Positions 1-33,482 of a stretch of DNA of 33,482 nt are shown one piece after another. The notes under the pieces were generated by a model. The model ran no database searches and was not told the DNA's origin. It saw nothing but the letters and a program-made list of their open reading frames with translations. The stretch's first letter is position 1. Each line of letters starts with the position of its first letter. Origin of the DNA: a virus; the IMG/VR virus record IMGVR_UViG_3300034111_000131, positions 1 to 33,482 of that record, one strand, 5' to 3'. Made by a program: the position numbers and the translations under genes.

Positions 1-127
1 ATATATTACCTGCATTATCTTTAACTCTAATTACAGTAGTCGCATTTGTTCCCGTGCTTAAATTACGGACATTTAATCCTTCGAATGTAGAATCTATTGT
101 TTTGACAATATCTACGTCAACACTTGG
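1..127. repeat. 127-bp exact terminal direct repeat, left copy
   Basis: These bases are identical to 30024-30150, compared base by base. At the next position the copies differ (C at 128, T at 30151). The repeat begins at the first base of the window and lies inside the tail-fibre gene in both places. A perfect 127-base overlap starting exactly at a sequence end is what a de Bruijn-graph assembler with k = 127 leaves at a branch or circle closure. This part is inference; the identity is seen directly. Confidence 0.97.
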
Positions 128-424
128 CGAACTCGTACCAATCCCCAAGCGGTTGTTAGTTGAGTCCCAAAATAAAGACGAACTCTGCTGCAACACATTC
201 CCCGTACCTTGAAACAATACTCTTCCTATTGTACCCGAAGATATAGGTGTAGTGCCGACTGTTAAGCCTGTTGGCGGTAGCGGTATCGCATCAATGAGTT
301 CTTGACCAGTAATGGACTTAGTAACGTAAGAACCGCCTACAATTGTTGAAACTTCTATTAAATCCGTAGCGTCTAAGTCCGCCCCTTTGGGCGTCATTTG
401 GCTAATTTTCTGCGTTAGGTTCAT
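1..424 (-). CDS. Tail fibre / receptor-binding protein, N-terminal part (runs off the left end)
   Basis: The frame opens at 424 and stays open to the window edge, so only about 141 N-terminal residues are present. They match the N-terminus of the fibre gene at 29110-30450 closely: KISQMTPKGAD, then ATDLIEVSTI, then LFWDSTNNRLGIGT, a phrase typical of Bacteroidota phage and cell-surface fibre proteins. If the sequence is circularised through the 127-bp repeat, this N-terminus joins 30023-29110 in frame to give a 445-residue fibre. The start is chosen because the ATG is directly abutted by the late motif TTTAATATTGTT (425-436). It lies 13 bp downstream of the 149-residue tail gene. The role, host recognition at the tail tip, is inferred from family style and its place after the tape measure. 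Confidence 0.8.
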   Translation of the reverse strand, partial: MNLTQKISQMTPKGADLDATDLIEVSTIVGGSYVTKSITGQELIDAIPLPPTGLTVGTTPISSGTIGRVLFQGTGNVLQQSSSLFWDSTNNRLGIGTSSPSVDVDIVKTIDSTFEGLNVRNLSTGTNATTVIRVKDNAGNI

Positions 425-454
425 AACAATATTAAAATTAATTTGGTTCTTGTT
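425..454 (-). promoter_or_regulatory. Late start-abutting motif, copy 1 (fibre)
   Basis: On the minus strand TTTAATATTGTT runs directly into the fibre ATG, with AACAA exactly 30 nt upstream of the start. The 33 bases ending at this ATG differ at only a few positions from those before the gene starting at 24315. TAATATTG is one base off the Bacteroidota -7 box TAnnTTTG. If used as such, the transcript would start at or next to the ATG. Confidence 0.6.
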
Positions 455-887
455 TAAGCGGTACGGCGCAGTCTGTCCAGTTGTTTACGGCGTAGGTTGC
501 AGTCATTACCCAACCCGCTGCATAGTCTAGTAAGTCGTTATTTAACGGCTCGAAAGTAGGGGTGTCTACTAGGTCAAACGAATAGTTATTCGAGTTTATG
601 AAGTACGTGTATAGGTCGTACAATATTTGTTGGCAGTCGCTTAGAATTACGTTAATATTCGCGCGGTCTTTTTGTATAATGTCGAAACAATAAATTTCAA
701 GTACGAAGTCGTTCGTGTTTTCGGTGGCCAACGCCGTTACGGGGACTATGTAAACAATCGGATATTTCTCATCCTTTGTAGCGAAGTTGAACATTTGTTC
801 TTTAAAGTCCGACCCGACCTTTTTTACTTGAATATGGTTGTCGTAAAACGTTGTTATTTCGTTTATAAGTGCTTGGTAACTTGTCAT
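438..887 (-). CDS. Putative tail-completion/minor tail protein (149 aa)
   Basis: A 149-residue soluble protein of mixed alpha/beta character with no signal peptide or membrane segment. Its C-terminal part (TPTFEPLNNDLLDYAAGWV, about residues 109-127) is tryptophan- and aromatic-rich, as in small siphovirus proteins that cap or complete the tail. The start overlaps the 3' end of the tape-measure gene by 4 bp (ATGA), so the two are translationally coupled in one late operon, and the fibre follows 13 bp further on. The family is not recognised with certainty; tail-terminator or tail-completion function is inferred from size and position between tape measure and fibre. Confidence 0.75.
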   Translation of the reverse strand: MTSYQALINEITTFYDNHIQVKKVGSDFKEQMFNFATKDEKYPIVYIVPVTALATENTNDFVLEIYCFDIIQKDRANINVILSDCQQILYDLYTYFINSNNYSFDLVDTPTFEPLNNDLLDYAAGWVMTATYAVNNWTDCAVPLKQEPN

Positions 888-2920
888 AATTCCGAACCTT
901 GTTTTATTTTATTGATTTTACTTTGCGTGTTTGTTATGTCCGTTTCGCTTACAACCGCTTGAACTACAAAACTAGGCGTAGCGTTTACGCTTTTAAGTTG
1001 TCCCGCCGTGTTTAAGTCGTTGCCTTGACCGAATAGGTTAACCTGCGGTACTATTGACGTAGCGCTTGTAGAACTATCCGAAGACGAAGTATTGCTAGAT
1101 CCCGAAACCGACCCGCTAGGGTTGCTAAGTAATTGCTTAGCCTTAACCATGTTTGTGGTAATTTGTAAGATACCGCTAGCAAACTGAGCCGCACCCGCTA
1201 AGCCACCCGTAACGCCGTTTAAAACGTTTTGTTGTGAAGCCGCTACAAGTCCCGAAATAGCCTTAGCCGTGTCGATGCCTATTTGAATTAAAGCGCTGGC
1301 TTTATTTATTTGTTCGAGTTTCTTTTGGTCTTTTACTACTAAGCTTGTCAAGTTAAGGGCGCTTTGTGCGTAGTCCCCAATTGCTTGTATTCTAGCGTCG
1401 CGTACTTGCTTAGCTTGTTCGATTGCGTCTAGCGCATCTTGCTTTTCTTTTTCTCTAAACCTTTTGTTGATTTCTTCTTCTTTTTCTTTTTGTTCTTGAA
1501 GCAATGTAGTTGCGTCAACACCATACCTTTCGGCTTCGGCTATTAAGTTTTCGTAGTGGTATTTATTCGCTTCGAGTTCACGTTGTTGGTCGCTTAGGCC
1601 AGCTTGGTAAATTTGTTCTTCTATGGCTTCTTGTCTCAAAGCTTCCGAAGTTAAGAAGTCGCTTATTCCTTTTTGCACTTCTTTTTGTCTAGCAAGTTCT
1701 TGGTCGGCAAACGTTTTATTGATTGCAGCAACCTCAATATTTTTAGCCGTTTCTAAGGCCGTTGTATCTTGCTTATATTTCTTAGCTTCTTTAATTAGCG
1801 CGTCGTATTTCGCCGTTGCGTCGTCTACTTCTTTTTGTTGTTGTGTTTTACCTGAGTCGGACACTAATTTATTGGCCGCTGCGATTTCTTTTTGAATAGC
1901 CGTTTTGCCTTCTTTGTACGCTTTAGCCGCTGCCTCTGCTCTAGACTTTGCCGCTTCTGCGTCTTTTTCCGCTTGCACTTTTGCCGCGTCCGCTTCTTCT
2001 TTTGCGGCTTTGTTTATAATAACTTTGCGGTCTATTTGCGCTTGTTTTATTAGCGCGTTTTCGTCTTTAAGTTGTTTCTTAAGTCTGGCTCTTTCTTGCT
2101 CGGCTAAAGTACCGCGCTTGTCCCCCAATTCTTTGAGGTCTTTTTCGGTTTGTTTTAAACGTTTTTTAGCTTCACGTTCGGTTACTTTCGTCTTTTCAAT
2201 TTCTAAGTCCGTCGTTTCTTTTCCTAAGGATTGAGCAAGCTGAATTTCTTGCTCTATTCCTTTGCTTTGTTCTTCGGCCCTTTCTTTAGACGAAGCTATT
2301 ATTTTTTCGTTATTCGCTTTGACCTTTTCCGCCGCGTCATCCGATGCAGCCGTACTCAATCCCAACCATTCCGTAAGTTGTTTAAATCCTTCGATCAATG
2401 GCTTAAGCGCTGCGTTAATAGCGTTGAAAATTTTATCGAGTACCCCTATCTTTTTTAGGAACGAACCAATTGCCACAACTATGGCCACAATAACGGCGGC
2501 AAGTAGAAATATTGGATTTGCGAGTATTTGAACGCCTAGTTTAACGAAAGCCCCGCCAAGTGTTTTAATAGTCCCTGTAATGCCTTTAATTGCCGTAGAA
2601 ATGTCCGCTTTACCAATCTTACCTAAGTTGTTCGCGAAGACTTGCGACTTTTGGCTTGCTTCTTCAAAGTCCAAAGACATCAAAGAATCTCGAATACCGC
2701 CAAATGAGTTGCTAATTTGTTCGAACTTAGAACCCGAAGCAAAGACATTGACCGCGTCGTTTGCGTCTTTTATTCGGTCGGAAAGTTCACCCGCTTTTTG
2801 GGCGAGCATTTCCATTTGTTTCGGGTCGGTGGCGGCGGCTATTTCAGCTTTTAGGCTTCGTAGCTCGGCTTTCATTGAGCCAATACCCGTAAGTTTTAAA
2901 GGAATTTGTACTTCGTTCAT
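884..2920 (-). CDS. Tape measure protein
   Basis: A 678-residue protein dominated by long Ala/Lys/Glu-rich heptad coiled coil (roughly residues 195-505) with one strongly hydrophobic segment at about 130-155 (ANPIFLLAAVIVAIVVAIG). The C-terminus (about 505-678) is Ala/Gly/Ser-rich, ending in a low-complexity SGSSNTSSSDSS stretch. This layout is characteristic of phage tape measures, which set tail length and sit inside the tube. At the usual 0.15 nm per residue the tail would be about 100 nm, consistent with a siphovirus; that figure is an estimate. The ATG at 2920 is directly abutted by the late motif TTAATATTGTT. The 3' end overlaps the next gene by 4 bp. Confidence 0.93.
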   Translation of the reverse strand: MNEVQIPLKLTGIGSMKAELRSLKAEIAAATDPKQMEMLAQKAGELSDRIKDANDAVNVFASGSKFEQISNSFGGIRDSLMSLDFEEASQKSQVFANNLGKIGKADISTAIKGITGTIKTLGGAFVKLGVQILANPIFLLAAVIVAIVVAIGSFLKKIGVLDKIFNAINAALKPLIEGFKQLTEWLGLSTAASDDAAEKVKANNEKIIASSKERAEEQSKGIEQEIQLAQSLGKETTDLEIEKTKVTEREAKKRLKQTEKDLKELGDKRGTLAEQERARLKKQLKDENALIKQAQIDRKVIINKAAKEEADAAKVQAEKDAEAAKSRAEAAAKAYKEGKTAIQKEIAAANKLVSDSGKTQQQKEVDDATAKYDALIKEAKKYKQDTTALETAKNIEVAAINKTFADQELARQKEVQKGISDFLTSEALRQEAIEEQIYQAGLSDQQRELEANKYHYENLIAEAERYGVDATTLLQEQKEKEEEINKRFREKEKQDALDAIEQAKQVRDARIQAIGDYAQSALNLTSLVVKDQKKLEQINKASALIQIGIDTAKAISGLVAASQQNVLNGVTGGLAGAAQFASGILQITTNMVKAKQLLSNPSGSVSGSSNTSSSDSSTSATSIVPQVNLFGQGNDLNTAGQLKSVNATPSFVVQAVVSETDITNTQSKINKIKQGSEL

Positions 2921-2950
2921 AACAATATTAAGGCTAGTAAATTCTTATTT
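2921..2950 (-). promoter_or_regulatory. Late start-abutting motif, copy 2 (tape measure)
   Basis: CTTAATATTGTT abuts the tape-measure ATG on the minus strand. At the position of the upstream AACAA box this copy has AAATA, a weaker match. The motif fills the 13-bp gap between the two tail genes and extends into the end of the upstream gene. Confidence 0.5.
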
Positions 2951-5639
2951 CTAGGGTTGTGTTATTTAGTATTGCGTCTGTATGCTGGTGGTTCTGGGTG
3001 TTTGTGGTTTTTACGACTATATCCCCGTCCGTGTTTATAAAGGCGCTACACAAATGGTCATGCTCGTTACTATTAATAATTACAAAAGTATACAAAGCCT
3101 CGAAAGGGCTTGTAGGTGTTCCTAAGTATTGGCCTTGTAAAGTTCGAGTCCAAGTTACTGGGCCTATGTTATTGCTTAATTCAATAGCCGTAGGGGCGTT
3201 AGTTCCTACTTGGGTAAGGTTTACAACGTAAGTAGAAGTTTGAGCCGCTGCGCCGTTTATTCGAGGCGTAATTATTCCGTCTTCGTCTAGAGTTTGTCCG
3301 TTGCCGATTACAATACCTCGAACGCCTTGCGCTATGGTGTTACCGCGTCCGTAAACCGAAACGTGCGCGCCTTCAAGAATTACGTTACCCGAAATAGTAG
3401 ACGACCTAAGAACGGAATCTAACGCCGCCTCAGTCGTTGGGCTAGGCGTAGGGTTGCCCGTGTTTGAAATAAAAGGCGCTAATTCTAATTCGCTATCCGC
3501 GCTTATAAGTTCGACCTTTGTTAAGCCTTCCGTGTTTGCGTTGTAATCAATTACTCGGTTAATATTCCACCAACTATTGTCTATTCGGATTTTGTCGCTA
3601 AGCTTTAAGCCGTGAATGTCGTTTTCTGTCAACTTGAAAAACGCGGTTAACATTTTACCCTCGTTAATTTGGTTAATAGTACGACGCCAATACAGGTTAT
3701 AAAGCGTGTTATTGGTTAACGTTTGAGGGTTGTAATAGTAGAAGTCGCACGTTCCGAAGTTAATGTCAAAGCTAGGCGTTAGCGCGTTGTCGAAATGCGT
3801 AATAGCTGGGTAAGTAGTTACGCCGTAAGTACCCGTTAAGCCCCCGTCGATTATGTCGTAAGATCCGCAAGATTGTTCGCCGCCGTCGTAAAGTATTCTT
3901 ATGTTCGTCTTTGGGGCTTGTCCGTCAATCATTGGCACAACCGCACCGAATGTAGTTTGGGCTATTGGCGTAGGGCTAAAGATTAGTTCTTTCGTGTCCA
4001 CGTCTTTGACATACTCCGAGTTAAAAATATATTCTTGTTGTCCGTATATTTCGCGGGTAGCTTCAAAATACAACGTGTTCGGCGTGTCGTTATCTTGTTT
4101 GTAGGTTAAGATAAGGCGCTTGTTTGAAACGTCGGGTAGGAACTCTAGGTTTTGTTCGCGGTCTTTTGCTAGTTTATAAGTCCAGTCTTTCTGCGCTCCG
4201 TTGTCGTAATATTCGTCGCGGTGCGTTAATATTATATTGTTAGGTTGGTTCGGGTCTACGTCAACGTATAGGTTATACATTTGAAAGACGGACTTAACAA
4301 AGTCGCTTTGCTTAATCTTTACGGGAACGTATTGGTTCATGGTAACGAACCCGCCTATTGGTTGGGTATTACTATTCGGGATTATTTCTAGTTTAATATC
4401 CGTAATGTCTATGTTAATGTCTACACGCGTATTGACACCCCCAGCAGTTTGCCAATAATGCAAGTTGTTTTGCATTTGTGACGAAATACCCGCTCTAATC
4501 TTTAGAAGGTCGCCCGCCGTAATGTAACCACTGGGCGTTGTTACACCAACGTTTGCATAAGCGCCGTAAATTGTGTTGCCGCTAGGTATGTAGCTATCTA
4601 TTAAAATAGGCGTTAAATTGGCTATGCTGCCCGTAATGTTTGTGGCCCTTAGGTATGGGTAAAAATAACGCGGTATTGGCGCGTAAGCCCCTAGAGTTGT
4701 ATTATAAAAAACTGGCCTTACTGGGTTTGCCCCCGTGTTGTTGAAAACAATATTATAGGTAATATTAAACTTAAATTCGTAAGACTGCGAAGCCGCTGGG
4801 TCTACGTCCGTCGGTGCGGTGTACTCGCCCGTTACTGGGTCAAAGATACCTTGCGTGTCTAAGATTTCCGTCCAGTTGTCTAGTTGTTCCCAAAACGGAA
4901 TAAATGATCCCGTTGCAGGTTGAGCATTGGTAGTTGTGTAAGTGTTTTCTGCTAGAACTTTGTAGTCCGTCCAGTCAATTTGGTTTTCGTCGCCGTTGTA
5001 AGGAATTAGCAATTTATCGAACCTAGCGTTTTGTAAGTCCGTCCATGTGTAGGTAAAGCCTGCGTTGGCAAAGATGCGGTCGAAATAAGTCTTCGCGTAA
5101 ATAGCGGGCTTAATTTGGCGCACGTTATAAAGGGCGTCCGTGTCGTAAGGTAAGACGTATTTATAGCCGTTGGCTTGCGTAAATCCGAAGCTTGCAATAA
5201 TCGATGTAGAGTTACTAAAATGGTTAAGGTCGCTAAAGTCTAGGTCGGTAAGTTCTGCGTTTGTTATGGCCGTGAATAACTCAGCTTTTGTGTCTTTAAT
5301 TAGAACCTCGTAGTTTACAATTTGTTCGTGCGCGTCCGTAAGTTGGGACTTGTTTACGGAAATCAATTGTAAGACGGCGTTTTCCATAATTACCACGTCG
5401 TTCTGCATAACTTGGCAATACGTCAACTGCGAAACGTCAAACGTACCCGCGTCGATGTTTACGTCGTAATAGTGATTAAGAAGCTGGTTATTGTTGTCCG
5501 TTCCCGCTAAGACAATAGTCTTTGAGAATGTCCCCGTTCGTTTGGTTATGTCTCTAATTTCACCAACGGAAAAGGTAAGCGGAAAGCTAACGTCTTGGCG
5601 CACGTCTAGAACGCCCGTGTCTAGAATTATTTTAACCAT
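2934..5639 (-). CDS. Large tail/baseplate-associated protein (901 aa)
   Basis: A 901-residue protein rich in Asn, Thr, Tyr and beta-strand character with no membrane segment, as expected of a phage tail-tip or baseplate protein. The C-terminal third carries a glycine-rich HVSVYGRGNTIAQGVRGI stretch (about residues 758-775) and a His-rich end (EHDH, NHQH), reminiscent of metal-binding or beta-helical tip segments. It lies immediately upstream of the tape measure in transcription order and overlaps the 489-residue tail gene by 8 bp. No specific enzymatic motif was recognised. Tail-tip/adsorption apparatus is inferred from size, composition and position; a host-receptor role is equally possible. 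Confidence 0.75.
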   Translation of the reverse strand: MVKIILDTGVLDVRQDVSFPLTFSVGEIRDITKRTGTFSKTIVLAGTDNNNQLLNHYYDVNIDAGTFDVSQLTYCQVMQNDVVIMENAVLQLISVNKSQLTDAHEQIVNYEVLIKDTKAELFTAITNAELTDLDFSDLNHFSNSTSIIASFGFTQANGYKYVLPYDTDALYNVRQIKPAIYAKTYFDRIFANAGFTYTWTDLQNARFDKLLIPYNGDENQIDWTDYKVLAENTYTTTNAQPATGSFIPFWEQLDNWTEILDTQGIFDPVTGEYTAPTDVDPAASQSYEFKFNITYNIVFNNTGANPVRPVFYNTTLGAYAPIPRYFYPYLRATNITGSIANLTPILIDSYIPSGNTIYGAYANVGVTTPSGYITAGDLLKIRAGISSQMQNNLHYWQTAGGVNTRVDINIDITDIKLEIIPNSNTQPIGGFVTMNQYVPVKIKQSDFVKSVFQMYNLYVDVDPNQPNNIILTHRDEYYDNGAQKDWTYKLAKDREQNLEFLPDVSNKRLILTYKQDNDTPNTLYFEATREIYGQQEYIFNSEYVKDVDTKELIFSPTPIAQTTFGAVVPMIDGQAPKTNIRILYDGGEQSCGSYDIIDGGLTGTYGVTTYPAITHFDNALTPSFDINFGTCDFYYYNPQTLTNNTLYNLYWRRTINQINEGKMLTAFFKLTENDIHGLKLSDKIRIDNSWWNINRVIDYNANTEGLTKVELISADSELELAPFISNTGNPTPSPTTEAALDSVLRSSTISGNVILEGAHVSVYGRGNTIAQGVRGIVIGNGQTLDEDGIITPRINGAAAQTSTYVVNLTQVGTNAPTAIELSNNIGPVTWTRTLQGQYLGTPTSPFEALYTFVIINSNEHDHLCSAFINTDGDIVVKTTNTQNHQHTDAILNNTTLEIRIY

Positions 5640-7101
5640 TGATTGCGTCGTTATTTGCTAGCTTAACAACTAGGCTTTGTTTGATTAGGTTCTTGTTACG
5701 TTGCTTGAAGACTTCGTAAGAGTTGTTTGTAACAATTACGGGTAGGTAATTTGTTGACTCAGGTACACGCACGGGGCATCCGTTTTCGTCTATTACTGGA
5801 ACGCCGTCTTCGGTTGTTAGGTAAGTGACAAGCTTAAAGAATACTTGAGGGCTAGTTACTAGTTCTTCGAAATAAGTAGCCATGTTTTCGGTCATCCAGT
5901 TACTATTTAATTCTAGCGTCTTTACGACGTTTATGTTGAACGTGCTAAACCCAAACTCTTCGTAATTGTAGTTCCATTCGCCACCGCTTACGTAGCCTTG
6001 TACGTCTTTATTGTATTCGTCGCGTTGTACTTCGCCACGTTCGTAGCTTTTAAGCTGAAACGCAAAGCTTGACCATGAACCCATACGATCCAAAAAGCAA
6101 AGGTGGTATTCGTTAATTTGAACGCGTCGGTCTAAATTGACGCGGTACTTTACGGAACTTTGCCCAGAGTCGTCGTACCAAAATTCGTAATAGGTTGTGT
6201 CGGGTTTGATTAGCGGTAACGTACCAACGCCCGCCGTAAGTATTCCCGCGTTGTTAGGGCCTACTGCTACGCCTTCAATAGTTGTGTTATTTGTAAGGAA
6301 TTTATAAAGAATGTCGCCGTTCGAGTTTTCAAAGACTATTTTCTTACCTATTCGGCCTCGAATGTTAAGCCAAAGGTCTTGACCTATGGTTGCGCTAAAT
6401 TCCGTTTGAGGTTGGTTTGTAAGCCAAAGCTTTGTAATGCCGTTAGGGTTGTACGTGTCTTGGTCGTACGTAGGGAACTCAATAAAGCGCCTAGCCCCGT
6501 TAAAAACGTTCTTAGTCGAAAAGGTAGTTATGTCGTACGTTACTACTTTGCGGTTATCCGCATAGGTAACCGACCCGTCTATGTTTGCATCGGTAACGCT
6601 AGACCACGCCACGTTAACTTCAAACCATGTAGCGCTAGAGTTGGTAACCGAATGTAAGCCTTCGAGTAACGGGTTAGCCGTACCGCCGTCCGCTTGCGCT
6701 ATGTTTATTTGGTCGCCTATTGCAAACGTGTTTGAAACGTTCACTCGAACAAAGCCACCTGAGTTGGTAAGCGCTGAGGTGTAATTGAACTGCGCTAAGT
6801 ATTCTTCGCCCGTCTTTAACGTAAAAGGATAGTAGCTATTTGCCGCGTCGTAGTCCGTTGTTATTGTAGGTTGGAAATCCCAACTAACGTAAGAACTAAG
6901 GAACTTAGATAGGTCAAGTTCGCCGTAACCCGTTCCGTAGGTAGGTAAGACCTTGAAGCGTCCGATTAGGGTCGCGCCGTTGTATACGTCGAAAATGTAC
7001 TTGAAGCCGTCGAGGTTCTTGTTAGTCGAGTCGACTAAAAACTTTACGGGGTTGTAAGCGGGTGTAAAGCTTTGGGGTTGTGCTATTATTGATTGTGCCA
7101 T
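5632..7101 (-). CDS. Tail structural protein (489 aa)
   Basis: A 489-residue beta-rich protein with many Tyr/Phe/Asn residues and no signal peptide, hydrophobic helix or catalytic motif seen. It starts 28 bp after the large terminase stop, and its 3' end overlaps the 901-residue tail gene. The ATG at 7101 is directly abutted by a variant of the late motif, TTAATATAGTT, which supports this start and suggests that the tail operon has its own signal separate from the packaging genes. The family is not recognised. A tail or baseplate component is inferred from composition and from placement between terminase and tape measure. Confidence 0.75.
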   Translation of the reverse strand: MAQSIIAQPQSFTPAYNPVKFLVDSTNKNLDGFKYIFDVYNGATLIGRFKVLPTYGTGYGELDLSKFLSSYVSWDFQPTITTDYDAANSYYPFTLKTGEEYLAQFNYTSALTNSGGFVRVNVSNTFAIGDQINIAQADGGTANPLLEGLHSVTNSSATWFEVNVAWSSVTDANIDGSVTYADNRKVVTYDITTFSTKNVFNGARRFIEFPTYDQDTYNPNGITKLWLTNQPQTEFSATIGQDLWLNIRGRIGKKIVFENSNGDILYKFLTNNTTIEGVAVGPNNAGILTAGVGTLPLIKPDTTYYEFWYDDSGQSSVKYRVNLDRRVQINEYHLCFLDRMGSWSSFAFQLKSYERGEVQRDEYNKDVQGYVSGGEWNYNYEEFGFSTFNINVVKTLELNSNWMTENMATYFEELVTSPQVFFKLVTYLTTEDGVPVIDENGCPVRVPESTNYLPVIVTNNSYEVFKQRNKNLIKQSLVVKLANNDAING

Positions 7102-7131
7102 AACTATATTAATTTGCGCCCGTCTTTAATT
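7102..7131 (-). promoter_or_regulatory. Late start-abutting motif, copy 3 (tail operon)
   Basis: AAATTAATATAGTT abuts the ATG of the 489-residue tail gene, in the gap after the large terminase. It differs from the consensus TAATATTGTT at one position (A for T). The AACAA box position reads AATTA. Confidence 0.5.
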
Positions 7132-8281
7132 AGAAAGCAAAGTAGGCGTCGTCGGTAAAGTATTGTTCTTTTATGTAGGTTGTCGCGTACCTAGTGGCGT
7201 CCATTGCGTCGTCGTAAAGCTTAACAGGTTCGTCTAAGATTTGGTCGCCCATTTTTTTCCACTTGTAATTCTGGTATTCTTTCTTTAAGTGTTCGTTTTC
7301 AAGACAAAAGACCCCGAAGGTTTTAATGTTGTCGATACCTTTCTTCACTGACTTGTTCGCATTTAGAACATTGTAACCCGCGTTGTTCATTTCGGCTATA
7401 ATTTCGGGGCGTGCGTAGTCGGCAATTATTTCCGTTTCTTTCTCGATGTTTAGGTCAGCTAGGCGGTCTATAAGGTTCGAGGTTGTTAGGTAGCTTTCGT
7501 AAATTACGGGTTCTATGAAAATGTCTTTCTCATGCCAATAGACGCGCACTAACGCGGTCGGGTGATTGTAACCAAAGTCTAAGCCATAGACGAACTGCGT
7601 AAAGCGTGAAGGCCTGTGAAGTGCAAATGTCCAGTTTGAGTAAATATTGCTTTTGCTTATAGCCTTTTCACCTAGCGCGTAGATTTGGTAAAGGTCGGCG
7701 TCTGTTCTTTTTAGGTCTTCAATCGTTCGTTTGATACTATCAGGCAAAAACGGGTTGTCTTTGTACGTGGACTTTATTAGTACACTTTCTTCTTTTGGTA
7801 GTTCATAAAGCCAGCTATTCGACTCTGAGGGGTTGTAGTCAAAAATCATTTTGAACTCAGTACGCATATTCAGCTGCAAAAAGTCTTCATAGAATAATTC
7901 GTTCGCCTCGTTACACCATGCTATAGAGCGCTTGCGGCCGCGCACCTTTTGCTCGTCATCTAACGAAAAAAATTCAACCATAGACCCATTTGGAAAGGTG
8001 TACGTGTTTGACGACATATTGTGGCTATTCTTGTCGTAGATACCAGACTCTTTAAGGACCTCGAAGAAGTCACGCATAGCCGTAGACTTTAGGGCGTTTA
8101 ATGTCTTACGAATAATCGAAACGACCACGCCTTTGTTCTGTAGGCAATAGACTAGAATAAGCTGGCAAAGCGAGTAGGTCTTACTTGAACGCGAACCCCC
8201 TTCGTTAATGATAAAACGCGCCTCGTTATTGTAAAGCGCGTCGTAGTTACGTTCAAAGACTATTGTACTCTTTAGTTCCAT
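7130..8281 (-). CDS. terL: Terminase large subunit
   Basis: The DNA-packaging motor ATPase and headful nuclease, 383 residues. Walker A is GGSRSSKT (28-35); the Walker B region is IAWCNEANE (120-128) with adjacent acidic residues. The RNase H-like nuclease carries its acidic triad at GLDFGY (D235), IADYA (D288) and YDDAMDATRYA near 360. This is the PBSX/Terminase_3-type architecture. It follows the small subunit with a 1-bp gap. A homologue with about four in five identical residues (by eye) but different synonymous codons is at 30480-31640. In the main phage tail genes follow directly, and the portal is some 13 kb away around the circle. This is a less usual order than terminase-portal-capsid. 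Confidence 0.96.
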   Translation of the reverse strand: MELKSTIVFERNYDALYNNEARFIINEGGSRSSKTYSLCQLILVYCLQNKGVVVSIIRKTLNALKSTAMRDFFEVLKESGIYDKNSHNMSSNTYTFPNGSMVEFFSLDDEQKVRGRKRSIAWCNEANELFYEDFLQLNMRTEFKMIFDYNPSESNSWLYELPKEESVLIKSTYKDNPFLPDSIKRTIEDLKRTDADLYQIYALGEKAISKSNIYSNWTFALHRPSRFTQFVYGLDFGYNHPTALVRVYWHEKDIFIEPVIYESYLTTSNLIDRLADLNIEKETEIIADYARPEIIAEMNNAGYNVLNANKSVKKGIDNIKTFGVFCLENEHLKKEYQNYKWKKMGDQILDEPVKLYDDAMDATRYATTYIKEQYFTDDAYFAF

Positions 8282-8282
8282 G

Positions 8283-8714
8283 TTACTCTAGTTCTTTGGT
8301 GTCGGGTCTAATAATGCTTATTTTGATTTCGTTTATGTTTTCGCCGTTACTTGTTACGTCCGTCTTTTCGGTTAACGCATTTAGTCGGGCTACGATATTC
8401 TGTTGGTACTGCCCAACGAGCGCCCCTTCGACTTGGTCGTTTCGGATTTCTTCTTTAATACGCGTAACGATACTAATAAATGCGTCGAACACCCCCCCGA
8501 CGTTGTACCAATAATTATTTATTTCTTGGCCTTGTTTATTGCAATACGTTTTAAAGCCGTCAATTGTAAGGGGTGGCACGTGTTCTTCGTACAATACTCC
8601 TTTATTGGTTGCCTTTGGTACTTTACGGGTACGGCTCTTTGTTTCTATTACGTAGTTTTCGAATAGGGTGTAAAGTTCTTCTGGTTCTTTTAAGTGTCTA
8701 GGCCTTCCTGCCAT
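8283..8714 (-). CDS. terS: Terminase small subunit
   Basis: A 143-residue protein beginning MAGRPRHLKEPEELYTLFENY, a basic N-terminal start typical of Bacteroidota phage small terminases, followed by a helical middle with TIDGFKTYCNKQG and an ARLNALTEKTDVTS segment toward the C-terminus. It should recognise the phage DNA and recruit the large subunit. The assignment rests on its position 1 bp upstream of terL and on a colinear homologue at 31719-32147, also next to a terL. It overlaps the preceding 64-residue gene by 17 bp. No cos or pac site could be identified from the sequence alone. Confidence 0.88.
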   Translation of the reverse strand: MAGRPRHLKEPEELYTLFENYVIETKSRTRKVPKATNKGVLYEEHVPPLTIDGFKTYCNKQGQEINNYWYNVGGVFDAFISIVTRIKEEIRNDQVEGALVGQYQQNIVARLNALTEKTDVTSNGENINEIKISIIRPDTKELE

Positions 8715-8892
8715 TGTTCGTGTTTTTAAAGTGGTCTAAAAAGTCGTCTTCGCTTACAAACTCAATACAAAGTAAGCCTTCTTGGTCTGTCAAGTACAAA
8801 ACATAATGCACCCCGTCGCGTTCTAGCTGGTCTTGTATTGCTGAACAATAAGCGGCCATGTTTTTACCCATGTCTACGACTGCGTATTTCAT
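8698..8892 (-). CDS. Hypothetical protein, 64 aa
   Basis: A small acidic soluble protein, ending KNTNNGRKA, with no recognised domain. It is embedded between two conserved genes: its start overlaps the previous stop by 4 bp and its end overlaps terS by 17 bp, good evidence for a translated gene in this operon. In the homologous block at the right end, terS follows the preceding gene directly and this gene is absent, so it is an accessory insertion or a loss between relatives. Confidence 0.7.
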   Translation of the reverse strand: MKYAVVDMGKNMAAYCSAIQDQLERDGVHYVLYLTDQEGLLCIEFVSEDDFLDHFKNTNNGRKA

Positions 8893-9362
8893 CGGTCTAT
8901 TTGTTCGAGTTTACGTTGCGCCCATTCGATGCCCTCGTTGCCACCCCATGCTAGCCACATCAATCTACCGCATCCGTCGCCTAGTTCTTTATTTGAGTGT
9001 TGGCGGTGTCGTTCAAATGCTGCCATTCTTGCAATAGTGTCGCGGCTTATTGGTTCGTTTTTTGCTAGTTGGTTGGCTCTAGCTTTTCCTACTTCCGTTC
9101 CACAAGAACCCCATCCGTTTTCCTCGGCCCATCTTAGAGCAATTTTGGCGTTTTCGCTTGCTTGTTTTGGGTAGTCGGTGTAGCTATCTTCGGCAAAAGA
9201 ACGCTTGTAAAGGCTTAATGCTTCGCGGGCGTGTGTTTCCCATACTCGATTGCATACTGCAAAACGTTGGTCTTCTTTAGGGAACGAGTTTACGCTTTCT
9301 TCGTCGGCCATGCAACGCTGAATAAACGTTTCTTTCTTTTCTCCTTTAATTGGTTGAGGCAT
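8889..9362 (-). CDS. Conserved phage protein of unknown function, two Cys-containing modules (157 aa)
   Basis: The N-terminal module reads F-RCM-DEE---FP-EDQR-AVCN--WE (residues about 13-43). The C-terminal module contains YPKQASENAK, then ISRDTIARMAAFERH (about 110-124) and a closing CGRLMWLAWGGNEGIEWAQ. These two modules recur in many tailed phages, often near or fused to head-maturation genes; I know of no established function. A homologue is at 32144-32620 with the same module order. It overlaps the upstream 95-residue gene by 17 bp and the downstream gene by 4 bp. A head or packaging accessory role is inferred from neighbourhood only. Confidence 0.75.
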   Translation of the reverse strand: MPQPIKGEKKETFIQRCMADEESVNSFPKEDQRFAVCNRVWETHAREALSLYKRSFAEDSYTDYPKQASENAKIALRWAEENGWGSCGTEVGKARANQLAKNEPISRDTIARMAAFERHRQHSNKELGDGCGRLMWLAWGGNEGIEWAQRKLEQIDR

Positions 9363-9633
9363 TGCTTTTGCGTTTACGTGTTTTTGTAGCTGGTTTCTTA
9401 CGTGTTTCGGTTGGTTCGACCGCCTTAGGTTCTTCTACTGCGTCCGACTGCGACGTTTCGTGGTCTATTCCCGTGTAAGCAATAGTCGATTTCTCGAAAA
9501 GGTAGCCTAAGCCTATGGTATTGTAATACGTAAAACGTGCGGGGTCGATTTTGTCGACTTCAATTTTACGTTGTCCTAGAACCGAGTCGTAGGTTACTAT
9601 GGTTTTTCCTTTGTATTCGTCTTTAATTTTCAT
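9346..9633 (-). CDS. Hypothetical protein with basic C-terminal tail (95 aa)
   Basis: It begins MKIKDEYKGKTIV, has a conserved core ending IGLGYLFEK, then an acidic/proline linker and a strongly basic tail (RKKPATKTRKRKS). The homologue at 32586-32870 shares the start, the G-GYLFEK core and the basic tail but differs in between. The N-terminal part resembles short phage virion-associated or head-joining small proteins, but no family is claimed. The basic tail suggests nucleic-acid or acidic-surface contact (inference). It overlaps both neighbours (11 and 17 bp). Confidence 0.75.
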   Translation of the reverse strand: MKIKDEYKGKTIVTYDSVLGQRKIEVDKIDPARFTYYNTIGLGYLFEKSTIAYTGIDHETSQSDAVEEPKAVEPTETRKKPATKTRKRKSNASTN

Positions 9634-9796
9634 CTTGTTTCTTGTTTAGTTCTTCGTCAAAGCGACCAATAATGTAAGCGCATATCCCAACGCCTAAGAT
9701 TTGCAAATAGGCCGTTTGGCCTTCGTAAGTTAAAGCTATGCCCATAGCTAAGAAAGCAAGGGTAGCAACTGCGTAAAATAGTTTATAAGCGCTCAT
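9623..9796 (-). CDS. Small membrane protein, 57 aa, two hydrophobic segments
   Basis: A short frame reading MSAYKLFYAVATLAFLAMGI at the start, with a second hydrophobic stretch LQILGVGICAYIIG (residues 31-44) and a charged tail DEELNKKQDEN. Two transmembrane segments with a charged C-terminus are holin-like, but the position beside the sigma-like gene, far from the lysis genes, argues against a confident lysis call. The ATG is directly abutted by an exact late motif (AATATTGTT), which lies within the final codons of the sigma-like gene. It overlaps the next gene by 11 bp. It is absent from the homologous block at the right end. Confidence 0.7.
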   Translation of the reverse strand: MSAYKLFYAVATLAFLAMGIALTYEGQTAYLQILGVGICAYIIGRFDEELNKKQDEN

Positions 9797-10355
9797 AACA
9801 ATATTGAATTTTTCTTATTTTTTGTTTTAAGTCCCTGATCATGTAATGGGCAGACGTTCGACTAACGTTAAAATATTCTGCCATAGCTTCGGCCGTTTGC
9901 TTTTTGTCGTCAAAATAGACTTGTGCTATTCGTTTTTCCACAGGGTCGACTATTTCCGACCTGTATTTTTGAATGCACCACTTGCGAAAGTTGTAAACGT
10001 TTTCAATTTGGATCTTGTCTAATACTTCGTCGTTGTCAGGTTCGTCTAGTAGGTCGGGGACTTGGCTATTTATGTCGTCTTGTTTATGGCTTAAAGACGT
10101 ATTCCAAATTATTTGGTATTTGATTGTGTTTAGTAGGTAGCTTTTTACGCTATTTTCGTCCGTCTTTTCGGTGTCAATAGTCAAAACGTGCAAGTAAGCG
10201 TTGTTTATGCACGTGTCGGCGTTCAGCATTGAGCAAGCCAGCTTTTTGCTATTGACGTAACGCGTTAAAAAGTAATTAGCGTAGGCCCTTACTTCTTCGT
10301 AGTTTTCGCTTACGTACTTGTCAAGCGTTTGCTTCAAACCATTGTAAGAACTCAT
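9783..10355 (-). CDS. Sigma-70-family-like transcription factor (phage sigma candidate)
   Basis: About 190 residues. An N-terminal helical part resembles sigma region 2 (YANYFLTRYVNSKK to VKSYLLNTIKYQIIW, roughly 23-85). A C-terminal helix-turn-helix resembles region 4 (VEKRIAQVYF, then TAEAMAEYFNVSRTSAHYMI, about 137-175). A variable acidic linker joins them, as in ECF-type sigma factors. The start at 10355 (MSSYNGLKQTLDKY) is preferred over an upstream in-frame ATG at 10403 because the homologue at 32854-33387 aligns from MKATLDRY. It overlaps the 67-residue gene by 35 bp. The promoter at 10768 would make it a middle gene. It is a natural candidate to recognise the late start-abutting motif; this is inference. 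A non-sigma HTH regulator is the alternative. Confidence 0.7.
   Translation of the reverse strand: MSSYNGLKQTLDKYVSENYEEVRAYANYFLTRYVNSKKLACSMLNADTCINNAYLHVLTIDTEKTDENSVKSYLLNTIKYQIIWNTSLSHKQDDINSQVPDLLDEPDNDEVLDKIQIENVYNFRKWCIQKYRSEIVDPVEKRIAQVYFDDKKQTAEAMAEYFNVSRTSAHYMIRDLKQKIRKIQYCYERL
9797..9826 (-). promoter_or_regulatory. Late start-abutting motif, copy 4
   Basis: TTCAATATTGTT abuts the ATG of the 57-residue membrane gene and AACAA lies exactly 30 nt upstream of it. The motif is inside the 3' coding end of the sigma-like gene, so the same bases serve two purposes. Confidence 0.55.
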
Positions 10356-10524
10356 TATAAAACTTTTGTCGGTCAGGGACTCCACACAAACATCGGTTGT
10401 CATATTGGCCCGTGACCTTGTTTCTAATGGATTGCAACTTACGTAAGTGCATTTTACTAAGCCTTTCGGGGTTTAGAATGGCTAGTATTCCGTTTATTTC
10501 TAGTAATTGAGCTTCGCTAAGCAT
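10321..10524 (-). CDS. Small conserved protein with CxC motif (67 aa)
   Basis: A 67-residue soluble protein with a Leu-rich helical N-terminus and a C-terminal VTGQYDNRCLCGVPDRQKFY segment. The partial gene at the right end (33371-33482) conserves VTGQ-D--C-C and the ending WYESNA/WFEANA, and in both phages the gene overlaps the start of the sigma-like gene. Obligate pairing with the sigma-like factor in two relatives suggests a shared role, perhaps as a modulator of it, but no family is recognised. It overlaps the upstream membrane gene by 25 bp. Confidence 0.75.
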   Translation of the reverse strand: MLSEAQLLEINGILAILNPERLSKMHLRKLQSIRNKVTGQYDNRCLCGVPDRQKFYNEFLQWFEANA

Positions 10525-10751
10525 AAGTCAACAACGTAAGAACATAAAGAAACTAGGCACGCGGTAAGAAATTGACCGCTTAAAGCCCATGTAACCCAAA
10601 AGCCCATACACTTAGGACAACCAAAAGCGCCGTGTAAATACATTGTAAAGCGATTTAAAGGGACTTCGGTAAAGAGTCGGTCGATTAGGTCTTGAAGTGG
10701 CTCAAAGTTCGTTAAAAACCATGCAAGCGCAATGTAAAGTAGTATTTCCAT
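10500..10751 (-). CDS. Small inner-membrane protein with CPKC motif (83 aa)
   Basis: Hydrophobic segments at about residues 1-14 (MEILLYIALAWFLTNF) and 50-75 flank a loop with GCPKCMGFWVTW. This CxxCxGFW signature is seen in small phage and bacterial membrane proteins of the DUF1360 type; function unknown. It is the first gene of the middle block, 17 bp downstream of a perfect TATATTTG box, and it overlaps the next gene by 25 bp. Confidence 0.75.
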   Translation of the reverse strand: MEILLYIALAWFLTNFEPLQDLIDRLFTEVPLNRFTMYLHGAFGCPKCMGFWVTWALSGQFLTACLVSLCSYVVDLCLAKLNY

Positions 10752-10767
10752 ATGGTTAAATTCTAGT

Positions 10768-10775
10768 CAAATATA
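10768..10775 (-). promoter_or_regulatory. Middle promoter -7 box TATATTTG
   Basis: A perfect Bacteroidota TAnnTTTG box on the minus strand, 16 bp upstream of the ATG at 10751, in the gap after the terminator at 10798-10832. No clear TTTG -33 box is at 19-21 bp spacing, so activity is probable but not certain. It would drive the membrane gene, the sigma-like gene and the genes down to the packaging block. Confidence 0.6.
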
Positions 10776-10797
10776 AGACTAATTTTTAAACAAGACT

Positions 10798-10832
10798 TTT
10801 TTTAAATAAAAAAGCCCCTTTTTACGGGGGCT
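10798..10832 (-). terminator. Rho-independent terminator closing the replication block
   Basis: On the minus strand AGCCCC (10827-10832) pairs with GGGGCT (10813-10818) across an 8-nt loop and is followed by TTTTTTATTTAAA. It lies 4 bp after the stop of the 68-residue HTH-like gene and separates the early block from the middle promoter. Confidence 0.85.
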
Positions 10833-10836
10833 AGTT

Positions 10837-11043
10837 CTAGTGTAGGTGTTTATAAAGGTATTCGTCAAGTTTAACGAGGGTCGAAAGGTTTACGTCTTTG
10901 CCGTTTAGGAAATTGTTTATTTGGAAATGGTGAAACTTTCCCGTCTTTTGTTTTATTTCCGTTACTATTTGGTTTCGAGTTCGTGTTTTCAATAGGTCTT
11001 TAATACCGCGCCTAAGCGCTTCGTCTTGAATAAACATAATCAT
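10837..11043 (-). CDS. Small HTH-like DNA-binding protein (68 aa)
   Basis: A basic 68-residue protein. QIVTEIKQKTGKFHHFQIN is followed by NFLNGKDVNLSTLVKLDEYL, a pattern close to the recognition helix and following helices of XRE/Cro-type regulators. It is the last gene of the early operon, directly before a terminator, a common place for a phage Cro-like switch. Starts at 11043 and 11037 are both possible; the first leaves a 3-bp gap to the upstream stop. Function is inferred from weak similarity only. Confidence 0.65.
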   Translation of the reverse strand: MIMFIQDEALRRGIKDLLKTRTRNQIVTEIKQKTGKFHHFQINNFLNGKDVNLSTLVKLDEYLYKHLH

Positions 11044-11046
11044 AAC

Positions 11047-11274
11047 TTAAAAGGGTAAGTCGTCGTTTGAAACTACTGGTGCAGATTGTGGCGCTACGTA
11101 TGGTTCGGAAAAAGACGCACTAAAATAACTATTTCCAGCGCTAGACGTTTTAACCCAAAGGGCTATTTCCATTTCTTTGCCGTTTACGTTCACTTTTCCT
11201 CGATAGTCGGGTTGGTTAGCGCTTGTTTTTTTGTCGTTCTTAAAGATTGCGCCTGAATTTGGTTTGTTTTCCAT
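11047..11274 (-). CDS. Single-stranded DNA-binding-like protein (75 aa)
   Basis: A compact 75-residue protein with a beta-rich core (YRGKVNVNGKEMEIALWVKT, then SYFSASFSEP) and a terminal acidic tip SNDDLPF. That tip matches the DD-I/L-PF tail by which SSB proteins bind replication partners. The length is shorter than a full OB-fold SSB, so this is an SSB-like or DUF736-like protein rather than canonical SSB. It belongs to the replication block with ERF, exonuclease and helicase genes, which fits. It has a 3-bp gap to the downstream regulator. Confidence 0.65.
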   Translation of the reverse strand: MENKPNSGAIFKNDKKTSANQPDYRGKVNVNGKEMEIALWVKTSSAGNSYFSASFSEPYVAPQSAPVVSNDDLPF

Positions 11275-11285
11275 TATATTTGATT

Positions 11286-11702
11286 TTAAAAGTTGCTAAT
11301 AAATGCAATGACTAAAGTTAATGCAATGGCCGTTACTAAAATAATAGTACCGATCGCGGCTAGTTGTTCGCGTTCTTGTCGTTTGTCCATAGCTTTAGGT
11401 TTAGTATTTGAGAATTTTATTTTAATTTGTCCGTCCTTTACGTCCTTTTTGTCCTTTTGACTAGACGCCCAGCTTTTGCGGTATTCAGTCGTTAGCATGG
11501 CTACACGTTTGGCGGTTGCTTTAGTTGGTTTTCTACCTGCCCAAGTGTAAACCGCGCGGTCTACTTTCTTAATGTAGCCGTTCGTCTTTAAGACGTTGAA
11601 CACGTCCCAACGCGTTTGGCTTAGTTCGTCAAAGCGAAAGTTTGTCTTTTCGTTCATTTCAATTAATAAGTCTTTGTAAGACTCTAGGTTAAATTTTTTC
11701 AT
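11286..11702 (-). CDS. Hypothetical protein with C-terminal membrane anchor (138 aa)
   Basis: The N-terminal 70 residues contain a possible winged-helix-like region (FRFDELSQTRWDVFNVLKTN followed by GYIKKVDRAVYTW). The middle is basic, and the C-terminus has one transmembrane helix (about 117-136, IGTIILVTAIALTLVIAFI). A cytoplasmic DNA- or protein-binding domain tethered to the inner membrane is a reasonable reading but not established. Its ATG overlaps the stop of the 52-residue gene (ATGA). Confidence 0.65.
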   Translation of the reverse strand: MKKFNLESYKDLLIEMNEKTNFRFDELSQTRWDVFNVLKTNGYIKKVDRAVYTWAGRKPTKATAKRVAMLTTEYRKSWASSQKDKKDVKDGQIKIKFSNTKPKAMDKRQEREQLAAIGTIILVTAIALTLVIAFISNF

Positions 11703-11857
11703 TGTTCTTCGTTTACTATTTGTAATGTTCCGTTAATTGAATATCCAGTTAATCTAATCAACTGCTCAATGTGGTAAATCAAGTCATCAAGCTCTACATC
11801 CTCGTGGTCAAACTCATAGCTTGCTTTGTGTCCGTAGTGGGTTATTTCTATTTTCAT
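11699..11857 (-). CDS. Hypothetical small acidic protein (52 aa)
   Basis: A short frame beginning MKIEITHYGHKASYEFDHED and ending LQIVNEEQ. It overlaps both neighbours by 4 bp (ATGA type), which strongly supports translation. It resembles the next upstream 64-residue protein in its MKI start, its central Leu/Ile helix and its ending (QIVNEEQ versus QIIDEQ), so the two may be a diverged duplication. The start is preceded by GAACA, like other early genes here. Function unknown. Confidence 0.6.
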   Translation of the reverse strand: MKIEITHYGHKASYEFDHEDVELDDLIYHIEQLIRLTGYSINGTLQIVNEEQ

Positions 11858-12048
11858 TGTTCGTCTATTATTTGCACATCAACTTTGACTTTTTTACCCT
11901 CGCTTAATATCTGCGCCAAGTCATCTGCTAAATCTTGAATCAATCGCCAGTTGCTTACGGATATTTTTTCAAGCGTTTGCGTTTCAAAATACTGCTCGTG
12001 GTAGGTAGTACCCTCACCCATTCTTATAAATTCTGTTTGTATTTTCAT
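11854..12048 (-). CDS. Hypothetical small protein (64 aa)
   Basis: A 64-residue soluble protein beginning MKIQTEFIRMGEGTTYHEQY, with a predicted helix at LIQDLADDLAQIL and a beta-like end VKVDVQIIDEQ. It overlaps the 52-residue gene by 4 bp and is probably related to it. Its ATG is preceded by ACAAGAACA, an early-gene start context shared with the ERF gene. The 162-bp upstream gap holds a structured element (12078-12162). No family recognised. Confidence 0.6.
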   Translation of the reverse strand: MKIQTEFIRMGEGTTYHEQYFETQTLEKISVSNWRLIQDLADDLAQILSEGKKVKVDVQIIDEQ

Positions 12049-12077
12049 TGTTCTTGTTGTTTAAAGGTTTTTAAAAT

Positions 12078-12162
12078 GCCTTTTTCCTCGGAAGGCTAAC
12101 CTATCTCCCTACGTTGAGAACCGCAGCCAATGCACGGCAGGTTACGTTCAACTCGTCAGTTG
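12078..12162 (-). ncRNA. Structured intergenic element (candidate RNA)
   Basis: A non-coding gap of 162 bp (12049-12210) with strong pairing on the minus strand. A compound hairpin pairs 12148-12152 with 12113-12117 (5 bp), 12140-12143 with 12119-12122 (4 bp) and 12136-12138 with 12126-12128. An alternative hairpin CAACT-GACG-AGTTG (12149-12162) competes for the same strand, and a downstream hairpin GCCTT/AAGGC lies at 12078-12096. Two mutually exclusive folds upstream of a small gene look like a regulatory leader. No known riboswitch class was recognised; function is open. Confidence 0.4.
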
Positions 12163-12210
12163 CATCTCTCGTTTACATTTCGTGTTTAGATATGTGGCAA
12201 TTTTTACCAC

Positions 12211-12423
12211 TTATCCTTGTTTAAATTGTTTTACTTCGTCTTTTAGTCGTTCTACGTACAAAGTCGCGTCCATAAGTTCGTCTTGTAGGTGTGTAAGCCA
12301 TTCTAAGGCGCTTAGGTCGTTTCTTTCTAGCGTTGTGTTGTATTTCATTATTCCGAGTTTCGAACGTTCGTTAAAACGGGCCAAAACACGTAACACTATT
12401 TTGTCTTCTATTTGTTGTTTCAT
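12211..12423 (-). CDS. Small helical protein, MazG-like fragment (70 aa)
   Basis: The centre reads LSALEWLTHLQDELMDATLY, the EW-HLQ-ELMDA-VY pattern seen in short phage proteins often annotated as MazG-like or nucleotide-pyrophosphohydrolase-like. At 70 residues it has only one helix-EExxE-like segment and lacks the rest of the catalytic core, so activity is doubtful. It overlaps the YqaJ exonuclease gene by 4 bp and is followed by the structured gap. Confidence 0.6.
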   Translation of the reverse strand: MKQQIEDKIVLRVLARFNERSKLGIMKYNTTLERNDLSALEWLTHLQDELMDATLYVERLKDEVKQFKQG

Positions 12424-13100
12424 AGGAAATTATAAAGGGTTTCGTAATACTCGCGGCATAGTTCGACGCGTTCTTTAATTTGTTCTATTACTTCGTCGTC
12501 ACGTTCGACCTCAAAGACTTTAACACGGCGGTTGTCGGGGATGTGGTCGAAATTGTGGCGCTTTTGTACTTCGTCGATTAGATCCAAACTTTCTTCTAAA
12601 AGATTGGCGTTCCAGTGCGCGCGACGGATTTCGTCTTGAACCATGTCTAGCGGTGTATTGACTAGGCAGTAAACTAGTAAACTTTTTTGTTTACCCGTTA
12701 GCCACATATAGCCTTGCAATTGGTAGTAATAGTCTTTAGTCGGTATTTCCGTAGCAAAGAACGGGAAAGTCGTAGCATCCCAAGAACTTTTTACGTCTAA
12801 AAGTAGGTCGTCCGTGTTTACGTCGGGCGTACCCGTTACCCAGTCGTTAGTAAAGTGTTCGTCGTTCTTCAAAATAAAGCCTAAGTCTAGGACGTCGCTA
12901 GCTAATTTAATGCTTTCGTCTTCGACTAGGTTACCTTTGTCGGTGTAACGCGAGTTAAAGGTTTTGACTATTCCGTATTTTGCTTGTAATACTTGTTCTT
13001 CGACGTAGGTCTTAGCCGTTTGGCTTAGTATTTCGCTTTTTGAACGCGGCGAGGTCATTATTTTGCCAAGCGCCGAGCATCGTACTCTAAAAGTATTCAT
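12420..13100 (-). CDS. YqaJ/lambda-exonuclease-type recombination nuclease
   Basis: A 226-residue PD-(D/E)XK nuclease: GTPD (D93), DVK (D102, K104) and the following QLQGYMW motif (Q127, Y131) form the expected active-site series. The enzyme should resect 5' strands of double-stranded ends to expose ssDNA. Its partner, the ERF annealing protein, is the adjacent upstream gene (4-bp overlap), the classic two-component phage recombination pair. The length matches the YqaJ family. It probably supports concatemer formation and repair of packaging ends. Confidence 0.9.
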   Translation of the reverse strand: MNTFRVRCSALGKIMTSPRSKSEILSQTAKTYVEEQVLQAKYGIVKTFNSRYTDKGNLVEDESIKLASDVLDLGFILKNDEHFTNDWVTGTPDVNTDDLLLDVKSSWDATTFPFFATEIPTKDYYYQLQGYMWLTGKQKSLLVYCLVNTPLDMVQDEIRRAHWNANLLEESLDLIDEVQKRHNFDHIPDNRRVKVFEVERDDEVIEQIKERVELCREYYETLYNFL

Positions 13101-13615
13101 AACGCGTTTAACATTTCGGTTTGTGACTCAGTTAATGTAAAGCTAGACGTTATCTTTTCTTTGGTTACTTTGCCGTCTACAATTGCTTTGCACGCGTCTT
13201 GAAAGCGTTTTGTATCAATAGCGGGTAATTTCTTTACTTGTTCGCCGCTTGCGTCCGTGTCTTTGTCCGTAACAAGTCCTAAAGACGAACTCAAAGCATA
13301 ACGTCGGTAATATGTAACCCCCGACCCGAAGCTTTGGTAGTCGTTCATACCTTTAATCGTTACGTGAGGTATTGCTACCTTACTTTCGAGGTTCTCACCG
13401 CTTTCTACGTGGAAAATAAGCGTAACAATGTAGTCGATACCCTCTTTAGTGTCTAGCATTTGGGTAAATCCTAGCCCGTGTTTCTTTAGTAGCGGGTTAA
13501 TCTTGTCGAAAATTGCGGGTAAGTCGGCGTAAGAATAGCCAAACCCTTGCGTTCCTTTGTGAATTACTGGCACTTCTTGTTGAAACGCTGCCAAAGCTTT
13601 AAATAAATTTTTCAT
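13097..13615 (-). CDS. erf: ERF-family single-strand annealing protein
   Basis: About 172 residues, with the ERF core FAYADLP-like YSYADLPAIFDKINPLLKKHG, then GVTYYRRYALSSSLGL and DKDTDASG, the family's most conserved block. It anneals complementary ssDNA made by the YqaJ nuclease, whose gene overlaps it. The ATG at 13615 is chosen over 13666 because the conserved domain begins at MKNLFKALAAFQQE and the start context is ACAAGAACATG, as in other early genes. The 47-bp upstream gap holds TATATTCG (one off TAnnTTTG), possibly an internal promoter. Confidence 0.92.
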   Translation of the reverse strand: MKNLFKALAAFQQEVPVIHKGTQGFGYSYADLPAIFDKINPLLKKHGLGFTQMLDTKEGIDYIVTLIFHVESGENLESKVAIPHVTIKGMNDYQSFGSGVTYYRRYALSSSLGLVTDKDTDASGEQVKKLPAIDTKRFQDACKAIVDGKVTKEKITSSFTLTESQTEMLNAL

Positions 13616-13662
13616 GTTCTTGTTTTTTAATTGTTTTGATATGCGAATATAGTCATTATATT

Positions 13663-14196
13663 TCAATTCAAACTATTTTTTTGCAAAATTTTAATTTTTT
13701 CTTTGTACGTATGTATTAAATACTTCAATTCGTCGGGTGTATACTTGCGCGTTACGTGGGCTTTTTCGTGCAATTCTAGTAACCTTTGCGCGCCTATTCG
13801 CTTTTCTATTCCTATTTGGTATTCTAATAAGTTTCCGTGTTTCCATTGGTTACAGGCTACGCATTGACCGTGTACGTTATCTTCATTGAATGTAACTGCT
13901 TTGTGTCCACCTGAACTCCAAAAATGTCCTGCGTCAAATTTATCTCCGAGTTTTGAACCGCAACTGATACAAGGCTTATTCTTATCACGTTCTCTTATGT
14001 ACTTATTGAAAACTACTTGGGCTTCTTTTAACCAGTCTGAGGTTGTTTTTAGGTTTTCTTTCATTCGTGTTTTCGTCTGCTTCCATTGCTTCTCTCTTGC
14101 TTCAGCTACAAAAGCACGGACACACTCGTCTTTTAGACAGTATTTATGATTCCATCGGATAGGCTCAAACTTTTCCCTACAGTTCTTACATCTCAT
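13663..14196 (-). CDS. ninG: NinG/Rap-like recombination endonuclease
   Basis: 177 residues with paired zinc-binding cysteines at C3/C6, C20/C25, C76/C79 and C112/C115. DAGHFWSSGG (88-97) and FNEDNVHGQCVACN (103-116) are the hallmark of the lambda NinG (Rap) HNH-like family. NinG/Rap acts on recombination intermediates such as Holliday junctions and D-loops, in keeping with the neighbouring ERF and exonuclease. Its start overlaps the methyltransferase gene by 11 bp. Confidence 0.92.
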   Translation of the reverse strand: MRCKNCREKFEPIRWNHKYCLKDECVRAFVAEAREKQWKQTKTRMKENLKTTSDWLKEAQVVFNKYIRERDKNKPCISCGSKLGDKFDAGHFWSSGGHKAVTFNEDNVHGQCVACNQWKHGNLLEYQIGIEKRIGAQRLLELHEKAHVTRKYTPDELKYLIHTYKEKIKILQKNSLN

Positions 14197-14857
14197 CGAA
14201 TATAGATATTTGATTTGTATTTGATTTCTTAACTATGTTTAATGCCGTTTCGAGTATTGTTCTTCCCGCTTCATAGTCCACAAGATTACGTGCCATTTTA
14301 TCTACTCTTTGTTCTCCGTTGTATTTAGTAAAATCATAATCGTGAAACCTTGAAAGTTGACTAACTTTTGAATGAATAAAATTACTTGCTTTTCTATCTC
14401 CTAAATCAGCAGGTAAAATAAAATTAGTCCAATACAAATGACGCCCTCTTTTTTGACCTGGTATTAAAGGCTCATAATACGGAATGACATTTTCAATGCA
14501 AAATTTACCTTTAAAAAAATGTTGCAATAAAATTATTTCTTCATACAACATCATATTTGGATATGTAGCTTTTGATTTACGCTCACCTTCACCTGTATTT
14601 GTTTTTCTCATTCGTGAATGTGTAGGACACGGAGGAGAACTCCATATAAAATCGAACTCTGTAAAATGCTCTAACAAGTATTGGTGTGCGTCTGCAACAA
14701 TTACTATGTCATTCGGAAATCTTTCTTGATAAAGTCGTGCTGCTTCAGGGTCTAACTCTACTGCAGTAATTTCTATTTCTATGCCTGCTTCTTTGGCTAC
14801 TTCGTCCCACTTGTATCGGTTACCACCCAAGCAAGCGTATAAGTTTAAAATTTTCAT
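14186..14857 (-). CDS. DNA C5-cytosine methyltransferase (short form)
   Basis: 223 residues, shorter than most Dcm-type enzymes. It has motif I LYACLGGNRYKW (6-17), a motif II-like ELDPEAA (34-40), catalytic PPCPTHS with C77, ENV (122-124) and GRHLYWTNF (138-146), with LVDYEAGRTILE as a likely motif X. The target-recognition region is minimal. It would methylate phage DNA, possibly to avoid host restriction. Base and codon use look less rich in TCG/CGT-type triplets than the flanking genes, pointing to recent acquisition with the PP-loop gene at 15161-16009. It overlaps the 98-residue gene by 4 bp. Confidence 0.9.
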   Translation of the reverse strand: MKILNLYACLGGNRYKWDEVAKEAGIEIEITAVELDPEAARLYQERFPNDIVIVADAHQYLLEHFTEFDFIWSSPPCPTHSRMRKTNTGEGERKSKATYPNMMLYEEIILLQHFFKGKFCIENVIPYYEPLIPGQKRGRHLYWTNFILPADLGDRKASNFIHSKVSQLSRFHDYDFTKYNGEQRVDKMARNLVDYEAGRTILETALNIVKKSNTNQISIFDEM

Positions 14858-15150
14858 AACTCAATGTTTTTAAATTTTAGTTCGTTTTTTAGTTCGTCGT
14901 AAGCTACCCTTAATTGCGCGTTGCGTCTAGCTAGCTGGTTTAACTCTCGGTTCAAACTTATTATTTCGTTTTGCATTTCGATTAAAACAAGTTCGGTTTT
15001 CAATAGCATTTCTTCGCTATCCTTACCGCCGTTAATGTAGTCCTTTGCGTCTGGTTTGTCCTTTTCAAGTTTTAAGCGTACGTTTTTAATTCGTTCGCGG
15101 ACTACCCAAATTGTGTTCTTAGCCCATAGTATTTTTAAGTCTAGTTCCAT
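14854..15150 (-). CDS. Coiled-coil protein of unknown function (98 aa)
   Basis: Almost entirely helical and charged, with heptad spacing from about residue 48 to 95 (LLKTELVLIEMQNEIISLNRE onward) and no membrane segment or catalytic motif. It sits between the methyltransferase (4-bp overlap) and the PP-loop gene. It has the base composition of the phage backbone, so the two foreign-looking genes may have entered separately around it. Function unknown. Confidence 0.65.
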   Translation of the reverse strand: MELDLKILWAKNTIWVVRERIKNVRLKLEKDKPDAKDYINGGKDSEEMLLKTELVLIEMQNEIISLNRELNQLARRNAQLRVAYDELKNELKFKNIEL

Positions 15151-15160
15151 TTTTTATTTT

Positions 15161-16009
15161 TTATAGTCCACAATAACCCGAATCACAATCATTGAAATCA
15201 TCGTCAAATAAGTCCAATTGCAATTTATGGTTTTTAATCTTTTCGTAAGTTACTCCGCTTTTAAAAGTGCATCCGTTTTTTTGTTCCATGCGCACAAACC
15301 AATCAAACTGCTTCTCGTCTCGTTGGCTCATATGCTTTAAGAATATCTCGGATCGGTGAAAACATCCAACACAATTGTTTTTGTAAGCAAAGCGCACAGG
15401 TTTATCTTGCCAGTAGTTCTCAATAGTGTCTTTAAATATTCCGTCTTCAATTAGCGGAAAGCGTGTCATTCTATACGGCAACTCTTTCCATTTGTTACGT
15501 CCGTTTTTATGTCCTACTTTAAACTTAAAGTTTTCTACTCCGTCAACTGCTCGCTCAATCATTGTTTTGGCACGGCTCATTTCATTGGCTCTAAACCCTA
15601 TTCTCATTTCAACTGGTAACTCCGTATTTTCGTAACACCATTGTGCAATTGGCTTTACTTTCATGTCGGTGGTACAAAAGCGAGTCATTTGATTAGGTAA
15701 GTAATTTGTGCCATTAGCCATCTTGTAAGATGCTATTACCTCATCAAACGTTCTATCGCTTAACCAAATAATCTGCTGCCCAATGTACTGCTCAAGGTCT
15801 AGCATTGTGTAAATTATTGTATCTTCCTCAAGCGTACCGATAAACTCCTTGCCTATTCTATCGCTTACAATTTGACGAACCTTCGCATCAGGAAATAAAA
15901 CATTGATGTCGTCAGTTCGAACCAATGAAAATACGTTAAAGTCAGCAGGGTAGTTAGCTGCTATGTAGCTCGATGTTTTACCACCGCTTAATGAATTAAT
16001 TGTTTGCAT
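15161..16009 (-). CDS. PP-loop (PAPS reductase-like) ATP pyrophosphatase
   Basis: 282 residues opening with MQTINSLSGGKTSS, an SGGKTS PP-loop (8-14) as in the PAPS reductase/adenine-nucleotide alpha-hydrolase superfamily. Cysteines occur at RFCTTD, NNCVGCFHR and the terminal SGYCGL, which could hold an iron-sulfur cluster or zinc. Phage members of this family are common but rarely characterised; roles proposed for relatives include tRNA or DNA thiolation and sulfur-type base modification. Its placement near a C5 methyltransferase suggests a nucleic-acid modification task (inference). Base use differs from neighbours, as for the methyltransferase. Confidence 0.85.
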   Translation of the reverse strand: MQTINSLSGGKTSSYIAANYPADFNVFSLVRTDDINVLFPDAKVRQIVSDRIGKEFIGTLEEDTIIYTMLDLEQYIGQQIIWLSDRTFDEVIASYKMANGTNYLPNQMTRFCTTDMKVKPIAQWCYENTELPVEMRIGFRANEMSRAKTMIERAVDGVENFKFKVGHKNGRNKWKELPYRMTRFPLIEDGIFKDTIENYWQDKPVRFAYKNNCVGCFHRSEIFLKHMSQRDEKQFDWFVRMEQKNGCTFKSGVTYEKIKNHKLQLDLFDDDFNDCDSGYCGL

Positions 16010-16010
16010 T

Positions 16011-16940
16011 TTAAAAAGTGTTTAAGTTGCGTAATTTTTGGCTTGTTGACATAATGCCGTCGGTTATTGTTTTTTGTATGTCTTTAGGTCGGTGTTTTCG
16101 TAAGGGGTCTATTCCGTTAATTGTAAAGCCCAACCCGCTATTAAAGTCGCAAACTACTGGGTAGTCAATTTCGGTATGTTTGCCGCCAGTTTCGGTGTCC
16201 TTAACTTTTTCGACGTTAACCCACGTTTTAAATTTATACTCAGGATGTTTAATTAAGCGGTGTATTACTAACATGTCATCGCATCGGTTTAAGAAAGCCT
16301 TGCCGCCCTCAACGTGATCTTTTAAAGGTGCTTTTAAATGCCCTTTTAGTTCGCCATCGGTGTATAGGTTACCGCTTCGACCGCTTTCAGTATTCGGGTG
16401 CGTGTTTATGTAGATAGTCATTCCTGTTTTATTGACAAATTGACGGGCAGTATTCATAAATTCGTAATTCCCAGCAAACGACATTTCGCGGTCTAGGCCC
16501 GTGAATGGATCAATAAGCCCCACTTTGCACCCACTTTGTGCAAATAGCGCCAATATTTCTTCTGGTTTGTACAAATTAGAGTTGTCTACGAACGAAAAGT
16601 ATTGTTCTAAGTACGCAACGTCGCCCGAAATTTGTGAATGCGTTAATTTACTAAAGTGTTTACCCCGATACATTTGCACCATGTCGCGCAAAATTTGCCC
16701 CTTTTGATTTTCACCCGACCAAATGCAGAACGTTAAGTCATGCTTTAAAGCTAGGGTAAGGAAATACCAATTTATCCAGTACGTTTTCCCTACGTTGTCA
16801 TGGCCTAGAATTATGTTTAGTTGCTTAGGTTTAAATTTTAAGTGTTCGTCTAGGTAGCAGTCAAGCCCAAGACCTTGTTTTATTTTGCCGTCCCTTACGT
16901 CTAGTAAGTATTGTAGTGCGTCGCCTTGTTTGAGTAGCAT
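16011..16940 (-). CDS. RecA-fold replicative helicase (DnaB/RepA-like)
   Basis: 309 residues. Walker A is GHDNVGKT (46-53), Walker B is VGLIDP (140-145) and a sensor segment YINTHPN follows (177-183), as in DnaB/RepA/Twinkle-type hexameric ATPases. It lacks an N-terminal primase or DnaB N-domain, so it is a bare RecA-like motor. It lies 1 bp from the initiator-like gene and 1 bp from the PP-loop gene. Together with the initiator and DnaA-like proteins upstream it should open and unwind phage DNA. A RecA-type recombinase is the less likely alternative. Confidence 0.85.
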   Translation of the reverse strand: MLLKQGDALQYLLDVRDGKIKQGLGLDCYLDEHLKFKPKQLNIILGHDNVGKTYWINWYFLTLALKHDLTFCIWSGENQKGQILRDMVQMYRGKHFSKLTHSQISGDVAYLEQYFSFVDNSNLYKPEEILALFAQSGCKVGLIDPFTGLDREMSFAGNYEFMNTARQFVNKTGMTIYINTHPNTESGRSGNLYTDGELKGHLKAPLKDHVEGGKAFLNRCDDMLVIHRLIKHPEYKFKTWVNVEKVKDTETGGKHTEIDYPVVCDFNSGLGFTINGIDPLRKHRPKDIQKTITDGIMSTSQKLRNLNTF

Positions 16941-16941
16941 T

Positions 16942-17565
16942 TTAATTGTTTTTTAGGTGTGCTAAGATAGCGTCACTTTCGGTTACTATTGTTCTGTCCG
17001 CGTATTTATCTAAAATGTCTGCCCTACTAAAGAACTCAGGCGTACAATATTGGTAGTTATTGTCTTTATGGTAGGCGTTAGATTGGCAGTTTTTAATAGC
17101 GTTGTGTATGTCGTCTATTGTGTACCCTTCTTTTATACGTGCTTTGTACGACCTTTTAACTTTGTCGTTCATTACTCTAAACTTTCGTTTAAATGTAGCC
17201 TGCAATAATAAAAGTAAAGAATCAAAGTCTATTATATTTATATCATTATCATTAACACTATCATTATCGGCATTTTTGGTAACCGCTGGCATATTTGGTA
17301 TGCGGTCGCATGCGGTGGCATCCCATCGCTTCTTTGCGTTTTCGCTATTACGTTGTCGTATACCTTCGTACTTTTCCAAGTCACGCTTTAACGTTTGTTT
17401 AATTGGTTCGAATACAACCTCAGTAAATTGGTCGCTTTCTGGGTTCTTGTCGTTAACGTACCTCAATACGTGTTTAAACAATTTGCCCGCTTGTTCGTCG
17501 TTTAGCTTTTCAATTGTATGGATTAAGTCCACGTACAATAAAAAACTTTTCTTGTCTTTTGCCAT
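16942..17565 (-). CDS. Replication initiator-like protein (DUF6291 + phage C-terminal DnaD-like domain)
   Basis: About 207 residues. The N-terminal half (KSFLLYVDLIHTIEKLNDEQAG, then HVLRYVND) matches the DUF6291 type found in phage and plasmid replication proteins. The C-terminal half (VMNDKVKRSYKARIKEGYT, then YCTPEFFSRADILDKYA) matches the conserved C-terminal module of phage initiators and helicase loaders. The helicase gene follows at 1 bp. The start at 17565 is preferred over 17583 because its upstream ACAACAA matches other early starts and leaves the structured RNA non-coding. Residue use between the halves (Asn/Asp-rich) is a linker. Confidence 0.8.
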   Translation of the reverse strand: MAKDKKSFLLYVDLIHTIEKLNDEQAGKLFKHVLRYVNDKNPESDQFTEVVFEPIKQTLKRDLEKYEGIRQRNSENAKKRWDATACDRIPNMPAVTKNADNDSVNDNDINIIDFDSLLLLLQATFKRKFRVMNDKVKRSYKARIKEGYTIDDIHNAIKNCQSNAYHKDNNYQYCTPEFFSRADILDKYADRTIVTESDAILAHLKNN

Positions 17566-17583
17566 TTGTTGTTTGTTAAGCAT

Positions 17584-17673
17584 AAAAAAACCCTCATAAA
17601 TCCGTAGGCTCTCACATCTACTTCATTACAAGGGTTAATAATACCTTTAGGTTCTATGGTGTGAGAGCGAACC
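17584..17673 (-). ncRNA. Candidate pseudoknotted small RNA or leader
   Basis: The gap between the DnaA-like and initiator genes folds tightly on the minus strand. P1 pairs GGTTC (17669-17673) with GAACC (17650-17654) around a 14-nt loop. Nine loop bases GCTCTCACA (17660-17668) pair perfectly with TGTGAGAGC (17608-17616), forming a pseudoknot. P3 pairs AACCCT (17631-17636) with AGGGTT (17589-17594), and a run of seven T follows. A TACATTTG box at 17679-17686 would place the transcript start at about 17673, exactly at the 5' side of P1. Pairings are seen; expression and function are inferred. It does not match the pistol ribozyme layout or a riboswitch class I can name. Confidence 0.6.
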
Positions 17674-17678
17674 ATGTA

Positions 17679-17686
17679 CAAATGTA
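17679..17686 (-). promoter_or_regulatory. -7 box TACATTTG upstream of the structured RNA
   Basis: A perfect TAnnTTTG match on the minus strand, just inside the gap after the DnaA-like gene. No TTTG is seen at 19-21 bp upstream. The expected start point coincides with the first bases of the pseudoknotted RNA, which strengthens the call. Confidence 0.5.
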
Positions 17687-17691
17687 ACGTT

Positions 17692-18123
17692 TTATTCTAC
17701 TAAAAGTTGCTTGTCTTGTAAAATTTCTTCGTAAAAACCCATTTTTATCCGTCTTTGTACACGTTTAAACGAGGCTAGGTTGTGGGCCTTAAGTATGTCC
17801 GTCTTTAGATCGTAGTCTTTTTGCGTCTTAAACACTTTCGATATGTCTGGTAACTCTGCGCCGTCTAAGTAGGCTTGAAGCGCGCACGTCTCGGCTAAGT
17901 AGTCAACGTCGCGGTAACTCGTTAAGTCTTTGTGAACGCGTAACCCGTGTAATATTGTAGCGTGGTTCTTGTTGAAAACACGGCCTATTTCCGAAAGGCT
18001 AAGCCCACAGGTACGTAATTCATTGTAAAGGTAATAGCGTTTAAAAAGTACGTCTCGTCGTCTAGACTTGTCTAAGAGTCCGTATTTTTCTATTAGTTCG
18101 TGTATTGAGGTAAGGCGGTTCAT
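17692..18123 (-). CDS. DnaA domain IV-like DNA-binding protein (143 aa)
   Basis: The segment from YYLYNELRTCGLSLSEIG to FNKNHATILHGLRVH (about residues 30-64) closely follows the DnaA C-terminal domain, where a helix-turn-helix and the DHTTV-like helix bind DnaA boxes. No AAA+ domain is present (143 residues only), so it is a stand-alone DNA-binding relative. It may mark the phage origin or compete with host DnaA. It lies directly upstream of the structured RNA, initiator and helicase genes. The start overlaps the 48-residue gene by 4 bp. Confidence 0.82.
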   Translation of the reverse strand: MNRLTSIHELIEKYGLLDKSRRRDVLFKRYYLYNELRTCGLSLSEIGRVFNKNHATILHGLRVHKDLTSYRDVDYLAETCALQAYLDGAELPDISKVFKTQKDYDLKTDILKAHNLASFKRVQRRIKMGFYEEILQDKQLLVE

Positions 18124-18266
18124 ATTTGTTCAACTTTAAATTTTCCGTTTTCGTAGCGTCCTGTTGCTAGTAAGTCTTGTTTTTTCCAATACGCTAGGCT
18201 TTGCGAGTTTAAAACCCAGCTTTCGACGGCTTTAGATTCGACGAAATAAGTTAGTTTCCATTTCAT
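18120..18266 (-). CDS. Hypothetical small protein (48 aa)
   Basis: A short frame with MKWKLTYFVESKAVESWVLN at its start, continuing with LAYWKKQDLLATGRYENGKF. The Trp/Tyr-rich beta character resembles small phage proteins of unknown function. ATGA-type 4-bp overlaps at both ends make translation likely. It was identified by reading the gap between neighbouring genes. Confidence 0.6.
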   Translation of the reverse strand: MKWKLTYFVESKAVESWVLNSQSLAYWKKQDLLATGRYENGKFKVEQI

Positions 18267-18481
18267 AAGTCTAATAGTTCTTTGTTAACGTTTAACCAAT
18301 GGTCGTGTCCGTATTTTACAGGGTACGAATGCCAAAGCCATCTTCTAAAATTGTCGACCATAAGTAAAGCAATTTCTTTAGCTACTAATCTATTCTTAAA
18401 CAATCCTTTTTCGTTTTCTTCTTCGGGTATTTGCATAAGAGAAATATTGTACAATTGTTCTGCGTGTTCTTTTGGTGTCAT
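18263..18481 (-). CDS. Hypothetical protein (72 aa)
   Basis: A helical 72-residue protein beginning MTPKEHAEQLYNIS, with KEIALLMVDNFRRWLW in the middle and a YGHDHWLNVNKELLDL end. The first segment (PKEHAEQLYN) and a following NR--AK-IALLMVD resemble a short phage protein type common in Bacteroidota phages, function unknown. It overlaps both neighbours by 4 bp. Confidence 0.7.
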   Translation of the reverse strand: MTPKEHAEQLYNISLMQIPEEENEKGLFKNRLVAKEIALLMVDNFRRWLWHSYPVKYGHDHWLNVNKELLDL

Positions 18482-18606
18482 AGTTGAGCCATTTTAATTT
18501 CACAAATTCGGTGGTAAAGACCAAAGTTAAAGTTATCCCAGTACCTATTGAGTTGGTAGTCTCTAAATGAACCACCAAGTCCCTTCGTCGTTGTATTCTT
18601 GAACAT
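18478..18606 (-). CDS. Possible very small gene (42 aa)
   Basis: A frame from an ATG at 18606 reads MFKNTTTKGLGGSFRDYQLN, then YWDNFNFGLYHRICEIKMAQL. It fills the otherwise empty 81 bp between two genes, and its stop overlaps the next ATG (ATGA), the same coupling used by its neighbours. Its start overlaps the 3' end of the 102-residue gene by 44 bp. The aromatic-rich content is not obviously random, but the evidence is limited to spacing and overlap. Confidence 0.4.
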   Translation of the reverse strand: MFKNTTTKGLGGSFRDYQLNRYWDNFNFGLYHRICEIKMAQL

Positions 18607-18871
18607 AGGCGTCTTCGAAAGTGTTTGCTTCGTAGATTTTTTCGAGGTAGTCATCGCAGTCTCGCGTTTGTTTGATGGTAAGGATTTCATTGTAGTATTT
18701 TTTAGTGATTTTGTAATTAGAATAAGAGTCGTAAATTTCTATTTCGTATTCGGCTAAGATTTCGGCGTTCGTGTCCGTGTCGCCTTCGTCCCAAAGAGTA
18801 ACGAATAAGTACACAAAATTCTTGTCCGTGTCTCGGTAGACCTCAAAGTCTTTTAGTTCTGTAACAATCAT
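18563..18871 (-). CDS. Hypothetical acidic protein (102 aa)
   Basis: A strongly acidic 102-residue protein (VTLWDEGDTDTNAEILAEYE, many Tyr and Asp, ending TWWFI). The start at 18871 is chosen because the extension upstream to 19003 runs entirely through the next gene. TTTAAATAAA precedes this ATG. There is a 1-bp gap to the 81-residue membrane gene. A small acidic early protein could be a DNA mimic or host-takeover factor, but this is speculation from composition alone. Confidence 0.65.
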   Translation of the reverse strand: MIVTELKDFEVYRDTDKNFVYLFVTLWDEGDTDTNAEILAEYEIEIYDSYSNYKITKKYYNEILTIKQTRDCDDYLEKIYEANTFEDAYVQEYNDEGTWWFI

Positions 18872-18872
18872 T

Positions 18873-19118
18873 TTATTTAAATTTAGAGTTGTAAACGTGG
18901 TTCGAATACTTAGCGTAAGACTTAGGTAGTTCGTACTTAGGCTTAAAATAGGTTTGGTAGTCCCGTGTTTTTGCATCTTGGCGGTGCGGTGTAGCCGTCC
19001 CAAGTAAGTAAATAAAGAACATAGTACCTAAGATAAATACTACTCCGCTTCCTAAGATTTGCTTTTCGTCCGTGTTCAAGTCCTTAAACAAAAACGAATA
19101 TTTTTTAATTAACTTCAT
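18873..19118 (-). CDS. Small single-pass membrane protein (81 aa)
   Basis: Begins MKLIKKYSFLFKDLNTDEK, followed by one transmembrane helix (about 24-43, GSGVVFILGTMFFIYLLG) and a basic, Tyr-rich tail. The start at 19118 overlaps the 58-residue gene by 14 bp; an ATG 9 bp upstream is possible but lacks a good context. Positive-inside reasoning is ambiguous. Function unknown; early position suggests a host-envelope or superinfection role (inference). Confidence 0.65.
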   Translation of the reverse strand: MKLIKKYSFLFKDLNTDEKQILGSGVVFILGTMFFIYLLGTATPHRQDAKTRDYQTYFKPKYELPKSYAKYSNHVYNSKFK

Positions 19119-19281
19119 TGTTCTCAATTGTTTGTAATAAGTTTAATACTGAACCCCACGCTCCTAAAGCGTAGCGTGTATGGTTGTGGTCTACGCCGTA
19201 TTGGCTTTTGCATTCTTGCAAGTCTTTGTACAATTCTTGTTCTTGACTGCGGATAAGTTCTAAAATTTGTTCTTTGTTCAT
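19105..19281 (-). CDS. Hypothetical small protein (58 aa)
   Basis: Frame from ATG at 19281: MNKEQILELIRSQEQELYKD, then LQECKSQYGVDHNHTRYALG and a helical end LNLLQTIENNEVN. It is rich in Glu/Gln and helical, with an H/N-H pair in the middle. Its stop overlaps the next gene by 14 bp. A longer frame in another phase over the same bases is a shadow. Similar short early proteins occur in flavophages; no function known. Confidence 0.65.
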   Translation of the reverse strand: MNKEQILELIRSQEQELYKDLQECKSQYGVDHNHTRYALGAWGSVLNLLQTIENNEVN

Positions 19282-19292
19282 AGTGTTTTATT

Positions 19293-19460
19293 TTAGTTAA
19301 TTGAGATAACGTTTTCCGATGCAATACATTTCCCTTGCGGTTTTCCTTCCATTTCTACCATAATACCGCCGTTGAATACCATAAGTAAAGGGCGTGTAAT
19401 GATTGTAAACTTTAGACCTTCTTTAGTCATTTCGTAAAATTTAAAAGTTGCAGTTTTCAT
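19293..19460 (-). CDS. First gene of the early operon, hypothetical (55 aa)
   Basis: Frame from ATG at 19460: MKTATFKFYEMTKEGLKFTI, then RPLLMVFNGGIMVEME and a short tail CIASENVISIN. It looks like a small beta-barrel-like protein; family not recognised. It is the first gene after the canonical promoter at 19497-19527, with a predicted leader of about 30 nt (GCACAACAATAAAACAAAACGCT), rich in A and without Shine-Dalgarno. Confidence 0.65.
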   Translation of the reverse strand: MKTATFKFYEMTKEGLKFTIITRPLLMVFNGGIMVEMEGKPQGKCIASENVISIN

Positions 19461-19496
19461 AGCGTTTTGTTTTATTGTTGTGCCTTATTGACCTTA

Positions 19497-19527
19497 CAAA
19501 GTTATATACAAATATCGAACTACCAAA
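19497..19527 (-). promoter_or_regulatory. Canonical Bacteroidota promoter of the early operon
   Basis: On the minus strand TTTG (19524-19527) is followed by exactly 19 bp and TAACTTTG (19497-19504). Both boxes match the -33/-7 consensus of the Bacteroidota primary sigma factor at an ideal spacing. Transcription would start near 19490, about 30 nt before the ATG at 19460. Being readable by the unmodified host polymerase, it is the natural first promoter of infection. Confidence 0.85.
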
Positions 19528-19682
19528 CTTTTTAACAAATTTTTTTAACATTTTTTTAGATTTCCTTATTTGACGGGACTTGTAGACGCAAAATTTTTTT
19601 CAAGTTTTTTAATTATGTACCCGAAAAGGTGCAATATAATGTGAGTTTAGTCGGAATTTTACCGATTATGCAAGTTATAATT

Positions 19683-19714
19683 AACAAAAAAAGCCAACCC
19701 CGAAAGGCTGGCTT
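19683..19714 (-). terminator. Rho-independent terminator after the lysis block
   Basis: On the minus strand GCCAGCC (19706-19712) pairs with GGTTGGC (19693-19699, one G-U pair) across a 6-nt loop, followed by TTTTTTTG. It lies 30 bp after the metallophosphoesterase stop and separates late lysis transcription from the early promoter. Confidence 0.88.
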
Positions 19715-19744
19715 CAAAACAGAACTATGAAAAAGTTCACTAAT

Positions 19745-20845
19745 TTACTTAAAAAAGTATTCGTTTATTGATTTTGTTAATAGTCCGTAGTTAAAATGTA
19801 TAAAACCAGAACGTCCTAGCTGAAAGTTTGTAGCCACCCAATTAGAAGACGGGCTAAAAGCGGGATAGTTGTAATACTTAAACACGTCCGAACTTGACGC
19901 GTCGAACAAGTATTGGTGTGAGTCGCCCTTTTCGAAAATGATTTCGTAGCCTTTATTAAGTAGGCCCTGACTATTCAAATAACCTACTATTTTGTTTACT
20001 TGGTTTGGATCAATCTTTGGTTTAAATCCGTGTTTTAAATTGTGCGTGTCTTTACCATGAGTAGAAACAAAGCAATAGTTACCGACAAGTTCCCAGTCAA
20101 TGAACGACGTTTGGTTAATTATTTTAACGTTTTTTAGTTGCGTTTCTACGTAGTGTTTAACCGCTTGGTTCACGAAGTACGCAAAGTCGCCGCTATGGTT
20201 GTCGTTACATACGCTTCTAAATACAATCAATTTGTAATGCGGTGCAAGGGCTTCTAAAAGACGAACCTTAAACATAAAAGCCACGTCGAAAGCTTGTTGG
20301 TTTGACATGTTTTGAGGCAACGCATGACCGCCCCTAGTTGTTTGGCCGTTAAACCCGTCTAAAAAGTCGCCTAGATCCGAAATATAGAGTACATTGCTTT
20401 CTTGTTTTTCTAGGGTAAAGTTCACCATTGCGGTAAGACGTTCGAAAAGTATTGTTTCGTTCCATTCGGTTGGGTACATATTACGACCCTTGTCGCTTGC
20501 GTCCATGCCTACGTGTACGTCGGTAAATACTAGCTTGTCAAATTCGCCTTTTAGTTCGCCTTTACGTAGCTTTTCAATAGCCAAAGGCGGTACGTCTTCA
20601 AATAGTTTCTTAAAATCAATCTTATTAACGTCGAACTCGTTACCAAAAGACGGGTTCTTAAAAAAAAGACTGGCCTCTTTGTTCTTGAGCCAGCCATGTT
20701 TTACATCTTTTTCGTCTAGTCCTAAGCTATTTGCTTGGTTTTTAATTGCGCGGTATTGATTAATTAACGCAAGCTCTTCTGGGCAAAGCCTAATTCTAGG
20801 CACGCCCTTACTAACTACAGGCCGACCGCCCTTATTTTTTTTCAT
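19745..20845 (-). CDS. Calcineurin-like metallophosphoesterase (366 aa)
   Basis: The metal-binding series is complete: D109-V-H111 (TDVHVG), GDFLD (159-163), NDNH (214-217), STHGKD with H263, and a late GDSHQY. An N-terminal basic extension ([13 protein letters not shown]) is followed by about 90 residues, partly helical, not part of the catalytic domain and possibly DNA-binding. Such phage enzymes may act on nucleic acids or nucleotides. It is the last gene of the lysis transcript, overlapping the spanin by 4 bp, with a terminator behind it. Substrate cannot be assigned. Confidence 0.85.
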   Translation of the reverse strand: MKKNKGGRPVVSKGVPRIRLCPEELALINQYRAIKNQANSLGLDEKDVKHGWLKNKEASLFFKNPSFGNEFDVNKIDFKKLFEDVPPLAIEKLRKGELKGEFDKLVFTDVHVGMDASDKGRNMYPTEWNETILFERLTAMVNFTLEKQESNVLYISDLGDFLDGFNGQTTRGGHALPQNMSNQQAFDVAFMFKVRLLEALAPHYKLIVFRSVCNDNHSGDFAYFVNQAVKHYVETQLKNVKIINQTSFIDWELVGNYCFVSTHGKDTHNLKHGFKPKIDPNQVNKIVGYLNSQGLLNKGYEIIFEKGDSHQYLFDASSSDVFKYYNYPAFSPSSNWVATNFQLGRSGFIHFNYGLLTKSINEYFFK

Positions 20846-21294
20846 AAGCTAGGCTTAAAGTTTCTAAGTAGCCAATTTGTGGCCATACCAATTACAAATC
20901 CTAAAACTAGTAATAAAATGTTAGGTTTAGTATTTTTGCGCTTTTCAGTTTTCCATTTAACGACCTCTACTTTTTCAATCATTCGCAGGGTATCTCGCTT
21001 TAATTTGTACTCAATACGCTTCTCAAATCGCGTTTGAGGCACGAAAGAACGCTTGTAACGAACTATTGTATCTTTTTGGACTAATACCCTTTCCCACATA
21101 ATAGAGTCCCTTAAAACGTACGGAATTGAGTCTACCGAAGTTATTTGAATTGTATCGGCAACATCGTCGCACTTATAACCTTTTTTAAAGGCTTTACGGA
21201 CGTGGTAATTTACTGAGCAAGATGTCGCAAGTATTGCCAATAAAAGCGACAAAATAACGGAACTAACCGCCAATCTCGAAGTGCATCCAGTCAT
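20842..21294 (-). CDS. Unimolecular spanin (lipoprotein plus C-terminal membrane anchor)
   Basis: 150 residues. An N-terminal signal segment [16 protein letters not shown] carries a lipobox LATSC with C26, and a C-terminal transmembrane helix spans about 125-142 ([19 protein letters not shown]). The region between is charged and periplasmic. A lipid anchor for the outer membrane plus an inner-membrane anchor in one chain is the definition of a u-spanin, which fuses the two membranes in the last step of Gram-negative lysis. The start at 21294 lies 32 bp inside the endolysin gene; this overlap and the lipobox position fix the start. The preceding lysis gene order supports it. Confidence 0.85.
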
Positions 21295-21727
21295 AGTTCT
21301 TTTCTTTACCGAGTGAAATAAATCCGTGTTTGTAGAAAATGTCAATCATTTGCTTATACTCAGGACGTGCAAAGCGTGCAGTCTTAGAAGTTTCTTTTAG
21401 AGTGTTTCTCGCAGGGTCTAAATCGATTGCAATACCCCACGCGTGCTTACTCCAAGACGAACCGCCTCGCATTTTACGAAAGTTAAAACATCCGCCGTAA
21501 AGGTCTATTCCTAAATCGACAAGGCGATTGTACCCGTAGACCTCTAAAAGTTCGTTAAACACGTTTAAAAACGCATCTGCTACAAGTTTGTGGCAACGCA
21601 TCTTTGTTACCATTGTCTTAGTGTCCCAAGCAATGCGCATAGGGTAGGGTAGTTTAATAGTAGTTAGGTACGTTCCCGTCTCGTTGGGTTGTCCGTATTT
21701 TGCTAAGGCTTGTGCAGTTGTTATCAT
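21263..21727 (-). CDS. Endolysin, M15-family peptidase
   Basis: 154 residues with the zinc site of the VanY/M15 family: S94-K-H95 region [15 protein letters not shown] (H95, D102) and DWMHFE (H149). It should cut the peptide crosslinks of peptidoglycan (L-Ala-D-Glu or D-Ala type). No signal peptide is present, so export depends on the adjacent holin-like proteins. It overlaps the holin gene by 4 bp and the spanin by 32 bp. Confidence 0.9.
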
Positions 21728-21939
21728 TTGTCTATTTTTTTACTCCATACAGTTAAACCTATTGCAGTTGCCGAGTAAGTAAGTAACCCGACAAATACAA
21801 ACTCGTGTACTTTAAACGGCTTGAATAGTGGTATAATAGCATAAAGAACCGCAATCCAAAAAGACGTAAAAGCGGATAGCCTTTTTATAGACCATTTGCC
21901 GTTAGGCTTTAGAGTTTCGTTTATTAGTTCTTTTATCAT
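21724..21939 (-). CDS. Holin-like membrane protein (71 aa)
   Basis: Two transmembrane helices: [18 protein letters not shown] (about 22-39) and [20 protein letters not shown] (45-64), with a basic tail SKKIDK. Size, topology and position directly upstream of the endolysin fit a class II holin. It overlaps the next upstream small membrane gene by 38 bp, and the two could act as holin and antiholin. Confidence 0.8.
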
Positions 21940-22129
21940 TTGGCAATACGGCTAAAAGTTTTTCAGGTAGGTCTATTCGTGTTTTCGTAGCTTGTCTAAA
22001 ACTCTGCTCTTTGTAGCAGTCGTAAAGTGCAGTCTCAACTTTGTTCAATCGGTTATCCGTGTGCCACAACCATAAGCAAAGAACGCCAGTTACTCCGTAT
22101 TTTTTTACAATGGTAACGAACTCAGTCAT
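21902..22129 (-). CDS. Small membrane protein, possible antiholin or accessory (75 aa)
   Basis: One short hydrophobic segment (VTIVKKYGVTGVLCLWLW, about 5-22) followed by a charged, coiled region NRLNKVETALYDCYKE and a basic tail. This single-pass N-terminal anchor with coiled stalk is often found next to Bacteroidota phage holins. It begins at the stop of the connector gene (TAATG) and overlaps the holin by 38 bp. Confidence 0.65.
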   Translation of the reverse strand: MTEFVTIVKKYGVTGVLCLWLWHTDNRLNKVETALYDCYKEQSFRQATKTRIDLPEKLLAVLPNDKRTNKRNSKA

Positions 22130-22686
22130 TAGAAAACCATTACAGAATTATTATATCCGTTGTCATTGTAACGTTGTCCGCAACGTCCCCAGCAAGTCCC
22201 TACGCAGTCGCACGCGTCAATCTGTGGGCGTAAGTCAGTGTCTTTATTTGTTTGGCTAGTAAATTGCGGGTAAAGGTTTTTATTAGCTAGTAGGTATTTA
22301 ATCAAACGTTGTTCGTAGAAGCTGGCTTTTTGTGCGTAATGCTCCATTGAAAACGCAACCTCAGCACGTGAAACGCTGCCCGAGTAGTCACCAAATTGCG
22401 TTTGAATACCTTTGTTTTTAAGTTGGTAAGAAAGCCCGAATACCGCATCTTCGGCCGAACGCCACGCGACAACGGGTTGAATAAACTCTACTAGCGTTTC
22501 TTCGTCGTTAGTCAAAGTCTGCGTATTGTAGGCGTTTAACATGTACTTGTAGAACGTAGTCCCTAGAATTGGCTGAACTCTAAGGTCGCTTTGTGTAGCA
22601 ATGTAGGGCGTTACGTCGGTAACGTCTACGTTAGCCGTAATAGGCGTGTTCGTCTTTAGGTATGTTTCAGTTATAAAGTAGATCAT
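22129..22686 (-). CDS. Head-tail connector candidate (DUF6712-like, 185 aa)
   Basis: 185 residues. The N-terminal half has ETYLKTNTPITANVDVTDVT and an IQPVVAWRSAEDA core like phage head-completion or adaptor proteins annotated as DUF6712 in Bacteroidota phages. The C-terminus is Cys-rich (DACDCVGTCWGRCG), possibly metal-binding or disulfide-linked in the virion. The gene directly follows the portal with a 4-bp overlap, which fits an adaptor. The family name is from memory and not confirmed by search. Confidence 0.65.
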   Translation of the reverse strand: MIYFITETYLKTNTPITANVDVTDVTPYIATQSDLRVQPILGTTFYKYMLNAYNTQTLTNDEETLVEFIQPVVAWRSAEDAVFGLSYQLKNKGIQTQFGDYSGSVSRAEVAFSMEHYAQKASFYEQRLIKYLLANKNLYPQFTSQTNKDTDLRPQIDACDCVGTCWGRCGQRYNDNGYNNSVMVF

Positions 22687-23960
22687 TGCGCAGGAATTTC
22701 TAAAGGTGGTAAGCCAGCTAAGGCCCTAATTTCGTTTGGTGTCATTTGTTCAATTACCTTTTGCGCTAGGCTAGGTTCTAAGGCGTTTAACGAGTCAATA
22801 ATGTAAGACGTCTTTTCGTCGCGTTCTACAATGGCGTCGTTAATTATTTGGAAATTCTTAATTGTAAAGTCGGCCTTTAGTCTAGAAATATTTAATAGTT
22901 CCTGAAAGATTTCGGTAACCATTTCACGCAACGGAATAACGACGTTTTTCTCGAAAATAATGTAGGCTTGTTTAATGTCCGAACCATTACCCAAAGAACC
23001 CGACGTGCGAACGCCTAATAAAATAGGGTCGATTGTATGGGCAAAGCAAATTTGTTCCGTGTTTAAACCGCTAGCTTCTTGAAATAGTTTGTCGTTTTGG
23101 TTTGTAGGGATGCTTTCGATTTTCGGTAATTGATCCGCAGAGTTAGCAAAGAACGCCACACCTTTACCAGCGTTGGCAGCTCCTTTCATTCGGTCTATGG
23201 TGTCCCGTAATACCTTCTTTTCTTCTTCGCTTTGTGGACGTTTTGGGAACATCATGGCAAACGCGGGGAAAATACTATTTTGAATGTTTGATTTTGCGAA
23301 GTATGAAAGTTCGCCCGACAAAAAGGCGAAGTTAAGGGCCGAAGTGTACTGAGGTAATGAGTAGTAATCTTGTCCTATGCTAGGTAATTCGTAGCTATAA
23401 AGCTGGCATTTGTCCGTGTTTAGCGGGTGGTAAGGCTTTACTTGTTCTACGTCTATTCTAGAGGCCCAGTCGTCGCACAAATAGTAACAAGTTTTAGTAT
23501 TGTTAATACGGACTTTTTCGGGGCTTACGTTTTCGATTTTATGAAGCTTACCTTTTTCGTCAAAGTGCAACTTAAAGTAAACGCGGTTGTGCATTACTAG
23601 TTGTTTAGTAACGGCTTTAACCGACTTTGCTAGCTTCATTTTCTTTTCCCAAGTGTAAAGGTCTAGAAGTTCTTGAGGCGTAAGCTTGTCCGTCTTTAAT
23701 TCGTAGCCAGCTCCAATAGTTGCGTTAACTTTAAAGTCTACGATTGCCCCGTGTAAAGGCGAAGTGTAGTAAAGTTGGTTAAGAGTTTCGGGAAAAAGGT
23801 TGTCCTGCCCAAATGGCACATAGCCAGCAATTTGGTAACGTCCGTTTACGTAAGGTAACGACAAGTCGCCGCGTCCGATTTTACCAAAAGGCGTGGAAAA
23901 GCTTTGATAGCCTTCTACTACTTCGGGTTTTTGTTGTCTAAATCTGTCGAATATTCCCAT
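22683..23960 (-). CDS. Portal protein
   Basis: About 425 residues, starting MGIFDRFRQQKPEVVEGYQ. Regions with NQLYYTSPLHGAIVDFKVNA, then ENVSPEKVRI and ICFAHTIDPILLG near residues 300-320 follow the usual portal order (crown/wing, then clip and stem). The portal forms the 12-fold ring for DNA entry and exit. The start at 23960 is preferred over 23999 because that longer form overlaps the previous gene, while ATG 23960 leaves a 4-bp gap. It lies downstream of the capsid gene and about 14 kb from the terminase, an unusual order for a siphovirus. Confidence 0.88.
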   Translation of the reverse strand: MGIFDRFRQQKPEVVEGYQSFSTPFGKIGRGDLSLPYVNGRYQIAGYVPFGQDNLFPETLNQLYYTSPLHGAIVDFKVNATIGAGYELKTDKLTPQELLDLYTWEKKMKLAKSVKAVTKQLVMHNRVYFKLHFDEKGKLHKIENVSPEKVRINNTKTCYYLCDDWASRIDVEQVKPYHPLNTDKCQLYSYELPSIGQDYYSLPQYTSALNFAFLSGELSYFAKSNIQNSIFPAFAMMFPKRPQSEEEKKVLRDTIDRMKGAANAGKGVAFFANSADQLPKIESIPTNQNDKLFQEASGLNTEQICFAHTIDPILLGVRTSGSLGNGSDIKQAYIIFEKNVVIPLREMVTEIFQELLNISRLKADFTIKNFQIINDAIVERDEKTSYIIDSLNALEPSLAQKVIEQMTPNEIRALAGLPPLEIPAQ

Positions 23961-23964
23961 TTTA

Positions 23965-24315
23965 TTAGTCGTATATACTAGAAATTGAACCGCCCGCAAC
24001 TACTAAGCGCCCCGTTTCTATTAAATTAAGTCCGTTTGTTGTTGTGTTTTCGTCTACAATTATTTGCACTGGGCTTTCGTAAACCGAATACGTGTATTGC
24101 CCTCTTATAAGTTCTAGGTCTACGCCTTCTTCTAAAGTAAATAGGTTGTATCTAGTCGGAAAGTTTGACGTATCTAAGCCCGCCCAAAGAATAGGTTCGC
24201 TAGCCGTGTTAAATTCGCCCTCAAAGACGAACAAGTAAAAAGGGTCTACTATTGTAGTAACCTCGTTTAAGGTTAAAGCAAACGTATTTATTTCCCCTTT
24301 TTCAATGTAAATCAT
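23965..24315 (-). CDS. Virion-associated protein candidate (116 aa)
   Basis: Begins MIYIEKGEINTFALTLNE; the rest is beta-rich (YLFVFEGEF, TRYNLFTLEEG, YTYSVYESP) and ends LVVAGGSISSIYD, resembling small immunoglobulin-like decoration or fibre-base proteins in Bacteroidota phages. The ATG at 24315 is fixed by a perfect late motif abutting it, rather than the in-frame ATG at 24348. It is first in the unit that continues to portal and lysis genes, after the terminator at 24351-24376. Function inferred from context. Confidence 0.7.
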   Translation of the reverse strand: MIYIEKGEINTFALTLNEVTTIVDPFYLFVFEGEFNTASEPILWAGLDTSNFPTRYNLFTLEEGVDLELIRGQYTYSVYESPVQIIVDENTTTNGLNLIETGRLVVAGGSISSIYD

Positions 24316-24345
24316 AACAATATTAAATTTTATTTGGGACTTGTT
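24316..24345 (-). promoter_or_regulatory. Late start-abutting motif, copy 5 (portal-lysis operon)
   Basis: An exact TTTAATATTGTT abuts the ATG at 24315, and AACAA sits exactly 30 nt upstream; the whole 33-bp stretch resembles copy 1. It comes directly after a strong terminator, exactly where a new promoter is needed. This is the best evidence that the motif is transcriptional. Confidence 0.7.
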
Positions 24346-24350
24346 CAAAT

Positions 24351-24376
24351 AGAAAACCCCCTACTAAGAGGGGGTC
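24351..24376 (-). terminator. Rho-independent terminator after the tail tube gene
   Basis: On the minus strand ACCCCCT (24369-24375) pairs with AGGGGGT (24356-24362) over a 6-nt loop, then TTTCTATTTG. It follows the 171-residue gene by 24 bp and ends the capsid/tube transcript. Confidence 0.85.
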
Positions 24377-24399
24377 TACTAGGTTTGGTTGCAAGAAAA

Positions 24400-24915
24400 T
24401 TAAACGAGTAAGCCCGCAATAATAGCTGGATCGACCTCATATGCGAGCGTCTCATTTTCAGCCAAAAGCGTAAGTGAATACTTACTGCCATCTGCACGGG
24501 TAACCCCAGAGCCTTCGCCGTAAGCGCTTACTTGTAAGTAAGGGAAGTACCAATATTTTCCGTTTGCGTCACCAACAACCGCGTTCAAGTATTGTTGGCC
24601 AGCGCCAAGAACTTTGATTGCGCGGCTTTTTTCTTGGTCGCGTCGGTGAAACATTAAGTTAATAGTTTGAGTAACGTAAGAAGAACCATTCACTAGGTCA
24701 ATAGTTCCGTCTTCGGTAAAGCTTCCCGTATTACGTTTGAACTCCAAAGCAACGTAAGGCGCAGTGTGTGTAATTGCGGTAACTTCCCAGTTAGTTCCTG
24801 TCTCGTTGGTTGTAATTCCCGTAATGTTATCTTGTTGGTTAATTAATAGGGTGTAAATCCCCCCGCTATTTGAGTCACATCCTTTTAGGATTTCTTCGAG
24901 TGTAGCACATGCCAT
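24400..24915 (-). CDS. Probable major tail tube protein (171 aa)
   Basis: 171 residues, beta-rich, with a Gly/Thr-rich middle (TGITTNETGTNWEV, TGSFTEDGTIDLVNG) and an alternation typical of tail tube proteins. It lies directly downstream of the major capsid gene with its own terminator and probably read-through from the MCP terminator at 24937. High-expression features (strong terminator, separate cistron) fit a major virion component. A head decoration protein is the alternative. Confidence 0.65.
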   Translation of the reverse strand: MACATLEEILKGCDSNSGGIYTLLINQQDNITGITTNETGTNWEVTAITHTAPYVALEFKRNTGSFTEDGTIDLVNGSSYVTQTINLMFHRRDQEKSRAIKVLGAGQQYLNAVVGDANGKYWYFPYLQVSAYGEGSGVTRADGSKYSLTLLAENETLAYEVDPAIIAGLLV

Positions 24916-24936
24916 GATTTCTAATTTTTTTTGGTT

Positions 24937-24967
24937 ATAAAAAAGGGCGGCGTTTTATGGCCGCCCC
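24937..24967 (-). terminator. Rho-independent terminator after the major capsid gene
   Basis: On the minus strand GGGCGGC (24960-24966) pairs with GCCGCCC (24945-24951) around an 8-nt loop, followed by TTTTTTATAACC. A GC-rich seven-pair stem makes it the strongest terminator in the window. As the next gene (24915) has no own promoter that I can see, partial read-through would set the ratio of capsid to tail tube. Confidence 0.9.
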
Positions 24968-24992
24968 GTATGTTTTAATTGTTGGTTAACGA

Positions 24993-25922
24993 CTAGTCAA
25001 AACAAACGTTGTAAACAACGATTTGTGAAGGGTTAGTATAATGAAAACCAGCTTTCAAGTTCGCACGTGTACGAATGTAAGGCTCAGCTACTGAGTCAGA
25101 AAGGTTAACCGCTTTCAATGCTTTAGCATCGCCTTCAGCATCGAACGCATAGATAAGGTCTGTCTTAAGAGCAAGAACCATAGTGTTAACTGGCATACCC
25201 TCAGCAAGAACGATTTTGATACCTAAGAAAGTAGGTGCAAGCGGTGCGGTAACGTAAGTCAAAGTGTTACCTGAAGCGGCGGCAATTTGGTAGTTTACGA
25301 AAACGTCGCTAGAAACGAACAAACGAAGGTCAGCGCGCTTAGCTTGAACGGCAGCAGGTGAAGCCTGAAGAACCGCAGTCATGCGAGCCAATACGTTTGA
25401 ACTATCAATAGCACCTGAATAAAGGCCGTTTACTGCTGCGTCTGCACACAATTGCTTAAGGTAGCCGTCACACAAAGAAAGAACTGGGTCCTCGCTTGTA
25501 GTGTCACCTTGCCAACGGATAAGTTCGAGGTCGTTACCGATACGAGCAGCCATTTCATTCCAGTAGTAAGCCATAAAAGAAGCTACAGAAAAATCGCCGT
25601 TTGAACCTTGCGACATTTGCAAAGCAAGGAAAGATTGCTCTAGGTCAAATTGACATAGCTGCGACATTCCACTTAGGGCACACACGGTCACGTCGATTGC
25701 GTCGAGGTTGTCAGTTGGTGCAGTAAAGTTACATGTAGACGGCGCGAGGATGTTACCGAAAGTAACGTTAGCCAATTTAGTGGCACTTTTGATGCCTGGC
25801 AATGTGCGGTAATTGTCCGCGATGTCTTCAGTTAAATAAGCTTTAGAGTAAAACTCATCTGGGTTAGGACATAACAACGCGTTTGTGTCTACGTCCAAGT
25901 CAAATTTTAGGTTTCTAATCAT
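24993..25922 (-). CDS. Major capsid protein (HK97-fold type)
   Basis: 309 residues, soluble, without signal peptide. N-terminal LCPNPDEFYSKAYLTEDIAD and later SVASFMAYYWNEMAARIGND, then a P-domain/A-domain-like DLRLFVSSDVFVNYQI and PTFLGIKIVLAEGMPVNTMV match Bacteroidota phage capsid proteins. Several cysteines near residues 63-90 could crosslink. It follows the protease-scaffold gene by 30 bp, and a strong terminator comes after it. Codon use looks more even and GC-balanced than in neighbours, as expected for the most abundant virion protein. Confidence 0.88.
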   Translation of the reverse strand: MIRNLKFDLDVDTNALLCPNPDEFYSKAYLTEDIADNYRTLPGIKSATKLANVTFGNILAPSTCNFTAPTDNLDAIDVTVCALSGMSQLCQFDLEQSFLALQMSQGSNGDFSVASFMAYYWNEMAARIGNDLELIRWQGDTTSEDPVLSLCDGYLKQLCADAAVNGLYSGAIDSSNVLARMTAVLQASPAAVQAKRADLRLFVSSDVFVNYQIAAASGNTLTYVTAPLAPTFLGIKIVLAEGMPVNTMVLALKTDLIYAFDAEGDAKALKAVNLSDSVAEPYIRTRANLKAGFHYTNPSQIVVYNVCFD

Positions 25923-25950
25923 TGTTTTTGGTTTTTATTGTTTGGTTTTT
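25923..25950 (-). promoter_or_regulatory. A-rich tandem leader of the major capsid gene
   Basis: On the minus strand the 30 bp before the capsid ATG contain two near-identical copies of AATAAAAACCAAA, ending in AACAATG. A-rich unstructured leaders replace Shine-Dalgarno sites in Bacteroidota and drive strong translation. The doubling is probably selected for high capsid output (inference). Confidence 0.6.
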
Positions 25951-25952
25951 AT

Positions 25953-26939
25953 TTACTTGTTTGATGCGCGGAACGCTTTAAATTTATCGAAAGCCGACAT
26001 TTTTGTTTCTTTTGCCATTTCCATTTCGTCTTCGATTTCTTCTTTAGCCACGCCGAGTTCTTCGATTTGGTTTTTAAGGTCTGCAATCATGCCGATTAAT
26101 GCACGCTCGCGTTCTTCGATAAAAGGTGTTACAATAGCTAAGATTGCTTCAGCGTCTGCCGTTGGGTCTACTGCCATTTCGGTTTCTACTTCTTCTTCGA
26201 CTACTTCTTCTTCGGTTACGCTTGTGTCCTCCATAGCTACTTCTTCGGTCGTTTCTTCTACGACTTCTTCGGCGGCCATTTCGACTTCTTCTTTTTCTAC
26301 TTCTTTAATTTCGACAACTTGGCCGTCCTTAACTACGTAGATTTTACCTTCAATGAGGTGTTCTCCGTCTGGGAAATTCATATTATATTTAGTTAATTGG
26401 TTACTTAATTTCATACCCAAAAAGCCCTCGATTGAAAACCCTAATTGTTCGTCTTTAACTAGCTTGTTGTAATACTCGGCATCGGTAATTTGAGCCGTTA
26501 ACATTAAAGTACCTTTAGGAACTTCTATCCCGTAGGTTGTAAGCGCTTTGTCTTGGGTAGGGTTTTCGACTATCCACGCTTCAAGAATGTAAGCGGGAAC
26601 TTCTTTACTAGGGTCATGCTCTAAGTTAAACACGTTCCTATTTTGTAGGTCGCGCATAAACTTAACGTAGATTTGCTCGATGGTTTGTTCTTCGAACTGC
26701 ACGTAGTATTCGCCCGCTTCGTCGTCGCGTCGGTAAATTTCCATTGGGATCATTGCGGGCGCGGTTACTCGGTATTTAAGTTCGTCGCTAAAGAAACGTT
26801 TTGTAACGTTTGCAAAGGCCATGCCCTTAACTTTTATGGCTGGGTTTGAAGTAAAGGCTATTTGTTCAATGCCTAAGTCTTCGCCGTCGGAGTATTCGGG
26901 GTCGATTGTTATTTTGTAAATGGGTAAGTCGTTTACCAT
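25953..26939 (-). CDS. Prohead protease-scaffold fusion (XkdF-like protease)
   Basis: 328 residues. The N-terminal part (about 1-175) follows XkdF-type phage proteases: SNPAIKVKGMAF, NLEHDP with a likely catalytic H108, AWIVE, PKGTLM and GFSIEG with S169. Residues about 205-328 are extremely Glu/Val-rich with predicted coiled coil (EEVVEETTEEVAMED, then FIEERERALIGMIADLKNQIEEL), a scaffold. The fusion lets the protease digest the scaffold after capsid assembly, and the capsid gene follows. The start at 26939, not 26945, is fixed by a variant late motif (TTTAATATGGTT) abutting it. Its 5' end faces the divergent plus-strand unit. Confidence 0.85.
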   Translation of the reverse strand: MVNDLPIYKITIDPEYSDGEDLGIEQIAFTSNPAIKVKGMAFANVTKRFFSDELKYRVTAPAMIPMEIYRRDDEAGEYYVQFEEQTIEQIYVKFMRDLQNRNVFNLEHDPSKEVPAYILEAWIVENPTQDKALTTYGIEVPKGTLMLTAQITDAEYYNKLVKDEQLGFSIEGFLGMKLSNQLTKYNMNFPDGEHLIEGKIYVVKDGQVVEIKEVEKEEVEMAAEEVVEETTEEVAMEDTSVTEEEVVEEEVETEMAVDPTADAEAILAIVTPFIEERERALIGMIADLKNQIEELGVAKEEIEDEMEMAKETKMSAFDKFKAFRASNK

Positions 26940-26968
26940 AACCATATTAAAAAACCCTTATATTTGTT
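26940..26968 (-). promoter_or_regulatory. Late start-abutting motif, copy 6 (head operon)
   Basis: TTTAATATGGTT abuts the protease-scaffold ATG and AACAA lies 29 nt upstream (one base closer than in copies 1, 4 and 5). It overlaps the oppositely oriented TATATTTG box of the plus-strand unit, so both promoters cannot be occupied at the same time. Confidence 0.6.
26959..26966 (+). promoter_or_regulatory. -7 box TATATTTG of the plus-strand unit
   Basis: A perfect TAnnTTTG box on the plus strand, 12 bp before the ATG at 26979. No convincing TTTG at the right spacing; TTTA at 26932-26935 is 23 bp away. The box lies over the AACAA element of the divergent head promoter. Confidence 0.55.
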
Positions 26969-26978
26969 CAAAAAAACT

Positions 26979-27524
26979 ATGGTAACAATTTGTAACAAAG
27001 ACATTCCGAACGAGTTAAACGAGTTAACTATTCAGCAGTTCGAAGACATTACGGAAATTCATGCTAATCAAAAGCTAGACAACGTCGAAAAACATCTAGA
27101 GGTGTTTAAGTATATGGGCGTTCCTGAGGTCGAAGACATGGAGTTCGAAGATTTTAAAGAAGCAATCCGTCTTTTTAACACGGCGAAAACCCCCGAAGGT
27201 ATCTTATTAAAGCGTTTTGAAAACGACGGCTACACTTACCAAGCCTACGACCAAGACTTTAAGCTTACGGCTAAAGACACAAAGCATATTGAAAAGATTT
27301 TAGCTAGCAAACACAAAGGGTTTATTTCCGAAGCGTTGGCGGTTATCTTTAAAAGAACGGACTTAAGCAAAACCGAACACTACACGGACGCGCACATTAA
27401 ATTAAAGTCTAAAATTATTCGTGAAATGCCAGCCGAAGTAGCCGTTCCTTACCTAGTAGCTATTGCCGAAACAATTAACAAACAAGTCGAAAGCCTAAAT
27501 GAAAGTACCGAAGGGTTGGCATGA
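26979..27524 (+). CDS. Possible tail assembly chaperone, first of a related pair (181 aa)
   Basis: About 181 residues, acidic and helical: NELNELTIQQFEDITEIHAN, then VFKYMGVPEVEDMEFEDF, then DGYTYQAYDQDFKLTAKDT. This order, KLTxxQF-helix, a short V-P-x-x-E box and a DG-TY beta turn followed by KLT, is shared with the next gene, so the two arose by duplication. Pairs of overlapping helical proteins before the tape measure in siphoviruses are tail assembly chaperones; that role is inferred, since here the tape measure lies elsewhere. Start at ATG 26979 (a TTG at 26964 is less likely). The C-terminus overlaps the next gene by 26 bp. Confidence 0.6.
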   Translation: MVTICNKDIPNELNELTIQQFEDITEIHANQKLDNVEKHLEVFKYMGVPEVEDMEFEDFKEAIRLFNTAKTPEGILLKRFENDGYTYQAYDQDFKLTAKDTKHIEKILASKHKGFISEALAVIFKRTDLSKTEHYTDAHIKLKSKIIREMPAEVAVPYLVAIAETINKQVESLNESTEGLA

Positions 27525-28281
27525 GGTTAAGTTGTACCAATTTAAAGAACTTCGGGAACTCAAAGACTCCGAAGGGTTTTTTAATACGCAACTAGAAACG
27601 CTTGCAATCCTTTTAGACGTGCCTAGCGACGAACTAGAAGAACTTTCTTTAGACGAAATAGGCGAACTATTTAAGTCCGTTAAATGGGTTCTTAGCGAGC
27701 CTAAGAAGGCCCACGCAAGCGAAGTTATAATAGACGGCGATACGTACATTTTAAAGCCGTTTAAGAAGCTTACGCTAGATGAGTTTATAGACCTTAACTA
27801 TTTCTTGACAAACGACTACTTAAAGCATATTTCGCATATTGTTTCCGTGTTTTACAGGCGTATTAATAAGGATAACTGGGGGAATATTGAATTTGAACCC
27901 TACATATTTAACCCGTTCGACGTGTTCGATAAGTTCGACGACTTGAATATTACGCAAGTCTACGGGCTTATTCCTGAGTTCCTAAAGTGGCGCGACGACT
28001 TTCTAAAGAAATACGAAAACTTATTTAATCAAGACGACGACGAAGACGACGAACCCTTAGACGTTAAGGAATTTGAAAGCTTAGAAGAATACAAGGAAAG
28101 TTTAAAGGCCCAAGAACAAGCCAAGAAGTCTAAAAAATGGGGGTGGGAAAGTTTGTTGTTTGACCTTTGCGAAGGTGACCTAACAAAAATAAAGGCAGTC
28201 GGTGAACTGCCCTTAATCTTTGTCTTTAATATGTTATCGATGCGTAAGGAAATGGGTTACTTAGAAACCCCTAAAGGTTAA
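27499..28281 (+). CDS. Possible tail assembly chaperone, second of the pair (260 aa)
   Basis: 260 residues. The N-terminal 110 residues match the preceding protein (VKLYQFKELREL, ILLDVPSDELEELSLDEI, then DGDTYILKPFKKLTLDEF). The rest adds a long extension with a low-complexity acidic stretch NQDDDEDDEPLDV and a Trp-containing segment KKWGWESLLFD. It has its own ATG within the end of the first gene, in a +1 phase relative to it, which does not fit the usual -1 frameshift of chaperone pairs. Its 3' end overlaps the convergent HK97 gp10-like gene by 21 bp. Confidence 0.6.
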   Translation: MKVPKGWHEVKLYQFKELRELKDSEGFFNTQLETLAILLDVPSDELEELSLDEIGELFKSVKWVLSEPKKAHASEVIIDGDTYILKPFKKLTLDEFIDLNYFLTNDYLKHISHIVSVFYRRINKDNWGNIEFEPYIFNPFDVFDKFDDLNITQVYGLIPEFLKWRDDFLKKYENLFNQDDDEDDEPLDVKEFESLEEYKESLKAQEQAKKSKKWGWESLLFDLCEGDLTKIKAVGELPLIFVFNMLSMRKEMGYLETPKG

Positions 28282-28692
28282 CGCCGCGTTGAACTCCCCG
28301 CCTATTGGCTCGAACGTGTAAATAATACTGCGCTTTTCTCCTAAGATTGTAGCTACTTGTAGGATTGGGTAACGTTGTGCCATCCATTCCGTGTATTGCT
28401 CGAATATCTCGGCGGTCGTTCCGTTGGCGTTTAGTTCTTCGGTAAGCTTAGCGCATAAGTCAAAAGCTGCCATGTTTACAGTACCATTATTTAAGAACCC
28501 GAAGTAGTACATTGCTAGAATTTGTATTTCTAATTCACCTAAAGCGGGGATTTGGGCGTTAATACGAATAGAGTCGTAAAGCGCACCCGTGTCGATTAGT
28601 GCCTCGGATGCAATAACACGCTTCAAAGTCTTTGCGATCTTGTTACGTGTTTTGTACTTAATGTTAAATATGCCGTTATTCTTGTACGCCAT
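28261..28692 (-). CDS. HK97 gp10-like head-tail/tail completion protein (143 aa)
   Basis: 143 residues with the DTGALYDSIRI motif (about 36-46) near the N-terminus, characteristic of the HK97 gp10 family of head-tail joining and tail completion proteins. The rest (EIQILAMYYFGFLNNGTVNM and a Trp/Tyr-rich end) fits as well. It overlaps the 48-residue gene by 17 bp upstream and converges with the plus-strand unit at its 3' end. Confidence 0.8.
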   Translation of the reverse strand: MAYKNNGIFNIKYKTRNKIAKTLKRVIASEALIDTGALYDSIRINAQIPALGELEIQILAMYYFGFLNNGTVNMAAFDLCAKLTEELNANGTTAEIFEQYTEWMAQRYPILQVATILGEKRSIIYTFEPIGGEFNAALTFRGF

Positions 28693-28822
28693 TTTCTTCG
28701 TTCGTGTTTTGTTCTTGCGCTAGCTTTTGTAAATACTGCAATAAAGGCAATCCGTATTTTACGGGCATTTCTTGAATGTAGGCCTCTAGTTCTTTCACAT
28801 TCTCTTCAGTGAGCTGAATCAT
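28676..28822 (-). CDS. Hypothetical small helical protein (48 aa)
   Basis: Frame from ATG at 28822: MIQLTEENVKELEAYIQEMP, then VKYGLPLLQYLQKLAQEQNT. It is helical and amphipathic, has no membrane segment, and overlaps the next gene by 17 bp. In some flavophages a short helical protein precedes the gp10-like gene. Start context (TTTAAGACGT) is ordinary. Function unknown. Confidence 0.6.
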   Translation of the reverse strand: MIQLTEENVKELEAYIQEMPVKYGLPLLQYLQKLAQEQNTNEENGVQE

Positions 28823-28827
28823 ACGTC

Positions 28828-29097
28828 TTAAATTAAAGTTACTCCAATAGCGGCAGCAACATACTCGTTCACTACGTTGTTGTCAGTACCCCATGCTGCG
28901 AACTCTTCTTCGGTTAAGGTGTAGTTACCTTGCGAAAGTTGAAGTCCGTCTTCAGTTAGGAGCTGCCAATACGTTGTGCAAGTCGTTGCCTCAGTTGTAA
29001 AGTTAAGAACTAAAACGGACATTTGCGTAGCCGTTCCTGCGTTTAGTGGGTATACAATCGGCTCGATTGCTACTCCTTGTGTTGGTTGTGTTTTCAT
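28828..29097 (-). CDS. Small virion-associated protein candidate (89 aa)
   Basis: 89 residues, mostly beta and Thr-rich (PLNAGTATQMSVLVLNFTTE, then TYWQLLTEDGLQLSQGNYTL), with no cleavage signal. This fold-like pattern with a WQLLTEDG turn recurs in small phage proteins next to fibres. It comes right after the fibre gene (12 bp) and 5 bp before the 48-residue gene. A fibre-associated or cement role is inferred. Confidence 0.65.
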   Translation of the reverse strand: MKTQPTQGVAIEPIVYPLNAGTATQMSVLVLNFTTEATTCTTYWQLLTEDGLQLSQGNYTLTEEEFAAWGTDNNVVNEYVAAAIGVTLI

Positions 29098-29109
29098 ATT
29101 TTTATTTAA

Positions 29110-30450
29110 TTAGTAAAATGCGTTCCAAGTTGTTCCGTTATATCCGTAGTGTTTGTTATCCGTGTTATCGTAGACAACCAATCCTGCGGCAGGTGATGCT
29201 ATTGCGTTGCGTTGCGTTGTGGTCATTCGTGGGGGTAGGAATCCTTTTGTTGTGCTTGTTAACTCAAGGATTGAACTTGCATTTGCTGCGGATTGATTAC
29301 CGATGCTTAATGCGGTTGCTATATAACTATTATTTCCCGATTGAGCGCCATTCAAGAAAATATATCCCGTTGCATTTTGATAAAGCGTTAGCGTTCCGTT
29401 AGGTCCGTCATTATTTAATTTTGCTCTTAAACTTCCTGCTGCATTTGTTAAAGAAAAATTTGAGTATGCGCCTGCTGCATTAAAGTTCCCGTTTGTATCA
29501 TACGTTATTGCGTATGTATTTGGAGCTACGAATCTCGCAGTACCATTGACGTCTAAACGGAAGCCTGCGTCTGTGGTGGTGTTGATGAGGACGTTGCCTG
29601 TAGAAAATATACGCATCCTTTCAGTTCCATTAGTTCTAAAAGCGTGTCTAGATTGATGGTCATAATCACCCGAACCATAAAGGTCTAATGTTTGCGTGTT
29701 TCCGTTGTTAAATAAACGTAATCTAAAATCAGATGAACCAATACCACTTGATGCAGTTTGAATCATTGCAGTTGCTCCGTTGCTTACAGAAAAGCTACTT
29801 AAAGACGTACCTACAATAGTCGTATTCCCCTGCACCCTCGCAGTACCATTGACGTCTAAACGGAAGCCTGCATCGGTTGTTGTGTTTATTAGGACGTTGC
29901 CGTTTGGAGATAAACGCATTCTTTCAGAAGCATTTGCATAGAAAGCAAGTATTTGTTTATTCGTGTAAAAATAGCCTATGTTTGGCAACGAAGTATGATT
30001 GGTTCCTCCAAGTCCGAACTCGCATATATTACCTGCATTATCTTTAACTCTAATTACAGTAGTCGCATTTGTTCCCGTGCTTAAATTACGGACATTTAAT
30101 CCTTCGAATGTAGAATCTATTGTTTTGACAATATCTACGTCAACACTTGGTGTACTCGTGCCAATACCCAAGCGGTTGTTTGTTGAATCCCAAAATAAAG
30201 ACGAACTCTGCTGCAACACATTCCCCGTACCTTGAAACAATACTCGTCCAACAGTACCCGAAGCTATCGGTGTAGTGCCGACTGTTAAGCCTGTGGGCGG
30301 TAGCGGTATTGCATCAATGAGTTCTTGACCAGTTATAGATCGTGTGACGTAGCTTCCACTCTCAATGGTGGATACTTCGATTAGGTCGGTTGCTTCCAAG
30401 TCGGCTCCCTTGGGAGTCATCTGGGATATCTTCTGTGTTCTAAATGCCAT
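29110..30450 (-). CDS. Tail fibre with internal repeats (possibly chimeric N-terminus)
   Basis: 446 residues. The N-terminus (QKISQMTPKGADLEATDLI) matches the gene at the left end. The shaft has two copies of a module containing GNVLINTTTDAGFRLDVNG, and the C-terminus reads FLPPRMTTTQRNAI then YDNTDNKHYGYNGTTWN, a hallmark ending of Bacteroidota phage fibres. The first 300 bases of the gene (30151-30450) differ in composition from the rest and come before a terminase of the second phage. The part 29110-30150 belongs to the main phage as well. The gene may thus be a join of two genomes. Confidence 0.8.
   Translation of the reverse strand: MAFRTQKISQMTPKGADLEATDLIEVSTIESGSYVTRSITGQELIDAIPLPPTGLTVGTTPIASGTVGRVLFQGTGNVLQQSSSLFWDSTNNRLGIGTSTPSVDVDIVKTIDSTFEGLNVRNLSTGTNATTVIRVKDNAGNICEFGLGGTNHTSLPNIGYFYTNKQILAFYANASERMRLSPNGNVLINTTTDAGFRLDVNGTARVQGNTTIVGTSLSSFSVSNGATAMIQTASSGIGSSDFRLRLFNNGNTQTLDLYGSGDYDHQSRHAFRTNGTERMRIFSTGNVLINTTTDAGFRLDVNGTARFVAPNTYAITYDTNGNFNAAGAYSNFSLTNAAGSLRAKLNNDGPNGTLTLYQNATGYIFLNGAQSGNNSYIATALSIGNQSAANASSILELTSTTKGFLPPRMTTTQRNAIASPAAGLVVYDNTDNKHYGYNGTTWNAFY
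29534..29568. repeat. Direct repeat in the fibre gene, copy 1
   Basis: A 35-bp stretch identical to 29837-29871 and 303 bp apart, encoding the repeated shaft segment (AGFRLDVNGTAR). Perfect DNA identity within a protein-level repeat implies recent duplication or gene conversion, and allows shaft-length change by recombination. Confidence 0.9.
29837..29871. repeat. Direct repeat in the fibre gene, copy 2
   Basis: Identical to 29534-29568. Beyond the 35 bp the two modules remain alike for about 40 bp but with synonymous changes, so the shared segment has been homogenised. Confidence 0.9.
30024..30150. repeat. 127-bp exact terminal direct repeat, right copy
   Basis: Identical to 1-127. The sequence to the left continues as fibre of the main phage. 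The sequence to the right leads into the second phage-like block, while the left copy leads into the rest of the main phage. It is thus a branch point. Confidence 0.97.
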
Positions 30451-30480
30451 ACCTATATTGCAAATTGTCAGCCAAATGTT
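30451..30480 (-). promoter_or_regulatory. Late start-abutting motif, degenerate copy 7
   Basis: GCAATATAGGT abuts the fibre ATG at 30450, with AACAT in the position of the AACAA box. It belongs to the second phage segment, so a related form of the signal exists there too. Confidence 0.4.
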
Positions 30481-31640
30481 TAGAAGGCGAAGTATGAGTC
30501 ATCGGTATAGTACTCCTGGCGTATGTGCGTGGCAGCGTAGCGGATGGCATCCATGGCATCATCGTACAGCTTCACGGGCTCATCCATGATTTGGTCACCC
30601 ACCTTTTTCCATTTGTAGTTCTCATACTCTTTCTTGATGCGTGGCTCATCCTCGCAGACCACTCCGAAGGTCTTGATGTTGTCGATGCCCTTCTTGACCA
30701 CCTTGTTGGCGTTCTGCACATCGTACCCAGCGTTGTTCATCTCGGCAATGATTTCAGGGCGAGCGTAGTCAGCCACGATAGTGACGTGCTTCTCAATGCC
30801 AAGGTCGCCCATCTTGTCGATGAGGTTGGTGGTGGTCAGGTAGCTCTCGTATATGACCGGCTCGATGTAGATGTCATTGTCGCACCAGTAGACTCGTATG
30901 AGTGCAGTCGGGTGATTGTATCCGAAGTCGAGTCCATACACGAAGTTGACGAACCTTGCCGGGCGATGCTTGACGAATGACCAATTCGAGTAGATGTTGC
31001 TCTTGCTGATGGCTTTCTCACCGAGCGCATAGATTTGATACAAGGCTTCATCGGTGCGCTTGAGGTCCTCAATCTGTCGCTTGATGCTGTCGGGCAAGAA
31101 TGGGTTGTCTTTATACGTTGACTTGATGATGATGCTCTCCTCCATCGGCAGCTCGTACAGCCAAGAGGATGACTCACTCGGGTTGTAGTCGAAGATTAGC
31201 TTCTGCTCGGTCCTCATGTTGAGCTGCTGAAAATCTTCGAACCATAGCTCATTGGCTTCATTGCACCAGCCAAGGTCACGCTTGCGCCCTCGAATCTTCT
31301 GCTCGTCATCCACGCTGAAGAACTCCACGATGGACCCATTGCTGAATGTGTAGATGTGCTCCGACTTGTTGTGGCTCTGCACGTCATATATCTCCATCGC
31401 CTTCATGATTTCAAAGAAGTCACGCATCACCGTTGCCCTCAAAGCTGGGAATGTTTTGCGCACGATGCTGACCACCTTGCCAGGATGTTGGAGGCAGTAC
31501 ACCACGATCATTTGGCAGAGCGAGTAGGTCTTGCTCGAGCGGCTTCCACCCTCATTGATGATGAAGCGCACACCAGGGTCAGCCAGTGCGGTGTAGTTCT
31601 TTTCGAAGATGACAGTGCTGTCGATTGTGATTTCAGCCAT
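30480..31640 (-). CDS. terL: Terminase large subunit of a second, related phage
   Basis: 386 residues, with GGSRSSKT Walker A, LGWCNEANEL Walker B and nuclease motifs GLDFGY, VADYARP and YDDAMDAIRYA. By eye it shares about four in five residues with the enzyme at 7130-8281, but the codons are more GC-rich (CTC, ATC, GAG, AAG in place of TTA, ATT, GAA, AAA). The fibre begins 29 bp downstream, whereas in the main phage two tail genes, the tape measure and another tail gene come between. A 78-bp upstream gap holds a TATATTTG box. Confidence 0.95.
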   Translation of the reverse strand: MAEITIDSTVIFEKNYTALADPGVRFIINEGGSRSSKTYSLCQMIVVYCLQHPGKVVSIVRKTFPALRATVMRDFFEIMKAMEIYDVQSHNKSEHIYTFSNGSIVEFFSVDDEQKIRGRKRDLGWCNEANELWFEDFQQLNMRTEQKLIFDYNPSESSSWLYELPMEESIIIKSTYKDNPFLPDSIKRQIEDLKRTDEALYQIYALGEKAISKSNIYSNWSFVKHRPARFVNFVYGLDFGYNHPTALIRVYWCDNDIYIEPVIYESYLTTTNLIDKMGDLGIEKHVTIVADYARPEIIAEMNNAGYDVQNANKVVKKGIDNIKTFGVVCEDEPRIKKEYENYKWKKVGDQIMDEPVKLYDDAMDAIRYAATHIRQEYYTDDSYFAF

Positions 31641-31701
31641 AGGTCAAAGTTTAGGCAATAGGGATGCTATACGAGTATTTCTCTCATATAGACACTTCCG
31701 A

Positions 31702-31709
31702 CAAATATA
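31702..31709 (-). promoter_or_regulatory. -7 box TATATTTG upstream of the second terL
   Basis: A perfect TAnnTTTG match in the 78-bp gap between small and large terminase genes of the second block. The leader would be about 55 nt. The main phage has no such gap; its two terminase genes are 1 bp apart. Confidence 0.5.
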
Positions 31710-31718
31710 GCAATAATA

Positions 31719-32147
31719 CTACTCTGTCGGTCTAATTATATTCACCTTCACCTCGGAGATGCTCTGCCCTCCAGAAGTGATGTCAGTCTTTTCAGTGAGA
31801 CCATTCAGTCGCTGAGTGATGGATGCATTGAACTGCCCAACCATGCCTCCTTGAATTTGGTCGTTTCGAATTTCATCGCTTATGCGCGTGCAGATTGTCG
31901 TAAACGCTGAATATCTCCCTCCAGTGTTTGCGAAATAATCGTGCACCACAAGACCATGATCGTGTGCAAATACTCTGAAGCCACTCATTGTAAGCGGTAC
32001 CTCCAGTGGAATCGGTTCAGCCTTCCCAGTCTTATTTGAAAGGGAATATTGATACCTTGGATTCTCTTTCACTTTCTTTCTATACTCAACGAAAAGCTGA
32101 TATAGGTCCTCTGGCTCTTCGAAGTTTCTTGGTCTACCAGTTTTCAT
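31719..32147 (-). CDS. terS: Terminase small subunit of the second phage
   Basis: 142 residues homologous to the protein at 8283-8714: start MKTGRPRNFEEPEDLYQLF, middle VPLTMSGFRVFAHDHG and a shared RLNGLTEKTDITSGG segment. The middle is more divergent than the ends. It overlaps the preceding gene by 4 bp, with no 64-residue gene in between. Its role is DNA recognition for packaging. Confidence 0.87.
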   Translation of the reverse strand: MKTGRPRNFEEPEDLYQLFVEYRKKVKENPRYQYSLSNKTGKAEPIPLEVPLTMSGFRVFAHDHGLVVHDYFANTGGRYSAFTTICTRISDEIRNDQIQGGMVGQFNASITQRLNGLTEKTDITSGGQSISEVKVNIIRPTE

Positions 32148-32620
32148 ATCAATCCTAATCCTTTTAGTTTACTTTCTGCCCAATCAAGTCCAGTCTTGCC
32201 ACCCCACAGAAGGAATGAAACGTATCCGCAGTCCTCTGGTGCTGAATCCTCGAATGTAGGTTCTGCCCTGGATAGGTATGAGTACATTCTCTTGATCGTA
32301 TCCACTGAAATGGGCTCTTGATTTGCGAGCTGCTGTCCCCGAATTTTTCCCACCTGCGTTGCGCACTTGTTGCCGAGTTCTTTGTTGAGCTCGATTCCTC
32401 TGCGTGCATTGTTGCGCACCGAATCAGGATAGTCTGAGTAGGTTTTCTCTGCGAATGCTGCTCTGAACTTCGAGAATGCGCTCATTTTTGACTCTTCCCA
32501 CATCGAATTGCACACAGCATATCGCTGGTCATTCTCTGGAAAGTCCTGGAGTGCTTCCTCATCGCCCATGCAGCGATTTAGAAACTCATCCTTGGTTTCG
32601 TTTGGTGTTGGCTTTGGCAT
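32144..32620 (-). CDS. Conserved phage protein of unknown function, second copy (158 aa)
   Basis: Homologue of 8889-9362 with both modules conserved: FLNRCMGDEEALQDFPENDQ then QRYAVCN, and YPDSVRNNARRGIELNKELG, EPISVDTIKRMYSYLSR and VSFLLWGGKTGLDWAESKL. The start at 32620 (MPKPTPNETKDEF) is set by alignment to its homologue; a longer frame to 32764 runs through the neighbouring gene and is not supported. It overlaps the 94-residue gene by 35 bp. Confidence 0.75.
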   Translation of the reverse strand: MPKPTPNETKDEFLNRCMGDEEALQDFPENDQRYAVCNSMWEESKMSAFSKFRAAFAEKTYSDYPDSVRNNARRGIELNKELGNKCATQVGKIRGQQLANQEPISVDTIKRMYSYLSRAEPTFEDSAPEDCGYVSFLLWGGKTGLDWAESKLKGLGLI

Positions 32621-32870
32621 TGGTTTTTCTTTTTCGTTTTGGTGTTGGTTCTGCTCTCGGAGCTTCCGTCTGCTCATCTGCCTCAATGCCCTCGTATCGA
32701 ATGCACTGCTCTGGTGCAGTTGTGGTCTCCTTTTCGAACAAATAGCCGAATCCGATGCTGACATAGTATCGGTATCTGTTCACATCTATATTGTCAACAA
32801 CCACTGTCATGTTTCCGAGCGTGGTATTCTTGACGATAGTCTTGCCCTTGTATTCATCTTTTATTTTCAT
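32586..32870 (-). CDS. Hypothetical protein with basic C-terminal tail, second copy (94 aa)
   Basis: Homologue of 9346-9633: identical first 13 residues (MKIKDEYKGKTIV), a conserved GFGYLFEKE segment and a basic tail PKRKRKTNAKANTK. The linker is different in length and sequence. Its start overlaps the sigma-like gene by 17 bp because the 57-residue membrane gene of the main phage is missing here. Confidence 0.75.
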   Translation of the reverse strand: MKIKDEYKGKTIVKNTTLGNMTVVVDNIDVNRYRYYVSIGFGYLFEKETTTAPEQCIRYEGIEADEQTEAPRAEPTPKRKRKTNAKANTKRNQG

Positions 32871-33387
32871 AGTGTATGGATTTAAGCGTGTTTTTTATGT
32901 CAGAGATTAGATAGTGTGCTGACGTCACTGGGATGTTGAAATACTGCGCCATTGATCGTGCTGTTGTCAGCCCCTTATCGAAGTATGCCTTGGCGACTGC
33001 AATCTTGACGTTGTCTGTCAGCCCATCTCGGTAGATGTCCACCGATGACTTCCATCCCTGGTATTGCTGTTCGATTGCGATTTTGTAGTTCAAATCCTCA
33101 TCATCATCGAAAGTGTCAGGAACTGCGATTTCTGATGCCAGGATTCGCTCGTCCTTGAAGCTGTTGACGTTTTTCCAGATGACTTGCCGCTTGATTGAGT
33201 TGAGGATATAGCTCTTGACCTTGCCGACATCCTCGGTGTTGTCATTGATTTCGAGGCAGTGAAGGTATGCGTTGGAGATGACCGTGTCGATAGTGAGTTT
33301 CGGATTGTACTTGGAGCAGAAATACCTGGTGTAGCGATACAACTCCTCATAGTGTGACGATATGTAGCGGTCAAGCGTTGCTTTCAT
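32854..33387 (-). CDS. Sigma-70-family-like factor of the second phage
   Basis: About 177 residues from MKATLDRYISSHYEELYRYT. Region 2-like (YFCSKYNPKLTIDTVISNAY, then VKSYILNSIKRQVIW) and region 4-like HTH (AVAKAYFDKGLTTARSMAQ, then YFNIPVTSAHYLISDI) align with the protein at 9783-10355. The acidic linker is divergent. The start at 33387 is chosen by alignment and overlaps the preceding gene by 17 bp. Conservation in both phages marks it as a core regulator. Confidence 0.7.
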   Translation of the reverse strand: MKATLDRYISSHYEELYRYTRYFCSKYNPKLTIDTVISNAYLHCLEINDNTEDVGKVKSYILNSIKRQVIWKNVNSFKDERILASEIAVPDTFDDDEDLNYKIAIEQQYQGWKSSVDIYRDGLTDNVKIAVAKAYFDKGLTTARSMAQYFNIPVTSAHYLISDIKNTLKSIHYENKR

Positions 33388-33482
33388 ACCAGTTGGTGAA
33401 ATCTTTGTACCAGATTTTGCGTCTGATTTGCGAGCAGAAGCACTCACGGTCGGGCTGTCCGGTCACGCTGACCTTGATAGCC
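33371..33482 (-). CDS. Small CxC protein of the second phage (partial at right end)
   Basis: The open frame enters from the window edge and gives 36 residues: VSVTGQPDRECFCSQIRRK, ending FTNWYESNA. It matches the C-terminal half of the 67-residue protein at 10321-10524 (VTGQYDNRCLCG, ending LQWFEANA). The N-terminal half lies beyond the window. As in the main phage, its end overlaps the sigma-like gene. Confidence 0.75.
   Translation of the reverse strand, partial: AIKVSVTGQPDRECFCSQIRRKIWYKDFTNWYESNA

Follow-up and report, generated by a model that had tools for sequence, protein, structure and literature searches.

An exact 127-base repeat as the probable closing overlap of a 30,023-bp phage genome in a 33,482-base viral contig

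The DNA analysed here (33,482 bases in total; the window hereafter means this whole stretch) begins with 127 bases that occur again near its other end, and it encodes two terminases. The question is whether such an entry represents one long genome or a shorter one that was read past its own closing point. We favour the latter: with a probability of approximately 0.93, the repeat is a k-mer overlap of the assembler that closes the circle of one phage (A), and positions 30151-33482 are a fragment of another phage (B) joined to it within a shared fibre gene. Sequence comparisons support regarding the record as one closed A genome with a phage B fragment, rather than as a two-terminase genome of 33.5 kb. 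The 33,482-base entry would then conceal a complete 30,023-bp genome. The designations "lineage A" and "lineage B" used below are informal.

First, the repeat itself was re-checked. Positions 1-127 were identical to 30024-30150, and the two copies diverged at the very next base (128 C and 30151 T), confirming the initial annotation. An identity of 127 bases is not attainable by chance. The exact match formed the core of a longer homology, since 1-416 and 30024-30439 were 88% identical, with 95% identity in the first 300 bases. On the left, the repeat is bounded by the contig start, and on the right by the first mismatch; hence, 127 is the distance from the contig start to the fork, in keeping with a k-mer node, which is placed at 30024-30150. 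The repeat lies within the coding sequence of a tail-fibre gene on the minus strand, and on this strand the variable fibre body begins with the first copy. The fork in the fibre coincided with the border between the conserved N-terminal part (from 128) and the variable body (from 127), and it was at this border, next to 1-127, that lineage A and lineage B loci ceased to resemble the fibre N-terminus. Neither the junction stretch nor either of two pieces of the 127-mer had an exact match in scans of viral contigs, the closest records possibly lying outside the scanned set, and a 39-base core of the 127-mer was absent from all other fetched loci.

Subsequently, the circle obtained by joining position 30023 to position 1 (phage A, 1-30023) was compared with related genomes. 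A family search found one copy each of TerS (phrog_606), TerL (phrog_2), portal (phrog_12), major capsid protein (phrog_1623), tape measure (phrog_1538), endolysin (phrog_17001 and Pfam M15), ERF recombinase (PF04404), exonuclease (phrog_5715), NinG (phrog_171), and helicase (phrog_18375) in the circle, in agreement with the earlier statement that each expected module is present once. The length of 30,023 bp fell within the range of the circles of ten relatives that have a 127-base overlap of their own (28,815-30,428 bp). In lineage A, the 5632-7101 gene comes tightly after the terminase large subunit gene (TerL; 7130-8281 in phage A, minus strand), and the fibre cassette is flanked by the genes at 438-887 and 28261-28692. 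The closed circle had exactly this order, which was observed in 25 of the 26 A-nearest loci with both slots readable, some of these loci deriving from the same contig; the exception was the more distant L144 (TerL 80%). Lineage A contigs (e.g., L167, L162, and L091) spanned the closing point with similar spacing and a different fibre-body sequence.

The nearest complete relative was IMGVR_UViG_3300042317_000174 (G025, including L091; 30,555 bp), which forms a 30,428-bp circle. This circle was collinear with that of the window, and the blocks were mostly 89-98% identical at the nucleotide level. The two resemble each other in gene order, genome size, TerL (92% amino acid identity), several tail proteins (99-100%), and the 127-base overlap, whereas most of the fibre body differs and the TerS of the relative is of another type (51%). 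The lineage gene order, the overlaps of the relatives, and the single-copy terminase thus support the initial proposal that the main phage is probably a complete 30,023-bp circle. Phage A adds a member to a group of tailed phages (29-31 kb, IMG/VR) that is well sampled although uncultivated. Its genome also contains a gene matching the phage phosphoadenosine phosphosulfate reductase family (15161-16009; phrog_424), near which a short C5-methylase-like gene is located (14186-14857).

The fibre gene was then followed across the closing point. On the minus strand, 424 nt (1-424) and 914 nt (29110-30023) joined in frame to 1338 nt, encoding 445 amino acids with a single, terminal stop; re-derivation therefore upheld the claim that closing the circle leaves the fibre intact. 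The N-terminal part (2-424, minus strand) was the lineage A version: 128-437 was 90-98% identical to lineage A loci, and no lineage B locus was found among its 12 best matches. The C-terminal body (29110-30023, minus strand) extends over the junction into 424-1 without a change of frame. Within it, 357 bp were 96% identical to the lineage B locus L022, and no lineage A locus was seen to be as close. An 89-aa gene (28828-29097, minus strand) completes the cassette; it is found downstream of the fibre gene in numerous loci of both lineages, with amino acid identity of up to 97-99%. The cassette occupied either of two fixed slots, one following TerL and the other following the 438-887 gene, and these were mutually exclusive, exactly one being used in 48 of 48 loci with both readable. 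A 98-base unit was also found twice in the fibre body (29534-29631 and 29837-29934, 303 bases apart, 84% identical), approximately 70 bases of which were common to otherwise different fibres of both lineages (about 85-100% identity), and it may be a recombination linker. Furthermore, distant relatives (L161, L169, L171, L174, and L191-L193; TerL approximately 33% identical where found) had the fibre and the 89-aa gene (up to 93% amino acid identity), so the cassette seems mobile between distant phages.

We also examined the 3,332 bases beyond the second copy of the repeat (30151-33482). Throughout their length, they were approximately 91-95% identical to lineage B loci at the nucleotide level, as against 68% to the phage A terminase gene. 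The stretch starts with the N-terminal part of the phage B fibre in its lineage B version (30151-30450, minus strand; 91-93% identical to lineage B loci), and none of the 12 best matches to 30151-30479 was a lineage A locus. This is followed, all on the minus strand, by the phage B TerL (30480-31640; phrog_2), the terminase small subunit (31719-32147; phrog_606), and three further genes upstream of TerS (32144-32764, 32586-32870, and 32854-33447) in lineage B gene order, which hold the positions of 8889-10403 in phage A. The TerL was 97-98% identical to the closest lineage B loci at the amino acid level and 75% to that of phage A, and the TerS was up to 100% identical to those of lineage B loci. 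GC3 of TerL was 0.52 in phage A (0.53-0.56 in A relatives) and 0.74 in phage B (0.73-0.75 in B relatives). These matches to a second lineage, together with the single-copy terminase of near-full-length relatives, bear out the assignment of 30151-33482 to a place outside the circle.

In lineage B, the fibre cassette follows TerL by approximately 32 bases and the other slot is empty, as seen in 18 of the 22 B-nearest loci; the remaining four were intermediate loci with TerL approximately 78% identical and the A order. The TerL-fibre junction at 30450-30480 was considered as a second chimeric joint and rejected, since lineage B natively has this order and an almost equal spacing; the junction is accordingly genuine B sequence. 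As each side of the fork is native to its own lineage, the 127-mer is the only artificial joint.

To place the length of 127 bases in context, the ends of 46 near-full-length IMG/VR records (28.5-38.2 kb) were compared. An exact end overlap of 127 bases was found in 10 of these relatives, and overlaps of 97, 98, 101, or 123 bases in a few. A further 10 had an end-to-internal repeat of exactly 127 bases with an overrun of 44-4,661 bases, which is the signature of the window itself, and 12 had no such repeat. The breaks of the ten relatives with the end overlap were located 3.2, 6.6, 9.7, 13.7, 17.8, 23.3, 26.6, 28.0, 28.8, and 30.2 kb downstream of the TerL start (8.3 kb in the window). Ten breaks at ten scattered distances from TerL indicate that there is no fixed terminus. 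The repeat of the window thus behaved as a k-mer overlap: its length equals a k value of the assembler and recurs in 20 of the 46 relatives, its position is not conserved among related genomes, and its two exits each lead into their own genome (128-437 into lineage A, 30151-30479 into lineage B). The 127-base repeat is without biological function of its own. The suggestions that 127 is the usual largest assembler k-mer, here recurring at unrelated positions, and that the boundaries of the window are an assembly product were supported by these scattered overlaps. Two over-run contigs, G009 (L209-L210, 38,240 bp) and G046 (L213-L214, 34,193 bp), had a circle of approximately 29.4 kb, and their second lap was a variant that matched the first at only 84-92% identity in most of the aligned blocks and at 74% in one. 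Genome lengths in this clade are thus inflated by mixtures of strains. Many relatives over-run likewise, which distorts genome sizes, gene counts, and completeness calls based on terminal repeats in the clade.

Other readings of the repeat were weighed against these data. Taken as continuous, as the sequence is given, the window would represent an actual linear molecule, 33.5 kb or longer, from a recombinant phage with two terminase modules and two fibre N-termini, and the TerL-fibre junction, being a natural lineage B arrangement, agrees with this. However, two distinct TerL genes were found in none of the 46 near-full-length relatives, in which TerL was single apart from two cases of TerL repeated or split at contig ends; in addition, the slots are used singly, the repeat has the length of an assembler constant, and base composition shifts at the joint. 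TerL copy number, the use of slots, and base composition led us to reject the two-terminase hybrid, which we consider hardly credible. A physical origin of the 127 bases, as a direct terminal repeat of the virion DNA that is short as in T7-like phages, is in our view equally far-fetched, even though an exact direct repeat does bound a phage-sized unit. A packaging repeat is expected at a fixed genome position, whereas the ten relatives with a 127-base overlap break at ten positions; moreover, the repeat lies within the coding fibre gene and has the length of the assembler. It was therefore rejected as a physical terminal repeat.

Two narrower alternatives concern the fibre body. The circle may be right in length and order while 29110-30023 is partly phage B, the assembler having crossed inside the body too; because 357 bp are closer to lineage B, the A fibre body could lie elsewhere, and fibre bodies are highly mosaic. 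Nevertheless, the sequence from the fibre C-terminus through 28828-29097 to 28261-28692 runs without a break and resembles lineage A (94% to L167), and no second repeat marks another joint, making this quite improbable. Somewhat less improbable, but still unlikely, is a variant of the preferred explanation in which amplification chimeras, formed by template switching at the fibre N-termini, joined the B N-terminus to the A body; the fork would then be a library artefact and the own body of B would be different. The N-terminal stretches, at 88% identity, are a good substrate for such switching, whereas cross-lineage fibre segments occur at 95-97% identity in independent records and a second contig has a fibre-gene fork to an unrelated phage.

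Returning to the k-mer overlap as the preferred reading, the window can be explained as follows. A de Bruijn assembler (k = 127) would have met a branching node inside the tail-fibre gene, leaving the 127-base overlap. The contig would start at this node, complete one lap of the phage A circle (1-30023), reach the node again (30024-30150), and leave by the other branch into the related phage B (30151-33482). The fork would lie there because A and B are identical over a stretch where the variable fibre body begins, an identity that probably goes back to a recent exchange of this module. We infer that A and B were present in one sample, and reads would be expected to join the sequence on the 30023 side to base 128.

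The fibre bodies of A and B apparently coincide over 127 bases or more, whereas the N-termini remain specific to each lineage. We see an even chance that the co-occurring lineages, which differ in TerL (75%) and carry their cassettes at two fixed slots, recently exchanged the receptor-binding fibre body while each kept its N-terminal anchor, the fork being the crossover border. An exchange of fibre bodies is plausible in that independent records share fibre segments across lineages. A second fibre-gene chimera, the mirror image of the window, was found in IMGVR_UViG_3300042260_000193 (G035, L211:1-5147; 34,891 bp). Its first 4.4 kb resemble the unrelated phage L174, and a repeat of exactly 127 bases, located within the fibre gene, connects them with a circle of lineage A type (approximately 30.3 kb). 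Both forks seen to cross between distinct phages are thus located in the fibre gene, an indication that receptor-binding modules were recently exchanged. If so, such forks can be read as a record of ongoing exchange of host-range modules.

Among named phages, megablast with 1-24000 and blastn with the tail gave no match. The TerL was 32% identical at the amino acid level to those of cultured Bacteroidota phages (e.g., Parabacteroides phage PM708P3 and Bacteroides phage BU2-2). Those phages resemble the window in having a TerL of the same broad family, but no DNA-level similarity was found in the phage collection and they are not close relatives. A scan of genome contigs for a prophage or host yielded one pond MAG contig of 29.6 kb. 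The relatives at approximately 32% TerL identity in Bacteroides and Parabacteroides phages suggest that the host may belong to Bacteroidota.

Finally, overlaps of this kind have been described for assemblers. "127 bp artificial overlaps" were trimmed off SPAdes contigs (PMC5923482), and the COBRA study reported that de Bruijn assemblers leave maxK overlaps at contig ends (PMC10914622). The window agrees with both in having an exact overlap of k length at ends or forks, arising from circular or forked paths and not from a biological terminus. It differs in that one copy is internal and is followed by 3,332 bases of another phage lineage; since one copy is internal, a test of the two contig ends alone would miss the closure.

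Follow-up and report, generated by a model that had tools for sequence, protein, structure and literature searches.

Why does a phage carry a short C5-cytosine DNA methyltransferase (MT) and a NinC-like PP-loop enzyme (PP) between its replication and recombination genes, and do the two belong to one modification system? Both genes lie in a window of 33,482 nucleotides, the whole stretch of DNA analysed here (IMG/VR record IMGVR_UViG_3300034111_000131), separated by a gene for a coiled-coil-like protein (CC) and enclosed by genes for the junction endonuclease NinG and a replication-type ATPase (Table 1). MT and PP are each a member of a known family. The evidence discussed below suggests that the stretch between the ATPase and NinG is probably an exchange slot for mostly DNA-modification genes, with MT and PP as independent counter-restriction cargo. 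In the literature searched (titles and the beginnings of abstracts, with few subscription papers covered), neither a description of this slot nor a shown function of NinC-family PP-loop proteins was found.

MT, CC and PP are intact open reading frames (ORFs), located where the first-pass annotation of the sequence had placed them. Start and stop codons overlap between CC and MT and again between MT and NinG. Beyond the ATPase, the DUF6291 protein also weakly matches PHROGs of replication initiation (phrog_16167, 4.6e-6). The host of the phage probably belongs to the Bacteroidota, judging from relatives, and a DNA comparison with the phage collection gave no near match for the middle 10 kb of the window.

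Table 1. Genes and conserved residues in and around the ATPase-NinG stretch (window coordinates).
Feature	Positions	Strand	Evidence
Recombination exonuclease (Exo)	12420..13100	-	phrog_5715, 2.5e-64
Erf single-strand annealing protein	13097..13666	-	PF04404, 3.7e-27
NinG/Rap junction endonuclease, one slot border	13663..14196	-	PF05766, 5.6e-42
MT, short C5-cytosine DNA methyltransferase, 223 aa	14186..14857	-	PF00145, phrog_363
MT residues 122-124, E122-N123-V124 (ENV)	14486..14494	-	invariant 64/64
MT residues 75-77, PPC	14627..14635	-	invariant 64/64
MT residues 11-14, GGNR	14816..14827	-	invariant 64/64
CC, coiled-coil-like core gene, 98 aa	14854..15150	-	relatives across slots
PP, NinC-like PP-loop enzyme, 282 aa	15161..16009	-	phrog_424, 2.9e-21
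PP Cys275 and Cys280, C-terminal tail	15170..15187	-	invariant 24/24
PP Cys213-x-x-Cys216	15362..15373	-	invariant 24/24
PP Cys112 in RFCTTDMK	15674..15676	-	invariant 24/24; aligns with Cys129 of a DndC
PP residues 8-13, SGGKTS (PP-loop)	15971..15988	-	S8, G9, G10, T12 and S13 invariant 24/24
Replication-type ATPase (primase/helicase-like), other slot border	16011..16940	-	phrog_18375, 5.7e-20
Replication-initiation-like protein (DUF6291)	16942..17583	-	PF19808, 1.2e-23

The slot, taken as everything between the replication ATPase and NinG, ranges in length from 294 to 2560 b. It was sampled through the best 80 of 344 ATPase relatives, that is, the nearer ones, which gave 78 slots, 68 of them distinct. 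A relative of CC is present in all 78 of these and in 46 of 48 slots chosen through NinG, bearing out the earlier description of CC as a backbone-type coiled-coil gene; a stricter rule did not find it in 24 of 109 slots. CC, for which Pfam, PHROG, NCBIfam and PADLOC gave no match, divides the slot into two sub-slots.

What fills these sub-slots? The 68 distinct slots hold 63 accessory ORFs of at least 120 aa, grouped by single linkage with each cluster named by one representative. Forty belong to methyltransferase/Mom clusters (including the L187-type cluster of 2 ORFs, assigned by its DPPY motif alone), 13 are PP-loop genes and the other 10 comprise GNAT, HNH-like, ABC-GNAT, TRM-like and further genes. 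A count of 34 methyltransferases inside the slot and 0 outside is biased, the reference methyltransferases having been drawn from the slot itself; fairer controls are a motif rule and PHROG scans of 46 representatives from outside (20 of them also scanned one by one). Under the single motif rule, methyltransferase motifs occur in 32/63 slot ORFs versus 3/172 accessory ORFs elsewhere. The same 3 ORFs, forming two clusters, and a glucosyltransferase were found outside the slot by the PHROG scans, while a second outside match to phrog_498 was rejected as a methyltransferase: it is a ParB-like protein that matches the other part of the profile. The families swapped in include PF01555 (2.7e-35), full-length PF00145 (6.8e-69), Mom (PF25680, 2.8e-30), phrog_757 (2.2e-67) and a second PP-loop subfamily (phrog_424, 2.5e-48). 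Phage Mom, N6/N4 and full-length C5 methyltransferases thus use the same slot in sibling phages, although they represent other enzyme families than MT and PP. Individual loci illustrate the exchange. In L088, PP (97% identity), the ATPase (96%) and Exo (97%) are all closely related to those of the window, and a phrog_757-type methyltransferase sits in the place of MT. In L016, PP is again 97% identical, yet the ATPase has 82% and CC only 33% identity, and cassettes therefore move between backbones.

MT is matched by PF00145 with 35.3 bits (1.1e-8), above the Pfam gathering cut-off of 22, and by phrog_363 (5.8e-16). It misses the cut-off of NCBIfam dcm (TIGR00675; 25.6 bits versus 100.65), the match to this 329-position model being confined to MT residues 5-124, and a PDB sequence search gave DNMT2 as the sole match (0.004). 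The predicted model resembles DNMT3A (Z 14.9, 189/223 residues, rmsd 3.1), M.HhaI (Z 13.5) and M.HaeIII (Z 13.2). In an alignment of 64 sequences, thinned at 90% identity and including that of the window, we take the invariant GGNR to be the motif I region, PPC to be motif IV with Cys77 as the catalytic residue, and ENV to be motif VI. MT shares its family and annotation with the orphan C5-cytosine methyltransferases of phages (PF00145). Flavobacterium phages stinky9-1 and hemulen carry relatives at 63% identity, the gene neighborhood in stinky9-1 being unlike that of MT. Compared with the 327-residue chain of M.HhaI, the length of MT points to a reduced recognition region. Such a short enzyme had been thought uncommon, which is not the case: a single pattern scan of IMG/VR returned 184 relatives. 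A search for a cognate restriction enzyme, by PADLOC scan of 12 distinct window proteins, gave no endonuclease match.

Does the genome reveal the site that MT methylates? Over the 68 loci CCGG is strongly avoided (97 seen versus 749 expected), a sign of restriction pressure, and positions 1-28700 of the window contain none although MT is present. Six four-letter palindromes were compared, and the 7 of these loci that carry MT show clear relief for none of them: avoidance there is stronger for GATC, GGCC, CGCG, CTAG and CATG, and about equal for CCGG (0.15 versus 0.13). Palindrome relief was consequently rejected as a guide to the target. In a wider but biased set of 99 loci, scored for all 16 palindromes, CCGG is less avoided where MT is present (23 loci, p=5e-4); no target was taken from this set because its phages are distant from one another and were selected through different genes.

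PP matches over residues 2-281 a PHROG named "phosphoadenosine phosphosulfate reductase" (phrog_424), as does NinC of phage lambda (1.2e-89). In the lambda nin region (NC_001416), the NinC-family gene lies between the replication genes (O/P) and NinG, the position that PP occupies here, and NinC has the same type of PP-loop, the FCT-type cysteine, the CxxC and the C-terminal cysteine pair. The two proteins share only 22% identity over 161 aa, however, and the annotated nin genes of lambda, unlike the window, include no methyltransferase. In the accessible part of one report NinC is non-essential for plaques and has no assigned function (PMC10695390), and in that of another the phage PAPS-reductase homologues, lambda's among them, are called worth studying (PMC11437467).

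PP also has the PP-loop ATPase type of DndC and SspD, the enzymes of DNA phosphorothioation. The PADLOC profile of SspD, which has no stated cut-off, matches residues 56-255 (2e-11, 42.2 bits), that of DndC only residues 104-159 (0.0034), and TIGR03183 (DndC) was not matched in the NCBIfam scan. Alignment of PP with DndC by hhalign spans 65 columns (E 1.3e-4, probability 53.5). Conserved residues were taken from 24 family sequences, at least 90% of which keep K11 of the PP-loop. All five DndC proteins compared have both the R[FW]CT-type cysteine and the CxxC seen in PP, the latter also present in NinC, and a cysteine pair near the C-terminus is found in 9/9 aligned sequences, including the window PP. 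For DndC, a three-cysteine [4Fe-4S] center and a cysteine dyad are described in PMC10853773. Differently from DndC (435-472 aa), PP has 282 aa and its cysteine pair is at the C-terminus instead of before the CxxC. The PADLOC scan of 12 distinct window proteins also detected none of the Dnd/Ssp partners (DndD/DndE, SspB/SspC). Relatives of PP in bacterial genomes, inspected by eye, stand in varied contexts that often lack any modification gene within 1.8 kb. The two closest genome matches (60-61%) are on contigs, possibly stray viral ones, in MAGs labelled Rhodobiaceae and Campylobacterales.

The fold leaves several chemistries in competition. Four of five PP models are poor, and the tail with Cys275 and Cys280 has a predicted pLDDT below 50. 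PAPS/APS reductases, GMP synthetase, NcsA, TtuA and LarE all match with Z 9.0-10.2, too close together for the fold to select a chemistry; PDB fold matches single out no sulfurtransferase, the absence of DndC or SspD chains among the matches listed excludes nothing, and a PDB sequence search yielded nothing meaningful. It is conceivable, if somewhat unlikely, that PP thiolates or adenylates tRNA and not DNA, tuning translation or resisting tRNA-cutting defences. The two best Foldseek matches are indeed the tRNA enzymes TtuA (3.9e-3) and MnmA (4.5e-3), and NcsA and TtuA stand in the top rows by Z, but the sequence-family matches are to SspD and DndC, and the slot-mates of PP modify DNA, except for one 2-ORF cluster that has a weak TRM-like match. 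An auxiliary metabolic role, with PP as a true PAPS/APS reductase boosting host sulfate assimilation, is improbable. It would agree with the PHROG name, with the matches to PAPS and APS reductases in the Z range above and with the interpretation of a halovirus "PAPS reductase" as auxiliary metabolic in PMC12418951. However, PP matches no Pfam or NCBIfam family at E 0.1, those of PAPS reductases included, which argues against ordinary sulfate assimilation. Furthermore, three of its five conserved cysteines have the DndC-like RFCT...CxxC layout, its slot is shared with DNA modifiers, and no other sulfur-metabolism gene appeared among 30 window proteins scanned against PHROGs. Of the first-pass view that both genes act in nucleic-acid modification, the part on MT is thus supported by family, motifs and predicted fold; for PP we infer such a role, and sulfuration of DNA likewise.

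Are MT and PP nevertheless parts of one system that puts 5-methylcytosine on DNA together with a sulfur or adenylyl group, as first proposed? They are adjacent and co-directional in the window, both occur in 6 of 109 distinct slots, and three consecutive genes of Cellulophaga phage phi19:3 are a PP relative, a small gene and a methyltransferase of another, phrog_757-like type. Co-occurrence, however, shows no excess: in the 68 distinct slots PP is present in 11, MT in 7 and both in 2, with 1.1 expected (Fisher p=0.32), and the 6/109 of the larger set, in which some loci were selected through MT or PP, gives p=1.0. Nor is any methyltransferase/Mom gene commoner beside PP (6/13 PP slots versus 31/55 others, p=0.55, by ORF clusters). 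An earlier tblastn count that included the TRM-like genes (5/13 versus 29/55, p=0.54) had missed some methyltransferases; by the ORF-cluster recount, 37/68 slots contain a methyltransferase/Mom gene. Each gene is also found alone at 97-98% identity, MT without PP in L002 (98%) and PP without MT in L083, L087 and L088. Since PP and MT occur independently of each other, a combined modification is unsupported, and we regard it as very unlikely.

Base use had been cited as a further sign of import. MT does have the lowest GC (33.8%) and GC3 (0.238) of 39 genes, but the synonymous-codon z-scores of MT (-1.7, rank 8/39) and PP (-1.8, rank 6/39) are modest, and the supposed TCG/CGT-rich neighbors are not found nearest to them (TCG share of serine codons: NinG 0/6, CC 0/2, MT 0/10, PP 2/13, ATPase 4/13). 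In related loci, which are not independent of one another, MT has a GC3 lower than the average for flanking core genes in 32/32 cases and PP in 45/48, so that the difference in composition is a lasting property of the cassettes. Imported cargo is supported by presence and absence, backbone exchange and GC3; recent import as judged by codon use is weak for both genes, and the true outlier is the end of the record. There, positions 30480-33447 are foreign by codon use and contain a second terminase module (compared at the 40 of 80 terminase loci listed, with a positive control for the terminase search), and this 30-33 kb end is probably chimeric. That the MT-PP neighborhood is itself an artefact of such an assembly chimera is extremely improbable, as it is distant from the foreign end and the order ATPase-PP-CC-MT-NinG recurs in L018 as well as in L016, where one small gene is added.

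How might an exchange slot with independent cargo operate? The phage group would trade mostly DNA-modification genes, one cassette each time, on either side of the constant CC, probably by homologous recombination at the conserved flanks with the phage's own Exo and Erf. MT may act as an orphan methyltransferase that blunts host restriction by methylating a short site in phage DNA. PP, by analogy with DndC/TtuA-type enzymes, would adenylate a nucleic-acid target at the expense of ATP and then transfer sulfur to it, with Cys112, Cys213 and Cys216 as candidate [4Fe-4S] ligands, Cys275 and Cys280 in the mobile tail as a putative sulfur relay and a host cysteine desulfurase as the presumed sulfur source. 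The two enzymes would work independently.

A bolder proposal, which we make tentatively and hold to be rather less likely than its converse, is that the phrog_424 family, lambda NinC included, consists of stand-alone enzymes that sulfurate or adenylate nucleic acid and protect phage DNA with the help of a host cysteine desulfurase, sharing their exchange slot with methyltransferases and Mom. If true, it would assign a function to NinC, whose role is cheaply testable with lambda and its nin deletions. The slot itself amounts to a natural inventory of genes that probably counter restriction, and the presence of the phage "PAPS reductase" family in it is guilt-by-location evidence that this family modifies nucleic acid.

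The window takes in an entire virus record (33,482 bases), and its relatives indicate that the source is probably a phage of Bacteroidota. The first-pass annotation had singled out a short C5-cytosine methyltransferase (MT, 223 aa), a coiled-coil protein (CC, 98 aa) and a PP-loop enzyme (PP, 282 aa), and their genes are indeed all intact, co-directional ORFs. The minus-strand order is replication-initiation-like gene, replication ATPase, PP, CC, MT, NinG, Erf and exonuclease, with stop/start codon overlaps at the CC/MT and MT/NinG junctions.

Coordinates of the slot genes and the two terminase modules in the window
Feature	Position	Strand	Status
MT	14186-14857	-	intact ORF
CC	14854-15150	-	intact ORF
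PP	15161-16009	-	intact ORF
First terminase module	7130-8714		
Second module TerL	30480-31640		
Second module TerS	31719-32147		

The stretch between the ATPase and NinG genes forms a variable slot. It was surveyed in phages picked via the ATPase gene, not via MT or PP, and both borders were present in 78 of 80 loci (the best 80 of 344 ATPase relatives). The slot ranges from 294 to 2560 b, and CC occurs in 78/78, as expected of the backbone gene it had been taken for. Its cargo of at least 120 aa comprises 63 ORFs in 15 clusters: short and full-length C5 enzymes, two phrog_757 types, N6/N4 enzymes, Mom, two PP-loop subfamilies, GNAT, HNH-like, ABC-GNAT and TRM-like proteins, and one other. Methyltransferase/Mom clusters account for 40 of these ORFs and are found in 37 of 68 distinct slots. 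Under one motif rule, methyltransferase motifs occur in 32/63 slot ORFs vs 3/172 accessory ORFs outside the slot. Where CC could be placed, PP lies on its ATPase side (16/16) and MT on its NinG side (10/10).

Do MT and PP work together? A combined modification had been proposed, which the census does not bear out: among the 68 distinct slots PP occurs in 11, MT in 7 and both in 2, vs 1.1 expected (p=0.32). Methyltransferase/Mom genes are present in 6/13 PP-loop slots vs 31/55 of the remainder (p=0.55). In the NinG-chosen set (best 80), 48 loci have both borders, and these slots hold PP alone (5), MT alone (1), both (1) or neither (41). A GNAT acetyltransferase lies on the ATPase side of CC in four relatives (L167:7932-8492, L174:3957-4517, L177:5996-6556 and L178:2355-2915), and a phrog_757-type methyltransferase lies across CC from it in 4/4 distinct slots holding GNAT; it is possible that these two form a real pair.

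Comparison of individual loci points to exchange of cargo. The loci L087/L088 match the window at 96-97% identity in ATPase, Erf and Exo and 97% in PP, and a phrog_757-type enzyme occupies the place of MT. In locus L016, PP is 97% identical vs 82% for the neighboring ATPase and 33% for CC. Locus L002, from a sibling phage, lacks PP and carries an MT of 98% identity; immediately ahead of it is a Mom-family gene (4506-5453; PF25680 2.8e-30, phrog_1384). Among other relatives, a glucosyltransferase gene upstream of the slot (L184:2106-2957, phrog_842 1.5e-58) suggests a base-glucosylation route, and in one a C5-type methyltransferase gene ~4 kb past NinG is immediately preceded by a ParB-like gene (L225:6439-7996).

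The unusual base use reported earlier holds in part: of the 39 genes MT has the highest AT content, but codon z-scores are modest for MT and PP alike. GC3 is below that of the flanks for MT in 32/32 and PP in 45/48 loci, which are not mutually independent. The extreme outliers in codon use, with z from -7.7 to -14.1, are the four genes of 30480-33447, where a second terminase is 75% identical to the first. With the same search, eight related records gave a single terminase match apiece and the window gave two, and among the 40 of 80 loci listed the end module occupies the place of the window's first. The record carries two different restriction-avoidance signatures: in 1-28700 CCGG is absent altogether and GATC is normal (20 seen vs 22.5 expected), whereas GATC is avoided in 28701-33482 (5 vs 21.6), where CCGG is seen 3 times vs 7.7 expected. 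The simplest reading is that 28700-33482 is probably a chimeric end.

MT passes the PF00145 gathering test (35.3 bits vs a cut-off of 22) and falls below the NCBIfam dcm cut-off. Across a family set of 64 members, thinned at 90% identity, GGNR 11-14, PPC 75-77, ENV 122-124 and R139 do not vary. When superposed, its AlphaFold2 model (mean pLDDT 84.5) scores Z 14.9 against DNMT3A (189 residues, rmsd 3.1), Z 13.5 against M.HhaI and Z 13.2 against M.HaeIII. MT resembles a full catalytic domain in which the recognition region is reduced. Contrary to the earlier view that such a short enzyme is uncommon, MT is not rare: one pattern scan of IMG/VR returned 184 relatives, and 16 phage records match MT, 10 covering at least 80% of the protein.

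PP belongs to phrog_424 (2.9e-21). Lambda NinC, whose gene sits between O/P and NinG in the lambda genome, is a member too (1.2e-89); directly compared, the two share only 22% identity over 161 aa. PP has an SGGKTS loop, Cys112 in RFCT, Cys213-x-x-Cys216, and a pair, Cys275 and Cys280, close to the C terminus, the five cysteines being invariant in 24/24 sequences. All 9 aligned sequences, including lambda NinC and five relatives from Bacteroidota genomes, have the FCT-type Cys, the CxxC and the C-terminal pair. The second PP-loop subfamily (L164) keeps the cysteines, with SCGITS replacing SGGKTS. Five DndC proteins have RWCT-type and CxxC cysteines in common with PP, but their extra pair precedes CxxC. 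Given this layout, the PADLOC hits (SspD 2e-11; DndC 0.0034) and a profile comparison with DndC (65 columns, E 1.3e-4, probability 53.5), PP is, as judged from sequence, DndC-like, yet not a DndC. By structure search it has the PP-loop fold, alongside PAPS/APS reductases, GMP synthetase, NcsA, TtuA and LarE (Z 9.0-10.2); Foldseek gave no match at E 0.001, and only 1/5 PP models was good. Bacteroidota genomes hold PP relatives with a C-terminal C-x-x-G-x-C or near variant (L384-L403, L405, L406), and by eye some (L396, L400, L405) adjoin methyltransferase-like genes.

MT and PP are new members of known enzyme families. In the titles and abstract openings searched we found neither the ATPase-NinG slot nor an argument from it that the NinC family modifies nucleic acids. 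As a general idea this has a precedent, since PMC11437467 already relates phage PAPS-reductase homologues, lambda's included, to those of phosphorothioation systems, in which the homologues presumably act in DNA modification.

MT would place 5-methylcytosine at a short site, and PP would use ATP to activate a nucleic-acid target, to which its Fe-S and tail cysteines would pass sulfur. Against a simple protection story for MT, the six palindromes compared in the 7 MT-bearing loci gave no clear relief of avoidance. Where MT is present, CCGG avoidance is weaker in a larger, heterogeneous collection of 99 loci (p=5e-4), but window 1-28700 has 0 CCGG vs 53 expected, despite MT. Across the 68 loci four-letter restriction sites are avoided (seen/expected CCGG 97/749, GATC 411/1125, GGCC 412/836, CATG 808/1622), and restriction is therefore a plausible selective force behind the slot.
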